Source: Bartonella harrusi (GTDB lineage Bacteria; Pseudomonadota; Alphaproteobacteria; Rhizobiales; Rhizobiaceae). From it: a DNA stretch of 64,000 nucleotides. Each line of letters starts with the position of its first letter. The first letter of the stretch is position 1. Below are positions 1 to 64,000 of this stretch, piece by piece. Made by a program: the position numbers and the translations under genes. The notes beneath the pieces were generated by a model. It saw only the letters and a list, made by a program, of their open reading frames with translations. It was not told where the DNA came from and did not search any database. The stretch lies in contig NZ_CP101114.1 of NCBI RefSeq assembly GCF_024297065.1, positions 1,614,501 to 1,678,500 on the forward strand, in the 5' to 3' direction.

Positions 1-2
1 CT

Positions 3-1985
3 TTAAATAACAATGTGACAGTGACATCTGAAAATAATGGGCTCCATGCCGATGGTGAAAAATCTCAAATCACCATGACAGGAGGAACTATAAAAGCAAA
101 AGAAGCTGCCTTTGTCACAAAAGATGGCGGATATATTGATGTCACAGATATTTCTGCGAAAGCACAGCACAATGGGATACGCTTTGATGGCTCCAAAAAC
201 GATCAGACTTCAGAAATTAACCTGACCAATACAGATCTTCTCGTCGAAGATGGAACGGGTATTGTTGCCAACAATTCGTCAAATGCTAAACTCAATCTCA
301 AAGATTCAAAAATTAATGCCGATCAGTTGTTCGTGGGGAAAACCCATGATACACTAAAATCTGATCAAATCTTTACACTCACCGCTCAAAACTCTCTCTT
401 ACAGGGGGGAGCAAGAAATGATGAAAATGGCAGAACAACTTTTGATCTTAAAAACAACACAACGTGGTTCGTAAAAACCAGTACACAAGAAAAAGATGAT
501 GAGGGCAATCTGTTTGATATTGCTCAAAGAGCACGTTCTGATGTGTCTGTTCTTCATCTCAACGACAGTAAGATTATTTTTCAAAAACCAACAGAAAACC
601 ATTATCATACATTGCATATAGGTTCTGGAAAACCAGAAACACAAGCAGTCTATAATGCTACAGGAGACGCAGAAATTTACTTCAATGCCGAATGGAGTGA
701 TGGTGCAGCAATAGCCGATCAAAAAACCGATAGGCTGCTCATTCATGGCGATGTATCAGGAACAACAACAATTTATGTCACGGGAAATTTAAAGGGAGGA
801 ATTACAGCAAGCGACTTTAACCCTTCCAATACAAGCGGGGTTTCGCTTATTCAAGTTTCTGGAAATACCGATGAAAATTCCTTCAAATTAACCAGTGGTG
901 ATATCCAAACAATGGGTTCACCTTATAAATATAGGCTTGCCGCTTATGGACCAACATCCAGCTATGGTGTAGCAAATGAAACCCAAAACCTGTTAGGAGA
1001 AAATGATCATTTCTGGGATTTCCGTTTACAAAGATTTCTCTTGCCACAAGTCTCTAGCTATTTAGCCATGCCTAATGCTCTCTTCTACGCTGGTTTTATC
1101 GATATGGCGAAACAAAGCACTCTGTTAGCTGATCTGCGAACAACAGGATTGGCAAGAGAGGAGGAGAAAAAGAACAAAGGCTTCTTCTTGTCTTCATATG
1201 GAAGTATCGCAACTTTATCATCTCAATATGATTATGAAACAAACATCCGCTATGCTGCAACACAAGCAGGTTTTACTGCTTCAACACAATATGGGAAAAA
1301 TGCAACCCTCTATTGGGGGCTTATTGGAACCTATGGGCAATTATCCCTCACCCCAAAGGATATAGAAGATGCAGACAAGAGTACGCTCAACAAATGGTCA
1401 ATCACAGCTTACGGCAGTATAGAGCGTAACTGCGGTTTCTATATCGATACACTCTTCTCTTATGGAATCTGGAAAGGAAATATCGCCACGGCTCTTGCAA
1501 AAAACACCACGAAAGTTGATGATATAAAAATGCTCATTGCCTCAACAACAATTGGTCAAAAATTGACAACGCATATTAAAGATCTTACGTTTGAACCCCA
1601 AGCACAGCTTGTTTACCAGCGTCTTATCTTTAACACCTTTACTGATGCCGACAACCTTAAAGTGGATATCGGCGAACCGCACCAATGGTTGCTGAGAATT
1701 GGGGGACGTTTAACAAAAACCATTGTTGACACCCAAAAAGAGCGTGCTCTTTCCTTTTATGGGAAACTAAACTTACTTCAAACCTTTGGTGACGATCATA
1801 CCATACAAATTAGCGATACTTTTCCCCTTGATCCAGTGGGACCTGCGATTGAAGGTGGGCTTGGCATCAATGTAAAATTGTCTCGCAGTTTAGCACTCCA
1901 TGGTGATATAAATTATCGAAAAAAACTACAAAAAACCGGCATATCCGGAACAAACTTTTCTGGAGGTATCCGCTATCAGTTTTAA
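3..1985 (+). CDS. Autotransporter, 5' end outside the window
   Basis: This is a type V secreted surface protein. The reading frame is open from base 3, so the start and signal peptide lie upstream of the window; the GTG at base 15 is only the first internal start codon. About 340 visible residues are beta-helical passenger rich in Asn, Thr and Asp turns. The last ~300 residues form the outer-membrane beta-barrel, recognisable from the LPQVSSYLAMPNALF entry motif, alternating aromatic strands and the terminal GGIRYQF with C-terminal Phe. It is clearly paralogous to the autotransporters at 3735 and 8872 and resembles the Iba/Cfa-type autotransporters known in Bartonella. The passenger's ligand cannot be told from sequence. 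Confidence 0.9.
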   Translation, partial: LNNNVTVTSENNGLHADGEKSQITMTGGTIKAKEAAFVTKDGGYIDVTDISAKAQHNGIRFDGSKNDQTSEINLTNTDLLVEDGTGIVANNSSNAKLNLKDSKINADQLFVGKTHDTLKSDQIFTLTAQNSLLQGGARNDENGRTTFDLKNNTTWFVKTSTQEKDDEGNLFDIAQRARSDVSVLHLNDSKIIFQKPTENHYHTLHIGSGKPETQAVYNATGDAEIYFNAEWSDGAAIADQKTDRLLIHGDVSGTTTIYVTGNLKGGITASDFNPSNTSGVSLIQVSGNTDENSFKLTSGDIQTMGSPYKYRLAAYGPTSSYGVANETQNLLGENDHFWDFRLQRFLLPQVSSYLAMPNALFYAGFIDMAKQSTLLADLRTTGLAREEEKKNKGFFLSSYGSIATLSSQYDYETNIRYAATQAGFTASTQYGKNATLYWGLIGTYGQLSLTPKDIEDADKSTLNKWSITAYGSIERNCGFYIDTLFSYGIWKGNIATALAKNTTKVDDIKMLIASTTIGQKLTTHIKDLTFEPQAQLVYQRLIFNTFTDADNLKVDIGEPHQWLLRIGGRLTKTIVDTQKERALSFYGKLNLLQTFGDDHTIQISDTFPLDPVGPAIEGGLGINVKLSRSLALHGDINYRKKLQKTGISGTNFSGGIRYQF

Positions 1986-2285
1986 ACCAAAGCGAGTAGT
2001 TTTAAGATAACACTATAAACTTTAAGACAAAGTGGCTCAGGTTTCGGTGGCTCAGGTTTCGGTGGTCTAGGCTCCGGTGATTCAGGTTCCAGTGGCCCAA
2101 GTTTCGGTGGTCCAGGCTCCGGTGGCCCAGGTTCCGGTGGCTCAGGTTCCGGTGGTCCAGGCTCCGGTGGCTCAAGTTCCGGGGGGGCAGGCTCCGGTGG
2201 CTCAAGTTCCGGGGGGGCAGGCTCCGACTGTAAATCTTAAAACAAGGCTGTAAATTGAATATGGGGCTGTAAAAACAAGCATCCT
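1919..2285 (+). repeat. Autotransporter 3' end plus downstream DNA, copy A
   Basis: The last ~65 bases of the autotransporter gene, its stop codon, ~45 bases of flank, the 15-bp VNTR and a short trailer (GGCTCCGACTGTAAATCTTA) recur at about 2776-3150, offset 857 bases at the coding end. Copy A is attached to the intact gene. Confidence 0.85.
2031..2227 (+). repeat. 15-bp VNTR block 1
   Basis: About thirteen imperfect copies of a 15-bp unit close to GGCTCAGGTTCCGGT follow the autotransporter stop codon. The unit is a multiple of three, so open frames in it (Val-Ala-Gln-Val-Pro forward, His-Arg-Ser-Leu reverse) are artefacts. I treat it as non-coding. It is much more GC-rich than its surroundings. 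Confidence 0.85.
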
Positions 2286-2404
2286 CTATCCTTCGTTTTC
2301 ATCCCCTCTCCTGTAAACAGAAGAGCCACGTTTTTTGGCGCTTCTGTTGAAGAGGCATTAAGGAAATTATCTTTACTCGTCGATAAAAAGAAAAGGTAGC
2401 ATAA

Positions 2405-2760
2405 CACGCTGCCTTTAAAGAGATATCTCTCAGTGCACCCAAGCCCATTTCACAATGCCACCCGTGAATAGTATAGCGTAAAATCCACGAACCACCACCA
2501 TATCTTTACGTTTATCAAGGTACAAGCCGGCCCTATCATATTCTTTACCGCCCCCCAATGTTGCAAGACACCTTGGTATTGAGACGATTCTTTAAAGGCA
2601 TTTTTACACCTTTCTTCTCTCTCTTTTATCCACGCGATAATCTCACTTGTAATGTGCAAGGGGATGGTTTTGATTGATCCAACATAAGCAGGTGTGGAAT
2701 GTTTTGCAATGAGAGAACCTTAGAATATTCGAGGTTCTCATTCAATAGGTGAAACAATGA
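2405..2760 (-). pseudogene. Integrase N-terminal remnant and its repeat flank
   Basis: On the minus strand this stretch is a decayed copy of the integrase fragment best seen at 57948-58436. It shares the segments encoding SQYQ..LQHWG and PACT..NVKI and the following GRYGR/MGLGAL-type region, broken by stops. Its outer flank carries the recurring AATATTCGAGGTTCTCATTC and AATTATCGTTAT signatures. It separates the two copies of the autotransporter 3' end. Confidence 0.7.
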
Positions 2761-2775
2761 ATTATCGTTATCAAT

Positions 2776-3150
2776 CAAAAAACTACAAAAAACCGGCATA
2801 TCCGGAACAAACTTTTCTGGAGGTATCCGCTATCAGTTTTAAACCAAAGCGAGTAGTTTTAAGATAACACTATAAACTTTAAGACAAAGTGGCTCAGGTT
2901 TCGGTGGTTCAGGTTCCGAGGGGCAGGCTCCGGTGGCCCAAGTTCCGGTGGCCCAAGTTTCGGTGGCTCAGGTTCCGGTGGCCCAAGTTTCGGTAGCTCA
3001 GGTTCCGGTGGCCCAAGTTTCGGTAGCTCAGGTTCCGGTGGCCCAAGTTTCGGTAGCTCAGGTTCCGGTGGCTCAGGTTCCGGTGGCTCAGGTTCCGAGG
3101 GGCAGGCTCCGACTGTAAATCTTAAAACAAGGCTGTAAAAACAAGCATCT
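2776..3150 (+). repeat. Autotransporter 3' end plus VNTR, copy B
   Basis: This is an orphan copy of the final ~22 codons of the upstream autotransporter, its stop codon and flank, with its own VNTR block and trailer. No coding sequence is attached at its 5' side; instead it abuts the integrase repeat at 2760. It is best explained as a partial duplication. Confidence 0.85.
2889..3112 (+). repeat. 15-bp VNTR block 2
   Basis: About fifteen copies of the same 15-bp unit, here alternating in a regular pattern (GGCCCAAGTTTCGGT then GGCTCAGGTTCCGGT). The regular alternation suggests recent 30-bp expansion. The flanks match block 1. Confidence 0.85.
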
Positions 3151-3734
3151 TGTTATTCTTTATTCTGTACACTTTATCAAAAAGGGCGACAACACTGTAT
3201 TACCTTTTTCGTTTATAAATCCGAATCCCTCCATCATAGCCCTCTCTCTTTTACCAATAAAAAAGGCAAACTCTTTAAATTCCTTTGTTTTACATTGAAT
3301 AAAGCACGATATCACTTTCCTTGCTTCTTCATACGCGCCCCTCTTTGACGCATTGCACATTCAAATGATTTTCTCAAAATTTTTGGTTGCTCATTTGGTA
3401 GTGGTGCATAAAGCAATTACTTTTATTACCCCAATCCCTTAGCACTTTAACGCCAACAAGCTTTAGGCAGTGTTAAATGTTCTAAAATATCATCTTTATG
3501 ATCATTCAATCAATGGACACAGATTGATCAAGTGCGTTTTTTAAATACGTTTTTCTACTGGTTTACATAAGCATTTTTAAAATTTTCTGAAGAAGATTTT
3601 CAAACGATAGAGAACACACTACAACAACTTGTTTTGTTCTTTACAATAAATACATTATGATATAAATAGCGGTATCTGCACCACTAGGGGAATGAAGTAA
3701 ACATTAAAGGCATATCAACATTAAGGGCATATTT
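3151..3734. other. Gene-poor stretch upstream of an autotransporter
   Basis: I see no convincing gene here. The short minus-strand frame at 3160-3360 has no recognisable content. The last 100 bases should hold the promoter of the gene at 3735, and two near-identical runs (TTAAAGGCATAT and TTAAGGGCATAT) precede its ATG. Confidence 0.5.
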
Positions 3735-6041
3735 ATGTATAAGAAAAAATTTTTATTGTGTACAATTGCTGGAACATTCCTTTTCTCTCATTTAAATTCG
3801 ACTTACGCAGATCCTCCCCTTCATGAGATTCCCGCTGTAGATGTTAAAGAGGGAGAGGAAACTTTTAACAACGCTATTATCCTTAGTAGGTATATTGCAG
3901 CATACGTTAGTGGGCCACAATCAGTTGCTACGATTACAAAATCAATAATACTATCAGAAATGAATGCGTTAAATGTAGAAAAAGGTGGACGCATTAATGC
4001 GAAAGAGATTAATACGTCGTCACTGATACAAGGATTGAGTTTCTCAACTGGTATAATGAATATTGAAGATTCAGTCATAAATGTCAAAGGCAACTACTTA
4101 GGATATGGTTTGGTTTTTTCTACTGCGCCAAAGTCTTTTTTAGAGGCAGGGGGGAAGGAATTTAACAAGGCAATTCTTAGCAATACAAAAGTCTTGGTAA
4201 GAGATGGTACTGGTATTTTAGGACCATATGCAGATGCTGATATTGAACTTAAAAATTCAGAAATTCGTGCTGATGTATTATTGAGCAATGCTTTTTCAAA
4301 AGAAATTACTCCCACTTTTCTTACATTAACAACTGATAATTCCATTTTAGAAGGACGAGTAAGGGGTGTGCAAAAAAACAAAACAGTCTTTACTCTAAAG
4401 AATAACAGTCAATGGCACTTAAAGATTAGTCAAAAGGAAATAGGTAGAGGTATTAGCATACTTGACTACAAGCTTCTTGATATTAATCAACGAGCGCAAT
4501 CTAATATTTCAATACTGAATCTCGACAATAGCTCTATTATATTTAATGCACCAAATGCGCAAACCCAATATCATTACCAAACCTTGACTGTAGGAAGAGG
4601 AATACAAGCTGAAGAATCTGAGCCGCAAGAAACTCAGAGCTCTAATGAGGCAACAGTCTATAATGCGACAGGGGATGCAAAAATTTACTTTAATACTAAA
4701 TGGAGCGATGGAGAACCAAAAGAACAGCAAAAAACTGATCGTCTTTTCGTTTATGGCAATGTGTCAGGTACGACAAAAATCCATTTCACCAGCCTTTCAA
4801 AAGATGAGGATATAGAAGCAGCAGAGCATTCTATCCCCATGAATATGCGTGGACTGTCGCTCATTCAAGTTGCTGGAAAAGTCGATGAAAGTGCATTCAA
4901 ACTTGCAAACGGCTATGTCACAATGGGTGGATTACCTTACAAATATACGCTAAATGCCTATGGACCAACATCGAACCGTGGAAAAGCGAATATTACAGAA
5001 AGCTTCTTGCAAGAGGATAAAAATTTCTGGGATTTCCGTTTGCAAAAAGCCACGCTTGATTCTGAAGGAAAAATTAACGCCCTTGTTCCACAAGTAGCAA
5101 GTTATTTGGTGATGCCGAGCGCTCTCTTCTCTGCGGGATTTTCTGATGTAAACAATCACAATACATTGTTAGACAATATACGATCCAAAGCAGGTGAAAT
5201 GCAAAATAACAAAAACAAGGGAATTCATTTCTCTTCTTATGGAAATAAAAACACATTGTCTTCCAACCGCGATCCATTACAATATGGCTATGGTGCTGAC
5301 ATGCACTATGCAGCCTTACAAGCAGGTGTGACATTAGCAGCAATAGAAGATCAAGATATCACCACAAATTTGGGTCTTATGGGGACATATGGTAAATTGG
5401 CTTTCACTCCAAAAGATATGGAAGGCGCTGCGAAAAGCACACTGGATAAATGGTCCCTTGCTGCATATGGTAGCTTCCAGCATAAAAATGGCACACATCT
5501 CAATGCCTTCTTTTCCTACGGAGCGTTAAAGGGAAATATCACCACCGCTCTTATTGGAAACACCACAAAAGTGGATAATACAAAAACATTGAGCGCATCT
5601 GCTACCATTGGACAAAAATTGGCAACGGATGTTGAAGGATTGACTTTCGAGCCACAAGCACAACTTGTTTATCAACGTCTCATGTTTGGCACTCTTTCCG
5701 ATGTTGATGGTTTTGAAGTCAATATGGGCAATCCTCATCAGTGGTTAGTACGTATTGGTGGGCGTTTAACACAAATGGTCATGTCTACTGAAAAAAACAA
5801 CACCTTTGCTTTCTATGGCAAACTCAATCTCCTAAAGGCGTTTGGTGATAACACTACGATACAGATTGGTGATACGTTCCACCTCAATACTATGGGATCC
5901 TCACTTGAAGGTGGTGTTGGTATTAATGCACATTTATTACAAAATGTTGCACTTCATGCTGATATTAATTACCAACATAAACTCCAAAAAGCCGGCATAT
6001 CTGGAATGCGTTTCTCTGGTGGAATACAATACCGTTTTTAA
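3735..6041 (+). CDS. Autotransporter outer-membrane protein
   Basis: This is a complete 768-residue autotransporter. A Sec signal peptide covers about residues 1-25 (KKKFLLCTIAGTFLFSHLNS, then TYA before the likely cut). A beta-helical passenger runs to about residue 450. The translocator barrel spans about 455-768, starting near LVPQVASYLVMPSALFSAGF and ending in GGIQYRF with terminal Phe. No enzyme motif is visible in the passenger. It is paralogous to the neighbours at 3-1985, 7606-8751 and 8872-11976, with the barrel far better conserved than the passenger, as expected for surface antigens under diversifying selection. An adhesin or host-interaction role is inference. Confidence 0.92.
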   Translation: MYKKKFLLCTIAGTFLFSHLNSTYADPPLHEIPAVDVKEGEETFNNAIILSRYIAAYVSGPQSVATITKSIILSEMNALNVEKGGRINAKEINTSSLIQGLSFSTGIMNIEDSVINVKGNYLGYGLVFSTAPKSFLEAGGKEFNKAILSNTKVLVRDGTGILGPYADADIELKNSEIRADVLLSNAFSKEITPTFLTLTTDNSILEGRVRGVQKNKTVFTLKNNSQWHLKISQKEIGRGISILDYKLLDINQRAQSNISILNLDNSSIIFNAPNAQTQYHYQTLTVGRGIQAEESEPQETQSSNEATVYNATGDAKIYFNTKWSDGEPKEQQKTDRLFVYGNVSGTTKIHFTSLSKDEDIEAAEHSIPMNMRGLSLIQVAGKVDESAFKLANGYVTMGGLPYKYTLNAYGPTSNRGKANITESFLQEDKNFWDFRLQKATLDSEGKINALVPQVASYLVMPSALFSAGFSDVNNHNTLLDNIRSKAGEMQNNKNKGIHFSSYGNKNTLSSNRDPLQYGYGADMHYAALQAGVTLAAIEDQDITTNLGLMGTYGKLAFTPKDMEGAAKSTLDKWSLAAYGSFQHKNGTHLNAFFSYGALKGNITTALIGNTTKVDNTKTLSASATIGQKLATDVEGLTFEPQAQLVYQRLMFGTLSDVDGFEVNMGNPHQWLVRIGGRLTQMVMSTEKNNTFAFYGKLNLLKAFGDNTTIQIGDTFHLNTMGSSLEGGVGINAHLLQNVALHADINYQHKLQKAGISGMRFSGGIQYRF

Positions 6042-6103
6042 AAGATTGTAATATGATTTTTTAAACTATAAAGCAGCGCTGAAATATAACAGCGTTGTTT
6101 CTG

Positions 6104-6137
6104 TTTGACGCATTACAAATAAGCATAATGCGTCAAA
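6104..6137. terminator. Perfect 12-bp hairpin after autotransporter
   Basis: TTTGACGCATTA and TAATGCGTCAAA form a 12-bp perfect stem with a 10-nt loop, 60 bases after the stop codon. There is no strong U-run, so it may be a terminator or an mRNA 3'-end stabiliser. Confidence 0.5.
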
Positions 6138-6259
6138 AACTATATATTTTTCATCAAAAAGAAGACAATCTTTTGAGAAGAATCTTTAAGAAACCTTTAT
6201 TTATGCACAACCGCTTGTGCTTTATTTTGTTGTTATTTTAACCTCACGCATATCAGCAA

Positions 6260-7440
6260 CACCTTTGATTTAAGTGCTCAAATGCGCTATTCTCCCGAGG
6301 AACTTAAATATCCCCAAAGAAGTTTGAACAACGATCTAACAGCAGCAACCAATAACCATCAAACAACACATTCTTTCTTTTGCTACAGTTGGAAAAAGTC
6401 CCTCTTTCAAGGAAGCAATTCAAAATGATTGAGATCTGATGAAAACTCAAATGAACACCTATTACAACGATTTTCGTCTTTATGGATCTTGTGCTCATCA
6501 CAAGACATTGAAAAAATTTGGCAGTGCATATACAGACGCCTTAGCAAAACAATACAATCATGAGGTTTTGTATAGCATTCCAAGAGCAACAAATAAATAG
6601 CTTGAAAAGATGGTGTCTGATAGCATCAGATAATCCAACTCGTATTTCAGTCATAAACTTCGAGAGGGTATGGATAAAGTAGAAAAGATCATGAGCAGCT
6701 CTTTTTCAGGGATTGGACGCTATGGAACGCCTGATCGTATGGATGCGTTGCAAAAAGAACAGTGACTTTGTTTCTGCCCGTGCTATAGCAAACCAATATA
6801 ATCATGATATAGAATACATACTTTTCGCCAATGCAATACTTGCTGAATGCAATAAAAACCAATGAAAAGTGGTAGAGAAGGTCTTATAATAATAAAGCAA
6901 TGCAGCTACAAATGCTTTACAAAACACAATGAACGTGATGCCGATAACCAAAGACATATTGATGCGGAGTGCAAACAATGGGGAAGGCAAGACAATCGCA
7001 GCTGGAATGCACTGCAAAATAAAGCCGACCTACGACACAAAGCAATAGCAGTGAATAACGCTTTACAAGGACAAAACAAGGTGCTTTCCGATACCTTACG
7101 AGCAGAAGTAAAAAAGGCTTGGAACAACCGGTACGACAACAAAAATGGAGAGAGAAGGAAAACCTCAAATATCCTTTTCCTCACCTAAAGAGTATCAACC
7201 ACCTCTCATTGGCTGCAACACAGAAAAAGAACGTACTGTCAATCAATTCCATCCTACTCGTGCACCACAACATGAGGATAAAGAAAATTCATCCTCGATC
7301 ACAGATCATAAAAGTACTCTATCACCTAAAACAAATAAAAACACGCAACCGAATGTTGACGTCGATCAAAGTTCTATCAACTTATTGATTTTAAAGATAA
7401 ATAATATTTTCAACTTGTATCATAACTCCGAATATTAAAA
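6260..7440 (+). pseudogene. Decayed prophage-like gene(s)
   Basis: Several short plus-strand frames in changing phase read as fragments of one or two old genes. Examples are ALAKQYNHEVLYSIPRAT near 6540-6590, the similar AIANQYNHDIEYILFANA near 6785-6840, and a charged segment (NNALQGQNKVLSDTLRAEVK) near 7050-7110 that continues in another frame from 7145. The two related segments imply an internal repeat, and the style suggests a phage structural protein. I cannot name the family, and no intact gene remains. Confidence 0.4.
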
Positions 7441-7605
7441 GATTCTTCCCTTTCAATGCTGCTTATATTCAATCAATAAAAATAACTTATTTGCACGTTC
7501 CAAGCAGTGCTGGTGTGTAGATAAAAAGCGTTAGAAAGGAGTAAACGCTGCTTATAAATCGTTCTAATACAAAAACTGTCGCAACATCAAAAGCTCATAC
7601 ACAGT

Positions 7606-8751
7606 ATGATGGTGCTAGTTTACAACACCCCCTCTTCATCATCGAAAACCACTTTTAAAACTTCACCAGAAGCTTCTATGACTTTGCCCTCAAAGGTTGA
7701 AACTGCAAACCCAACCACCGCAAATACTGAAAAATCATCTAAGCTTATGGACGATAAAGAAACCGCAACTTTATCGTATAGTTCTCATGTTTCTGAAGCA
7801 AAAACGCTCACACCACAAATGGCACGCTTTTTGGTGATGTCTCATGCGATGTTCGCCGCTGGATTTGCCGATGTAAAGGCGCAAAATATATTGTTAGACA
7901 ACATACGAATAACAATGTTTGAAGCAAAGGACCCTAAAGAAAAGGGGATTTTTCTATTGACTTATGGCAACAAACTGAAACGATTTGCCAATCCCCATCC
8001 ATCACAAGAGAGCGCTCATGTGGATATTCGCTATGCAGCCTTACAAGCAGGCATTACATTAGCCGCGAGAGAAAATCAAAATATCACCACAAGTTTTGGT
8101 CTTATGGGGGCATACGGGAAACAGGCTTTCATCATAACAGACAGAGAAGGTGCTGAGAAAACGAGCGTTGATAAATGTCCCTTACGGCATATGGAAACAT
8201 CCAACATGACAGTGGCCTCTATACAAATACATTTCTCTCTTATGGAATTTTCAAGGGCAATATCACCACTGCCTTCATCGGAAAGACTAAAAAAGCAAAT
8301 GATACAAAAACAGTGCGTGTCTCTGCTAGCGTTGGTCAAAAATTACCAACCAATTTTCAAGGAATAACACTTGAACCACAAGCACAGCTTGTTTATCAAC
8401 GTCTCTTGCTTGGCACGCTTTCACAAACCGATAACTTGAAAATGAACCGACGCAATCCTTCTCAAGGACTGTTGCGTATTGGTGGACATTTAACACAAAA
8501 TAAAGGTCATGCCGTGTCCTTTTATAGTAAATTATACGTTATTGAAACTTTTGAACATAAGAAGACCATAGAAATGAGTGAAAGTTCTCCACCGACTGCT
8601 ATGGGAACTGCAATTGACGGTGGGATGGGTATGGAACGCGTATTTATCGCAAAATATCGCGCTTCATGGCGCTATCAGTTATCAACATAATCTCAAAAAA
8701 GCGGGCATATTTGGAATAAATATCTCTGCTGGAATGCGTTATTGTTTTTAA
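7606..8751 (+). pseudogene. Autotransporter remnant, frameshifted
   Basis: The barrel of a fourth autotransporter is readable but broken. The first frame (7606-8367) holds a Ser/Thr-rich stub and barrel strands from LTPQMARFLVMSHAMFAAGF. At about 8173 the text GATAAATGTCCC replaces the expected DKWSL codons by lacking one G, and the barrel continues in the frame of 8175-8690. A second shift near 8633 moves the end to a third frame finishing in AGMRYCF with a stop at 8749-8751. Almost all the passenger and the signal peptide are missing, so this is a true relic even if one shift were a sequencing error. Confidence 0.85.
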
Positions 8752-8871
8752 AAATACTTTAATTCACATCTTGAAAGAGAGAGCGTGCCCTATATTTTTC
8801 TTTTTGTAATTTAAAAAGAAACATAATGGATTAAAAAATAAGAGGGGTACAGATATTGAGGAATATATTTA

Positions 8872-11800
8872 ATGATAAACAAAACCTTCTTACTCTACAC
8901 ACTTTCTAGCGTTCTCTTTTACTCTTCCAGCCTTTCCTATGCCCTCTCTGTAACATCTCCATCATCGACTGAAAATCTTTCCTCTCCACAACCTCGTTCT
9001 AGGAGCTTAAGAACGTCCCCTGAACAAAATATATCGACAATCACACACTCTCCAACGACAATAGCTACGATGGGAATACCTGGATCTACGGAGATGAGAA
9101 CTCCAAGTAAGAGATCGACAGATTCAAGAAGCAATACAATATCCAAAAATTCTTCTAAAGGAACTGAAGGGACTTCTTCTCAAAGCCATAAGAAAAAAAC
9201 ACCACCTCAGAGTTCAAAAACTGTTAATACAACCTCTTCTGGATCAGAGCTTCAGTTTGCTCGAATGAGTACAGAAACACCCAATACTGAAACAAATTCT
9301 ATAGGAAGTGGAACGCCATATCCACCTGTACCTAAACTCTCAGAAAATGAAACAACAACGGGAGGCGGGAAATCGAGGAGACGCCAAGGCGTCTCCCTTT
9401 CTTCCACCTCCCCTGTCACGGGAGAAAATTCAATACCCCCTTCGATGCCCCCACAATCAGTGTCAGGAAGTTCAGTATCGGTACCAAAAATACCTGCAAA
9501 ACCAATACTTGCACAGCAAGAAGCTGCACAACCAGTGCCCGCAAAACCACTACCTGTACTGGAAATACCTGAAAGACCAGAGCTTCTACAACGAGAAACT
9601 GCACAACCAACACCCATGAAACCAGCATCTATACAAGAAAGGCCTGTAAAACCTGAGCTTGAAAAACTGGTACCAGAACAACCAGAAAAGCAGCCTGAAC
9701 AACCAAAACAAATTGAGAGCTTTCAATCTGGTGTTGTAGTGCGAGGCGGTGAAACTTTAACCCTGCACAATCCTAAAATTTATGACAAATATCTTGCTGT
9801 AAATGTAGAAGGAGAAAATTCACTCCTAAAAATGAATGGGGGAACAGTGACTGCGGATTTTGTTGCGCTTAATACATTAAGAGGTGGAGCGATTGATGCT
9901 ACGGATATTCTTGTAACAGCACAAACAGCTGGTTTATTCAGCGGAAATGGAACAATTAAGCTTACGGATTCGACCGTACGTGTTATGGGCCATTATAGCG
10001 CTTATGGTGTGGTTCTCAAAGATGATCTATACTATAGATCCAAAAACCAGAATATCCATAATGCTGAAGAAAAAGCCGACGCTCCCCAAGAAGAGCAAAA
10101 CGTTGCTAACAGAATATTTTTGGAGAATACAAAGCTTTTTGTTGAACATGGTGCAGGCATTGCTGCTTATGGATCATCCATCAAAAATGAAATCAGCCTC
10201 AAAAATTCACAAATCTATGCTGATATTTTGTTAAAAAATGACAGTGGTCCTGCCTCTCCCCTTATGTTAACTGCAAATCACTCCCTTTTGGAAGGACGCG
10301 TAAGAGCGTTAGAAGCGAGCAAAACAGTTTTTGATCTAAAAGACAATACCACATGGCTTTTAAAGGCAAATAAAAATATCATAAATAATGATAGTAACAT
10401 AGATTCACCCGTCTCTGAGCAATTTTCTCTTGATCGAAAGTCATATTCTAAACTTTCCATGCTAAACCTGACAGACAGCACGATTATGTTTGAAAAGCCA
10501 AGTGAGGGGGGGCATTACCAGACTCTCTTTATAGGCTATAATGAACAACAAGAGGATAAAAATCCCAATGTACCAGCAGTTTATAGTGCTACAGGTTCCG
10601 CAGCAATTCATGTGAACGCAAAATGGAGTAGTCTTTCTCCAATAACAAAACAAAAAACCGATCGAGTTCTGATTGATGGTGATGTATCAGGCACGACCAT
10701 GGTTCATGTGAATCTTTTGGAAAAGGATAAAAAAAGAGCCGATAGCCGTTCTGTTTGGGAAGAACACATGGATTCACTCCCTTTAGAAACGCATGGGATT
10801 TCAGTCATTCAAGTTTCTGGAAAAGCGAATGAAAATTCCTTCAAGTTAGCCGGAGATTATATGACGATGGGTGGTTTGCCTTATAAATATACGCTCACGG
10901 CCTATAAACCGGGAACATCTCATGCAAGCCAAAACCTCTTTGGAAAAAATGATCAAAATTTCTGGGATTTCCGATTACAGAATGCCTATCTTGATAAGGA
11001 GAGAAAGATCAGGGCGCTTTTGCCACAGGTCGCAAATTATTTGGTCATGCCCAACGCTTTATTTTCTGCTGGACTTACCGATGTCAACAATCAAAACACG
11101 CTTTTAAACAATATGCGTTCAGTCATGTTTGAAGCAGAGAATAATAAAAAAGGCGCTCTCTTCTTGTCTTCTTATGGTGAGAAAGTCACCTTATCTTCCA
11201 ACCGTGATCCACTACACTATGGCTACGATGCCGGTGTGAACTATACTGCTTTGCAATTAGGTACCGTCTTGGCCGCACTAGAAGGCAAAGATATCCAGAC
11301 ACATGTTGGTCTTTTCGCAACATATGGGAAACTTGACTTCACACCAAAGGGTATGGAAGATTCTGATAAGACGATGCTTGATAAGTGGTCGCTCACAGCT
11401 TATAGCGGAATCCAGCACAGCAGTGGTATATATGTAAACGCACTTCTTTCCTATGGCGCGCTGAAAGGAAATATTACGACAGCTCTTGTTGGCAATGCCG
11501 CAAAATTAGATGGAACTAAAACAGTAAATGTCTCTGCTACCATTGGTCAACAATTAGCAACGGGTTCTAAGGGGTTGGTGTTTGAACCGCAAGCACAATT
11601 GATTTATCAAAATCTCTTTTTCAAGAGACTCTCAGATGCCAATGGTTTAGAAGTTGATATGGACAATCCACGTCAATGGTTGGTACGTATTGGTGGGCGT
11701 TTGACACAAGCTATCACCACAGAAGAAGAAACCAATGCTTTTTCTTTCTATGGTAAATTGAATATCCTCAAGGCTTTTGGTGAAAATGAAACAATAAAAA

Positions 11801-11976
11801 TTGCGGATACATTTTATCTTGATCCTACCGGTTCTTCAATCGAAGGAGGCATTGGTGTTAATGCCTCTCTCTCTGAGAATATTGTTCTCCATGGTGATAT
11901 TAGCTATCGGCAGAAACTTCAAAAAGCCGGTGTCTTTGGAACCAGTTTTTCTGGTGGAGTTCGTTATCATTTTTAA
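8872..11976 (+). CDS. Large autotransporter with Pro-rich linker
   Basis: This is a 1034-residue autotransporter. The signal peptide spans about residues 1-25 (NKTFLLYTLSSVLFYSSSLS). A Ser/Thr-rich low-complexity region follows to about 190. A proline-rich stretch at about 200-280 is built on repeats like PAKP, ERPEL and QPEQPKQ. A beta-helical passenger covers about 285-700, and the barrel runs from about 705 (LLPQVANYLVMPNALFSAGL) to the terminal GGVRYHF. The Pro-rich linker is absent from its paralogues and could act as a surface spacer. Passenger function is not predictable. Confidence 0.92.
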   Translation: MINKTFLLYTLSSVLFYSSSLSYALSVTSPSSTENLSSPQPRSRSLRTSPEQNISTITHSPTTIATMGIPGSTEMRTPSKRSTDSRSNTISKNSSKGTEGTSSQSHKKKTPPQSSKTVNTTSSGSELQFARMSTETPNTETNSIGSGTPYPPVPKLSENETTTGGGKSRRRQGVSLSSTSPVTGENSIPPSMPPQSVSGSSVSVPKIPAKPILAQQEAAQPVPAKPLPVLEIPERPELLQRETAQPTPMKPASIQERPVKPELEKLVPEQPEKQPEQPKQIESFQSGVVVRGGETLTLHNPKIYDKYLAVNVEGENSLLKMNGGTVTADFVALNTLRGGAIDATDILVTAQTAGLFSGNGTIKLTDSTVRVMGHYSAYGVVLKDDLYYRSKNQNIHNAEEKADAPQEEQNVANRIFLENTKLFVEHGAGIAAYGSSIKNEISLKNSQIYADILLKNDSGPASPLMLTANHSLLEGRVRALEASKTVFDLKDNTTWLLKANKNIINNDSNIDSPVSEQFSLDRKSYSKLSMLNLTDSTIMFEKPSEGGHYQTLFIGYNEQQEDKNPNVPAVYSATGSAAIHVNAKWSSLSPITKQKTDRVLIDGDVSGTTMVHVNLLEKDKKRADSRSVWEEHMDSLPLETHGISVIQVSGKANENSFKLAGDYMTMGGLPYKYTLTAYKPGTSHASQNLFGKNDQNFWDFRLQNAYLDKERKIRALLPQVANYLVMPNALFSAGLTDVNNQNTLLNNMRSVMFEAENNKKGALFLSSYGEKVTLSSNRDPLHYGYDAGVNYTALQLGTVLAALEGKDIQTHVGLFATYGKLDFTPKGMEDSDKTMLDKWSLTAYSGIQHSSGIYVNALLSYGALKGNITTALVGNAAKLDGTKTVNVSATIGQQLATGSKGLVFEPQAQLIYQNLFFKRLSDANGLEVDMDNPRQWLVRIGGRLTQAITTEEETNAFSFYGKLNILKAFGENETIKIADTFYLDPTGSSIEGGIGVNASLSENIVLHGDISYRQKLQKAGVFGTSFSGGVRYHF

Positions 11977-12011
11977 AAGAAAAGCCAGTATCAATTTTAG
12001 TAAAAAACAGC

Positions 12012-12038
12012 AAAAAGCAGCACAACGTGCTGCTTTTT
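12012..12038 (+). terminator. Intrinsic terminator
   Basis: AAAAAGCAGCAC, a 3-nt loop and GTGCTGCTTTTT form a 12-bp stem with a T-run inside the 3' arm, 36 bases after the autotransporter stop. The A/T symmetry makes it potentially bidirectional. Confidence 0.8.
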
Positions 12039-12368
12039 AGCATTAAATTTCTTTTTCTCAAAACACTCTTATAACAATACTAAAATGATAACGATGCTAA
12101 AAAACATCCACTAACAGAGAAAGACTTTTTTCATTACAAAAGAGGAATATACACTTTCCCTCTCTCCCAAATCACGCTCTTATCGTAAGGAGCAGATTTT
12201 TTTTGCAAGATAAAAATCAAAATTGCAAGAAATTATGACAGTAAATATAAAAACACTGAAAGGAGATGACCCCCATACATCCGACAGAACCGACACGCTC
12301 CGTCATTCTTTTCATCCCTGAGAACGTTCAAGCATTTACCAAACGATATTGACCGAAAAAGAATCTGA

Positions 12369-12866
12369 TCAATCTGTTTCTTTTATGCCGCCAGCACCCT
12401 GCATAGCTTGCGAAAGATTGTTTACTGCGGTCAAATGGCTTTGCAGCAATTCGCTATTACGATTTAATTTTTGCTGTAAGTCGGATAATAAATTCTCAAC
12501 CTCTTGGACAATCTCTTCATTCATGTAGCGTTTTATATCACTCATAGATTTATTCAAATCACGCAGACCACGTATTTTACATAAATTTATTTCTTCATAA
12601 TCTGGAACACTACTGCTTTCCAGCATATTGCTTTCATAATCGACCACTTGTGCCAACCCATTAACAGCAGCTACAAATTTTGTCATTGCCCATTCACGAT
12701 CAATAAGATCATTATTCAGGACTTTTGCTTTTGATGCAAAACTATCATCACCGTATTGCATTACAGACATTTTTATTTCCCCTTCCACAATCTTGTTCAC
12801 TCTTGTTCTCAAATAAGGGAGATCAAACAGCCTCTCTTCAATGTTGATACACTCAATTGCATTCAT
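12369..12866 (-). CDS. Hypothetical coiled-coil protein
   Basis: This is a 165-residue soluble, acidic protein of no family I recognise. It has no signal peptide or membrane segment. The C-terminal half (about 95-155) is strongly heptad-like (EIVQEVENLLSDLQQKLNRN), predicting a coiled coil. No strong ribosome binding site is seen before the ATG. It is isolated, with ~390 bases of empty DNA to its left and more than 2 kb to its right. It may be accessory phage or island content; a genuine gene is likely but unproven. Confidence 0.55.
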   Translation of the reverse strand: MNAIECINIEERLFDLPYLRTRVNKIVEGEIKMSVMQYGDDSFASKAKVLNNDLIDREWAMTKFVAAVNGLAQVVDYESNMLESSSVPDYEEINLCKIRGLRDLNKSMSDIKRYMNEEIVQEVENLLSDLQQKLNRNSELLQSHLTAVNNLSQAMQGAGGIKETD

Positions 12867-13110
12867 TGTGCGACTATTGCCCCGACAAAAAGCACGATAA
12901 CCGTTAAAAGCGTATATCTCTTCAATTCTTAACGCATGATATGAAAATATTTTTTCTTTGCTCCAAAACCACCATTGACGCGATACCCATTTGCAAAAAC
13001 GCTACAAATCCTCAAACCAACACGTAATGGATATCAGAAATCTTTAATTTGTTTTGCCTCTCTTCAACAAAAATGACAACGTGTTGATGCCAACAAAAAT
13101 TTGTAGTATA

Positions 13111-13195
13111 TTAACGCGCTAACGCGTTAAGCTCCTTAAAGATTTCAACTTTCACCCTTCTCATTTTTTAATTTCACTACGCACGTGACACGTGC
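13111..13195. promoter_or_regulatory. Two palindromes, possible protein-binding sites
   Basis: TTAACGCG-CTAA-CGCGTTAA (13111-13130) and GCACGTG-A-CACGTGC (13181-13195) are perfect inverted repeats 50 bases apart in AT-rich DNA. They could be operators or parts of an old plasmid locus, given the parA pair 2 kb away. No adjacent gene makes the role clear. Confidence 0.35.
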
Positions 13196-13784
13196 ATACT
13201 TTTTTGTACACACAGGACCAGCCACATCCTTTCAGAAAGATGAACTCTCTTCACTTGGCTTCCCCTGCTCACACAAGCAGTATTCCACAACGTAAAATAA
13301 TCAATGATGACCCTTTTTCAATTATCATTCGCTTTTCTTTGCAATAAACGACTATATAAGATTTTATCAACTCTTTCAAGAGCTTCTAAACAACACACAG
13401 TTCTATGGTTTTTCAACATCATCTCTCTCACAACACTTGTATATTGATATTTTTCGTTTTTGATTGACAATTTATCTTTTTGCAGATTATTTCACTCCAT
13501 AACATGAAGCACACTGATAAATATCGCTTCTAGATATTTAAATGATACGTACAAAAAAGTGATAAGAATAATAACTTCCTCTGCTAAACAAAGCTTCTAC
13601 TATAAATTTGCTTTTTATTTCCTCTTCAAGATGAAATTCTATAGTCGTTCTTCTCTTTCACTGATTATATTTGCTATTGCTTCATAAAAAAACAACTTGA
13701 GCCCATCTTCTTACAGTGTAAAATCAATCAGAAAATCTGTATAAAAGAATTGTTAGCACACGAACTCAGTATAAAAAACAACAT

Positions 13785-13935
13785 ATTGATTTATAAGGGT
13801 AATTTTTCATTTTGCATGTTGAATGAGAGCCTCAAATATCCTAAGATCCCCTTATTCAAACCTTGTTTATGTTGGATCAATCAAAATCATCCCCTTGCAC
13901 ATCACAAATGGAATAAGCGTGTGGATAAAACAGAC
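13785..13935 (+). repeat. Integrase-linked dispersed repeat
   Basis: The stretch matches 57858-58010 in the same orientation: TTGATTTATAA, the CTCAAATATCCTAAGATCCCC region, GGATCAATCAAAATCATCCC, then CTTGCACATCACAAATGG. Only the non-coding lead-in to the integrase fragment is kept here. Confidence 0.75.
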
Positions 13936-15054
13936 CATGGATTAGCAAGAAGAACCGGATTTTTATAAAATACCTTACAAAACACCAACCATACCGCAAC
14001 TGGCTCTGCGATTTCTTATCCTTACAGGTACTCGACCAAATCCTTTGCGTCATTTTTATAAAATCAGATTGAAAGCAAAAAAGCGTCAAAGGAAAACAAT
14101 TTCATTTATAAGCAGCTATATGCAGCGTTTTGTTGATGAAAATTGATTTTGCACGCTTGAAAGGTGCAAAAACTATAAAAATTTTGATAAAAAACCAACA
14201 CTTCTTTCCATGACCCATAGCATAAAACAAACAAGTACTCTCCTTTTTCTCTACGTTAAAAAATGAAGAAACCTTCCTATCTCAATAGGATAACAAACGA
14301 ATTTCTTAGAAAGAGAAGTTATATTAACTGACCATTTAAGACACCACTAAATTTGACAAGAAAATTCTTTTTTAATAGCGCGTTCAACTTTATTGTTCTA
14401 TATTCGGTTGATACAAAAGAAAATGAGAAACAAACAAACAGAGCATCGTATTTTAGACACGAATGCACCTTCTCTCTCCATTCTAAAGGACAAAATTGTA
14501 CGATACGACAGAAAATAAAGAGGCTCTCTTAAAATTAACCAGTGTATTAAACTGCACAACTTGATTTTGCAAGTATCATCATAATCTAAAATGCATTGAT
14601 CAATTGACTTTCTCACCTCTTTCATGACACGCATCACCATACGCGGTTATGAAAATTTTACATGTTATGCATTCCATCAACACTGAGAATGCTACATAAC
14701 AATCGGTGACATTCTTCCACGCCTTTTTATTATTCAATAATCATGCACTTTAAGGAAAAGAGTTTTATGGAAACTAAAGTGTATGAGAATCTAAATCATA
14801 CAAAAATGTCCCCTTTCACAAAGCGCTTAATATTGGTTTCCGCATAATAAAAGGGGCAGCATTATATCCACCATCCCTATAATCTATAATAAAGAATGAG
14901 ATAATACTACGCAATTTACGCAATCCAGTTCTCAATGCAAAGAAACAGAACAATATAAAGAAAATTCATAAGATATCCGACCCATATTGATACCTTCTTT
15001 GCTTTTTAGAAAGATAAAGTCAATCAATGGAAGCTTATTATTATCTATTGCTTT

Positions 15055-15285
15055 TTATAATTTCCCATATTTTTCTGAAAGCAATTCACGCACCTCATCT
15101 GCTATTTTTGTTCCACGACTTGCACAACTCACCTTAATCAAGCGATGTAAACTTTCTGGAACATCAATAGTAAGGCGCTTCATAGCACCATCCTTATTAT
15201 CTTTATGGCTTTCTACCCACGCATCAGCTGTTAAAGGAATTGATGTATGCGTTGGCTTCGTACCAATCTTAATTTTTTTATTCAT
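15055..15285 (-). CDS. Ribbon-helix-helix partition partner
   Basis: A 76-residue basic protein whose C-terminal ~45 residues fit a ribbon-helix-helix DNA-binding fold (MKRLTIDVPESLHRLIKVSC, then helices to LLSEKYGKL). The N-terminal ~30 residues look flexible. The gene overlaps the stop of the upstream parA by 4 bases, so the pair is translationally coupled. In plasmids, small RHH proteins beside ParA bind the centromere and repress the operon (ParG/Omega type), and that is the likely role here. It is chromosomally placed, so it may be a plasmid leftover. Confidence 0.75.
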   Translation of the reverse strand: MNKKIKIGTKPTHTSIPLTADAWVESHKDNKDGAMKRLTIDVPESLHRLIKVSCASRGTKIADEVRELLSEKYGKL

Positions 15286-15911
15286 TGTGCTAACTCCTTG
15301 ATTTCCGCTGCAACGGCTTCAATCTCTGCTGCTGCGGGTCCTTGCTTATCAACTTCATAAACGACCTTCCCCTGTGCTGCGGCTTCCGCAAACACAACAC
15401 GCTGTGCAACGCTCGCAGAAAGAACATGCTCTGAATACACTCCAAGGGACTCCCCCACATCACGCCCTATTGCCGTATTGACTATCTTACGATTAATAAC
15501 AAAAGCAGATTGCAAATTTTCTTTATAGACACGTGCTTCGCCAATAAGTTTGACAATTCCATCAGCCGCCCAAATATCATATGGACTGGGTTGAACAGGA
15601 ATAAGAACCAAATCTGAAGCCATAAGAGCACTACGCGCAAGATCCGTCACCCGTGGAGGGCCATCAATAAAAATATGATCATAATCACAACCAATCTGTG
15701 TGATCTCTTTGTGAACCGTTGCCCGTGGCAAACCAACCACTGGAAATAAAGGAGCCTCTTCACGGGCCGCAGCCCAATCCAATGCACTTCCCTGTGGATC
15801 AACATCAATCAGCAACACACGAGCTCCACTCCGTGCAAAGCTGGCAGCAAGATTCACGCTCAATGTGGTTTTCCCTACCCCTCCTTTTTGATTCAAAAGT
15901 CCAATGATCAT
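15282..15911 (-). CDS. parA: ParA-family partition ATPase
   Basis: A 209-residue ParA/Soj-type ATPase. The deviant Walker A is at residues 9-16 (KGGVGKTT, with signature Lys), the A' motif is LIDVDPQGSALDW near 36-48, and Walker B-like HIFIDGPP is near 79-86. The length and absence of an N-terminal HTH match small type Ib plasmid ParAs, which rely on a separate RHH protein for DNA binding; that partner is encoded immediately downstream. It would position a plasmid or island using ATP-dependent nucleoid binding. All motifs are intact, so it may be active despite the surrounding decay. Confidence 0.9.
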   Translation of the reverse strand: MIIGLLNQKGGVGKTTLSVNLAASFARSGARVLLIDVDPQGSALDWAAAREEAPLFPVVGLPRATVHKEITQIGCDYDHIFIDGPPRVTDLARSALMASDLVLIPVQPSPYDIWAADGIVKLIGEARVYKENLQSAFVINRKIVNTAIGRDVGESLGVYSEHVLSASVAQRVVFAEAAAQGKVVYEVDKQGPAAAEIEAVAAEIKELAQ

Positions 15912-15959
15912 GCATAACGCCTTTCAGTATTATCGTTTTTACGATTATACTGAAAAGAA

Positions 15960-16362
15960 CAAAGGAGGCAAGCACCCAAAGTATATAAAATAATCCCCTT
16001 CCTCTCTTATAGATAAAAACGACACGCCTGCCTGTACCCTCCCGCATTGAAGACCATCATCCTTCCCTTCTAACCGCTGATACAACCGACAAAAGAAAAA
16101 GCAGAGCACTCCAAAAACGCATCATCAATTGAGATTCACATTTTTGGATTTCTCAAGCACAAAAAGGAACAAAAGAGGCAAGCACAAAAACTATGCAAAA
16201 CAATCCCCTTCCTCTCTTATAGATAAAAACGACACGCCTGTACCCTCCCGCATTGAAGACCATCATCCCTCCCTTCTAACCGCTGATACAACCGACAAAA
16301 GAAAAAGCAGAGCACTCCAAAAACGCATCATCAATTGAGATTCACATTTTTGGATTTCTCAA
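15960..16362. repeat. Tandem duplication, ~206-bp unit
   Basis: Two adjacent copies (about 15960-16160 and 16170-16362) share long identical runs such as AATCCCCTTCCTCTCTTATA and CACATTTTTGGATTTCTCAA. They differ by a 4-base indel (GCCTGCCTGTACC against GCCTGTACC) and a few substitutions. No gene is inside; the frames here are by-products. Confidence 0.85.
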
Positions 16363-16374
16363 GTAATACTTTTC

Positions 16375-16849
16375 ATGAAAGACTTCGTCGTTCTACCACA
16401 CCCCAAAAATTTGAAAAAATCCTCTAAAATCAAGTTTTCCTCTTTTTATTCAGAAAGATACAAAGTGAATGATAATGGAAAAAGGGTAATCAACAATTAT
16501 TTGAAGTTATCTTTTTGATAATGTCGCGTGACGATGTTGAGAAAGTATTTTTCGTGTACTATGTAATCAGCAACATTGGTTTTCTCCTAAGAGCGCATTT
16601 TCTGCAAAGACAATAAAGACAATGAGGCAATATATCCAATGCTCAGATAATAATCAGCGGAGAAGATGAAGTATAAAACAAAAAAAATACCTGTAAAATC
16701 CCTGTTATTTTTCCAACCAACTTTATTCTCCTCGACAGATGACGCATTTCTGTTAAAGTCTTCTCACAAAAAGTTTCATGCTGCTCGTGCTTTTTGGTAA
16801 TCAAACATGAAAACATCATAAAAAGAGAGCGTATCGGAGAGTAACAAAA
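16375..16849. other. Intergenic stretch before a core gene block
   Basis: I see no gene. The last 30 bases carry a clear ribosome binding site region (CGGAGAG) for the next gene, and its promoter presumably lies within the preceding 200 bases. Confidence 0.5.
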
Positions 16850-17179
16850 ATGAACTTACAACAAATTGGCCCTGATATTTTTACCAGCGGACAAATCAGT
16901 GTTGAAAACATCAAAACACTAGCACAAGCTGGCTTTAAAACGATTATTTGTAACCGCCCCGATCAAGAAGATCCTGATCAACCTGATTTTTCTATCATTA
17001 AAGCAGCAGCACAAGAATATGGGATAACAGCCTATCATATTCCTATCGTGCCCCCTAGCATAAAAAAAACAGATATTGAAACCATGAAAACAATCTTAGA
17101 AACAGCATCAACACCTCTTCTCGCCTATTGTTACAAGGGAACACGCTCCCTACATCTTTACCGTTTAGCCTGCCTTTAA
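16850..17179 (+). CDS. DUF442 / beta-lactamase hydrolase-like phosphatase
   Basis: A 109-residue protein of the DUF442 (BLH, TIGR01244) type, with a dual-specificity-phosphatase-like fold. It shows the family's order: INxSGQI-like start (DIFTSGQISVENIKTLAQAG), FKTIICNRPDQE, and the active-site loop CYKGTRS near residues 98-104, with nucleophilic Cys and phosphate-binding Arg of a CX4R signature. In other alphaproteobacteria relatives are linked to sulfide or cell-envelope stress; the substrate here is unknown. The ATG follows a GGAGAG ribosome binding site. Confidence 0.8.
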   Translation: MNLQQIGPDIFTSGQISVENIKTLAQAGFKTIICNRPDQEDPDQPDFSIIKAAAQEYGITAYHIPIVPPSIKKTDIETMKTILETASTPLLAYCYKGTRSLHLYRLACL

Positions 17180-17225
17180 TCATCTGTCTTAACGGATCAT
17201 AAAGAAACAAGCAGTAAACTTGCAA

Positions 17226-17432
17226 ATGATCATAAAAGCCAAAGAACTTCATAAGTTTACGAAAAAAATCATGCTGAAATCAGATCTCCAGACCGTTGAT
17301 TCTCCCTCTCAACAACGAAAAACGCATATACTCCATGATGTTTTAGAATATATCTTCGTGCTCATAGTCAGCGTGAGTGCTCTTTTTGCCGCTCTGCTCT
17401 CCTTTTTTGATCAACTTAGACCCTATCTTTAA
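17226..17432 (+). CDS. Possible small membrane protein
   Basis: A 68-codon frame (ATG at 17226; an alternative ATG is at 17271) with a charged N-terminus and one clear transmembrane helix near the C-terminus (EYIFVLIVSVSALFAALLSF). It converges on ribF and overlaps its 3' end by 17 bases. The ribosome binding site is weak. The hydrophobic helix argues for a real peptide; the convergent overlap argues for caution. Confidence 0.4.
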   Translation: MIIKAKELHKFTKKIMLKSDLQTVDSPSQQRKTHILHDVLEYIFVLIVSVSALFAALLSFFDQLRPYL

Positions 17433-18417
17433 AAGTAAGCAGCTGATCCAACTGCGACACGGGTTGTACTGTTGCCAAAATTGCTTTTGCTGCTTTTTCA
17501 TCGCGTCGCATTTGCGCAATCAAAGGCTCAAGCCCATCAAATTTTTCTTGCCCTCGTAAAAACTGGAAGAAAGAAACGGTGCAACTTTCTCCATAAAGAT
17601 CACCATCGAAATCAAATAAATAAGTTTCCAGAAGCGGCGCGCCATTTTTAACAACTGTCGGACGACAACCAAAACTTGCAACCCCATCATGCAAAATACC
17701 GTTAGCACGACGCAAACGTACCGCATAAACACCATGTACCAAACTAGCTTGAAGAGGCAACATCTGATTAGCGGTAGGAAATCCCAACAGGCGCCCTAGT
17801 TTTTCACCCTGAATAACATTTGCACACACGCGATAATGATACCCTAACAAATGGGCTGCTTTTTCGACCATTCCCTGTGAAAGCAGCTTACGAATAGAAC
17901 TTGAAGAAATGATCACCTGTTGTTGCTCTTGTGTGTGAGAGACACAAGGAACGTACACAACCTCAAAACCGCATTCTTTTCCCCTTTGACAAAGAAGCTG
18001 CGCATCTCCACTTTTCTGATGACCAAAGTGAAAATTTTCACCTGTTACCACAACGGAAACATCAAAAACTTGTTTTAAAATCATATGGATAAATTGGTCT
18101 GCTGCAAGAGCAGCAAAATCTGTATCAAAGGGCTGTTCAATCACCCCATTAAATCCCATGATTTCAAAAATTTCAGCTTTTTCAGCTGCTTGTGTCAAAC
18201 GATCAACAGGGGCTGAAGGGCAAAAAAAACTTCTTGGATGTGGCTCAAAGGTTAAAACAACCGCGGGTTTATTTTTCAGACGTGCGAAATCGAGTGCTTT
18301 TTGAAGCACTTCCTGATGACCACAATGAACACCATCAAAATTTCCAAGTGCCAACACAGCTCCTCGCCAAGGCAAAGGAAGCCTATCAATCCCCTGAAGA
18401 CGCAAAAAATCAGACAT
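17416..18417 (-). CDS. ribF: Bifunctional riboflavin kinase / FAD synthetase
   Basis: RibF makes FMN from riboflavin and then FAD. The N-terminal FAD synthetase part has the nucleotidyltransferase signature LALGNFDGVHCGHQEVL and VLTFEPHPRSFF. The C-terminal flavokinase part begins near GEKLGRLLGFPTAN and includes GVYAVRL and LETYLFDFDGDLYGE. I place the start at the ATG at 18417, giving 333 residues, because it overlaps the upstream HAD stop codon as TAATG, a typical coupled junction. An in-frame GTG five codons earlier is possible. The two genes form a short operon. Confidence 0.95.
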   Translation of the reverse strand: MSDFLRLQGIDRLPLPWRGAVLALGNFDGVHCGHQEVLQKALDFARLKNKPAVVLTFEPHPRSFFCPSAPVDRLTQAAEKAEIFEIMGFNGVIEQPFDTDFAALAADQFIHMILKQVFDVSVVVTGENFHFGHQKSGDAQLLCQRGKECGFEVVYVPCVSHTQEQQQVIISSSSIRKLLSQGMVEKAAHLLGYHYRVCANVIQGEKLGRLLGFPTANQMLPLQASLVHGVYAVRLRRANGILHDGVASFGCRPTVVKNGAPLLETYLFDFDGDLYGESCTVSFFQFLRGQEKFDGLEPLIAQMRRDEKAAKAILATVQPVSQLDQLLTFKDRV

Positions 18418-19262
18418 TATTGCAGGGCCCACATGATGGCTTGAGGCTTATAACCATGACGTTCAAGAAAAGAGTACAAAGCTTGTTTATCCACGACACC
18501 ATTTTGCATATAGTCATAACGATGAATTCCCCCCATAATATAAAGGGTATCAAGACCAAAATGAATAGCCCCTTTAATATCGGTCAAAAGACCATCACCA
18601 ATAGCTAACACCTGACTTTTTTCTGCTGTTCCACGAATTTTTTGCAATTTTTCAAAGGCACATTCATAAATAGGCGCATAAGGTTTACCAGCAATACGGA
18701 CCTCCCCCCCTAATTGTTGGTAAAGACACGCCAACGCACCAGCACACCAAAACTCCTGATGCCCGTAATGGACGATTACATCAGGATTAGCACAAATGAA
18801 AGGCAAATTACGCGCTCGCATACGGTGAAACATCTCCTCATAAGCAGAGGGTTCTTTATCAAGATCTTCAAGAAAACCACTACAAACAACGACAGAGGCT
18901 TCCCATTCCTCAACCAACTCACATTCTAATCCTTCAAACAACATCAAATCCCGCTGCTGACCAATAAAGAAAACTTTACGCGGTGCAGCGCGAATAAGAT
19001 CGCGCGTCACATCCCCTGAAGTAATAATAGCATCATAATAATCACTATGCACATTCATGTCTTGTAATTGAGCAATAACATTGTCCCGTGGTCGCGGTGA
19101 ATTGGTCAATAAAATGACACTTTTTCCCATCTGTCGAATTTTGTGCAAGACTTGCAATGCGGGTTCAAATGCATGCACACCGTTATGCACAACACCCCAA
19201 ACATCGCAAAAAACAGCATCGTAATCGGCTATAACAGTATCAATATGGGTAAGTTCATTCAT
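18417..19262 (-). CDS. HAD-superfamily class IIA sugar phosphatase-like
   Basis: A 281-residue HAD-IIA hydrolase (TIGR01459 style). Motif I is FCDVWGVVHNG near residues 17-27 (Asp nucleophile; the second Asp of DxD is replaced by Trp, as is usual in this subgroup). Motif II is ILLTNSPRP, and motif III with the acidic pair is near LAIGDGLLTDIKGA. The C2 cap lies between. The physiological substrate is unknown. It is coupled to ribF downstream, a pairing I recall from other Rhizobiales. Confidence 0.85.
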   Translation of the reverse strand: MNELTHIDTVIADYDAVFCDVWGVVHNGVHAFEPALQVLHKIRQMGKSVILLTNSPRPRDNVIAQLQDMNVHSDYYDAIITSGDVTRDLIRAAPRKVFFIGQQRDLMLFEGLECELVEEWEASVVVCSGFLEDLDKEPSAYEEMFHRMRARNLPFICANPDVIVHYGHQEFWCAGALACLYQQLGGEVRIAGKPYAPIYECAFEKLQKIRGTAEKSQVLAIGDGLLTDIKGAIHFGLDTLYIMGGIHRYDYMQNGVVDKQALYSFLERHGYKPQAIMWALQ

Positions 19263-20439
19263 CTTTCACCTGTTTATACATGGCCATTTATCAAATCCTC
19301 TTTCATATTGTAAAACTCCTTATCGAAAGAGTGTTCTTCTGTCATCTGCTTTCTCAACATTCTCTTTTTTCTCTAAAGTTTCGCAAACTTTAATAAAGAA
19401 AATCATTTTTTGTACGTACAAATTTTGATTATCAAATACGATCTCAATGATACATGAAAAAAGCATGAATTATAACAGAATATCTTTTATCATTTATTGA
19501 TCTTTATTTTTTTGGATATTAAATTGTTAGGAATTCTCTCTCTAAAAGACAAACAGAGAGCGATAATTTTTGCATTTTCTTCATTGTTTAAAGAACAATT
19601 CTTTACGATAGAAAAAAATTCTACTTCTAATACACAAAATATATAAATAATATATAATCAAGAAGCGTCGTATATTGTTCAAAAAATGGAGTACACATAT
19701 TAACAAATGCGCTCTTCCTGTAACATTCATTGATAAAAATCTTGAAAGGAGACAATGGGCTTATGATCCTCAGTCTTCCATTCCCTCAACAATATCAGCA
19801 ATCTTGGTACTGTATTCTACACCCCCTGTATAGAAACACAAGATATGCAAACGGATAATAACACGATTCTAAAATTTTAAGAGTATAATACATTTTGAAC
19901 AACAAATCATAACTCTTCAATGATATCCAATAAGAACCGTTATATGTTTTAAGTCCTGTTTGTAACGAAAAATATACTTTCCGCATAAAACGATACCCCT
20001 TGAATCGAGAAAGAGGAGAAGAGAAAAGCGTTCATTTGATAAAACATTGCGAAAGCGAAGAAAAAAATTCAAAGGAAGCACAGCAAAATTTCTTTCACAT
20101 CACACACGAAAAAAGCGGTATTGAAGGACACACTCTTCACTTTTCTCTTAGAAAGAGCTAAACTGGCTAAAAGCATATGAAGAATGATAAAAAATAAATT
20201 TCCCATACTCTTTATTGTTTTAGTGAATATGCTTAAAATCTAAGCTAAAATTTAAAGTCTTAAAAACAGGACGCGCTTTCACAATCGCATCAAATATAGA
20301 GACTATTCTGGATTTTAGCACTCCATTTCTCAAGAACTCTTATAACACTACGTGTCCTACATTTATAGGCAGTCCCAGCTTTTGGATGGGAGTAAATGGA
20401 GTGCGTATATCGATTTGGATAATTTCTAAAACCGGTAAA
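19263..20439. other. Gene-poor stretch
   Basis: No convincing gene on either strand. The minus frame at 19795-19986 has no recognisable content. The first ~200 bases should contain the promoter of the HAD-ribF operon. Confidence 0.45.
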
Positions 20440-20990
20440 AGCCCCTCATTGAGGAAGAATATAAAAGACGTAAAAGTGAAAACCAACTCCAGCTTTACCA
20501 CCATTTTTGCGTTCAGCCTCACCGCTTTCAAAAGCATCTAGAGCAATAACTTTTAAAGAATGCAGATTACGCATTGCTTCACGCTTTTGTTTGTCAGATT
20601 CTTAAATAAGATCATAGCCCTCGTGTAAAACAGAACGCCATTGGGTTGCACATTCACGGGCTTTTTTTAAAAGGAATATTTCTTAAAGCACCCAAACCCA
20701 TTTCACGATACCGCCCGTGGATAGTATAGCGTAAAAACCATTGTGGCACCACCATCTTTACGCTTATGAAGGTACAAGCCGGCACTATCATACTCTTTAC
20801 CGGCCCCCAATGTCGCCGATAACCCTTGGTATTGAGACGTTTCATAACAGCCATTTTTACGCCTTTCTAAACGTTTTTTATCGACACGCCAGCCCCACTT
20901 ATGACATGCAGAAACATAATTTCACTTGATTCAACAAAAGAGAATTTAAGATGAGAGAATCTTACAATATTCGGGGGTCTCATTCAACAT
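20440..20990 (-). pseudogene. Integrase N-terminal remnant with repeat flank
   Basis: A fairly long decayed copy of the integrase fragment at 57948-58436. On the minus strand it encodes pieces matching YRRHWGPVKSMIVPACTFIS, RYTIHGRYREMGLGALR and, further on, a match to ALDAFESRKAELKNDGK, in several frames. Its upstream flank repeats the GAGAATCTTACAATATTCGG and AAATTATCGTTATAAA signatures. Stops and frameshifts make it non-functional. Confidence 0.75.
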
Positions 20991-21369
20991 GTAAAACGAT
21001 AAATTATCGTTATAAAACAAAGCATTGTCTACTTTTAGCCGCACCTGATATTACGTTTACACTTTTTGCGTGATATTCGGCAAGAAAATGCATCATCACT
21101 TCAGAACTTCTACAAAACACGGTTAACTGAAAAACGGCTGAGCCCTATTGGCCTTTTCCTTCTTTTCATGATTTCATTACAATTTTTAAAGATCAAGGGG
21201 GGTAAATATCCTTTTTTCTTCTCCACTCTTCTCAAAAATCAAATTGGCTAAACCACAATTTCCCTCACGCTTTTTGCCTTGCACTTGTACTTTTCTACAT
21301 CGCAAATTGTCAATTTTTATCATCTGCCATACTGATCTTTTGTCATAATCACCATTTTTTCTGAAAACC

Positions 21370-21600
21370 TTAAGCGCCAAGATTAATTCCATTCACAAAA
21401 CATTGGGCGTCATAAACATGTTTTATAACATACCCTTGCTGATAAAGAATATTTTTATCGATTGTTTTGTTACAAGCTAAGCAAGAACAAAAAGACCCTA
21501 TGACAGCTTCATTCCATGATGTTAAGACAAATTGCTGTGTTTCATAAATTTCACTCCCTATCATTGAAGATAATACACAATTCTTTTTTTCATCTTTCAT
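21370..21600 (-). pseudogene. Relic of nuclease-fold gene
   Basis: A 76-codon frame whose end (DAQCFVNGINLGA) matches YAQCFVDGVDLAEAG in the intact nuclease-like protein at 21887-22642, and whose middle (two Cys, ILYQQGYVIKHV) sits where that protein has CQQVLIDNGIS. It keeps only this portion of the family and is probably a decayed paralogue. Confidence 0.5.
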
Positions 21601-21886
21601 CGATGGGCATCCTTATTTAAAAGAACATCGCTCGTTGCCTGTATAATAACTGAATAAGAGGATCGGTTTTTGATAGAAATCGAAACAGAGGACTCTAGCA
21701 ATAATTCTCAATGCGAAGTCGTTTTGAGAATAAAACTCCCTTATAAGAGAAACCAAATCACTCCATCTGTGTGCGAAACAAACATAAAGATTCTCACGTT
21801 TTTTTTCGATTGACTCTTTGGTTTATTTCAATTTCCTTTATAAAGTTCACAATCGCAACATCAGGGAAATATATCTATCACTCTCC

Positions 21887-22642
21887 TTACAAACTGGCAA
21901 AGGGATTGTAGGATCCATTATCTCGCCTCCACTGTAAAGGTTCAGTGAACTCACTCGACCAAAGACCAATTTTCTTATTGCGTGCTGTTTCTTCCGCAGT
22001 ACGATACTGTATTGGAAGAGGGTTTTTATGCTCTTTTGAAAGCACGAAGATACCTTCTGTAAGACCTGCTTCAGCTAAATCAACCCCATCAACAAAACAT
22101 TGTGCATACGAAATACCATTGTCTATAAGAACCTGCTGACAAGATAAATTCTGACCAAGTGTTTTGGTAACAAGCCAAGCCGTTGTAACCGCGCCACAAG
22201 GCCATTCTTGATCGTTAAGTTTTGCCCTTTGACGTGGTGCACAAGTATCAACACCATAGAGATGAATATCACGAACAATCTGTTTACGCCAAGATTGTGC
22301 AACAGGAGTCAACAGTTTAAATGTAACCCCACTGGTCACCAATGCCTTACCTTGGAAAACAGTGGTGTTCTTCAATAAAATATTGTTTTGCAAAGGAAGA
22401 TTCGGTTCAGTTTTTGTTAATTGCTGTTTGGCGATCGTTTCCATGGGCTTGCTCTCTTGCAAAGGCAAACCAACAACACCCTCTTGCAAACCAACAATAT
22501 CTTGCATTATAAATGTTTTGAAAACATCAATATCGACTTTATCTTTATATTGGTACATCCCCCATAATAGAGAACCCATGATATAAACAATAACGATGAA
22601 TCTAAAGTGCATGCGTTTAATACATTTGCTCAAAAAATTCAT
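21887..22642 (-). CDS. Membrane-anchored SNase-fold protein, catalytic residues lost
   Basis: A 251-residue protein with an N-terminal membrane anchor (about residues 13-30), a linker, and a staphylococcal-nuclease (TNase/OB) fold from about 95. Family landmarks are HLYGVDTCAPRQ, WPCGAVTTAWL, YAQCFVDGVDLAEAGL and the C-terminal TAEETARNKKIGLW. The three catalytic positions of the family look replaced: the Arg of the RLxxID strand is His, the Glu after the metal-binding Asp is absent, and the YGR Arg motif reads NGIS. It may bind rather than cut nucleic acid. It is divergent from virB2 with a 304-base shared upstream region. Confidence 0.7.
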   Translation of the reverse strand: MNFLSKCIKRMHFRFIVIVYIMGSLLWGMYQYKDKVDIDVFKTFIMQDIVGLQEGVVGLPLQESKPMETIAKQQLTKTEPNLPLQNNILLKNTTVFQGKALVTSGVTFKLLTPVAQSWRKQIVRDIHLYGVDTCAPRQRAKLNDQEWPCGAVTTAWLVTKTLGQNLSCQQVLIDNGISYAQCFVDGVDLAEAGLTEGIFVLSKEHKNPLPIQYRTAEETARNKKIGLWSSEFTEPLQWRRDNGSYNPFASL

Positions 22643-22946
22643 TATTTCTTTGTCCTTTCATATTTTTACCAACACCCTTCTTAAATCTTGAAGAAGAATT
22701 TTAAAGGAGGTCTGTTGCACATTAACTCTGCAAAGACATACAACTTAAAATTGCCATTTTTATGTAGAACAATCTTAAGATGAGAACTTTTATCTCTCGG
22801 CAAGAGCTAAAAAGAGAAAAAACCACTCTTAAAGCTTTTATACACGAGAAACAGAGGAGCAACTTATCAGCTGTAAAGCAAGAGAACTCTTCAGGAGAGA
22901 TGAAAGCGCATTAGGAAATAAATAATTCTTTTTAAAGAGAGGTCAA
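22643..22946. promoter_or_regulatory. Divergent upstream region of virB operon
   Basis: The 304-base AT-rich gap between the nuclease-fold gene and virB2 must hold both promoters. In Bartonella the virB operon is controlled by the BatR/BatS system, but I cannot recognise a binding site by eye. An AGAGAGG ribosome binding site precedes the virB2 ATG. Confidence 0.5.
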
Positions 22947-23270
22947 ATGACAGACAATAGATCAACAAACATTATGTTTATCGTTATTATGCTGCTTTTA
23001 ACCACCATCGTTGTATGGGATCCTTCTTATGCCGCTGCTGCTGGTACTGATACAGGTGGACTAGGGAAACTTGATGGTGTTTTACAAAATATTGTTACGA
23101 TGATGACGGGAACAACGGCAAAGCTCATTGCAATTATATGTGTTGTTGCGGTGGGGATTGGCTGGATGTATGGCTTTATTGATTTACGCAAAGCCGCGTA
23201 CTGTATTATCGGTATTGGTATTGTCTTTGGTGCATCTGCTCTCGTTGATAAATTAACAGGCGGAACATAA
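22947..23270 (+). CDS. virB2: T4SS pilin VirB2
   Basis: A 107-residue major pilin precursor. A long signal segment ends near DPSYAAAAG, followed by the mature pilin with two hydrophobic helices (about residues 53-72 and 80-98), the layout of VirB2/TrbC. It is the first gene of the virB2-11 operon and its stop codon directly abuts the virB3 ATG. VirB1 is absent, as is usual for the Bartonella VirB system. Confidence 0.92.
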   Translation: MTDNRSTNIMFIVIMLLLTTIVVWDPSYAAAAGTDTGGLGKLDGVLQNIVTMMTGTTAKLIAIICVVAVGIGWMYGFIDLRKAAYCIIGIGIVFGASALVDKLTGGT

Positions 23271-23582
23271 ATGAACGAAGATACCCTTTTCCTTGCTTGT
23301 ACGAGACCGGCCATGTTTGCCGGTGTGACAATGGAAGCAATGGCTCTCAATATCATGGCGACAACAATTCTTTTTGTTTTGACCAGTGATTTTACAATGT
23401 TTGGTTTAGGGGTTGGTATACACTTTGTTTTGCGTGAAATAACAAAACATGATCACAACCAATTTCGCGTCTTGTTTGCATGGCTGAATACGCGAGGAAA
23501 ACAAAAAAACGTCGAGCGATGGGGAGGAGGATCAGCTTCCCCATTACGCCTTATCCGCAATTATAAGGAACTCACTCAGTGA
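23271..23582 (+). CDS. virB3: T4SS inner-membrane protein VirB3
   Basis: A 103-residue VirB3/TrbD-like protein. It opens with the family's TLFLACTRPAMFAGV region and has a hydrophobic segment at about 24-55 before a soluble tail ending in PLRLIRNYKELTQ. It partners VirB4 in the inner membrane. It overlaps the virB4 start by 4 bases. Confidence 0.92.
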   Translation: MNEDTLFLACTRPAMFAGVTMEAMALNIMATTILFVLTSDFTMFGLGVGIHFVLREITKHDHNQFRVLFAWLNTRGKQKNVERWGGGSASPLRLIRNYKELTQ

Positions 23583-25942
23583 AACAAATGTCTATCATGA
23601 AACGAGAAACTTTTCCTGAAGACTATATTCCCTATATACGTCATATCAACCAGCATGTTATTGCCTTAAATTCACGTTGCTTAATGACTGTCATAACGCT
23701 TGAAGGAGTCAATTTTGATACTGCAGATATCGATCAATTAAATTCCTTACATAATCAATTAAACACTCTTTTAAAAAATATTGCCGATGAGCGTGTTGCT
23801 TTATATTCTCACATCATTCGTCGTCGCGAAACAGTCTATCCAGAGGGGCGTTTTTCTTCATCTTTTGCCGCAACATTAGATGAAAAATACAAAAAGAAAA
23901 TGGTTTCGCAAGAACTTTATAGAAATGATCTGTTTGTTTCACTTCTGTGGAATCCGGCGTCAGATAAAACAGAACAACTGGCTTCATTTTTTCAACGTTT
24001 ATCAAAAGCGAAGAAAACGCAATGTGAACCGGATGAGGAAGCCATCCGTAAAATTGAAGAATTAAGCCGCGATTTTATAGAAGGTTTGGAGGCCTATAAA
24101 GCACGCCTCTTATCCCTCTATGAACATGATGGTCTGTTATTTTCTGAACAAAGTGAATTTCTACACCAGTTGGTAGGAGGAAGACGCGAACGTATTCCTC
24201 TTACCTTTGGGACTATTGCCTCAACGATTTATTCAGATCGTGTTATTTTTGGTAAAGAAATTATTGAAATTCGCCATGAAAGCAATGAACGCTTTGTTGG
24301 TATCTTTGGCTGGAAAGAATATCCCTCTAAAACACGCCCTGGCATGACGGATGAATTGCTGACCGCCCCCTTTGAATTCATCCTCACACAATCCTTTGTC
24401 TTTAAGAGTAAAGCGGCTGCTGGGACCATTATGAGCCGCAAACAAAATCAAATGATTAATACAGCAGATCGTGCGAGCTCACAAATTGATGCGCTTGATG
24501 AAGCGCTTGATGATTTAGAGTCCAATCGTTTTGTTTTAGGCGAACATCATCTCTCTCTCGCTGTTTTTGCCAATCATCCTAAAATATTGGCTGAGAATCT
24601 CTCAAAAGCACGCTCTGCTTTAACCAATGGTGGGGCCGTTATTGCTAGGGAAGATTTAGGATTGGAAGCAGCATGGTGGGCACAATTGCCTGGAAATTTT
24701 AGCTATCGTGCGCGTTCTGGAGCGATTACCAGCAGGAATTTTGCCGCCTTATCACCGTTTCATTCCTTTCCCCTTGGGCAGCTTGAGGGCAATGTTTGGG
24801 GATCTGCTGTAGCATTATTAAAAACGCAAGCAAGTTCTCCATATTATTTTAATTTTCATTATGGCGACCTTGGCAATACCTTCGTTTGCGGTCCCTCTGG
24901 ATCGGGTAAAACGGTCATTGTGAATTTTCTTCTTGCCCAGTTACAAAAACACAACCCGACAATGGTTTTTTTTGACAAAGATCAAGGAGCAGAGATTTTT
25001 GTGCGTGCTGGAGGTGGAAAATACAAACCTTTGAAAAATGGGCAGCCTACAGGTATTTCCCCTTTAAAAGGCTTGGAATATACTGAAAAGAACAAAGTTT
25101 TTCTTCGCAATTGGGTGTTAAAACTTGTCTGTCCTGAAGAACAAACAGTGACAGAACAAGAGCGACAAGACATCGCCAAAGCCATAGATTCCTTAGAAAC
25201 TTTGCCCCGTTCCCAACGCTCTCTTGGTGCTCTTCAACTGTTTTTTGATAACACCTCAAAAGAAGGCATTGCCATACGTCTACAACCTTGGATTAGAGGC
25301 AATGCCTTAGGCTGGGTTTTTGATAACGATCAAGATGATCTTAACTTAGACGCCCAATTTATTGGTTACGATATGACCGATTTCTTAGACAATGAAGAAA
25401 TTCGGCGTCCCTTGATGATGTATCTGTTTCACCGCATTCTCGATCTTATTGATGGGCGACGCATTATTATTGTCATTGATGAATTCTGGAAAGCCCTTGA
25501 AGACGATTCCTTTAAAGCTTTTGCGCAAGATCGTCTCAAAACGATCCGCAAACAAAACGGTATGATGCTCTTTGCAACGCAAAGCCCGAGAGATGCTTTA
25601 AATTCAACAATAGCACACACCATTATTGAGCAATGCCCCACGCAAATATTTTTTCCAAACCAAAAAGCAAATTACAACGATTATGTTGAAAATTTCAAAC
25701 TAACGGAACGTGAATTTGAACTGATCCAATCAGAATTAAGCAGAGAATCCCGTCGTTTTCTTATCAAGCAGGGACAAAATTCTGTTGTTGCCGAACTCAA
25801 TCTACGGGGATTAAATGATGAGATCGCCATCTTGAGTGGCACAACCAAAAATATTGAACTGATGAACCAAATTATCAATGAACATGGAAGCGACCCCAAC
25901 ATATGGCTACCCATATTTCACAAAAGGAGAGAAAATCAATGA
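23579..25942 (+). CDS. virB4: T4SS ATPase VirB4
   Basis: A 787-residue ATPase that powers assembly and transport. The N-terminal CagE/TrbE/VirB domain covers about 1-400. The C-terminal RecA-like domain carries Walker A CGPSGSGKTV near residue 440 and Walker B IIIVIDEFWKAL near 630, followed by MLFATQSPRDAL. Full length for the family. The stop codon overlaps the virB5 start as ATGA. Confidence 0.96.
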   Translation: MKQMSIMKRETFPEDYIPYIRHINQHVIALNSRCLMTVITLEGVNFDTADIDQLNSLHNQLNTLLKNIADERVALYSHIIRRRETVYPEGRFSSSFAATLDEKYKKKMVSQELYRNDLFVSLLWNPASDKTEQLASFFQRLSKAKKTQCEPDEEAIRKIEELSRDFIEGLEAYKARLLSLYEHDGLLFSEQSEFLHQLVGGRRERIPLTFGTIASTIYSDRVIFGKEIIEIRHESNERFVGIFGWKEYPSKTRPGMTDELLTAPFEFILTQSFVFKSKAAAGTIMSRKQNQMINTADRASSQIDALDEALDDLESNRFVLGEHHLSLAVFANHPKILAENLSKARSALTNGGAVIAREDLGLEAAWWAQLPGNFSYRARSGAITSRNFAALSPFHSFPLGQLEGNVWGSAVALLKTQASSPYYFNFHYGDLGNTFVCGPSGSGKTVIVNFLLAQLQKHNPTMVFFDKDQGAEIFVRAGGGKYKPLKNGQPTGISPLKGLEYTEKNKVFLRNWVLKLVCPEEQTVTEQERQDIAKAIDSLETLPRSQRSLGALQLFFDNTSKEGIAIRLQPWIRGNALGWVFDNDQDDLNLDAQFIGYDMTDFLDNEEIRRPLMMYLFHRILDLIDGRRIIIVIDEFWKALEDDSFKAFAQDRLKTIRKQNGMMLFATQSPRDALNSTIAHTIIEQCPTQIFFPNQKANYNDYVENFKLTEREFELIQSELSRESRRFLIKQGQNSVVAELNLRGLNDEIAILSGTTKNIELMNQIINEHGSDPNIWLPIFHKRRENQ

Positions 25943-26445
25943 AAAAATATCGCTTAATTACCCTCTTATCTTTGTCTTTTATCTCTCATGCAATAGCAGA
26001 AAGTACGGAAAATGTTGAAGATTATTATAAAAAAGCTCTCGAAAACACAGAAAAATTAAATGCTGTAAAATCAGAAACAGCTGAAACGATTCATGAGCAT
26101 GCAGCTTCAGCGATAAAAAAAATTAAAGAGTTCAATGAAGAACTGACACAATTACAAGCACAAACACAGTCACAAGGGCAAGACGCACAAGCACAAACAA
26201 AATCTAATACAGAAAAAATACAGGATCTTCAAATAAAACTTTCTGTTCTTCAAGCAGAACTTCAAGCGGATGCTTTAAAACTCCAGTCTCTGGCTATGAT
26301 TCAAGCAAAAGATACAAAAACAAAAGAGGAAATCCATGAGGAGAAAGTAAAAAAAGAACATGAAGAGCTTTTAAAAACACTCAAAGAAAAACTTGAAAAG
26401 TCTAATATTCCATCAAATCTTGGGAGGCTCGATGAAAGACTTTAG
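25939..26445 (+). CDS. virB5: T4SS minor pilin VirB5
   Basis: A 168-residue secreted protein with signal peptide (YRLITLLSLSFISHAIA) and a mostly helical, Gln/Lys/Glu-rich body, as for VirB5 minor pilus subunits. The start is the ATG at 25939, overlapping the virB4 stop (ATGA) after GAAAGGAGAG; in-frame starts further upstream lie inside virB4. The 3' end overlaps virB6 by 14 bases. Confidence 0.88.
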   Translation: MKKYRLITLLSLSFISHAIAESTENVEDYYKKALENTEKLNAVKSETAETIHEHAASAIKKIKEFNEELTQLQAQTQSQGQDAQAQTKSNTEKIQDLQIKLSVLQAELQADALKLQSLAMIQAKDTKTKEEIHEEKVKKEHEELLKTLKEKLEKSNIPSNLGRLDERL

Positions 26446-27400
26446 TTCTTCACCATTTGAAAGCATTTCTGGATATATTTTAAAGCCCCTCAATGATGTG
26501 ATGGATACCACCGTCAGCAATTTATCTGGTGCTATTTCGGCACCACTTAATCTTGCTTCGATCATTTTCATCTTTCTCTATGGCTATAATGTCATGACGG
26601 GTCGTGTTGCCCTTTCCATGCATAGTCTTCTCAACAACGTCGTTAAAATTGTTGTTGTAACGACCATGGCAACCAATGCAGATACCTTTAATACTTATGT
26701 TAAAAATGTCTTTTTCGAAGACTTAGTAAATGCCATTGGCAATGCACTAAACGGCAACGACACAGGTTCCAATGTTTTTGATTACATTTTATTGCAGGCG
26801 TCTACACGCTATCAAGAAGTGTTATATAAAGCGTGGTTCCTTGAAAGAATCTTGGTGGGACTTCTTGGCTTTTTAATGATTTGCGCTGTTATTGTTTTTT
26901 GTATAGCGGGCTTTATTGTGCAAATGTTTGCGCAAGTTGCACTGGTGATGATTATAGGTCTTGGACCGCTGTTTATTAGTTTATACTTATTCAATGCAAC
27001 CAGAAAATTCACCGATGCGTGGATTACAACATTGGTCAATTTTACTGTTTTACAAGTTTTGGTAATCATGCTGGGAACAATTATGTGCAAAATTATTCTG
27101 CACGTTCTGGGTGGCTCATATGATTCGATTTATGTTCTCTTTCCCCCTGTCGTTGTCATCTCGATCATCGGAGCCATTCTCTTCCGCGCTCTTCCTGGTA
27201 TTGCCTCTGCTCTCTCCGCAGGCGGACCATACTTTAACACTGGAATCTCTTCAGGAGGACAGATTTTTGCAATGCTCTCCAATGGAGCAAGAGCGACTAG
27301 GAATACAGCTTCGCAACTCACAAACGCAGCAAAAATGGCTGGTGGTAGTGGTGGTGCCCAGGCCGCAAAAATGGGAGCACGAAGCCGTGGTCGATTTTAA
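26432..27400 (+). CDS. virB6: T4SS polytopic channel protein VirB6
   Basis: About 322 residues with multiple transmembrane segments and the VirB6/TrbL signature region around the central helices (AQVALVMIIGLGPLFISLYL), then a Gly/Ser/Ala-rich tail. I take the ATG at 26432, preceded by GGGAGG, rather than the upstream in-frame ATG within virB5. It forms part of the inner-membrane channel. Confidence 0.9.
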   Translation: MKDFSSSPFESISGYILKPLNDVMDTTVSNLSGAISAPLNLASIIFIFLYGYNVMTGRVALSMHSLLNNVVKIVVVTTMATNADTFNTYVKNVFFEDLVNAIGNALNGNDTGSNVFDYILLQASTRYQEVLYKAWFLERILVGLLGFLMICAVIVFCIAGFIVQMFAQVALVMIIGLGPLFISLYLFNATRKFTDAWITTLVNFTVLQVLVIMLGTIMCKIILHVLGGSYDSIYVLFPPVVVISIIGAILFRALPGIASALSAGGPYFNTGISSGGQIFAMLSNGARATRNTASQLTNAAKMAGGSGGAQAAKMGARSRGRF

Positions 27401-27608
27401 TGTTCAACACCTTAAAAAAAACAGCAAAATTTTTGTTTTTGCACCGCGCGCGCTTGCAAGCGCGCGCACCACACCCCCATTGCGTAAAAGCTTTTATATT
27501 CTTGATTTTACCAGACCAATGAAACCCTTTCTTTCCATGCTTTTGTGAGATGAATCCAAGCAAAAGCGCCAACAAATTTGTATTCCAAAATATTTGTGAG
27601 TTCAAAAA
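27401..27608. promoter_or_regulatory. virB6-virB7 spacer with GC palindrome
   Basis: This is the only large gap among the structural virB genes. It contains a perfect 22-nt palindrome (27446-27467, GCGCGCGCTTG mirrored) that would form a very stable mRNA hairpin in otherwise AT-rich DNA. It could attenuate transcription or protect the upstream mRNA 3' end. Confidence 0.5.
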
Positions 27609-27920
27609 ATGAAACGAAAAATAATTTTTTTTGTGATCCTCGCCATGACCCTTACCGGCTGTGCGTCACTAAGTGGCCCCAAAAAACCACCACGCTGTAA
27701 TGGAAAACAGACCCGTGTATTAAATAAGGATAAGTGGGATTGGAACGATCAGAATAGACAACAAGGGAAAATGGTAAAGCCTATCACAACGCCCATTATC
27801 CTGAATACCCTAGAAAGCGAACAAGCGACCGTGGACGTAACACTTCAGCAAGCTTCGCTCAATTCCATAAAGCAAGAAACGCTCTTTGATAAAACGGTGG
27901 AGGATACGCGTGAAAAGTGA
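27609..27920 (+). CDS. virB7: T4SS lipoprotein VirB7
   Basis: A 103-residue lipoprotein with lipobox LTGC (Cys at residue 18) after a hydrophobic signal. Position between virB6 and virB8 identifies it as VirB7, which stabilises VirB9 at the outer membrane. It is longer than the ~40-55 residues of Agrobacterium VirB7, with a polar C-terminal extension. It overlaps virB8 by 11 bases. Confidence 0.82.
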
Positions 27921-28578
27921 TGCACTTGAAGAATATATAAAAGAAGCACGTTCATTCGATATTGATCGCATGTATGGTATGCGCATACGGATGAAAATTG
28001 CCATGGCTTTAACAGTGCTTTTTGGATTAATGACCATCGCTTTAGCCTTGGCTGTAGCAGCATTAACCCCCTTAAAGTCCGTAGAGCCCTTTGTTATCCG
28101 CGTTGATAATTCAACAGGCATTGTTGAGACAGTAAGTGCACTCAAGGAGTTGCCCAATGACTATGATGAAGCAATAACACGCTATTTTGCTGCCAAATAT
28201 GTTCGTGCCCGCGAGGGGTTTTTATCATCCGAAGCAGAAAATAATTTTAGCTTGGTCTCTCTGCTTTCTTCACCCGCTGAACAAAACCGTTTTGCCAAAT
28301 GGTATGCCGGCAACAATCCAGAAAGTCCACAAAATATCTATCAAAATATGATTGCTACGGTCACGATAAAATCAATTTCCTTTTTAAGCAAAGATCTTAT
28401 TCAAGTGCGTTATTACAAAGCGGTCAAAGACTCCAATGACAAAGAGACGATTTCCCATTGGGTTTCGATCTTAAACTTTTCCTATATTAATGCACAAATA
28501 TCCACAACAGACCGCTTAATCAATCCCCTTGGTTTTCAAGTATCGGAATATAGAACCGATCCAGAGGTGATACAATGA
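27910..28578 (+). CDS. virB8: T4SS assembly factor VirB8
   Basis: A 222-residue bitopic protein with a short cytoplasmic N-terminus, one transmembrane helix at about 29-53 ([20 protein letters not shown]) and a periplasmic NTF2-like VirB8 domain. I prefer the GTG start at 27910, which has GGTGGAGG at good spacing; the TTG at 27886 has none. The stop overlaps virB9 by 4 bases. Confidence 0.92.
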
Positions 28579-29441
28579 GCCAATTTTTAAAAACAATCTT
28601 TTTAGCTTTCATCGTCGCAATAAACGGTTATACAACACCCCTCTTTGCCGAAATAGCACCTGTAAGTGCACGCAAAGACAATCGTATTCGCTTTGTTAAT
28701 TACGACCCTTTCAATGTTACCCAAATCATTGGCTCTATTCGTTCCTCAGTACAACTTGAATTTGCCGATGATGAAGAAGTAACCTATGTCGGTATTGGCA
28801 ATTCTGTTGCTTGGCAAGTTGCACCAGCAGGCAATCTTGTTTTTTTAAAACCACGTGAAGTTCAGCCTGTCACCAATTTACAAATTGTCACCACCCGCCA
28901 AGATGGTAGCAAACGCTCTTATCAGATAGAACTCCAAGTGCGAGAAGGTGATGTTTCGGCAGGCAATGAGACCTATTTTCTCGTCAAGTTTCGCTATCCA
29001 GAAGATGAGGCCTTGCGTAAGAGATTAGCGGAAGCAGCAAAAGCCGAACAGCGCGAAGCAAATTTTGTCAATGATATTCTCAATATTCATGAAGATTTCG
29101 GACCACGCAATTGGGCTTATGAAGCACAAGGATCTGTACTCATTGAACCAAGTTCTGTTTATGACAATGGAAAAACAACAACCTTTACATTTGTAGGCAA
29201 TAGCGAAATCCCTGCCATTTATCTTGTCTCTTCTGATGGACAAGAATCTCTGGTTCCCAAAACCATTAAAGGCAATAAGGTTATCGTTCATGCGACAGCT
29301 GCGCAATTTACTTTACGCCGTGGCAATGACGTACTGTGCATCTTCAATAGAAGGTTTGTTCCTGAAGGTATCAACCCCGAAACGGGTACAACATCCCCCT
29401 CTGTACAACGTAAAGTGCATATAGGAAACAGCCATGAATGA
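28575..29441 (+). CDS. virB9: T4SS core-complex protein VirB9
   Basis: A 288-residue secreted VirB9/CagX family protein. The signal peptide is [26 protein letters not shown] (cleavage near residue 26), with an N-terminal beta domain and a C-terminal domain ending in the NGKTTTFTF...[14 protein letters not shown] region that contacts VirB7. It overlaps virB10 by 8 bases. Confidence 0.94.
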
Positions 29442-30558
29442 CAAACTGGATGAAAAAGACCTCAATGATCGTGATACAATAAAAGGCGCTCGCGGAAAAA
29501 ACCAACAGAACAAGATCGGAAAAGCAGCTGTTCTTATTCTTCTTTTCGGTGTCTGTCTTTATTTAGCATATTCAACACTTTCTACAGAAAAAAAACAATC
29601 TGTTGAGCTTCCCAAAAAAGGGATTATTAAGCAAACAGAGATTTTCCGCCCTGCTGAGCTAAAACCGGTCCCCCTTCAACAAAGTGAACAAAAGGGTACT
29701 CTGTTACCCAAGGTTGAGCTCCCAACACCGACAATCACTCAATCAAGGCCTGATGATAAACTTTTAGAAGCAGCACAACGTGCTCCTGTATTGGCTTATG
29801 CGAATAAACAGCAAGGAACAGCAATAACAAACAATGGTATTTTAGCGAATCCACTTGAAAAAAAGCCTGATGAAACAGCACAACGCTTTAACAATCTTCT
29901 CAAGCCCACAACCCTTGAAGGTATTCGTGCTTCAACACTTGGCAACCGCAACTACATCATTGCCATGGGTTCTTCTATTCCCTGTATTTTAGAAACAGCC
30001 ATTAGCAGTGATCAACAAGGGTTTACCAGCTGTATCGTCTCTAGGGATATTTTGTCAGACAATGGTCGCGTTGTCCTCCTTGATAAAGGCACACAAATTG
30101 TTGGCGAATATCGCGCTGGATTGAAAAGAGGGCAAAATCGCCTCTTTGTTCTCTGGAATAGAGCGAAAACCCCAGATGGGGTCATTATCACATTGGCTTC
30201 ACCTGCTACGGATTCTTTGGGGCGTTCTGGTATGGATGGCGATATTGATAATCATTGGTTAGAACGCATTGGCTCTGCGCTTCTTGTCTCAATTGTCAAA
30301 GATGCAACAAGTTATGTAAAAAACCGTCTTTCAAAAGATACAGAAAAGCAAGAATCTGAAACAGCCTCTTCGGGACAAAATATTGCAAAGATTCTCACAG
30401 AAAATTACACTAATATTCCTCCCACATTGACCAAAAATCAAGGGGAAATGGTCAATGTTTTTGTGGCCCGCGATTTAGATTTTTCCAGTGTTTATAAATT
30501 AAAAATGATTGAAAACAAAAAACAAATTATCAACCGGACTCTTTCAAGAAACTTTTAG
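29434..30558 (+). CDS. virB10: T4SS core-complex protein VirB10
   Basis: A 374-residue VirB10/TrbI family protein that spans the envelope. It has an N-terminal cytoplasmic tail, a membrane helix at about 30-48 (AAVLILLFGVCLYLAYSTL), a Pro-rich periplasmic stretch and the C-terminal TrbI barrel domain (about 165-370) with IPCILETAISSDQQGFTSC. It transmits VirB4/B11 energy to the outer-membrane cap. Confidence 0.94.
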   Translation: MNDKLDEKDLNDRDTIKGARGKNQQNKIGKAAVLILLFGVCLYLAYSTLSTEKKQSVELPKKGIIKQTEIFRPAELKPVPLQQSEQKGTLLPKVELPTPTITQSRPDDKLLEAAQRAPVLAYANKQQGTAITNNGILANPLEKKPDETAQRFNNLLKPTTLEGIRASTLGNRNYIIAMGSSIPCILETAISSDQQGFTSCIVSRDILSDNGRVVLLDKGTQIVGEYRAGLKRGQNRLFVLWNRAKTPDGVIITLASPATDSLGRSGMDGDIDNHWLERIGSALLVSIVKDATSYVKNRLSKDTEKQESETASSGQNIAKILTENYTNIPPTLTKNQGEMVNVFVARDLDFSSVYKLKMIENKKQIINRTLSRNF

Positions 30559-30581
30559 AAAAATTCTGTGGTACCCTTAAA

Positions 30582-31649
30582 ATGATCCCTACTATACAAC
30601 CATTAAATGATGAAACGGTCGCAATTGTTTTAACAAAACTTGAGCCAATCCGTGCTTTTTTGAAAGATGAAAGTCTTTTTGAAATTGTTATCAATCGCCC
30701 CTATCAAATCATGACGGAAGGGTTTGAAGGATGGAAAACCATAGAGGTACCAGCCCTTTCGTTTAATGAACTTATGGGGATTGCTAAAGTTGTCGCATCC
30801 TACTCTAAGCAAAATATATCGGATAAAAATCCAATCTTATCAGCAACGCTACCCGATAATGAACGTATTCAAATTGTCATCCCTCCAGCGGTCGAAAAAG
30901 ACACCATCAGTATCACAATTCGCAAACCATCATCACGCAATTTTTCCCTAGAAGACCTTGCTAGTAAAGGTCTCTTTTCCTTGTGTGAACAGGTATCATT
31001 CACACCTTTAAAGGATTATCAATCGCGTTCTCATGAACTTAAAAACACGGAACATGATTTGATAACGGCTTATTGCAACAGGGACTTTGCTTCCTTTTTA
31101 AATCAAGCTGTACAACATCAAAAAAACATTCTGATTTCCGGAAAAACCGGTTCGGGAAAAACAACACTTTCAAAAGCACTGATTGCCAAAATTCCCAGTA
31201 ATGAACGTATTATCACCATTGAAGATACACAAGAACTGGTTGTCCCACAACAAAACCATGTTTCTATGATTTATTCAAAAGATGGGCAGGGTTTAGCCTC
31301 TATTGGTCCCAAAGAATTGCTTGAATCTGCTTTACGCATGCGTCCTGACCGCATTCTTTTACAAGAACTTCGCGATGGCACGGCCTTTTATTATATCCGC
31401 AATGTCAATTCAGGGCACCCAGGTTCCATTACCACGGTTCATGCCTCAACGGCCCTGTCTGCCTTTGAACAAATGACCCTTTTGGTCAAAGAAAGTGAAG
31501 GTGGAAGTGATTTAGAGCGTGATGATATTCGAGGACTCTTGATCTCAATGATTGATATTATCATTCAATGTAAACGGGTTAAAGGGAATTTTAAAGTCAC
31601 GGAAATCTATTATGACCCGTTCAAACAACGCAACATCTTTGGGGAGTAA
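30582..31649 (+). CDS. virB11: T4SS ATPase VirB11
   Basis: A 355-residue hexameric secretion ATPase. Walker A SGKTGSGKTTLSKAL is near residues 187-201, then the Asp box TIEDTQEL, Walker B-like MRPDRILLQELRDG and the His box GHPGSITTVHA. An N-terminal domain is present. Last structural gene of virB2-11; the effector antitoxin gene starts ~70 bases downstream. Confidence 0.96.
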   Translation: MIPTIQPLNDETVAIVLTKLEPIRAFLKDESLFEIVINRPYQIMTEGFEGWKTIEVPALSFNELMGIAKVVASYSKQNISDKNPILSATLPDNERIQIVIPPAVEKDTISITIRKPSSRNFSLEDLASKGLFSLCEQVSFTPLKDYQSRSHELKNTEHDLITAYCNRDFASFLNQAVQHQKNILISGKTGSGKTTLSKALIAKIPSNERIITIEDTQELVVPQQNHVSMIYSKDGQGLASIGPKELLESALRMRPDRILLQELRDGTAFYYIRNVNSGHPGSITTVHASTALSAFEQMTLLVKESEGGSDLERDDIRGLLISMIDIIIQCKRVKGNFKVTEIYYDPFKQRNIFGE

Positions 31650-31720
31650 CGGCATAAAGAACCCTCTCCTGTCAAAAGACCTTTTAAAGCAACTGTTGAA
31701 AAGCGATAAAGGAAGAACAA

Positions 31721-31927
31721 ATGGCAACAAACAAAACAGAAGATCTTTTATCTCATAGGGCGGAAGAATTAGAAAAACGCCGTCAAGCAGTTGATGCAAC
31801 GATTAACAGCCATGAAATTGAGGGAATAACACTCCATCCTAAAACACTGGAAATTTTAGAACAATACGCAAGGGGAGATCTTTCCCTCAAAGAATTTAAC
31901 ACTCTTATGGACAACGCTATACTATAA
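31721..31927 (+). CDS. biaA: Fic antitoxin BiaA (VbhA-like)
   Basis: A 68-residue class I Fic antitoxin. The inhibitory helix carries SHEIEG near residues 29-34, matching the [S/T]xxxE[G/N] motif whose Glu blocks ATP positioning in the Fic active site. The tail ARGDLSLKEFNTLMDNAIL matches the antitoxin/VbhA C-terminus. It stops 10 bases before bepA with an AAGGAAAG ribosome binding site between, so the two are co-expressed. It would keep BepA silent in the bacterium until export. Confidence 0.88.
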   Translation: MATNKTEDLLSHRAEELEKRRQAVDATINSHEIEGITLHPKTLEILEQYARGDLSLKEFNTLMDNAIL

Positions 31928-31937
31928 GGAAAGAACA

Positions 31938-33572
31938 ATGCCAAAAGCAAAAGCAAAAACAAAAAATATACAGACACCTTCTCCCCATCATTATGTTTAT
32001 CCTAAAACGACAACACTAAAAAATAAATATGGAATAAAGGACTTAAAATCTTTTCTGGAGAAATGTTCGCATGATACAACACAAGCAATGGTCAATCTGC
32101 GTGAAGAACCCCTACCAGACCATTTTGATAGCACTTATCTCTGCCATATTCACCGACAGTTATTTAAAAATACATTTGAATGGGCTGGACATCTGCGCCA
32201 TATCCCCTTTACGTTTTCAGATGGCACCATAGCTGCCATGCCCGAAATGAAAAGAACGGGTTGGGAAAATCCTTTTGCTATCGGAGATGAGGTCCAAGAA
32301 GGTTTACAAACATTAGAGCAAACACTTGTAGAAAAAAACAATCTGCGAGATTTGACGCGTGAAGAATTTAACTCTGAAGCAATAAGCTTATTTAACTCTC
32401 TCAATCAACTTCATCCTTTCAGAGAAGGCAATGGACGCACACAACGAGTCTTTTTTGAAAAACTCGCTCTTGCAGCAGGGCATCAGCTTGATTTCTCACT
32501 TGTCACAAAAGAACGCATGATGCTCGCCAGTGTTGCTGTGGCAGAAAAAAATGATCTAGAACCTATGCGCCATTTGTTTGAGGATATCTCCAATCCAGAA
32601 AAAATTCTTCTTTTAAAAGAATTTATGGGAAACATGAAAGCTCTTGGACGCAATGTAAATGACCGCCCTGTTGTGGTTGCAAAAGAAGGTGAAATCTATA
32701 CGGGCACTTATAGAGGTGCTGGTTTTGAAAGCTTCGCGTTCAACGTCAAAGGTGCTTACATCATTGGCAACAAAGATCATCTCCCACCAGAACAATTAAA
32801 AACATTAAAACCCGGTGATAAATTTACCTTTACAGTTCCAAAAGCACAAGACCTTGAAAACACGCTCATTCCCAAAGAGGCACGAGCCCCTTTGACGAAA
32901 GCTGAATATGCCGAAATGATTAGCCAAGATGCTTGTGTCCATAAATGCCGCGAACAAATCCAGAAATGCGCAAAAATCGTTTATGGAAGCTCAAAAGCAT
33001 TAAACACACAGATAGTAGAGCTTATTAAAAATCCAAATCTTGGTCAACAACTCACTAAACAGATTGCGGAGTATCCGCAATCTGTTGCTCATCTTGCCGG
33101 TTTCGACTTCCTATGCTTTAAAACGCAAGCACGTGCCAATGCTGAAGAGTGTGTTGAAACACTCTGTCATACCATTGAAAATTTTGCGCACGCTGTAAAA
33201 CATGCTAAACAAGAAATCACAAAAGAGCATCAAACAGAACAAAAACGTTGCGGACAAACAGTAGCAATACCAAGTCAGAACTTACAAAATCTCTTCACTT
33301 TACCAAAAAAATTGCAGCAAGAAACCTTACAAGCTTCTCCCTTTCTTCAAAAAGAACTCTGTGGTTTTGTAAAAGATGTCAATGAACGTCTTTCACTAAA
33401 CGAACAGAAAGCCATCAAAAACAATGATCATGCAACAGTTGCGAAAAGCCTTGGTGTCTCAGAACGTAAAGCACAGGAAATTAGCGAAATAACGAAGCAA
33501 GCCAGCGAAATGTATCAACAATCGCAAATACGTACAGTCAATCGTTCAAAAGTGCTCACTATGGCTAGCTAA
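31938..33572 (+). CDS. bepA: Fic-BID effector BepA, canonical Fic motif
   Basis: A 544-residue T4SS effector. The Fic domain (about residues 15-205) has the full motif HPFREGNGRTQR and the flap region FTFSDGTIAAMPEM, so it should transfer AMP (or another NMP) to a host target. An OB-fold linker follows (about 225-305), then a BID domain (about 310-450) with VYGSSKALNTQ and LAGFDFLCFKTQARANAEE. The basic tail provides the VirD4-dependent export signal. It pairs with BiaA upstream. In B. henselae, BepA's BID domain protects endothelial cells from apoptosis; whether that holds here is inference. Confidence 0.92.
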   Translation: MPKAKAKTKNIQTPSPHHYVYPKTTTLKNKYGIKDLKSFLEKCSHDTTQAMVNLREEPLPDHFDSTYLCHIHRQLFKNTFEWAGHLRHIPFTFSDGTIAAMPEMKRTGWENPFAIGDEVQEGLQTLEQTLVEKNNLRDLTREEFNSEAISLFNSLNQLHPFREGNGRTQRVFFEKLALAAGHQLDFSLVTKERMMLASVAVAEKNDLEPMRHLFEDISNPEKILLLKEFMGNMKALGRNVNDRPVVVAKEGEIYTGTYRGAGFESFAFNVKGAYIIGNKDHLPPEQLKTLKPGDKFTFTVPKAQDLENTLIPKEARAPLTKAEYAEMISQDACVHKCREQIQKCAKIVYGSSKALNTQIVELIKNPNLGQQLTKQIAEYPQSVAHLAGFDFLCFKTQARANAEECVETLCHTIENFAHAVKHAKQEITKEHQTEQKRCGQTVAIPSQNLQNLFTLPKKLQQETLQASPFLQKELCGFVKDVNERLSLNEQKAIKNNDHATVAKSLGVSERKAQEISEITKQASEMYQQSQIRTVNRSKVLTMAS

Positions 33573-33964
33573 ACACTTGTGAACTGTTTCTACTTCATTT
33601 GAACAGCTATAGTGAGAAGATACTCTAACGAACGAACACACTCTCCCATGAGAAAAAACAGGTCATAGTGTCAAGAAAAAAGAAAATATTTCACGCTAGA
33701 GGGCATCATTTTAAGCCTCTACGAACAGAACAAAACATAAGACATAACAAGTCATAACTTTAAGGTGAGAAAGATGATAAAAAGATCACAAAGAGGAAGC
33801 GCATACAGAACACGCAAGATCTTTACGCTTAGAAGAAACAAAATGTATTTAAAACACTTTTTCTGTTAGGAGAAGAGACAAAAAGGGACATGTCACATAA
33901 AAAATTTAATGCCCCTATGGACAAGCCATCTTATTGAATCAAGTTTTCTTATAAGGAGGTCATT
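33573..33964 (+). pseudogene. bepA-bepB gap with Fic antitoxin relic
   Basis: Bases 33851-33937 read KTLFLLGEETKRDMSHKKFN and on to APMDKPSY, which aligns without gaps to the BiaA C-terminus (KTLEILEQYARGDLSLKEFN, then TLMDNAIL). Just upstream, in another frame, ARSLRLEETKCI sits where BiaA has INSHEIEGITL. Stops and a frameshift make it non-functional. It lies where an antitoxin gene for bepB would be. Confidence 0.75.
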
Positions 33965-35593
33965 ATGCCAAAAGCAAAGTCAAAAATGAAAGGAATCCCC
34001 TCTCCTCATCATTATATCTATCCTGGTACCCATGTACTCAAGAATAAATATGGGGAAACGAATTTAAAAGTCTTTTTGGAAAAATGTTCGGAGGATAGAG
34101 AACAAGCAACGAAACTTCTGCGTAAAGAAGCGCTGCCAGAACATTTTGATTTTTCTTATCTCTGCCATATCCACCACCAGTTATTTAAAAATACCTTTGA
34201 ATGGGCTGGAAAGATCCGCACTGTTCCCTTCACATTTGCAGATGGCACCACAGCCTCTATGCCAGAAATGAAAAGAGCAGAATGGAACAAAGCTTTTGTA
34301 AAAGATGAGGAAATCCTTGAAAACTTACAAAAATTAGAGAAAATAATTGCTGAAAAAAACAATTTGCAAGGCTTAACGCGCCAAGACTTTATCTCTCAAG
34401 CGGTAGGAATATTTCTCTCTCTCAAAAATATACACCCCTTCGTAGATGGCAATGAACACACAGAGCAACTTTTCTTTGAAAATCTTGCCAAAGCAGCGGG
34501 GCATCAGCTTGACTTTTCGCTGGTAACACAAGAACGCATGATGGCTGCCTATACACAAGCAGCACAATATGGCAATCCAGAACCTATGTGGCATCTCTTT
34601 GAAGATATCTCCAATCCCCCCAAAATACGTATGTTACAATCCTTCATGAAAAACATGAAAGAACTTGGGCGCGATGTTGATGATCATCCTGTTATGACAG
34701 CAAAAGAAGGTATCACTTACCTTGGCATCTATAAAGATATTAATTTTGATAGCTTTATGCTCGATGCACAAGGAACTTACATCATCGGCAATAAAGAGCA
34801 GCTTACGCCAGAACAAATAAAAACCTTAAAATCCGGTGATACAATACTTTTTACAGCTCCAAAGGCGCAAGAACTTGAAAATACCTTTATTCCCAGAGAA
34901 ACACTAGCGCCTCTCACAGAAAGTGAGTTTGCACAAAGGGTTGCAAACAGTGCCTATATTCAAGCAGCTCGAGATCAAATTCAACATTTGTCAAAAATTG
35001 TTTATGGCAGCTCAAAAACATTAAACGAACAGATGGAAGATATTTTTAGAAATCCAGATTTAGGACGAAAGATTGCTCAGCAGATTAAACGCACTCCTCA
35101 TTCTATTGCTCCCCTTTCAGGTGTCGACTTTTTTTTCTTTAAAACACCAACGCGTGCAAGAGCTGAAGAGCATATTAATCCGCTTTGTGCCGCTGTTATG
35201 GATTATGCGGAGGCTATAACTTATAAGCGTCATGTCATCACCCAAGAACATCATATCGAACAAGCACGCTGTGGAAAAGCGATCGAAAAGCCGAGTAAAA
35301 ACTTGCAAAACCTGTTTTGCTTATCACCAGAAAAACAAACAGAAATCTTATCTCAATCTCCTCATTTATACCAAGAACTGCGTATTTTTGTACACAATTT
35401 AGATCACCGTTTCTCATTAGAGGAATATAATGCAATCAAAAATCATGATTATGTAACACTCGCGAAAACCATCGGTGTATCAGAACAAAAAGCAAAAGAA
35501 ATTACCAACACTGTTGAGAAGGCCAAAGCAGTCCATGAGCGAGTTTCTCTCCGCAAGCTCAATCGTTCAAATGTGCTCGCTATAGCCAACTAA
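33965..35593 (+). CDS. bepB: Fic-BID effector BepB-like, degenerate Fic motif
   Basis: A 542-residue paralogue of BepA starting after AAGGAGG. Fold landmarks of Fic, OB and BID are kept throughout, including VYGSSKTLNEQ and LSGVDFFFFKTPTRARAEE. The Fic motif reads HPFVDGNEHTEQ: catalytic His, Asp and Asn remain, but the GR pair is EH and the final Arg is Gln, removing phosphate-binding contacts. AMP transfer as in BepA is therefore unlikely. The name follows gene order (second Fic gene, before virD4) and is tentative; it could equally be called a second BepA. Confidence 0.82.
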   Translation: MPKAKSKMKGIPSPHHYIYPGTHVLKNKYGETNLKVFLEKCSEDREQATKLLRKEALPEHFDFSYLCHIHHQLFKNTFEWAGKIRTVPFTFADGTTASMPEMKRAEWNKAFVKDEEILENLQKLEKIIAEKNNLQGLTRQDFISQAVGIFLSLKNIHPFVDGNEHTEQLFFENLAKAAGHQLDFSLVTQERMMAAYTQAAQYGNPEPMWHLFEDISNPPKIRMLQSFMKNMKELGRDVDDHPVMTAKEGITYLGIYKDINFDSFMLDAQGTYIIGNKEQLTPEQIKTLKSGDTILFTAPKAQELENTFIPRETLAPLTESEFAQRVANSAYIQAARDQIQHLSKIVYGSSKTLNEQMEDIFRNPDLGRKIAQQIKRTPHSIAPLSGVDFFFFKTPTRARAEEHINPLCAAVMDYAEAITYKRHVITQEHHIEQARCGKAIEKPSKNLQNLFCLSPEKQTEILSQSPHLYQELRIFVHNLDHRFSLEEYNAIKNHDYVTLAKTIGVSEQKAKEITNTVEKAKAVHERVSLRKLNRSNVLAIAN

Positions 35594-35753
35594 GAAATGT
35601 AAAATTTGCATCTCCCTTTGCACATTGACGGCTAGGAGATCTTTCTCACCTTCTCCCACATATGAAAAAGGAGATCCGTTGAGGCTCTATCACCACTTTT
35701 TAAATGTATCGTTTTACAGCACACCCGGATAAAGACACTGGAAGTAAGAGACA

Positions 35754-37673
35754 ATGCCATACACAAAAACACAACTTACGCTTATTTTAATGCCAATCCC
35801 TTTAGGAATTTTAACAATATTCCTCGTTCCTCATTTGTTGTTGTTGATCACAAATGGTCTGACAAACCATCAAGTTTATTGGTATCTTCGCTCAGAACCC
35901 TTATTGGTGTTAGGACTGGTTACTGCTGTTTCCTTATTTTACACGCTCTTACAAAAACTACACCTACGCAAAGCGATTACACATGTCTCAGCTGTTTTTT
36001 TTGCAATCATTGCTTTTTACTACATTGGCAGTGAGATAACACGCTTAAGTCCCTATGTTGGTCAAAACGGGATAACGTGGAATTATGCTCTCAAATTTAT
36101 GGACCCCATGGTTACCTTTGGCGTTATTACTGGCTTTATTTTTTTAGCAATTCAAATTTTTATAAGCTCTCCAAATAATAACAAAGTCAAGCGTGCCAAA
36201 AAAGGCATTTTTGGTGATGCTGAATGGATGAATTTACGAGAGGCCGGAAGAATCTTCCCTGCCAATGGTCAAATTGTTGTTGGCGAAAGATACCGTGTTG
36301 ATCAAGATAATGTGTGCAATATTCCTTTTGCACCTGGCAATAAAACCACCTGGGGGAAAGGTGGAAAAGTGCCTTTACTTGCCTTTAATCTTGATTTTGG
36401 CTCAACCCACATGATTTTTTTTGCCGGTTCTGGTGGCTATAAAACAACAAGCACGGTGGTTCCGACCTGTTTAACCTATCCAGGCTCTATTGTTTGCCTT
36501 GACCCTTCCACGGAAGTTGCCCCAATGGTCAGATTTGCTCGGAAAAAAATGGGCAATAGAAATGTTATTGTTCTTGATCCCAATTCCATTTTAACAAAAA
36601 ACTTTAATGTGATCGATTGGCTTTTAGATGACAGTGTACCACGCACACAACGGGAAGCCAATATTGTGAGTTTTGCCAAATTGCTTCTCTCTGATAAGAA
36701 ATCAGAAAATTCTTCGGCGGAATATTTTTCAACACAAGCGCATAATCTTTTAACCGCTCTTCTTGCCCATGTGATCTTTTCAGATGAATATGAAGAAAGT
36801 GAACGCAATTTGAAAACATTACGGGGGATATTGTCTCAATCAGAAACGGCTGTTGTCAATCAACTCCGTATCATTCAAGAAACAACGCCTTCTCCTTTTA
36901 TTCGTGAAATGGTTGGTATTTTTACAGAAATGGCAGAGCAAACCTTTTCAGGGGTCTACACAACCGCATCAAAAGACACCCAATGGCTTTCTTTGTCCAA
37001 TTACGCTGATCTTGTTTGCGGTGATAACTTTGCATCTTCGGATATCACAAATGGCAAGACAGATGTTTTTCTCAATCTCCCCGCGAGCATTTTGAACAGT
37101 TACCCAGCAATTGGGCGGGTCATTATTGGTGCCTTTTTAAATGCCATGATTACCGCTGATGGAAATTATAAAAAGCGTGTTTTATTTGTCTTAGATGAAG
37201 TTGATCTTCTTGGTTATATGAATATTTTAGAAGAGGCACGCGATCGTGGTCGTAAATATGGCACATCCTTGATGCTTTTTTATCAATCCACGGGTCAATT
37301 AGTCAATCACTTTGGAGAAGCAGGAGCCCGATCATGGTTTGAAAGTTGTTCATTTGTTAGTTATGCCGCCATTAAAGATCTCCAAACAGCCAAAGATATT
37401 TCAGAACGCTGTGGTCAAATGACCGTTGAGGTAACCGGCACAAGCAAATCGAGAGGTTTGTCTTTGGGAAAGAGCTCTTACAATTTCAATTATCAACAAA
37501 GAGCTCTGATTTTACCGCACGAAATTATTCAAGAGATGCGTCAAGACGAACAAATTATTCTTATGCAAGGGCATCCCCCTTTACGATGTGGCCGAGCGAT
37601 CTATTTTAGAAGAAAGGAAATGTTAGCGGCTGCTGAAAAGAACCGTTTTGCTCCACAAAAAAAGAAAAGCTGA
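35754..37673 (+). CDS. virD4: T4SS coupling protein VirD4
   Basis: A 639-residue TraG/VirD4 ATPase that recruits BID-containing effectors to the channel. Three N-terminal transmembrane segments fall in the first ~145 residues. Walker A FAGSGGYKTTS is near 223-233, Walker B VLFVLDEVDLLG near 481-492, and the SWFESCSFVSYAA region follows. Its position amid the effector genes supports joint inheritance. The 160-base upstream gap may hold its own promoter. Confidence 0.95.
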   Translation: MPYTKTQLTLILMPIPLGILTIFLVPHLLLLITNGLTNHQVYWYLRSEPLLVLGLVTAVSLFYTLLQKLHLRKAITHVSAVFFAIIAFYYIGSEITRLSPYVGQNGITWNYALKFMDPMVTFGVITGFIFLAIQIFISSPNNNKVKRAKKGIFGDAEWMNLREAGRIFPANGQIVVGERYRVDQDNVCNIPFAPGNKTTWGKGGKVPLLAFNLDFGSTHMIFFAGSGGYKTTSTVVPTCLTYPGSIVCLDPSTEVAPMVRFARKKMGNRNVIVLDPNSILTKNFNVIDWLLDDSVPRTQREANIVSFAKLLLSDKKSENSSAEYFSTQAHNLLTALLAHVIFSDEYEESERNLKTLRGILSQSETAVVNQLRIIQETTPSPFIREMVGIFTEMAEQTFSGVYTTASKDTQWLSLSNYADLVCGDNFASSDITNGKTDVFLNLPASILNSYPAIGRVIIGAFLNAMITADGNYKKRVLFVLDEVDLLGYMNILEEARDRGRKYGTSLMLFYQSTGQLVNHFGEAGARSWFESCSFVSYAAIKDLQTAKDISERCGQMTVEVTGTSKSRGLSLGKSSYNFNYQQRALILPHEIIQEMRQDEQIILMQGHPPLRCGRAIYFRRKEMLAAAEKNRFAPQKKKS

Positions 37674-38256
37674 AAAACACCCTCTTATGAGGAATAACAG
37701 CATAAAAAAAGAAAGCCAAGCGTTCTCTTTCATAAAAGGCCATTAAAAAAGGATTTTTATAGAGCCCAACAAGGAAAAAATGATGGAAAAGATCTTAGTT
37801 GCTGCGTCTGTCCATGCGTTCCCAACATCAGCGTCCCTTGTGAATACCCTCAAACAAAATCAACGGCGATCACGCTCAGCTATCCATTCCTTAAAAGCTA
37901 ATCAAAGAGCTTTTGAAGAAGACGACTTGGAAAGGAAAAGGACTAAAGAAGATGTCAATGATGACACCGACAATCAAAAAGAAGAAGGCTATCAAAGAAA
38001 GCGTTTTCTAAACAAATCAAAAAAGACAACGTCCATGCAAACAATTCGAACACACCATCAAATCCCATATAAAAAAATTACAAAAACGAAGAGCAACAAT
38101 TGCTACAGTCATCACACAGATCTTAAGACAGAGAATTAAGAGAATAAAACTTTTTCCTCAAAAATTTGGAATCGCAAAAGAATACGCAAAGGGGGAATTT
38201 GAATACAAAGCGTTTAGCACGCTTATCCACCAACCCCGACTCATAAGGAAAAAAAG
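37674..38256 (+). pseudogene. virD4-bepC gap with second Fic antitoxin relic
   Basis: Read in the frame of 38012-38299, this encodes KSHIKKLQKRRATIATVI, then RIKLFPQKFGIAKEYAKGEF and EYKAFSTLIHQPRL. This aligns with BiaA from EELEKRRQAV through GITLHPKTLEILEQYARGD to its end. The frame is open but has no start codon and runs into bepC. The inhibitory SHEIEG is replaced by RQRIKR. The alternative 119-codon frame at 37780-38139 overlaps it and looks spurious. Confidence 0.72.
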
Positions 38257-39855
38257 ATGCTGGAGCAAAACTATCTGTATAAAAAGAGTAATACACTAAA
38301 AAATAAATATGGTATCAAAAATCCACACCAACTGTATACACGCAGTGCCCATGATACAGCCAAAGCAGCGGTAAATTTTCGCTTTGAACCACCACCACGA
38401 AAATTTAATGCCAACTACTTGAAAACGATTCATTGGAGTCTTTTCCATGAAACTTTTGAATGGGCCGGCTATATGCGTGATCAATCCTTTACCTTTGCAG
38501 ATGGCACAACTGCTCGTATGCCAGCAATGCGCCCCAAAGGTTATGAGGTCCCCTTCGCTATCGGTTCACAAATTCAAAAAGAACTAAAAAAATTAGAGCG
38601 AAATCTTCATGCCAAGAACAATTTACAAGGTTTATCACGCCAAGAGTTTGCTATCGAGGCCGCTGAAGTTTTTATGGCACTCAATCATGCCCATCCTTTC
38701 CGAAAAGGGAATGGACGTGTCAATCGCATGTTCATGGAAAAGCTTGGAGAAGTGGCAGGTTATAAAATTGACTTTTCTTTTATCACAAAAGAACGCATGA
38801 ATCTTGCCTGTATTGAAGCTATGCAAAACGGCAACCCACAGCCAATGAGAGATCTTTTTGAAGATATCACCCATCCCCAAAAATCTCTAGTTTTAAAAGA
38901 ATTCATTTACCAGATGAGACATTCTGGACTCCATGAAATCAACAATCGCCTTGTTGTTGCGGCAAAAGAAGGTGTCACTTACGATGGTATCTATAGAGGT
39001 TCTTCAGCAGAAGGTTTTGTTATAGAACTGGAAGACGCTTTTGTCGTGGGCCACAAAGATGATCTCTCACCAGAGCAAATCAAAAGCTTATACAATGGCG
39101 CCCGCATCTGCTTTGAAAAAACAAATGTTCAAAACTTACGAGAGTCTCTCATTCCGAAAGAAACATTAGCGCCTCTCTCCAATGAAGAACTTTTTGATAG
39201 GCTTCAAGATCATCCCTCTATTGAAAAATGCCGAAAACAAGTTGAGCATTTGTCAAAGCGTGTTTTTGGCAAGCAGCACGCTTTAAGAGCACAGCTAGAG
39301 ATCACCAATGCCGATCCAAGTTTGGGGGAACAGTTTGCCGATCAAATAGCGCAAAATCCTCAATCCATTTGTAAACTTGCGGGAAGAAAATTTTGGTGCA
39401 TAAAAAGCCCATCGCGAAGACGAGCTGAAGAGCATCTGCCGCAGCTTTGTGAAGCCTTTAAAAATTATGTAACAACAGCACAACAGACAAAGGATGAAAT
39501 TCTCGAGCAACACGCAAAGGAACAAAATCGCTTGGGCAAATCTGTTGAAAAACCCTCAAGAAACCTACAAACCCTTTTTTCTTTACCAGCGGAACAACAA
39601 AGAGAAGCCTTGTCTCATTCTCCTGCACTACAACAAGAACTGCATAAGTATGGGCGCCAATTACACAGTCGCTTGTCATCAGAAGATCATAAAGCCATAC
39701 AGGACCAAGATATCACTAGACTTTCTTGCCTGCTTGGCACCTCAGAAAGCAAAGCCAAAAACATTGCCAAAATCGTAGACCACACCAAAGAAGCACAATG
39801 TCAAGCACGCACCCTCAAAATCAGTCGCTCTTCATCCCTCGCTCTTACCTGCTAA
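38257..39855 (+). CDS. bepC: Fic-BID effector BepC
   Basis: A 532-residue effector with Fic (about 10-190), OB (about 215-295) and BID (about 300-440) domains and a basic tail. The Fic motif is HPFRKGNGRVNR: Lys replaces the metal-coordinating Asp/Glu, the substitution I recall as typical of BepC. Known BepC acts on the host actin cytoskeleton through GEF-H1 rather than by classic AMPylation. First gene after virD4, matching the Bartonella order. Its start follows AAGGAAAAAAAG. Confidence 0.9.
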   Translation: MLEQNYLYKKSNTLKNKYGIKNPHQLYTRSAHDTAKAAVNFRFEPPPRKFNANYLKTIHWSLFHETFEWAGYMRDQSFTFADGTTARMPAMRPKGYEVPFAIGSQIQKELKKLERNLHAKNNLQGLSRQEFAIEAAEVFMALNHAHPFRKGNGRVNRMFMEKLGEVAGYKIDFSFITKERMNLACIEAMQNGNPQPMRDLFEDITHPQKSLVLKEFIYQMRHSGLHEINNRLVVAAKEGVTYDGIYRGSSAEGFVIELEDAFVVGHKDDLSPEQIKSLYNGARICFEKTNVQNLRESLIPKETLAPLSNEELFDRLQDHPSIEKCRKQVEHLSKRVFGKQHALRAQLEITNADPSLGEQFADQIAQNPQSICKLAGRKFWCIKSPSRRRAEEHLPQLCEAFKNYVTTAQQTKDEILEQHAKEQNRLGKSVEKPSRNLQTLFSLPAEQQREALSHSPALQQELHKYGRQLHSRLSSEDHKAIQDQDITRLSCLLGTSESKAKNIAKIVDHTKEAQCQARTLKISRSSSLALTC

Positions 39856-40164
39856 CAATCAACAGAATGTTGAGCGTTTACCCTGATCTCTTGGCGCAAC
39901 TCATTTCCTCTCGATTGCGCCAAGAGTGTTCTAAAACATTACAAAAAAGTTCCAGCAAAACAAACCCCGTAATTTTATTTAAGTTATTGATAAAATATCA
40001 CAAAAAAACTGTATAAAAGACACAAACATAAATTACACTGATCAACGAATAGCGCGGAATCTTTGGAAGCCATTCAAATGAGCACCTTTTGATAAAAGCT
40101 GTACCAGCATGAAGGTGGAGAGTGCACCAAAGAGGTTTTCTAAAATTTTTGAAAGGAAACATGC
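39856..40164 (+). promoter_or_regulatory. bepC-bepD intergenic: hairpin and bep leader
   Basis: CTCTTGGCGCAA and TTGCGCCAAGAG (39888-39926) form a 12-bp perfect stem with a 15-nt loop, a likely transcription end for bepC. Downstream is AACTGTATAAAAGACA, then the leader GTTTTCTAAAATTTTTGAAA and GGAAACATGC before the bepD ATG, a pattern shared with bepE and bepF. Confidence 0.6.
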
Positions 40165-41256
40165 ATGAAAAAACATCAGCCAAAACACTATTCTCCACCA
40201 TCTAACCCAGAAGCTCTCTATGCAGCGGTTGAGAAGCCGAAAAAAGAGCAGGGCTCTCATAAACCAGAAGAAACTGTCTATGCACCCCAACACCCACCGC
40301 AAGATGCTAATCCCTATGCAAGACCACGCAGTGAACCAACCCCTCAAAGACCTGTAGACCCTTACGCAGTAACTGATCTGTCAGAAAATAATTGGCGATC
40401 ATCCCTCCAAGAACCAAAAAATTGGTATACAAGACAGCATGATCGTAAACCAGAGCCAGAACACCTGTACGCAGAAATTGATGTGAGTGGAAATGGAGGA
40501 CGCAATCCTACACGACCACTAGAAACTGTCTACGCACAGCTTAACATAGGAGGACGTGGCGGGCCAAGTTCTGCTCCACAAGAAGAGCATCTTTACGCCG
40601 ATCTTGACTTCGGCAGAAATGGAGGACGCAATCCTACACAATCAGTAGAAACTGTCTACGCAAAGCTTGGCATGGGAAGTGGGGGACCAGACGCCGAACA
40701 TCGAGAAAATCCTATCTACCAAAGTCCGGAGGCAAAAAGAAGAACAACACCTCCTCAGACAGAGAAAGATTTAGTGACTTCAGCAATTGCAAAAGATAAA
40801 GGATTCCAAGATAGTCTAGTAAGCGTTCAAGAATGGTGCGAAATTGTTTTTGGTAACGGGCATGCTTTGAACAAACAACTTGCTCAGATCCTTGACAATC
40901 CTAGCAAAGGACGTGACATCTTACAAAGTCTAATGGAAAATCCTGAGTGCTATTGTAAGCTTGCCGGTCAAAAAACGTTTGGCATCAAAAGCCAACACCG
41001 CAAACAAGCTGAAGAGGGTTTTGGTTCCCTTTGTGATGCTTTTGAAAGACATGTAAAAACTGCAGAAAAGCTACACAGAAAATTTACACATGAGCATAGA
41101 CAAGACAAGGGTGTTGAGAAAGGACAAGAGAGTCCTGAACACAGACATCATCGTCATCACCATCGTCACCACAGAAGAGACTCTGATTCTCCAGAACGTG
41201 AAACGCAATCACGCGGTAGGCAGCAGAGAGGAGGAGGAATGGCTTTTGCGATGTAA
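40165..41256 (+). CDS. bepD: Tyr-phosphorylation effector BepD
   Basis: A 363-residue BID effector without Fic. The N-terminal ~195 residues carry nine Tyr motifs, including EALYAAVEK, ETVYAPQ, EHLYAEIDV, ETVYAQLNI, EHLYADLDF and ETVYAKLGM. These EPIYA-like sites should be phosphorylated by host Src-family kinases and recruit SH2 proteins; several also fit YxxL/I. One BID domain lies at about 205-315 (VFGNGHALNKQ, LAGQKTFGIKSQHRKQAEE), then a His/Arg-rich tail for VirD4 export. In B. henselae BepD modulates STAT3 cytokine signalling; the same role here is inference. Confidence 0.9.
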   Translation: MKKHQPKHYSPPSNPEALYAAVEKPKKEQGSHKPEETVYAPQHPPQDANPYARPRSEPTPQRPVDPYAVTDLSENNWRSSLQEPKNWYTRQHDRKPEPEHLYAEIDVSGNGGRNPTRPLETVYAQLNIGGRGGPSSAPQEEHLYADLDFGRNGGRNPTQSVETVYAKLGMGSGGPDAEHRENPIYQSPEAKRRTTPPQTEKDLVTSAIAKDKGFQDSLVSVQEWCEIVFGNGHALNKQLAQILDNPSKGRDILQSLMENPECYCKLAGQKTFGIKSQHRKQAEEGFGSLCDAFERHVKTAEKLHRKFTHEHRQDKGVEKGQESPEHRHHRHHHRHHRRDSDSPERETQSRGRQQRGGGMAFAM

Positions 41257-41583
41257 GAGGGTATAAAAGAGAAACGCATAAATTTCTGCTTTTTATCTGA
41301 TTTCTTGACGCAATCGAAGGGAAAAGGTTGCGTCAGGGGTTGTTGTAAAATGTTATCAAAAGTCATCAGAAAAATCTCATGATTTTAGAGATTATGGATA
41401 AAACTTTATAAAAAATTTGTATAAAAAACATCAATATTTCTTAACAGAGTCTCTTAAGAGTGCCGAGAGACATAAGTCTTTACAAGCCATGCAAATAGGT
41501 ATGCTGTGTATAAAACCATCAAACTATCAAGATGGTGTATTCACCAAAAAGGTTTTCTGAAACAGTTTTGAAAGGAAACATGC
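41257..41583 (+). promoter_or_regulatory. bepD-bepE intergenic with bep leader
   Basis: A TGACGCAA/TTGCGTCA hairpin (41306-41335) follows bepD. Further on come AATTTGTATAAAAAACATC and the leader AAAGGTTTTCTGAAACAG, then TTTTGAAAGGAAACATGC directly before the bepE ATG, closely matching the bepD leader. Confidence 0.55.
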
Positions 41584-43199
41584 ATGAAAAAAAACCAACC
41601 GTCTCCTCCACGCCGTTCAGTACAACAGCTCATCAAACTCTACGAACAAACTGCCTCAGAGCGCACTGCCTCAGAAAACTTTTCCACAAAACCTGCCTCA
41701 CAAAGCAACAAACCGCCTTCTTCTTTAGAAAAAAAACAGCAACAACAACCTATAGGAACCATGCCAACGAGCAGTGAAGACGTTTTATCAACATCCGTTC
41801 CGTCTCAACCCCCCCCCCACTCATGAGAAGCGATCTCTCTGAAGGAAGCCACACTCTAAAAACCATAGACACCGCAATGGCCCAACAAGGAAGAAGGCTT
41901 TCTCCTATCCTGGAAGAAGATGAGGGCGCATTTCCCGTTTTCAGAGAAGAAGAAACTCTCTCCGTAACAGAAGCTCCGCAAAAACCACAACGTACAACAA
42001 GCTTGCAGAGAAACAGCACATCTTCTCAAGAAAGAGGAAGGCTTTCTCCTATACCAGAAGAAGATGAGGACGCATTTTTCTTTTCCAGTGAAGAAGAAAT
42101 ACTCCACGCAACAACTGTTTTGCAAAAACCACAACATGCAACAAGCTTGCAGAGAAACAACACATCTTCTCAAGAAAGAGGAAGCCTCTTTGCGACAGCA
42201 ACTTTACAAAGGCCAACAAGGGTTTTGTCAGAAGAACAAATAATGAAGCTCCTTCCCCACAGCCAATTGGTAAAAACATATCATGAAAAAATTGAAGGTT
42301 TGTGCCAAATTGCTTATGGCAAAAAAGATGTTTTACAAGAAAGAATGGAGGAAATTCAAAAAAATCCTACGATAGGAGAAGGACTCCCATGGCAAACTGC
42401 AACGCATCTTCAGAGTATTTCTAAACTTTCCGGTATCAATTTCTTGGGCATAAGAAATAAAGCACGCAGAAATGCGGAAGAAAGCCTTTCTGCTCTGTGT
42501 AACGCTCTTGATTGTTATAGAGAGGCCGTAATATATGCAAAAGAAGACTTGACGATAACTCCAGACACAATCCTCATGCATTATGAACAATCTATGGGTC
42601 GTGAAGCACTCGCTGAAATTCTACAAAACCCAGATCATCTTGAAAGGACGCAACAAGCACTGTCAAACGCAGAAATCTCTACCATGATTCAAAAAAATCC
42701 CGCAGTCAAAAGGCATCATGCACAAATTCAATATTGGAGCGAAGTTGTTTTTGGCAATGCGAATCTTTTTACAGAAAAAATAGAAGAGATTTTTCACAAT
42801 CCCGCTATAACAGAGGAGTTCACATGGCAACTTGCCGCCTTTCCTCAATCTTTACATCGCTACTCTGGTATCAACATGTGTGGCTTTAAAAACACCACAC
42901 GCAGACATGCTGAGGCAGGCCTTTCCCATCTCATTGACGCGGTTGACAATTTTGCAAATGCAGTCCATTTGCAAAAAGAGCAGCTTACAGCAGCGCATCA
43001 AAAACAGCTTGAGCCATCTTCTCAACAAGCGAAAAACTTACAAAGACACCGCGATTTAGAGAAACCTTCTAGAATCCCTGAATATTTATCCTCCTCCTCA
43101 AATTATGAGATCAGTGGAACCTCCAATACACATGAAAAAAGACCAGACGTTCGTCACCAAAAAATTGCATGCTCAAAAGCGATGGCTCTCGCCAACTAA
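41584..43199 (+). CDS. bepE: BepE effector, split at a C10 run
   Basis: The conserved bep leader precedes the ATG at 41584 (MKKNQPSPPRRSVQQLIKL), so that is the real N-terminus. This frame stops at 41824-41826, six bases after ten consecutive C (41809-41818). The body continues in the -1 frame from 41823 for 458 codons. One extra C would join them as SQPPPPLMRSD. The body has Pro/Ser-rich repeats with EETLSVTEAPQ and EEILHATTV, then two BID domains (YGKKDVLQERMEEIQ; FGNANLFTEKIEEIF) and a basic tail ending in ACSKAMALAN. Known BepE is needed for host-cell migration and protects against other Beps. Sequencing error, slippage-based phase variation and decay are all possible. Confidence 0.85.
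41809..41818 (+). repeat. Poly-C(10) tract inside bepE
   Basis: Ten C in a row in an AT-rich genome, at the exact place where the two bepE frames part. Runs of this length slip readily during replication and are also prone to miscounting by some sequencing methods. Confidence 0.9.
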
Positions 43200-43494
43200 G
43201 CATATCGAAGTTTTCGCTTTTCATCCTGTTTTTTAACGCAATTTCCACAAAGCAAAAGAGGCAATAAAATGAAAAACTTTGATCAGCATTTTCCTTAGAT
43301 TAGCTCTAACTGGTTCATAGAATAGCATATTCGATTACAAATATTGATTATCATTTGCATAAGGAATGCAAAATCTTTTGAAAGCATTTCACTTGACCTC
43401 CTCCATAAAAAGCGATGAAAAAGCATCAAAATAAAGATGGAGATGGCCATGAAGAGGGGAAAGAAGTATTGTAAAAATTTGAAAGGAAACATGC

Positions 43495-46254
43495 ATGAAA
43501 AAAAGAGCCCCCTCCTCTAAGATAGAACAGCTGATGGCAAAATTTGAAGAATCGCAAGAACAATCTACCGCGGCGCCAATTGCCCCACAAGTTCCCCAAG
43601 AGCAGCAAGAAGCACATCTCCAGCAACACCCATCAGAAACCGTACAGGAAAGTGTTATTCAACCAAGCACATCACATGCGGAAGACATGCAAAAAAACAC
43701 CCCTTCTCAAGAAAGTGAGGTCCTCTACGCAACACCAACCCCACAAAGACCACCGCGACCACCGCGTGCGCACGAGAGAGGGTTAAGCAGCACAACCACA
43801 CAAAACAGCCAAACATCACGCACAAAAGTTTCTCCCCAAAGACCATCACGGGCAAGAGACAAAGAATTAAGTAGCACCTCTTCTCAAGAGAGCGAAATTC
43901 TCTACGCAACGCCCACTCGGAGAAAAACACCACGTGCAAGAGACATGCAAAAAGACAGCACCTCTTCTCAAGAGAGTGAAATGGATTCTCATCTATTCCA
44001 ATCATGGGAAGACATCGAGAAGGCATACAGCTCCTTTTTCCAAGAGAGTAAAATTCTCTACCCAACAAATTCTGGGCAAAAACCATCACGGGCAAGAGAC
44101 ATGCAAAAAGACAGCACCTCTTCTCAAGAGAGCGAGACTCTCTACGCAACACCCACTCGGCAAAAAACACCACACGCAAGAGACATGCAGAAAGACAGCA
44201 CCTCTTCTCAAGAGAGCGAGACTCTCTACGCAACGCCCACTCGGCAAAAAACACCACACGCAAGAGACATGCAAAAAGACAGCACCTCTTCTCAAGAGAG
44301 TAAAATGGATTCTCATCTATTCCGATCATGGGAAGAAGTCGAGAAGGCATACAGCACCTTTTTCCAAGACAGTGAAGTCTTCCACCCAACAAATTCTGGG
44401 CAAAAATCATCACGTAGAAGAAGCATGCGGAGAGACAGTACCTCTTCCAAAGAGAATGAAATAAGTCCTGAGGAATTACAAATATGGGAAAGAAGCATGC
44501 CATTAACCGAAAGAAGAACCTCTTCCGACGATAGTTATAGCGCCTACACAGTAGCTGTTCCGAAAACACCACCGCTCAAAAAACATGAAATGTATCTTTC
44601 AGAAGAGGAGATACTCTCAAAAGTAAGAAACCATACGTTGGTCATACGCGCTAAAGAGACAGTCAAAGAATTGTCTCAGACTGTTTATGGCAACTCAGAT
44701 ATTTTTGGACAGAAACTTGCAGAAATTGACAAAAATCCCGCTTTGGGAGAAGGACTTTCACGGCAAGTTGCAGCAAGACCTAAACTTGTTGGTCCGCTTG
44801 CTGGTCACAGCTTTTGTGGCTTGAAAAGTAAAGCACGCAAAAACGCTGAAAATAACGTTCCTGAACTCTGTCGTGCCCTTGGAATTTATACCGATGCTGT
44901 AAAACACGCAAGATATGACGCTTGTCTTGCACATAATTCAAGAAAAAGAAAACATCAAAAGTCAATAAACCAAGAAGAAATGGCTGAGAGTTTACAAAAT
45001 TCGCGTAAACCTGAGCAAGAAATAACTCTCCTTTCACAGGAGGAGATTACCCACAGAATGAGCGGTGATACATCAGTCAGATATTGTCATGCAGAAATTG
45101 CCTATTGGTGTACCGTTGTTTATGGTAACCCAAGTGTTTTGCAGTATAGGATTGAAGAAGTTGAAAAAGCTCCTGCTATAGGAGAACAACTTGCATGGCA
45201 AGTGGAAAATCATCCTCTTTTATTTGGTAAACTTGCTGGTCGCAACGTCTGTGGCTTGAAAAACAAAGCACGCAAAGAGGCTGAAAATGCTCTGCCATGT
45301 CTAAAAGATGCCATTGAGGCTTATACAGAAGCTTTACAACATGCCAAAGAGAACATCATAGAAAGCCATCAACAAGAACAACAACGCTATAGACTGTCTA
45401 GAGATCTCAATCAAGACTTACAACAAACGCTCATCCCGAAAAAAGAGGTACCTCATCTCACGAGAGAAGAAACCCTTGAAAAGGTTAAAAATCACACATC
45501 AGTTCAATCCAGCAAAAAAGCAATCGAAACTTTGTGCAAGGTTGTTTATGGTCGTTCACATATTTTAGAGGAAAAGATTGAAATGATTCTTAAAAATCCT
45601 CTTGAGGGGAAGAATCTTGCATCTCAAATTATGACATCCCCTCAATCTATTGCTAGGCTTGCTGGTTTGGGTATGGGGAGTATAATGAATGACGCACGCA
45701 CATGCGCTAAAGAGAATATTTTTTCTTTACATCTCGCAATTAGGCATCATACACATATGGTTGAACGAACAGAAAAGGACATTTTGCAAGACCATCATGC
45801 GAAACAAAAACGCTGTGAAAAATCGGTAGAAATGCCTGGGGAATGGTTTGGAGCTCTATGTTCCCTGACAAAAGAACAACAGCAAGAAACCTTATCACAA
45901 TCTTTTGAACTGAGAAAAGAAGTGAAAGCTTATAAGGAAAAAATCGATACACGCTTATCAGAAAGTGAGCATGAAGCGATCAAGGGAAACAATGGCGAAA
46001 AACTTGCTAAAATGATTGGCATATCAGTCAGAGAAGCACAGAAAGTTATACAAGTCGTCAAGTCCTTAGAAGAGCTACAACAGAGTATTACAGTTGCTGA
46101 ACACAAAGCACAAAATTTGCATCTTGAAACCCGTGCCTCATCAGCAATAAAAGCAGAAAAAGTTACACAAACCATCGAGCAAGAAAAAGCAATACCAAAA
46201 AATGTTCAGCCACGTAAAGTCGAGCATGCAAAAACAGCAATGATGCATCTATAA
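43495..46254 (+). CDS. bepF: BepF effector, Tyr repeats and three BID domains
   Basis: A 919-residue effector. Residues ~60-345 hold tandem Ser/Gln-rich repeats, many with a Tyr site (SQESETLYATPTRQK, SQESEILYATPTRRK, KILYPTNSGQK). Three BID domains follow: VYGNSDIFGQKLAEI (about 375-490), VYGNPSVLQYRIEEV (about 520-635) and VYGRSHILEEKIEMI (about 660-780), each with an LAG..FCGLKSKARKNAE-like core. A charged helical C-terminal region ends the protein. In B. henselae, BepF's non-terminal BIDs help invasome formation through Rac/Cdc42. Same GGAAACATGC leader as bepD and bepE. It is the last Bep here; no bepG follows. Confidence 0.88.
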   Translation: MKKRAPSSKIEQLMAKFEESQEQSTAAPIAPQVPQEQQEAHLQQHPSETVQESVIQPSTSHAEDMQKNTPSQESEVLYATPTPQRPPRPPRAHERGLSSTTTQNSQTSRTKVSPQRPSRARDKELSSTSSQESEILYATPTRRKTPRARDMQKDSTSSQESEMDSHLFQSWEDIEKAYSSFFQESKILYPTNSGQKPSRARDMQKDSTSSQESETLYATPTRQKTPHARDMQKDSTSSQESETLYATPTRQKTPHARDMQKDSTSSQESKMDSHLFRSWEEVEKAYSTFFQDSEVFHPTNSGQKSSRRRSMRRDSTSSKENEISPEELQIWERSMPLTERRTSSDDSYSAYTVAVPKTPPLKKHEMYLSEEEILSKVRNHTLVIRAKETVKELSQTVYGNSDIFGQKLAEIDKNPALGEGLSRQVAARPKLVGPLAGHSFCGLKSKARKNAENNVPELCRALGIYTDAVKHARYDACLAHNSRKRKHQKSINQEEMAESLQNSRKPEQEITLLSQEEITHRMSGDTSVRYCHAEIAYWCTVVYGNPSVLQYRIEEVEKAPAIGEQLAWQVENHPLLFGKLAGRNVCGLKNKARKEAENALPCLKDAIEAYTEALQHAKENIIESHQQEQQRYRLSRDLNQDLQQTLIPKKEVPHLTREETLEKVKNHTSVQSSKKAIETLCKVVYGRSHILEEKIEMILKNPLEGKNLASQIMTSPQSIARLAGLGMGSIMNDARTCAKENIFSLHLAIRHHTHMVERTEKDILQDHHAKQKRCEKSVEMPGEWFGALCSLTKEQQQETLSQSFELRKEVKAYKEKIDTRLSESEHEAIKGNNGEKLAKMIGISVREAQKVIQVVKSLEELQQSITVAEHKAQNLHLETRASSAIKAEKVTQTIEQEKAIPKNVQPRKVEHAKTAMMHL
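43936..44352 (+). repeat. Nested tandem repeats in bepF
   Basis: An 84-base (28-codon) unit starting ATGCAAAAAGACAGCACC begins at 44101, 44185 and 44269. The unit at 43936 and that at 44269 both continue into a second segment (GATTCTCATCTATTCC...) giving a longer composite repeat. All keep frame, so copy number changes vary the number of Tyr motifs. Confidence 0.85.
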
Positions 46255-46745
46255 GCGCTCACTCTTTCGTTCTTTTTCATTCATTCTCAAGCGAGAGAAT
46301 TATTTAAGCTCTCTGTTCTTTGTTGTTTTTTTTCATCAAAGAAAAAGAGGGCTTATCATAAATTTTAAAGAGCAAAACAGAGAGTCTAAAAAACAAAGAA
46401 ACGCTCTCTGTGTGATAAGAAGAAAAAATGCAATAAAACATCAACAGAAAGAATGATCAGCCTCACCCGCTTTCTTTACATTCTTTTCTCTTCTGTTTTC
46501 TCTATTCGGTTTAAGAAAAAATATATTGTTTTATTGGTGCTCTAAAAGCTTTAATGCAGAAGCCACAAGAACATTTTAAAACTCTCCATGCACTTTTATG
46601 ATAGAAAGAAAAACAGCAACATAAAGTACTTTAAAAGAGTATTTATTAACACTATTGTATTAAGACGCTTATCGGATTTTTATAATCTCATGACTTATAA
46701 TGATTTTTTACCACCTGTCTTTTATGACAAACGCGATATATTTTT
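46255..46745. other. Intergenic end of T4SS island
   Basis: No gene seen. CAGAGAG...CTCTCTG pairs near 46377-46410 could form a weak hairpin. This marks the change from effector genes to core genes. Confidence 0.45.
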
Positions 46746-48316
46746 ATGATTTTAATTAAAAAATTTGCAACTGTTGCTTCAGGAACTCTTATGAGCCGTA
46801 TTTTTGGCTTTATCCGTGAAATGCTGATGGCAGCAGCTCTTGGAACAGGTCCCGTTTCCGATGCATTCAATGCGGCTTTTCGTTTTCCCAATACATTCCG
46901 CCGTTTTTTTGCTGAAGGCGCCTTTAACGCAGCTTTTGTTCCTCTTTTTTCAAAAAAATTACTGAAAACGGGAGCGAAGCCGCTTGCAAATTCGCAGAAG
47001 AGGTGTTTGGCATTCTCTTTTCACTGCTGTTACTTTTAACCATTGCCATGGAATTCAGTATGCCTTTTTTGGTACGAACGATCATAGCTCCAGGCTTTGC
47101 AGAGGATGCGACAAAATTTAACGCCACGATTCATTTTACCGCGATCATGTTTCCTTATTTAACCTGCATGTCTTTAGCGGCCATGATGGGGGGCATGTTA
47201 AATGCCCTACGGCGCTATTTCATTGCGGCCGTAGCCCCCCTCTTTTTAAATATTATTCTTATTGGCGTGCTTGCCTATGCTTGGTTCTATAAACTTGATG
47301 CTTGGCATATCGGCTTAAATCTTTCTTGGGGTGTCTTAGCAGCAGGAATTCTCCAACTCTCCTTAATCGCTGTTGCTTTGCGTCGCAGTGGCATGAAAAT
47401 TCTCCTTCGCCGCCCCCATTTCAGTCCCAATGTTCGTAAGCTTTTAACTTTAGCACTCCCTGCTGCCATCACAGGAGGGATCACGCAAATCAATTTGCTC
47501 ATTAATACCAACATTGCTTCCAGCCAATCGGGTGCTGTATCCTCTTTGATGTATGCTGATCGTCTTTATCAATTGCCCCTAGGCGTCATAGCAATTGCCG
47601 TTGCAACTGTTCTTTTACCAGAATTAACAAGAGCTCTGCGCGGCAAAAAACATGAAGAAATGCATGATTTGCAAAACCGCTCTATTGAACTCACCCTATT
47701 ATTAACGCTTCCTGCATCGGTTGCCTTTTTGCTGCTCTCCACACCCATTGTCAGTTTGCTTTTTGAACGTGGACAATTTACCAGTGAATCAACACACCAT
47801 GTTGCACAACTCCTTGGACTTTATGGATTAGGGCTTCCAGCCTTTGTCCTCATTAAGGTGTTTATTCCCAATTTTTTTGCCCATGAAGACACAAAAACAC
47901 CGATGATTTTCACCGGCATTTGCGTTTTCATCAATATCAGTCTTGCTTTAACATTATTCCCCCTTTTATCCGCCCGCGGCATTGTCATTGCCGAAATCAC
48001 CTCTGGATGGATGAACACCTTGTTGCTTTGTGCTGTCCTCATCAAACGCGGCTATTGGAAAGTTGATGCACAACTGATAAAACGCATTGCCTGTCTGATA
48101 TTTGTCACTGTTTTAAGCACGATAGCCCTTCAATATCTCCTGAATAGACTTGATTTTTTATCTTTCCCCCTCTCCTCACAAGCATCATTTTTCTTGCGCG
48201 CTAGCACATTATCAGGGATAATGCTGGCTCTCTTCTTGGTCTATTTTAGCGTCTATTTTTTAATTGATACGCGTTCTTTTTTTCTCACCCTCAAAAATTT
48301 TAAAAAACGGCTCTAA
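46746..48316 (+). CDS. murJ: Lipid II flippase MurJ, apparent frameshift
   Basis: MurJ (MviN) flips lipid II for peptidoglycan synthesis. The N-terminal frame (46746-47039) gives SRIFGFIREMLMAAALG and FPNTFRRFFAEGAFNAAFVP, then garbles after SKKLLKTG. The correct sequence continues in the other frame as TENGSEAACKFAEEVFGIL and on to 48316 with many membrane helices. Adding one A to the A7 run at 46952-46958 restores SKKITENGSEAA and a ~523-residue protein, the normal size. As murJ is generally essential, an undercalled homopolymer is the simplest reading; transcriptional slippage is an alternative. Confidence 0.9.
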
Positions 48317-48393
48317 TATTTTATCTTGCTTTCAGAAAGACGTTTTGACACAAAACGTAAAAGAAATAATTTTATTTAAGAAAGAACACTTCT

Positions 48394-49464
48394 ATGGAGA
48401 CCTTCACACCGCTTGTTTTTTCTGGTGTACAACCGAGTGGAAACTTACATCTTGGCAATTATCTTGGCGCCATCAAACATTGGGTTGAGCTACAAACATC
48501 TCATCATTGCCTCTATTGCGTTGTTGATATGCATGCACTCACAGTGAATCCAGATCCCCTTACTTTGATTGAATCCACCAGAGCCGTCACCGCCGCCTTT
48601 TTAGCAGCTGGAATTGATCCGCAAAAACACATTATTTTTAACCAATCGCGTGTTTTCCAACATGCCGAACTTGCATGGATTTTCAATTGTATCGCCCGTA
48701 TTGGTTGGCTTAAACGTATGACGCAATTTAAAGATAAAGCAGGAAAAGATCGCGAGAAAGCATCCCTTGGGCTTTTTGCTTATCCAAGTCTGATGGCCGC
48801 TGATATTTTACTCTATCGTGCCACTCATGTTCCAGTAGGTGAAGATCAAAAACAGCATGTTGAACTCACACGTGACATTGCACAAAAATTCAATAACGAC
48901 TATTCTGATCGTATTGCAGAATTAAATTTTGCTGTTTCAATGCCAATGGATGAAGAAGAAAAATCAGGCTTTTTCCCAATACCAGAAGCGCTAATAGGAG
49001 AGACAGCGATGCGCATTATGTCGTTGCGCGATGGTACAAAAAAGATGTCCAAATCAGATCCTTCCGATTTTTCGCGCATTAATTTAACCGACGATGCGGA
49101 TCTTATTGCCAAAAAAATCCGCAAAGCAAAAACGGACTCAGCCCCTCTTCCCGATACATTAACAGCTCTAGAAGGACGACCAGAGATCAACAATCTTCTT
49201 GGTATTTATGCGGCCTTTGCTCACTCAAGCAAAGAAAAAGTCCTTTTAGAATTTTCAGGACAACAATTTTTACTGTTCAAGACAGCCTTAGCAGACCTTG
49301 TTGTTCATAAGCTTGCACCAATAACAGAGGAACTGCGTCGCTTGCATCAAGACAATGCTTATATTGATTCTGTTTTGCATGATGGTGCACAACGTGCCGG
49401 TGCATTAGCAGAAAAAAATATGAAAAAAATCCGTGAAATCGTTGGATTTTTACACGATACATGA
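48394..49464 (+). CDS. trpS: Tryptophanyl-tRNA synthetase
   Basis: A 356-residue class I aminoacyl-tRNA synthetase charging tRNA-Trp. HIGH-like [13 protein letters not shown] is at residues 10-22, KMSKSD near 210-215, and the Trp-pocket [19 protein letters not shown] lies between. Full length. 77 bases after murJ, an order common in Rhizobiales. Confidence 0.96.
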
Positions 49465-49505
49465 AACAATAAGGTTTCAATGATCAAGAATATAGAGAGC
49501 ACCCC

Positions 49506-49997
49506 ATGGTTTCCAAAAGAAAAAATCCGAAAAAATCTCATAAGAAAAAAATTTTAGTCATTATTGATGAAACACCAGAATGCCGCCGTGCTGTTGCATT
49601 TGCCGCACAACATGCGCAAAATACCAACAGGACATTGGTATTGCTCTGTGTTGTGGACAGTATAGAATTTCAACATTTTCTGGGTGTCAATAGCATTATG
49701 CGCACAGAATCAACGCAAATTGCTGATAAAATATTGCGAGAAATTGCCCATGATGTACACAAAACCCACGCTTTAAAAACAGAAATCATTATCCGTGAAG
49801 GTGAAGGAATTGATGAAATTTCTAAACTCATCAACGAAGATAAGGATATTGCACTCATTGTTTTAGCAGCCAGTGCACACGCAGAAGGACCAGGACCACT
49901 GATTCAACTGATCGGAAATCGGGGAACGGCATTTTCAATTCCTGTTACCATCATTCCAAGCAGTGTTGCCGATGAAGACATTGAATCAATTGCTTAA
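49506..49997 (+). CDS. Universal stress protein (UspA family)
   Basis: A 163-residue Usp fold: KILVIIDETPECRRAVAFAA at the start, a second strand VIREGEGIDEISKLI, and the nucleotide-binding end ALIVLAASAHAEGPGP...GNRGTAFSIPVTIIP, close to the G2xG9x(S/T) signature. The N-terminus is Lys-rich. Likely an ATP-binding stress or regulatory protein; the role is unknown. 41 bases after trpS, probably co-transcribed with it and nfu. Confidence 0.88.
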   Translation: MVSKRKNPKKSHKKKILVIIDETPECRRAVAFAAQHAQNTNRTLVLLCVVDSIEFQHFLGVNSIMRTESTQIADKILREIAHDVHKTHALKTEIIIREGEGIDEISKLINEDKDIALIVLAASAHAEGPGPLIQLIGNRGTAFSIPVTIIPSSVADEDIESIA

Positions 49998-50062
49998 ACA
50001 GGATGAGAGATAACAATCCTCCTCATCCCTTATCTCAAAGACCTTATATAAAAGGAGAGCAT

Positions 50063-50641
50063 ATGTTTATTCAAACTGAAGCCACCCCCAACCCTACAAC
50101 GCTTAAATTTTTGCCAGGTCGTGTGGTTCTTTCCGAAGGTGTATTAGAGTTTCGTGACCATGCAGAAGCGGATAAAAATTCTCCTCTCGCTGCGAAACTG
50201 TTTAATATTCCAAATGTCAATGGTGTTTTTTTAGGTTACGATTTTATCACGGTAAGCAAAAAAGAAGGCGAATGGCAGCATCTCAAACCCGTTATTTTGG
50301 GCACAATTATGGAGCATTTTCTGTCCGGTGAACCGGTTGTCACCACCAATGCCTCTACACAAGCACAAACCCACGCCCTTAACGAAGAATTTTATGATGA
50401 AAAAGACGCTGATATTGTCATAACAATTAAAGAGCTTCTCGAAACCCGTGTTCGCCCCGCCGTTGCCAATGATGGAGGAGATATCACTTTTCGCGGTTTT
50501 GAAAACGGTATTGTTTACCTCAATATGCGCGGTGCATGCGCCGGATGCCCTTCCTCAACCGCAACACTCAAACATGGAATTGAAAATCTTTTACGGCACT
50601 TTATTCCAGAAGTTTTAGGTGTGGAAGCAATGCCACAATAG
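50063..50641 (+). CDS. nfu: NFU-type iron-sulfur cluster carrier
   Basis: A 192-residue Fe-S carrier. The N-terminal Nfu_N domain starts MFIQTEATPNPTTLKFLPG, and the C-terminal NifU-like domain has the cluster-binding CAGCPSS near residue 157. It hands 4Fe-4S clusters to target enzymes. I use the ATG at 50063 after AAAGGAGAG, not the in-frame start at 50003. Confidence 0.95.
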   Translation: MFIQTEATPNPTTLKFLPGRVVLSEGVLEFRDHAEADKNSPLAAKLFNIPNVNGVFLGYDFITVSKKEGEWQHLKPVILGTIMEHFLSGEPVVTTNASTQAQTHALNEEFYDEKDADIVITIKELLETRVRPAVANDGGDITFRGFENGIVYLNMRGACAGCPSSTATLKHGIENLLRHFIPEVLGVEAMPQ

Positions 50642-51332
50642 AAAACGAGATCAAAACAGCGATAAGCAAACACAAGCGTGAGGAGAATACTCCTGCGCTG
50701 TCACAAAACCAAATCCCAAAACCACATCACACCATCTATAAAGACCACGAAAAAAGAAGATTTTGAGCACTTGATTATTGGCACTTTCTTTACAAAATCA
50801 AAGAAAAAGAGCAAAATGACCTATTCTCCACAAAAGCATCATACAGACGAAATTCTAAAACTTTCTATTGCGATAAAAAATTGATTTATAATGATAATTT
50901 AGTGTTTTATATGTTAAATAAGATTCTCAAAGACTCTTAAGATTTTTTCATTTCTATTCCCCTTAGATTAAATGAAAAGAAACATTCCCTTGCACCAAAA
51001 GGAGAGATATGTGAACAAAAACCGTTTGAGAAAGGCATGAAAACGCCTTTTAATGAATCGCCTTCATGCAAGAGCTGTTGCAACATTGAGAGCTAGCAAA
51101 GAAAATAATGATACTGACCTGTTACTTCATAAACGTAGAAAATATAACTAAAATATATAGTTTATATATGTGATTTTATTAAGAAGTTGATCGTATAAAT
51201 AAATGCTAAATTATAACTTTTCTTATTACCTCTGTAAAATTAAATAATTTTCTATTGTATACTCTCTACGTTAGTGTAGTGCGCTTCATGTTGTGTACAC
51301 AATAAGTTAAATATTAAATTTGGGAGATAATT
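50642..51332. other. Gap with integrase-linked repeat
   Basis: Bases about 50880-51100 match the plus-strand lead-in and start of the integrase repeat at 57858-58090 (TTGATTTATAATGATAATTT, AAAACCGTTTGAGAAAGG, GAGCTGTTGCAACATTG), heavily mutated. The last ~200 bases are very AT-rich and should hold the promoter of the next gene cluster. Confidence 0.6.
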
Positions 51333-51407
51333 ATGGAAAGTGCATATGAATTATTTATAACGGAATATTTAGAAGAAGACATTCATACTACCAGCCTAAT
51401 ACTCTAA
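51333..51407 (+). CDS. 24-residue peptide ORF (leader or precursor)
   Basis: ATG at 51333, after a strong GGGAG ribosome binding site at ~8 bases, opens a 24-codon frame: MESAYELFITEYLEEDIH, then TTSLIL and TAA. It is acidic with two Tyr and a Thr-Thr-Ser tail. A perfect hairpin begins 1-2 bases after its stop, and the SpeD-like and radical SAM genes follow. It could be a regulatory leader peptide or a short precursor for the enzymes downstream. I do not recognise a family. The coding claim rests on the ribosome binding site and context only. Confidence 0.45.
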   Translation: MESAYELFITEYLEEDIHTTSLIL

Positions 51408-51408
51408 A

Positions 51409-51447
51409 ATTATATTGGAAGAGGTGTCTAGCCTCTTCCAATATAAT
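51409..51447 (+). terminator. Perfect 16-bp hairpin after peptide ORF
   Basis: ATTATATTGGAAGAGG, loop TGTCTAG, CCTCTTCCAATATAAT: 16 of 16 pairs. No U-tract follows (ATGAATTAACGG), so it is more likely an attenuator, processing site or stability element giving higher peptide expression than a simple terminator. Confidence 0.75.
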
Positions 51448-51469
51448 ATGAATTAACGGGGGAATTATA

Positions 51470-51855
51470 ATGGATAATGAAGGTTATCATTATTTTCTGG
51501 ATGGAGTTGTAAATGATCTAAAGCTCTTGAGAGATGAAAAAACCTTATATTCTTTCTTAAAGTAAGAAAAAACACAAAAATGAATATTCTAGGATTCATG
51601 TCACACAAATTTACAACAGAGGAACAAAGTGTGACAGGTTTTTTTTTATTGAGTGAATCACATTTATCATTCCATACATATCCAGAGAGTAATTACATAA
51701 GTATTGATTTATATACTTTTGGACAAGGTTACAGCTCTGCAATTGAAACTATCAAAGCTCAATGGAAACATACTGGACAATTATTTGTTAGATCCTTCAA
51801 AAGAGATAAGCATTTGTTGAGGACCAATAGCTCTTCAGCTTGTAACTTAAATTAA
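51470..51855 (+). CDS. SpeD-like pyruvoyl decarboxylase, frameshifted
   Basis: Related to bacterial S-adenosylmethionine decarboxylase (class 1B, ~120-130 residues). The first frame (51470-51565) gives GYHYFLDGVVNDLKLLR, like the family's GRHxxxD start. The rest is in the -1 frame (ATG 51580 to 51855): SHKFTTEEQSVTGFFLLSES, then HLSFHTYPESNYISIDLYTF. The Glu-Ser self-cleavage pair and following His are kept. The family's catalytic Cys in the DVFTCG motif is Phe here (DLYTFG). One extra A near 51560 would fuse the frames at normal family length. It may act on another substrate, be inactive, or be a pseudogene. Confidence 0.7.
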
Positions 51856-51869
51856 GAATGAAGGTGGTC

Positions 51870-53260
51870 ATGAATATCAAAAATAATGGTTTATTTAAGT
51901 TTGATTGTCAGATTCCTGTGTATAATTTTTCTTTCCAAGTCAAGGAAGGTGTATTATCGATAAGCCAGTATCTGATGTTATTGTAAATAGTAATGACGTT
52001 CTTGATTCAAGAGCTTTGTATTTTCATATTCCTTTTTGTGAAACACTCTGTACTTTTTGTCCTTTTACTAAAGGTGGTTATAAAGGCGAAACTCTAATTA
52101 ATAATTACACGGATGCTTTAATTAAAGAAATAGAATTAAAAGCAAATTTTATCGACTACCACACTGTTCCTGTTCGTGCAATTTTTTTTGGAGGTGTAAC
52201 TCCATCTTTATTGTCTCCATCTAATATTTTAAAAATAGGAGCAGCTATACATAAGCATTTCAAGATAGCATCTCATTGTGAATTTTCTTTTGAAATTGAA
52301 ATAAAAAGTCTTACCGAGAAAAAAGTAATTGCTATGAAAGAAATAGGAGTTACGCATCCACGGTTTGGTCTTCAAACTTTTAACCCCGAATGGAGAAAAC
52401 TCTTTAATCTTACATCTACATACGAACACATTAAGTTTGCAGCTAGTATATTAAATGCGAATTTTAAGTACGTACTTTTTGATATATTATACGGTATGAA
52501 CGGACAGGATGAAGAAGAGATAATTCAAGATCTTGAAATGGCCGTATCTCTTGGTACGTCTAATATAGATATATACCCAATTGACAATGTTGTGACTCAA
52601 GCAAAATTACATAAAGCTATCGAAAATCGTGGTTTAGGTCTTACTACAGCAACAAGAAAATTTTCTATGAATATGCTAATAGATGCTTACATGAGAAATA
52701 AGGGATTTATGCCTCATAATGGTCATGGTTATATTCGTACCTCAAATGTGTCCTCTGATATAGTTACGGATGAATATAGTTTTGTATATCATGAGCATGT
52801 TTATGGATATTCAAATTATGACTTGCATGGTTTTGGAGTAAATGCCATATCATCAATACGTGAACACGTAATAACAAATTTTTCTAATCGTAATGCTTAC
52901 ATTACAGCCGTTAATAGCGAAAAAATGCTAGCAAATGTTAGTAAGCACTCTCCAATTCTAGATGAGATAAAGCCAATCATCCTACGATTACCTTATCATG
53001 GTGTAGTGAGAAAATCTTTAATAAAAATGGACTTTGTACCTAGTAGTATTTCTGCTAAACTAGATGTTCTTTTATCGAATAATCTTATAGTGGAAGATGA
53101 TTATTCTTGGCAACTTACGAAACTAGGCTGGTATTGGTATACTAATATTATGTTTTGGCTTATGCCAGAAGAAGATCAACGTATTTTAAAGGCATTTATT
53201 GCAAAAAAACTGGATAAAACAGGTAGATTTATAGCTAAAAAAGAGCTTATGTATGTATGA
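51870..53260 (+). CDS. HemN/HemW-like radical SAM enzyme, frameshifted near start
   Basis: A radical SAM protein with cluster motif FCETLCTFCPF (CX3CX2C), FFGGVTPSLLSP, GVTHPRFGLQTF and LFDILYGMNGQDEEE as in the HemN/HemW family. The C-terminal winged-helix-like region ends near LTKLGWYWYTNIMFW. The ATG at 51870 has a good AAGGTGG site, but its frame ends after ~39 codons; a -1 shift near 51959 joins VKEGVL to IDKPVSDVIVNSNDVL and the main body. Initiation at the TTG at 52016 would begin only a few residues before the cluster. HemW-like proteins chaperone haem or use porphyrins; the pairing with a SpeD-like gene suggests something different. Confidence 0.75.
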
Positions 53261-53691
53261 TAATTTCTTGCTTTAGCAAGAAATTTAAAGCATATCTTCT
53301 TTCCAAAGTAATGAGTGTGCTTTGCTGTCTGCAGGCTAAAATAATATTATCAACACTTGTTTAAAAAACATCTTCTATCTGTCGTCAAAAATAGTGAAAA
53401 TTACAGCATTCTTAACAAAAATAGATGCTGTTCCCTCTTTACTTGTGTTGACTTTAGCTATTCTTATCAAAAAATATTTATAAAAGAATAAATCTAATAT
53501 TGTATTATAAAAAGTTAATAACAGTATCGCACTAATGCGAAAAAAGAGAGATATTTATTGTACTAATATAGAAAATTTTTATATTTGTTAATTTATTAAG
53601 ATATTTATTTAAATATATGATTCATTTGAAGTTTATATCACCAATTTTATTAAAGATATATAACTTTAATTATAGAAAAGTTTAATATCGG
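53261..53691. other. AT-rich spacer before MFS gene
   Basis: 431 bases, extremely AT-rich, with no gene seen. Probably carries a separate promoter for the transporter. Confidence 0.5.
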
Positions 53692-54936
53692 ATGATTGGT
53701 ATGAATTTATTTTTAAAAAAAAGTCCATTATTGCTTTTTTTATCTCTCTTTATTTCTAAAATTGGTGATTATACTTATGAAGTTATTTTTGTTTTACTTG
53801 TCTTAGAATTAACGGATAACTCCTTTTTTACAGGTCTTGTGTATTTTTTTCGCTTTATCCCTTTTCTCTTTTTTGGCCCTATAGGGGGGTGGTTAGCGGA
53901 TAATTTTTCTTTGAAGAAAAATATGATTTTCAGTGAATTTGTGAGATTATTAGCCTCATTATTCGTTTTTATAACCTATATAACAGGGAATGCACATATT
54001 ATTGTTCTTATTTTTGCAGCAATGTTTACAACAATAGGAAGGAGTCTTTTTCAACCAAGTTTTCAAGCTGCCATTCCGAGAATATTTTCAATAAATGATC
54101 TGACAAAAGCAAATAGCATTTCACAAATTATAGAAGAAACTGCATCCCTCATTGGCCCTCTCGTTTGTTCAGTATTGCTTTTTTTAGCCAATAAATCGAC
54201 AGTCCTCATTTTTGATTTTTTTACCTATTTTCTATCTATTATCTTGTTGTTGAATCTCATGAATTTCAATTCAAGTGAGAATAAATCATTCTATTTTATA
54301 AAAATCTATCGCGAAACAACTTTCTATCTTAAACATATTTCTACAAAAAATAAGAATTTATTTATTACGCTGGTTGGCTCATCCTTTGCTATTCTCTTTA
54401 CTGGTGCAATTTTAAGATTTTTAATTCCAGCATTTATTCTTTCTCAAGGTGGAGAGGAAAGTTTTGTGAGTTCTCTATTTTCTCTCATTGCTGTTGGAAC
54501 TCTTCTAGGTGGTTTTTTATATAGTAAAATTATATTCAATATTACATCCTTGAAGCTCATGGTATTTTGGCTTCTCTACGGGATTACTCTGTTTATTATG
54601 CCTTTAGCTGCAATGCTTTCTTTAAAACTCCTTCTCGTGCTCGCATTTGTTTTGGGATTTATTGGTGCATTTGTCGATATTAGTTTAGTCTCAGCTATTC
54701 AATTATACTCTCGTCGTGAAGATTTTGGGAAGAGTTTTGGAACTTTTTCAACTTTAGCAAACTGTGCTGAAGCAGTGTCTGGCTTTATTGCCGGACTTTT
54801 TGCACTCGTGGGATTAGTGAGCTCTTTTTTAGCTATGTCTGCATTCATTATTTCCACTGGAATGATTGGAATTATAAAAATGAAGAAAAATAAACAGAGA
54901 ACACCCCTTAACACTCCAAGTGATACCGATCATTGA
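53692..54936 (+). CDS. MFS exporter
   Basis: A 414-residue major facilitator with about 12 transmembrane helices. The inter-helix 2-3 signature is GPIGGWLADNFSLKKN and helix 4-5 has TIGRSLFQPSFQAAIPRIF, fitting the EntS/macrolide-efflux branch. The reading frame is intact. It probably exports a small molecule or peptide, possibly the product of the SpeD-like/radical SAM genes upstream. Its last ~180 bases and downstream DNA are tandemly duplicated. Confidence 0.88.
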   Translation: MIGMNLFLKKSPLLLFLSLFISKIGDYTYEVIFVLLVLELTDNSFFTGLVYFFRFIPFLFFGPIGGWLADNFSLKKNMIFSEFVRLLASLFVFITYITGNAHIIVLIFAAMFTTIGRSLFQPSFQAAIPRIFSINDLTKANSISQIIEETASLIGPLVCSVLLFLANKSTVLIFDFFTYFLSIILLLNLMNFNSSENKSFYFIKIYRETTFYLKHISTKNKNLFITLVGSSFAILFTGAILRFLIPAFILSQGGEESFVSSLFSLIAVGTLLGGFLYSKIIFNITSLKLMVFWLLYGITLFIMPLAAMLSLKLLLVLAFVLGFIGAFVDISLVSAIQLYSRREDFGKSFGTFSTLANCAEAVSGFIAGLFALVGLVSSFLAMSAFIISTGMIGIIKMKKNKQRTPLNTPSDTDH

Positions 54937-55453
54937 TCTCTTTGAGGTCTCCATGCTGTTTCTTTTTCTAAATGGTTCTTATCTCTGAAAACTTTAAAAG
55001 AATGGAAGAAATTCTGCTCTCTCTACCTTCATCTCAAACAAATACGCTTTAACAAGCCGGCATCATTATTCTATTTGCTAATTCTGAAATGTTACGACAG
55101 CCTTAGCGAACTCTGCTGAAGCAGTGTCTGGCTTTATTGCCGGACTTTTTGCACTCGTGGGATTAGTGAGCTCTTTTTTAGCTATGTCTGCATTCATTAT
55201 TTCCACTGGAATGATTGGAGTTATAAAACTGAAGAAAAATAAACAGAGAACACCCCTTAACACTCCAGGTGATACCGATCATTGATCTCTTTGAGATCTC
55301 CATACTGTTTCTTTTTCTACATGGTTCTTATCTCTGAAAACTTTAAAAGAATGGAAGAAATTCTGCTCTCTCTACCTTCATCTCAAACAAATACGCTTTA
55401 ACAAGCCGGCATCATTATTCTATTTGCTAATTCTGAAATGTTACGACAGCCTT
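54754..55453. repeat. 349-bp tandem duplication of MFS 3' end and flank
   Basis: Copy 1 (54754-55104) holds the last ~60 codons of the MFS gene and ~165 bases of flank; copy 2 (55103-55453) repeats it at a constant 349-base offset with only a few substitutions. Copy 2 has no start of its own and is non-coding debris. The duplication is recent. Confidence 0.92.
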
Positions 55454-55494
55454 TTTTCAATAGTTTTTACATAAAGACGCTTCATGAGAAGCAT

Positions 55495-55640
55495 TTTTTC
55501 CTTTCTTGTACAGCTTTTATCCACACACCAATACTGTTTGTGACATATACGTCAGTGTTTTTAATGGATTGAATATAAGAGAATCTTACAATATTCGAGA
55601 GGCATAATTTAAGAGGCGAAATGATAAATTCTCTTTATAA
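55495..55640 (-). repeat. Integrase-linked dispersed repeat
   Basis: Minus-oriented copy with CTTTTATCCACACACC, GAATCTTACAATATTCGAGA and ATAAATTCTCTTTATAAATC, matching the repeat at 56640-56860 and its relatives. It lies opposite in orientation to the copy at 50880, so the two bracket the SpeD-like/radical SAM/MFS cassette. Confidence 0.75.
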
Positions 55641-55686
55641 ATCAATATATTGTGAAAACCAAAAACTGATTAAACTTTAGTCCCCA

Positions 55687-56022
55687 CTAAATTTTTTTAA
55701 CAAATTCCGATTTTAAACCCATTTGACCAATCCCCGGAATTTTACAGTCGATATTATGATCTCCATCGACGAGGCGAATATTCTTCACCTTAGTACCCGT
55801 TTTGAGAACGGATGAGGCGCCTTTGACTTTAAGATCTTTCACCACCATAACGCTATCCCCATTTTTCAAAACCTGACCATTAGCATCATAAACGCTCTCA
55901 GAAGTAAAAGAATCTTCACTCTTTTGTGGCCATTCATGGGCGCATTCAGGACACACAAAGTTTTCACCCTCTTCATAAGTATAAAGACCACCACAGTGAG
56001 GGCATTTAGGATATTGGTTCAT
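55687..56022 (-). CDS. yjdM: YjdM/PhnA zinc-ribbon protein
   Basis: A 111-residue protein of the YjdM (formerly PhnA) family. The N-terminal zinc ribbon is [20 protein letters not shown], followed by CAHEW. The PhnA domain has [20 protein letters not shown] and ends in GLKSEFVKK. Full length. Despite the old name, a direct role in phosphonate use is not established. Confidence 0.93.
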
Positions 56023-56365
56023 AGATTCCCTTTTTTATTCAAGAAAAAACATCTCTATAAGCGCTCAATAGAGCAAAAGATCTTCATTGTCCATTGCTAA
56101 AGCAAAAGACGAACAGTGCATTTTTCTAAAATTCTTAGCGATTAAAGTCATCCAACAAAAAATAAGAGCAAAATTTTATCAAATACCGATACAAAACATC
56201 CTTAAAACAAACATCACCATCAAAACACCTCTGAAAAAAATGCATCAATGAAAATAAGATCTATTGGCATCAAAAAAACACATTGCAATCATACAAAAAA
56301 GGAAAAATCCTATAAAACGCTTTTTCTTCATTCATGTTCTGTTTCCCTTAATGACAGGATTCAAA

Positions 56366-56455
56366 ATCCACTCTGCCCATTCCACCACCAAACATAGAAG
56401 GCCATGGATCTCTTTCTTTGGCTTTTCAATAACCACCGCTTCTGTTGTAACAGGC
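56366..56455 (-). pseudogene. Distant degenerate copy of groEL 3' end
   Basis: On the minus strand this matches the groEL C-terminal coding end: AAAATCCACTCTGCCCATTC, CACCACC, GGATCTCTTTCTTTGGCTTT and ACCGCTTCTGTTGTAA align with the true end at 59343-59440. Several indels; not functional. It is 3 kb from groEL. Confidence 0.7.
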
Positions 56456-56584
56456 ATTAACAACAACCATACCTTTCGTTGAATAGGCAATAGATTGATC
56501 TATAAAGAGAGTTCATCATTTTAGATGTTGAAGAAAAGCCCCTAATATCCTAAAATTCTCTCATCTTAAACCCTCTCATTCACC

Positions 56585-56870
56585 ATCATTTTCTTTGCCG
56601 GCCCCCAATGTTGCGACAGCCCTTGGTATTGAGACGCTTCATAACAGGCATCTTATCTCCTTTCTTGTACAACTTTTATCCACACGCCCCCCCCAAGACA
56701 TATAAGCAAGTGATTTTACTTGCTTCAAGATGAGATGAGATGAGATGAGATGAGATGAGATGAGATGAGATGAGATGAGATGAGAAAATCCTACAATATT
56801 GGGGGTATGATACAAGTTAAAAAACATGATTTATCTTTATAAATCAATCTATTATCATTATACAAAAATA
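56585..56870 (-). repeat. Integrase remnant repeat with microsatellite
   Basis: The minus strand keeps the integrase fragment's QYQGLSQHWG-encoding part (GGCCCCCAATGTTGCGACAG region on plus), CTTTTATCCACACGCCCCCC, then the TGAGA run and the AATCCTACAATATTGGGGGT tail typical of this repeat family. Confidence 0.75.
56731..56785. repeat. (TGAGA)11 microsatellite
   Basis: Eleven perfect TGAGA units inside the integrase-linked repeat. Related copies have single AAGATGAGAGAATC text here, so the run expanded locally. Confidence 0.95.
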
Positions 56871-57032
56871 CAAGACGTTTTACAGTGCTTTGCATGATAA
56901 AAGTTCAAGACAGTTCCCCACAATTCTATTGCTTGATAAACAGTGTGAGAATAATGGTTGAAGAAACAATCCCACGCATGCGTGCGAAAGCACGTATGGG
57001 GGATTGTTGATCATTTACCAGCAGCCAGATAC

Positions 57033-57434
57033 TTAAACTTTGCATTCAGGTGCATTTTTATATTTTTTACAATGAGGACTATTTAAGCGCTTTTTGACAC
57101 TTCGTTGCGGAATAACAGCACCTGGACGACAAATTGAAAACTCTACCCCATATTTATATTGGTCACGACACCAATCACTCCTATATGGATAATAGTCATG
57201 AAGTCCTGCTTGAGTCATGCAAGCATCAATCGTTGCTAATTCACCGCCATTCAGATTATCGTTTTCGTGATTATAAGGTGCAACACCTAGCATTCCACAT
57301 TCTAACAACGCTTTTTTTATCTCAATAGGATCTGGAGGGGGCTTTTTCACATGCTCTGAAGGAGGCCTGAAAAATTCACATCCAGCGATAGTTAACAAAG
57401 CGAATCCACTTAATAACTTAAAGATTTTTTTCAT
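57033..57434 (-). CDS. Small lipoprotein, Cys-rich
   Basis: A 133-residue lipoprotein with signal FKLLSGFALLTIAGC (Cys at residue 19 lipidated), a Pro-rich linker and a C-terminal region with six Cys and RSVKKRLNSPHCKKYKN. I do not recognise the family. The ribosome binding site GAGGAGGAAATG is strong. A truncated paralogue lies just to the right, so this is the surviving member of a small local family, probably envelope-associated. Confidence 0.7.
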   Translation of the reverse strand: MKKIFKLLSGFALLTIAGCEFFRPPSEHVKKPPPDPIEIKKALLECGMLGVAPYNHENDNLNGGELATIDACMTQAGLHDYYPYRSDWCRDQYKYGVEFSICRPGAVIPQRSVKKRLNSPHCKKYKNAPECKV

Positions 57435-57560
57435 TTCCTCCTCCTCTCATAAGCCTATTTATAAAATATGTTTATAAGGCATGTAAGCTTTTAATATTCT
57501 TATCCCAGCTGTTTAAGAGAATTGCTCATTGAATTGAAAAGGGGAATTGACGAAACAATC

Positions 57561-57857
57561 TTACCATTCTAAGCAAAAATAAGAAATATAGGATAGTTGA
57601 TTATCACCAACAAAAATTAAAGGTTGGCATTTAGAGCCATTTTTATTTTGTTTACAAAACGGGCTGTTTAAGCGCTTTTTGACACTTCGCTGCGAAATCA
57701 TAACGCCTAGACGACAAATGGGAAGGTTTTTATAATTATAACACCAATACGGATCGTCATATCTATCATGAAACCCTGCTTGGACCATACAAGCATCAAT
57801 GGATACCATTTGATTTAAACTAAGCTTTTGATTTTCTGGATCATAATAATTAATCAA
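57561..57857 (-). pseudogene. Truncated paralogue of the lipoprotein
   Basis: The frame matches the intact neighbour over IDACMVQAGFHDRY and RSVKKRLNSPFCKQNKNGSK, but lacks the signal peptide and lipobox. Its 5' end stops almost exactly where an integrase-linked repeat begins (57858), suggesting insertion truncated it. Confidence 0.7.
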
Positions 57858-58436
57858 AACATTGATTTATAACGATAATTTACTTTTTTGCCTATTGAAT
57901 AAGATCCCCGAATATTGTAAGATTCTCTCATCTCAAATCCCCTTATCTTGAATCAATCAAAACCATCCCTTTGCACGTCACAAGTGGGGTTGGTATGTGG
58001 GGGTGAAAACCGTTTAGAAAGGAACAAAAATGCCTCTTATGAATCGTCTCAATACCAAGAGCTGTCGCAACATTGGGGGCCGGTAAATAGTATGATGGTG
58101 CCAGCTTGCACCTTCATAAGTGTAAAGATGGGGGATGCTCAATGGCTTTATCGCTATACCATTCACGGGCGGCGGCGTGAAATGGGCTTGGGTGCTTTAA
58201 GAGATGTCTCTTTAAAACAAGCCCGTGAATTGGCAACTGGGTGGCGTTCTGTTTTACGTGAGGCTTGTAATCCCATTAAAGAACGTGAGAAACAAAAGCG
58301 TGAAGCGATGCGTAATCTGCATTACTTAAAAGATATCGCTCTCGATGCTTTTGAAAGCCGTAAAGCTGAACTCAAAAATGATGGTAAAAATGGAGATTGG
58401 TTTTCATCTTTACAACTTCATATTCTCCCTAAATGA
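57858..58436 (+). pseudogene. Integrase N-terminal fragment (best copy)
   Basis: The repeat lead-in (57858-57950) precedes a 162-codon frame from 57948. After a non-conserved start it encodes the N-terminal arm-type-binding part of a P4/DUF4102-like tyrosine recombinase: YTIHGRRREMGLGALRDVSL, KQARELATGWRSVLREACNP and a Lys-rich helix to ALDAFESRKAEL. The catalytic domain (Arg, His, Tyr) is missing, so it is non-functional. It is the reference copy for the family dispersed through this window. Confidence 0.85.
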
Positions 58437-58529
58437 GGTTGCTTACCGGTTTCAGAGATTACACAAACAAAGATACGCAATACACTTGCTCTCATCTGGC
58501 ACATAAAAGCTGGAGGAGGCTTATCGATA

Positions 58530-58605
58530 TTACACTCCAGCGATACTTAATAGGACGAGTCCACCTAATAATCTTAAGATTTTCTTCCTTTTTCCTCCCC
58601 TGAAT
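58530..58605 (-). pseudogene. Relic of a third lipoprotein signal peptide
   Basis: On the minus strand, RKILRLLGGLVLLSIAGV matches the signal peptide of the lipoprotein at 57033-57434 (KIFKLLSGFALLTIAGC) with the Cys position lost. Nothing else of the gene remains. Confidence 0.5.
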
Positions 58606-58861
58606 ATTTGAATAAATTTTTATACGATGTGGTGTTCCATAATCATATCGGCATAGTGAACTCACATGACCATAACAAGCATACCCCCTGGGGTAACCTT
58701 TCAATATTTTCCCTGTTTCTATCCAAAGAGCATTTCCAGGGGGGGGATGTGATCAAAAGTACAAGAATTTTTGCCAACCTTCATACCAACAAAGTCATCT
58801 TTTTAGTTTTCTAAACTTACATAATCCTGTTTGCCATCACTTAAAACATATAATAGATCTG

Positions 58862-60981
<2,120 letters not shown>

Positions 60982-61040
60982 TTAATTTCTCCTTGGAATT
61001 ATCTCAAATAGTACAAAATAAAAAAAATTGAGATTCTGAA

Positions 61041-61337
61041 TTAACCCAGAATTCCCATAATGTCAGATTCTTTCATGATGAGGAGATCTTCCCCATTAAT
61101 CTTTACTTCGGTGCCCGACCATTTTCCAAACAGGATACGATCTCCTGCTTTCACTTCGAGAGGCACACGCTTTCCGTTGTCATCAAGAGCGCCATTACCA
61201 ACAGCAATAATTTCACCTTCTTGAGGTTTTTCCTTCGCCGTATCAGGGATGATAATCCCACCAGCGGTTTTATTTTCAGATTCAACCCGACGAACAACAA
61301 CGCGATCGTGTAGTGGGCGGAATTGTATATTAGCCAT
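61041..61337 (-). CDS. groES: Co-chaperonin GroES
   Basis: A 98-residue 10-kDa co-chaperonin: [20 protein letters not shown], the mobile loop [13 protein letters not shown], and the C-terminal [13 protein letters not shown]. First gene of groESL. Confidence 0.98.
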
Positions 61338-61395
61338 ATTTTAAATCCTTAAAACTTAATATAATTGATAGAATTGAATTAATTTTAAGTCCTTG

Positions 61396-61422
61396 CTAGC
61401 ACTCTCAACTTAGGAGTGCTAA
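61396..61422. promoter_or_regulatory. CIRCE operator (HrcA site)
   Basis: CTAGCACTC-N9-GAGTGCTAA, one base from the consensus TTAGCACTC-N9-GAGTGCTAA, about 60 bases upstream of the groES ATG. HrcA repressor binds CIRCE and releases on heat shock. Confidence 0.95.
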
Positions 61423-61568
61423 CAGCAGTTAAGATATAAAATCCCAGCACCTCAATGTCAAGGATAGTTCATAAAAATTTCTCTAAAGATCCTTCAAACA
61501 CTTGCTTCCCTTTTCTATTTTGCGTTATCTAGCTTTGTATTAAATTTGCAAACAAAAAGGAACTTATC

Positions 61569-62957
61569 ATGGTTGAAACACGTCAGGAAACGGATAGCTT
61601 TGGAACGATTGCGGTCCGACAAGATCGTTATTGGGGCGCACAAACTGAACGTTCTCTGCATAATTTTAATATTGGCAGTGAAAAACAACCTCTCAGCATC
61701 ATCTATGCTTTAAGCCTTGTTAAAAAAGCAGCAGCTGTTGTCAATATGGAAAAAGGCAAGCTTTCAGAAAAAATTGGTAAAGCGATCATTGCTGCGGCTG
61801 ATGAAGTGCTTGCCGGTGCCTTTGACACCCATTTTCCCCTTTCTGTTTGGCAAACGGGCTCTGGTACGCAAAGCAATATGAATGTCAATGAAGTGATTGC
61901 CAACCATGCTAGCATGCTTTTGGGAGGAAAATTAGGCAGCAAAAAACCAGTTCACCCCAATGACCATGTCAATATGAGTCAATCATCAAACGATTCCTTT
62001 CCCACAGCGCTTCACATTGCCACCACATTACAAACACGCCAACACTTGTTTCCCATTCTTGAAGCCCTTATTCTGACTTTAAAGAAAAAGGAGGAAGAAT
62101 TTGCCGATATCATCAAAATCGGCCGAACGCATACCCAAGATGCCACTCCTCTCACTCTCGCACAAGAATTTTCCGGCTATCGTGCTGCCTTAGAAGCCAA
62201 CCGCCAACGCATTGAAACAGCGCTAAACGATGTACAAATGCTTGCCCAAGGAGGCACAGCAGTTGGAACAGGGCTCAATGCACCGAAAGGTTTTGATGTT
62301 GCTTTTGCGCAAACAATCAGCACCCTTACAGGAATCCCTTTTAAAACCGCCAACAATAAATTTGAAGCCCTCGCCCATCATGGAGCCCTTGCTCATTTCC
62401 ATGGTAGCTTGAATGCTCTAGCAGCCGATTTATTCAAAATTGCCAATGATATCCGGTTTTTGGGTTCAGGCCCCCGTTCGGGATTGGGAGAACTCAACTT
62501 GCCCGAAAATGAACCAGGCTCTTCTATTATGCCGGGTAAGGTTAACCCCACACAGTGTGAAGCAATGACAATGGTTGCCTGCCAAGTCTTTGGCAATCAT
62601 ACCAGTGTGACATTTGCTGCAAGTCAGGGACATTTTGAACTCAATGTTTATAAACCTGTTATTGGCTATAATGTTTTACAGTCGATCACACTTCTTGGTG
62701 ATTGCATGCGCTCTTTTGACCTCCATTGCATACAAGGATTACGCGCCAATCGAATCCATATTCATTCTCTCATGGAACGCTCATTAATGCTGGTGACAGC
62801 TCTTGCCCCAGAGATTGGCTATGAGAAGGCTGCTGAAATTGCCAAAGCCGCCCATAAAAATGATACAACTTTACGTGCTGAAGCAATAAAAGCGGGCATT
62901 TCTGGAGAGACTTATGACCGGCTTGTTGATCCTAAAAAGATGATTCATCCGCAATAA
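61569..62957 (+). CDS. fumC: Class II fumarate hydratase
   Basis: A 462-residue fumarase converting fumarate to malate in the TCA cycle. It carries [27 protein letters not shown] and the signature [15 protein letters not shown] near residue 319. Full length, with an AAAAAGGAAC site before the ATG. Divergent from groES. Confidence 0.97.
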
Positions 62958-63015
62958 ACCCACACAAGAAATCTACACAACAAACAATAAATGGAGAACA
63001 ACAGATTTTATTTGA

Positions 63016-63052
63016 TGAAAACATCGGACCCTTTATGGTTCGATGTTTTTTT
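63016..63052 (+). terminator. fumC terminator
   Basis: AAAACATCGGACC-CTTTAT-GGTTCGATGTTTTTTT: a ~13-bp stem (one mismatch) with a T-run, 60 bases after the fumC stop. Confidence 0.85.
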
Positions 63053-63084
63053 CTATCATTTCAAAATCATCTCTTGCAAAAAAC

Positions 63085-63540
63085 GCATAACTCTACACGC
63101 GACAACCACAAAGCACGCATCAGATGAGAATGATGATGGCTATAATCTCCGCAAGGCTCGCCATACAACAAACGCACCACACAACAAGAGAGAAGAAACT
63201 TTTCCCTAATCCATAACTTTACGTAATAATATCAGGCTTTTCACACCCTCACTGTTGTTTCACATTCAACAATTTCAACGCAACCTGTTGCAAAGAACAC
63301 AAAAATTTTTGTGCACAAAAATGCACATAACTCTACGCACGACAACCACAAAACGCGCGTCACATGAGAATAATGATGGCTATAATCTCCGCAAGGGCGC
63401 ATCACCAACAAACGCACCACACAACAAGAGGGAAAAACTTTTCCCTAACCCATAAGCTTTATGTAATAATATCAGGCTTTTCACGCCCTAACTGTTGTTT
63501 TAAATTCAACAATTTCAACGCAGCCTGTTGTAAAGGCTGG
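63085..63540. repeat. Duplication of pgm 3' end and flank, ~240-bp offset
   Basis: Bases about 63090-63300 and 63332-63540 are similar throughout: GATGGCTATAATCTCCGCAA, ACAAACGCACCACACAACAA and AATAATATCAGGCTTTTCAC. The right copy contains the real pgm stop and last codons; the left copy has only the C-terminal ~25 codons and is debris. Confidence 0.88.
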
Positions 63541-64000
63541 ACAACTTTTTGCGGATCTTGAAAATGTTTAAGTGAATCCGCTTCATACTGCTCAAAATAA
63601 AGCCGCAAGGTCGCCCCTACGGTTCCCGTTCCCGATAAACGCACCACCAACCTTGCGCCATTTTTGAAAAAAATACGCAGACCTTGCTTGCTGTTCACAC
63701 TGTGATCAATGGGATCATGATAGGTAAAGTCATCGGCTTTTTCGACGAAGAGTCCAGCAATTTCAGTTCCCACGCGTGGTAAATGGGCACGCAAGTGCTC
63801 GATGAGTGCAGAGGCTTTTTCCGCCTCCACTTCTTCATAATCATAGCGTAAGGAGTAAAAACGCCCATAGGTTTGCCAGTGATGGCGCACAATTTGTGCG
63901 ACAGTTTTCCCTGTCACCGCCAAAAGATTTAACCAAAACAACACCGCCCACAAACCATCCTTTTCACGAATATGATGCGAGCCTGTTCCAAAGCTTTCTT
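63459..64000 (-). CDS. pgm: Phosphoglucomutase, 5' part outside the window
   Basis: The C-terminal ~180 residues of alpha-D-glucose phosphate-specific phosphoglucomutase, which interconverts glucose-1- and glucose-6-phosphate. The frame stays open to base 64000 (ESFGTGSHHIREKDGLWAVL is the family's conserved segment), and the phosphate-binding loop RLSGTGTVGATLRLY is near the end. The start lies beyond the window. Confidence 0.93.
   Translation of the reverse strand, partial: ESFGTGSHHIREKDGLWAVLFWLNLLAVTGKTVAQIVRHHWQTYGRFYSLRYDYEEVEAEKASALIEHLRAHLPRVGTEIAGLFVEKADDFTYHDPIDHSVNSKQGLRIFFKNGARLVVRLSGTGTVGATLRLYFEQYEADSLKHFQDPQKVVQPLQQAALKLLNLKQQLGREKPDIIT

Follow-up and report, generated by a model that had tools for sequence, protein, structure and literature searches.

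The window, a 64,000-nucleotide stretch of the 2.27-Mb genome of Bartonella harrusi, carries a group of 5 elements, all on the forward strand (Table 1): a 24-codon open reading frame (ORF) preceded by GGGAGA, a perfect hairpin, a SpeD-like gene, a gene for a radical SAM enzyme, and a gene for an MFS transporter. A sequence-only reading had proposed them as a cassette, and ORF scanning, folding, and Pfam comparisons bear out the order and strand of the elements, the short ORF with its ribosome-binding site, the hairpin, and the 3 protein identities (PF02675, 56 bits against a cut-off of 25, for the SpeD-like sequence; PF04055, 64 bits against 29.5, for the radical SAM sequence; and an MFS ORF). 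Not as that reading had described them, however, the SpeD-like and radical SAM genes are each split into 2 frames. The G+C content is 26% to 33% across positions 51000–54999, as opposed to 39% to 40% in the preceding 3 kb. A stretch of 300 bases running from the 3′ end of the MFS gene onward has a second copy downstream.

Table 1. Features of the cassette locus, in positions of the window.
Feature	Position	Strand	Basis or state
24-codon precursor-like ORF	51333..51407	+	leader part retained; C-terminal Trp and Cys of relatives gone
Perfect hairpin, 17-bp stem, between peptide ORF and SpeD gene	51409..51447	+	folding
SpeD-like gene, first piece, ending in a stop after 31 codons	51470..51565	+	aligns with start of intact L021 SpeD
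SpeD-like gene, second piece, different frame	51580..51855	+	Phe at the catalytic Cys position
N-terminal piece of the radical SAM gene	51870..51986	+	matches start of intact L021 protein
Main open frame of the radical SAM gene, with its earliest start codon at 52016	51926..53260	+	CxxxCxxC present; SAM-site GGG changed to GGV
MFS transporter, open frame	53692..54936	+	ORF, Pfam, NCBIfam
97% copy of 54749–55048 (MFS gene 3′ end and beyond)	55098..55397	+	repeat comparison

The cassette copy in the window is dead, its frames broken and essential residues lost, which makes it modest news for this genome. All 28 intact relatives aligned retain the catalytic Ser, His, and Cys of class 1b SpeD, the Cys within the motif TCG; the window sequence reads DLYTFG at this place, so that what had been put forward as a family signature is a mark of damage. 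Divided between 2 frames and with Phe in place of the Cys, the sequence no longer qualifies as a class 1b AdoMet decarboxylase, and its TIGR03330 score of 55 bits falls short of the cut-off, 75.65. The radical SAM sequence departs at 2 of the 73 comparable columns among those invariant in 54 relatives (I69L and G119V, the latter removing the invariant Gly of the SAM-binding motif), compared with 0 of 77 in each of the intact Bartonella copies, L021 and L022. The window peptide ends in Leu and has neither Cys nor Trp left. The decay looks recent, since dN/dS over the shared radical SAM frame is 0.13 and 0.17 between the window and the 2 intact copies and 0.10 between the intact copies themselves.

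Family matches at E ≤ 1e-30 occur in 20 of 71 same-genus genomes, and cassette-type copies (at least 84% identity) in 7 of the 71, a recurrence beyond chance. Three of these copies (G013, G001, and G011) are full length, each with an unbroken SpeD, a 472-amino acid radical SAM protein, and an MFS protein; the 4 damaged ones are that of the window, the fragmented copies of G024 and G023, and that of G1580, in which the N-terminal portion of the radical SAM gene is absent along with the DNA preceding it. The remaining same-genus matches are 34% to 45% identical and represent a sibling type. Of 25 same-genus genomes, 5 gave a SpeD match, each of them a cassette carrier; the sibling-type genomes G017 and G019 gave none.

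In 25 of 35 related loci, a Trp-ended ORF of 22 to 29 residues lies 45 to 105 bases before the first cassette gene, a count taken from a listing of ORFs selected by their ending or start. A scan blind to the ending, covering ORFs of 15 to 40 codons that follow a Shine–Dalgarno-like site and lie 10 to 160 bases before the gene, recovered Trp-ended ORFs in 24 of 33 loci (L049 and L123 being left out) versus 2 of 509 control regions, drawn from upstream of other ORFs of at least 150 codons in the same DNA; L044 has the peptide with a weaker Shine–Dalgarno-like site. Loci L045, L046, L048, L049, L123, L125, L126, L159, L169, and L170 lack the Trp-ended peptide, and across 18 loci that lack one at its usual position or belong to the sibling type, we found no Trp-ended ORF elsewhere except one in L028. 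The loci are not all independent, since L022 and L023 have identical peptides, as do L164 and L166. An alignment of 16 precursors shows M1, F8, and the terminal W to be invariant and the middle to vary. Pairwise comparisons of the peptide gave 278 synonymous and 131 nonsynonymous codon changes among 9 Pseudomonas loci (mean dN 0.09 and dS 1.1, over those 28 of 36 pairs for which the values were finite, near saturation) and 127 synonymous and 238 nonsynonymous changes among 8 Burkholderiaceae loci (mean dN 0.26 and dS 1.05, from 24 of 28 pairs and likewise near saturation). Judged by this pattern, the peptide ORF is conserved and under selection as a protein. As in RiPP systems, a gene-encoded putative precursor adjoins candidate modifying enzymes in 25 of the 35 loci; the window peptide itself is without the Trp. 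All 24 relatives that were folded have a hairpin after the peptide stop codon, with differing stem sequences and z values of −0.4 to −5.7 (100 simple shuffles each), above −2 in L151, L157, L164, and L166. The window hairpin has z = −3.2 over 151 nt and −6.9 over 63 nt (simple shuffles).

SpeD is present in 29 of the 35 loci, including all 25 with a Trp-ended peptide; it is missing from L045 (a short contig), L048, L049, L123, L125, and L126. The gene order is SpeD, radical SAM, MFS, and ornithine decarboxylase in 9 Pseudomonas loci and Xenorhabdus; radical SAM, SpeD, MFS, and ornithine decarboxylase in L158; radical SAM, MFS, and SpeD in 10 Burkholderiaceae loci; and SpeD, radical SAM, P450, and MFS in Glaesserella. 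The persistence of the set through reshuffled gene order argues for a functional link among the cassette genes. Ornithine decarboxylase genes occur in 12 of the 35 loci and P450 genes in the Glaesserella and Klebsiella loci, and the Bartonella cassette represents a minimum of 2 enzymes. The cassette showed neither a protease nor any known leader-binding domain. A 132-amino acid ORF beside the Alicyclobacillus enzyme, SpeD-like by eye, matches neither Pfam nor the SpeD profile.

Spermidine synthase (PF01564) was matched in none of the 8 Bartonella genomes tested (control, 11 of 14), which agrees with the earlier view that ordinary spermidine synthesis is not at issue here and would leave decarboxylated SAM without its usual consumer in this genus. 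Outside Bartonella, 5 of 7 carrier genomes or records do have the synthase.

The radical SAM protein of the cassette combines the CxxxCxxC motif with the HemN fold, assigned among the families that a structure look-up listed, and thereby belongs to the HemN-like superfamily. The HemN/HemW-like label given to it earlier holds for the fold, but the window frame from position 52016 falls below the curated NCBIfam cut-offs of 3 models, scoring 165 bits of 400 for ChuW/HutW (TIGR04107, its best match), 114 of 325 for HemN, and 102 of 205 for HemW. Pfam finds the Radical_SAM domain only, and the SPASM match that would place the protein with the mycofactocin/PQQ type is absent. At the second-SAM site, Tyr60 and Asp214 are retained, and the positions of NocN Arg153 and Ser225, which hold the methionine end of the second SAM, are changed. 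This change, to His/Asp, maps to little more than one event in the tree, so that its link with SpeD may reflect mere descent. Loci L045 and L125 have His/Asp without SpeD in the available DNA; the other exceptions are L048 (Asn/Asp, without SpeD), L046 (Lys/Glu, with SpeD), and L126 (Arg/Asp, without SpeD). According to PMC12871812, HemN does not hydrogen-bond directly with the methionine end of its second SAM, and the Arg may therefore not matter. Phe115 was dropped as a mark of decarboxylated SAM use because HemW-like outgroups also have Phe there.

Intact cassettes occur in Bartonella, Pasteurellaceae, Xenorhabdus, Pseudomonas, and Burkholderiaceae. A protein search gave 2,926 matches, and the 120 matches listed include Pantoea, Gallibacterium, Xenorhabdus, Photorhabdus, Vibrio, Aliivibrio, Pseudomonas, Paraburkholderia, Trinickia, and Pandoraea. 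In drawn samples that each include the centre genome, matches at E ≤ 1e-60 were found in 9 of 398 genomes from the genus of P. gingeri and 12 of 349 from the family of Trinickia, and in the centre genome alone for the order of Vibrio bivalvicida (1 of 394) and the phylum of the window (1 of 398). Matches in E. coli genomes are short, covering only 2% to 3% of the query. Bartonella is nested in the tree among Glaesserella, Gallibacterium, Pantoea, and Klebsiella (support 100/98), and plasmid-borne relatives are found in Glaesserella and Xenorhabdus, and also in Klebsiella, there without SpeD and the peptide. Together with the low G+C content, these placements indicate that the Bartonella cassette was likely acquired horizontally, by transfer between classes. 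A phage origin was set aside, as the viral contigs and phage records searched contained no relative.

We read the locus as a decayed RiPP-like cassette, the HemN-fold enzyme of which would use decarboxylated SAM, supplied by SpeD, to modify the C-terminal Trp of a precursor peptide for export by the MFS protein; on these sequence comparisons, we put the probability of this reading at about 0.5. The neighboring SpeD, whose catalytic residues are conserved in the relatives, would make the decarboxylated SAM, and this would occupy the second SAM site of the radical SAM enzyme, since the first SAM chelates the iron–sulfur cluster via its carboxylate. As the invariant last residue, the Trp would be the one modified; it could also be needed for recognition rather than modified. 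The group transferred may be one carbon, an aminopropyl, or a larger unit, the product would leave the cell through the MFS protein, and the hairpin may set the ratio of peptide to enzymes. The sequence-only reading had sketched a SAM-derived modification of a peptide or metabolite followed by export, an outline that fits the intact relatives, but the decay of the window copy had escaped it. It had also named separate occurrence of the enzymes, an unconserved peptide ORF, and uniform inactivation in Bartonella as grounds against itself; the enzymes co-occur in other genomes, the peptide is conserved in relatives, and damage, in 4 of the 7 cassette-type copies, is not uniform. New points are the conserved precursor with its terminal Trp, the SpeD gene that constantly accompanies it, the HemN-fold enzyme whose second-SAM site is altered, and the transfer between classes. 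Among the matches listed for open PubMed Central, no paper described SpeD together with both a precursor peptide and a radical SAM enzyme. Decarboxylated SAM is known mainly for donating aminopropyl groups in polyamine synthesis (PMC10491745), and its use by a radical enzyme would be new chemistry, if the reading is true. The Trp-ended peptide also offers a means of searching for clusters that currently carry annotations as heme enzymes and spermidine genes.

The short ORF might instead be a regulatory leader peptide, acting by attenuation or arrest and sensing Trp, ornithine, or polyamines, with the hairpin as a terminator and the enzymes acting on a small metabolite. A short ORF followed by a hairpin, in some relatives with a T-run (e.g., L042 and L122), has the layout of an attenuator, ornithine decarboxylase genes occur in 12 of the loci, and the ornithine decarboxylase genes of E. 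coli have a leader peptide. The N-terminal part of the peptide, with F8, is nevertheless conserved along with its end, a single Trp codon is present, the gene that comes first after the peptide varies between SpeD and radical SAM, and in the window no T-run or other terminator-like site follows the hairpin and Rfam gave no match. We consider such a leader unlikely. Rather unlikely, too, is that the peptide is a carrier only, from which the C-terminal Trp, like the Tyr of mycofactocin, would become a small molecule bearing a polyamine-like group made by ornithine decarboxylase and SpeD. Conservation limited to the very end and the leader would suit a carrier, as would the ornithine decarboxylase and P450 genes, but Bartonella and most Burkholderiaceae loci have neither of these genes, and no protease was seen in the cassette.

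A third alternative, in which neofunctionalisation has turned the cassette SpeD into an ornithine or arginine decarboxylase and the radical SAM enzyme uses plain SAM, draws on the hallmark by which, according to PMC10407285, such enzymes were revealed, namely SpeD without spermidine synthase. Bartonella fits this hallmark, with a class 1b SpeD like SpeDA/SpeDC. We find the alternative improbable: a PLP ornithine decarboxylase in addition to SpeD, as in 12 loci, would be redundant. Unlike SpeDA/SpeDC, the cassette SpeD adjoins the peptide and the radical SAM gene rather than polyamine genes. A Pro follows HT[YW] in all 28 aligned SpeD sequences and may or may not be the diagnostic Pro of PMC10407285. 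That the radical SAM protein is a ChuW/HutW-like heme-degrading enzyme of an iron-uptake cassette is very improbable, for although ChuW/HutW is the closest NCBIfam model and a TonB receptor query matches L042, L044, and L123, the score lies far below the curated cut-off, the TonB match is confined to these 3 of 35 loci, and the peptide and SpeD would be left unexplained. A metallophore pathway, considered for the TonB receptor and siderophore transporter near the same 3 loci, was dropped on the same count.

Under the preferred reading of a Trp-modifying cassette, several known systems offer partial parallels. In the mycofactocin and PQQ pathways, too, a radical SAM enzyme adjoins a short precursor whose C-terminal aromatic residue is invariant, whereas the cassette enzyme has the HemN fold without a SPASM match and is partnered by SpeD and the MFS protein. 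Microcin C has, like the cassette, a very short peptide gene and an MFS exporter. Its SAM-derived aminopropyl group (PMC10491745) would be shared if the cassette transfers an aminopropyl unit, but there it comes from MccD/MccE, with neither a radical SAM enzyme nor SpeD, and the cassette precursors, unlike that of microcin C, end in Trp. The class C radical SAM methylases NosN/NocN, TbtI, and C10P, as PMC12871812 describes them, share with the cassette enzyme the HemN fold, the CxxxCxxC motif, and the Tyr that in the methylases stacks on the second SAM, and they act on natural-product precursors (peptides for NosN/NocN/TbtI); the cassette differs from them in its SpeD partner, the altered residues at the methionine end of the second SAM, and the very short Trp-ended precursor.

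Among 10 cassette-bearing Pseudomonas-group genomes, compared with 10 cassette-free genomes of the same sample, 9 carry beside the cassette a DNA polymerase IV gene 64% to 100% identical to that of L044. A second copy, of approximately 40% identity, lies elsewhere in 8 of these 9 genomes and in all 10 cassette-free ones. A dedicated translesion polymerase beside the cassette suggests that the product may be DNA-damaging in Pseudomonas. Tentatively, and with considerable doubt, the cassette could represent a new RiPP class in which a HemN-type enzyme grafts a unit of decarboxylated SAM onto a C-terminal Trp, the Pseudomonas product damages DNA, and the cassette polymerase IV protects the producer. 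In the Burkholderiaceae and Bartonella loci compared, no gene groups with the cassette DNA polymerase IV. The DinB encoded near the cassette on the Xenorhabdus plasmid, considered as the same part, was set aside, since at 44% identity to its L044 counterpart it is about as distant as ordinary chromosomal copies. The tenth cassette-bearing genome, G511, has the copy of approximately 40% identity only.

SpeD also accompanies the radical SAM family outside the peptide cassette: a Vibrio bivalvicida locus (L159) carries both, and no Trp-ended peptide ORF was found in it. Proteins of ATP-grasp-like appearance, judged by eye, are encoded there as well. In the same genus as the window, a genome with a sibling-type radical SAM relative (G019) harbors a different RiPP-like cluster (L024), comprising a ThiF-like protein, an aKG-HExxH peptide beta-hydroxylase scoring 66.8 bits against a threshold of 40, and 2 MFS proteins, together with 2 proteins that by eye look JmjC/cupin-like.

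Features at and around the cassette and its relatives.
Feature	Locus	Position	Strand or remark
Two radical SAM proteins, SpeD, MFS	L159 (V. bivalvicida)	1196-9400	
RiPP-like cluster other than the cassette, with diverged radical SAM relative	L024 (G019)	277-8941	
Extra DNA polymerase IV (DinB) gene	L044 (Pseudomonas group)	11724-12809	After cassette
Truncated recombinase running into radical SAM gene	L194 (G1580)	6823-8308	Reverse
Direct repeat, 300 bases, copies 97% alike	Window	54749-55048 and 55098-55397	
Tandem run, 5-base unit ATGAG, intergenic	Window	56729-56785	By eye
ORF resembling tyrosine integrase N-terminal part	Window	57948-58436	By eye
Two ORFs, putative partial copies of groEL 3' end	Window	58862-59486	Minus; by eye

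In the Pseudomonas-group comparison, the extra DinB gene was found in 9 of the 10 cassette-bearing genomes and in none of the 10 cassette-free ones; L042 and L151-L157 carry it at the position matching that in L044.

The damaged copy in the same-genus genome G1580 has lost both the peptide and SpeD, and its radical SAM gene lacks the N-terminal part. In the window, the MFS gene (53692-54936, plus strand) has its 3' end duplicated by the direct repeat. The integrase-like ORF is possibly a scar of mobile DNA near the cassette. The putative partial groEL copies adjoin groEL itself (59338-60981).
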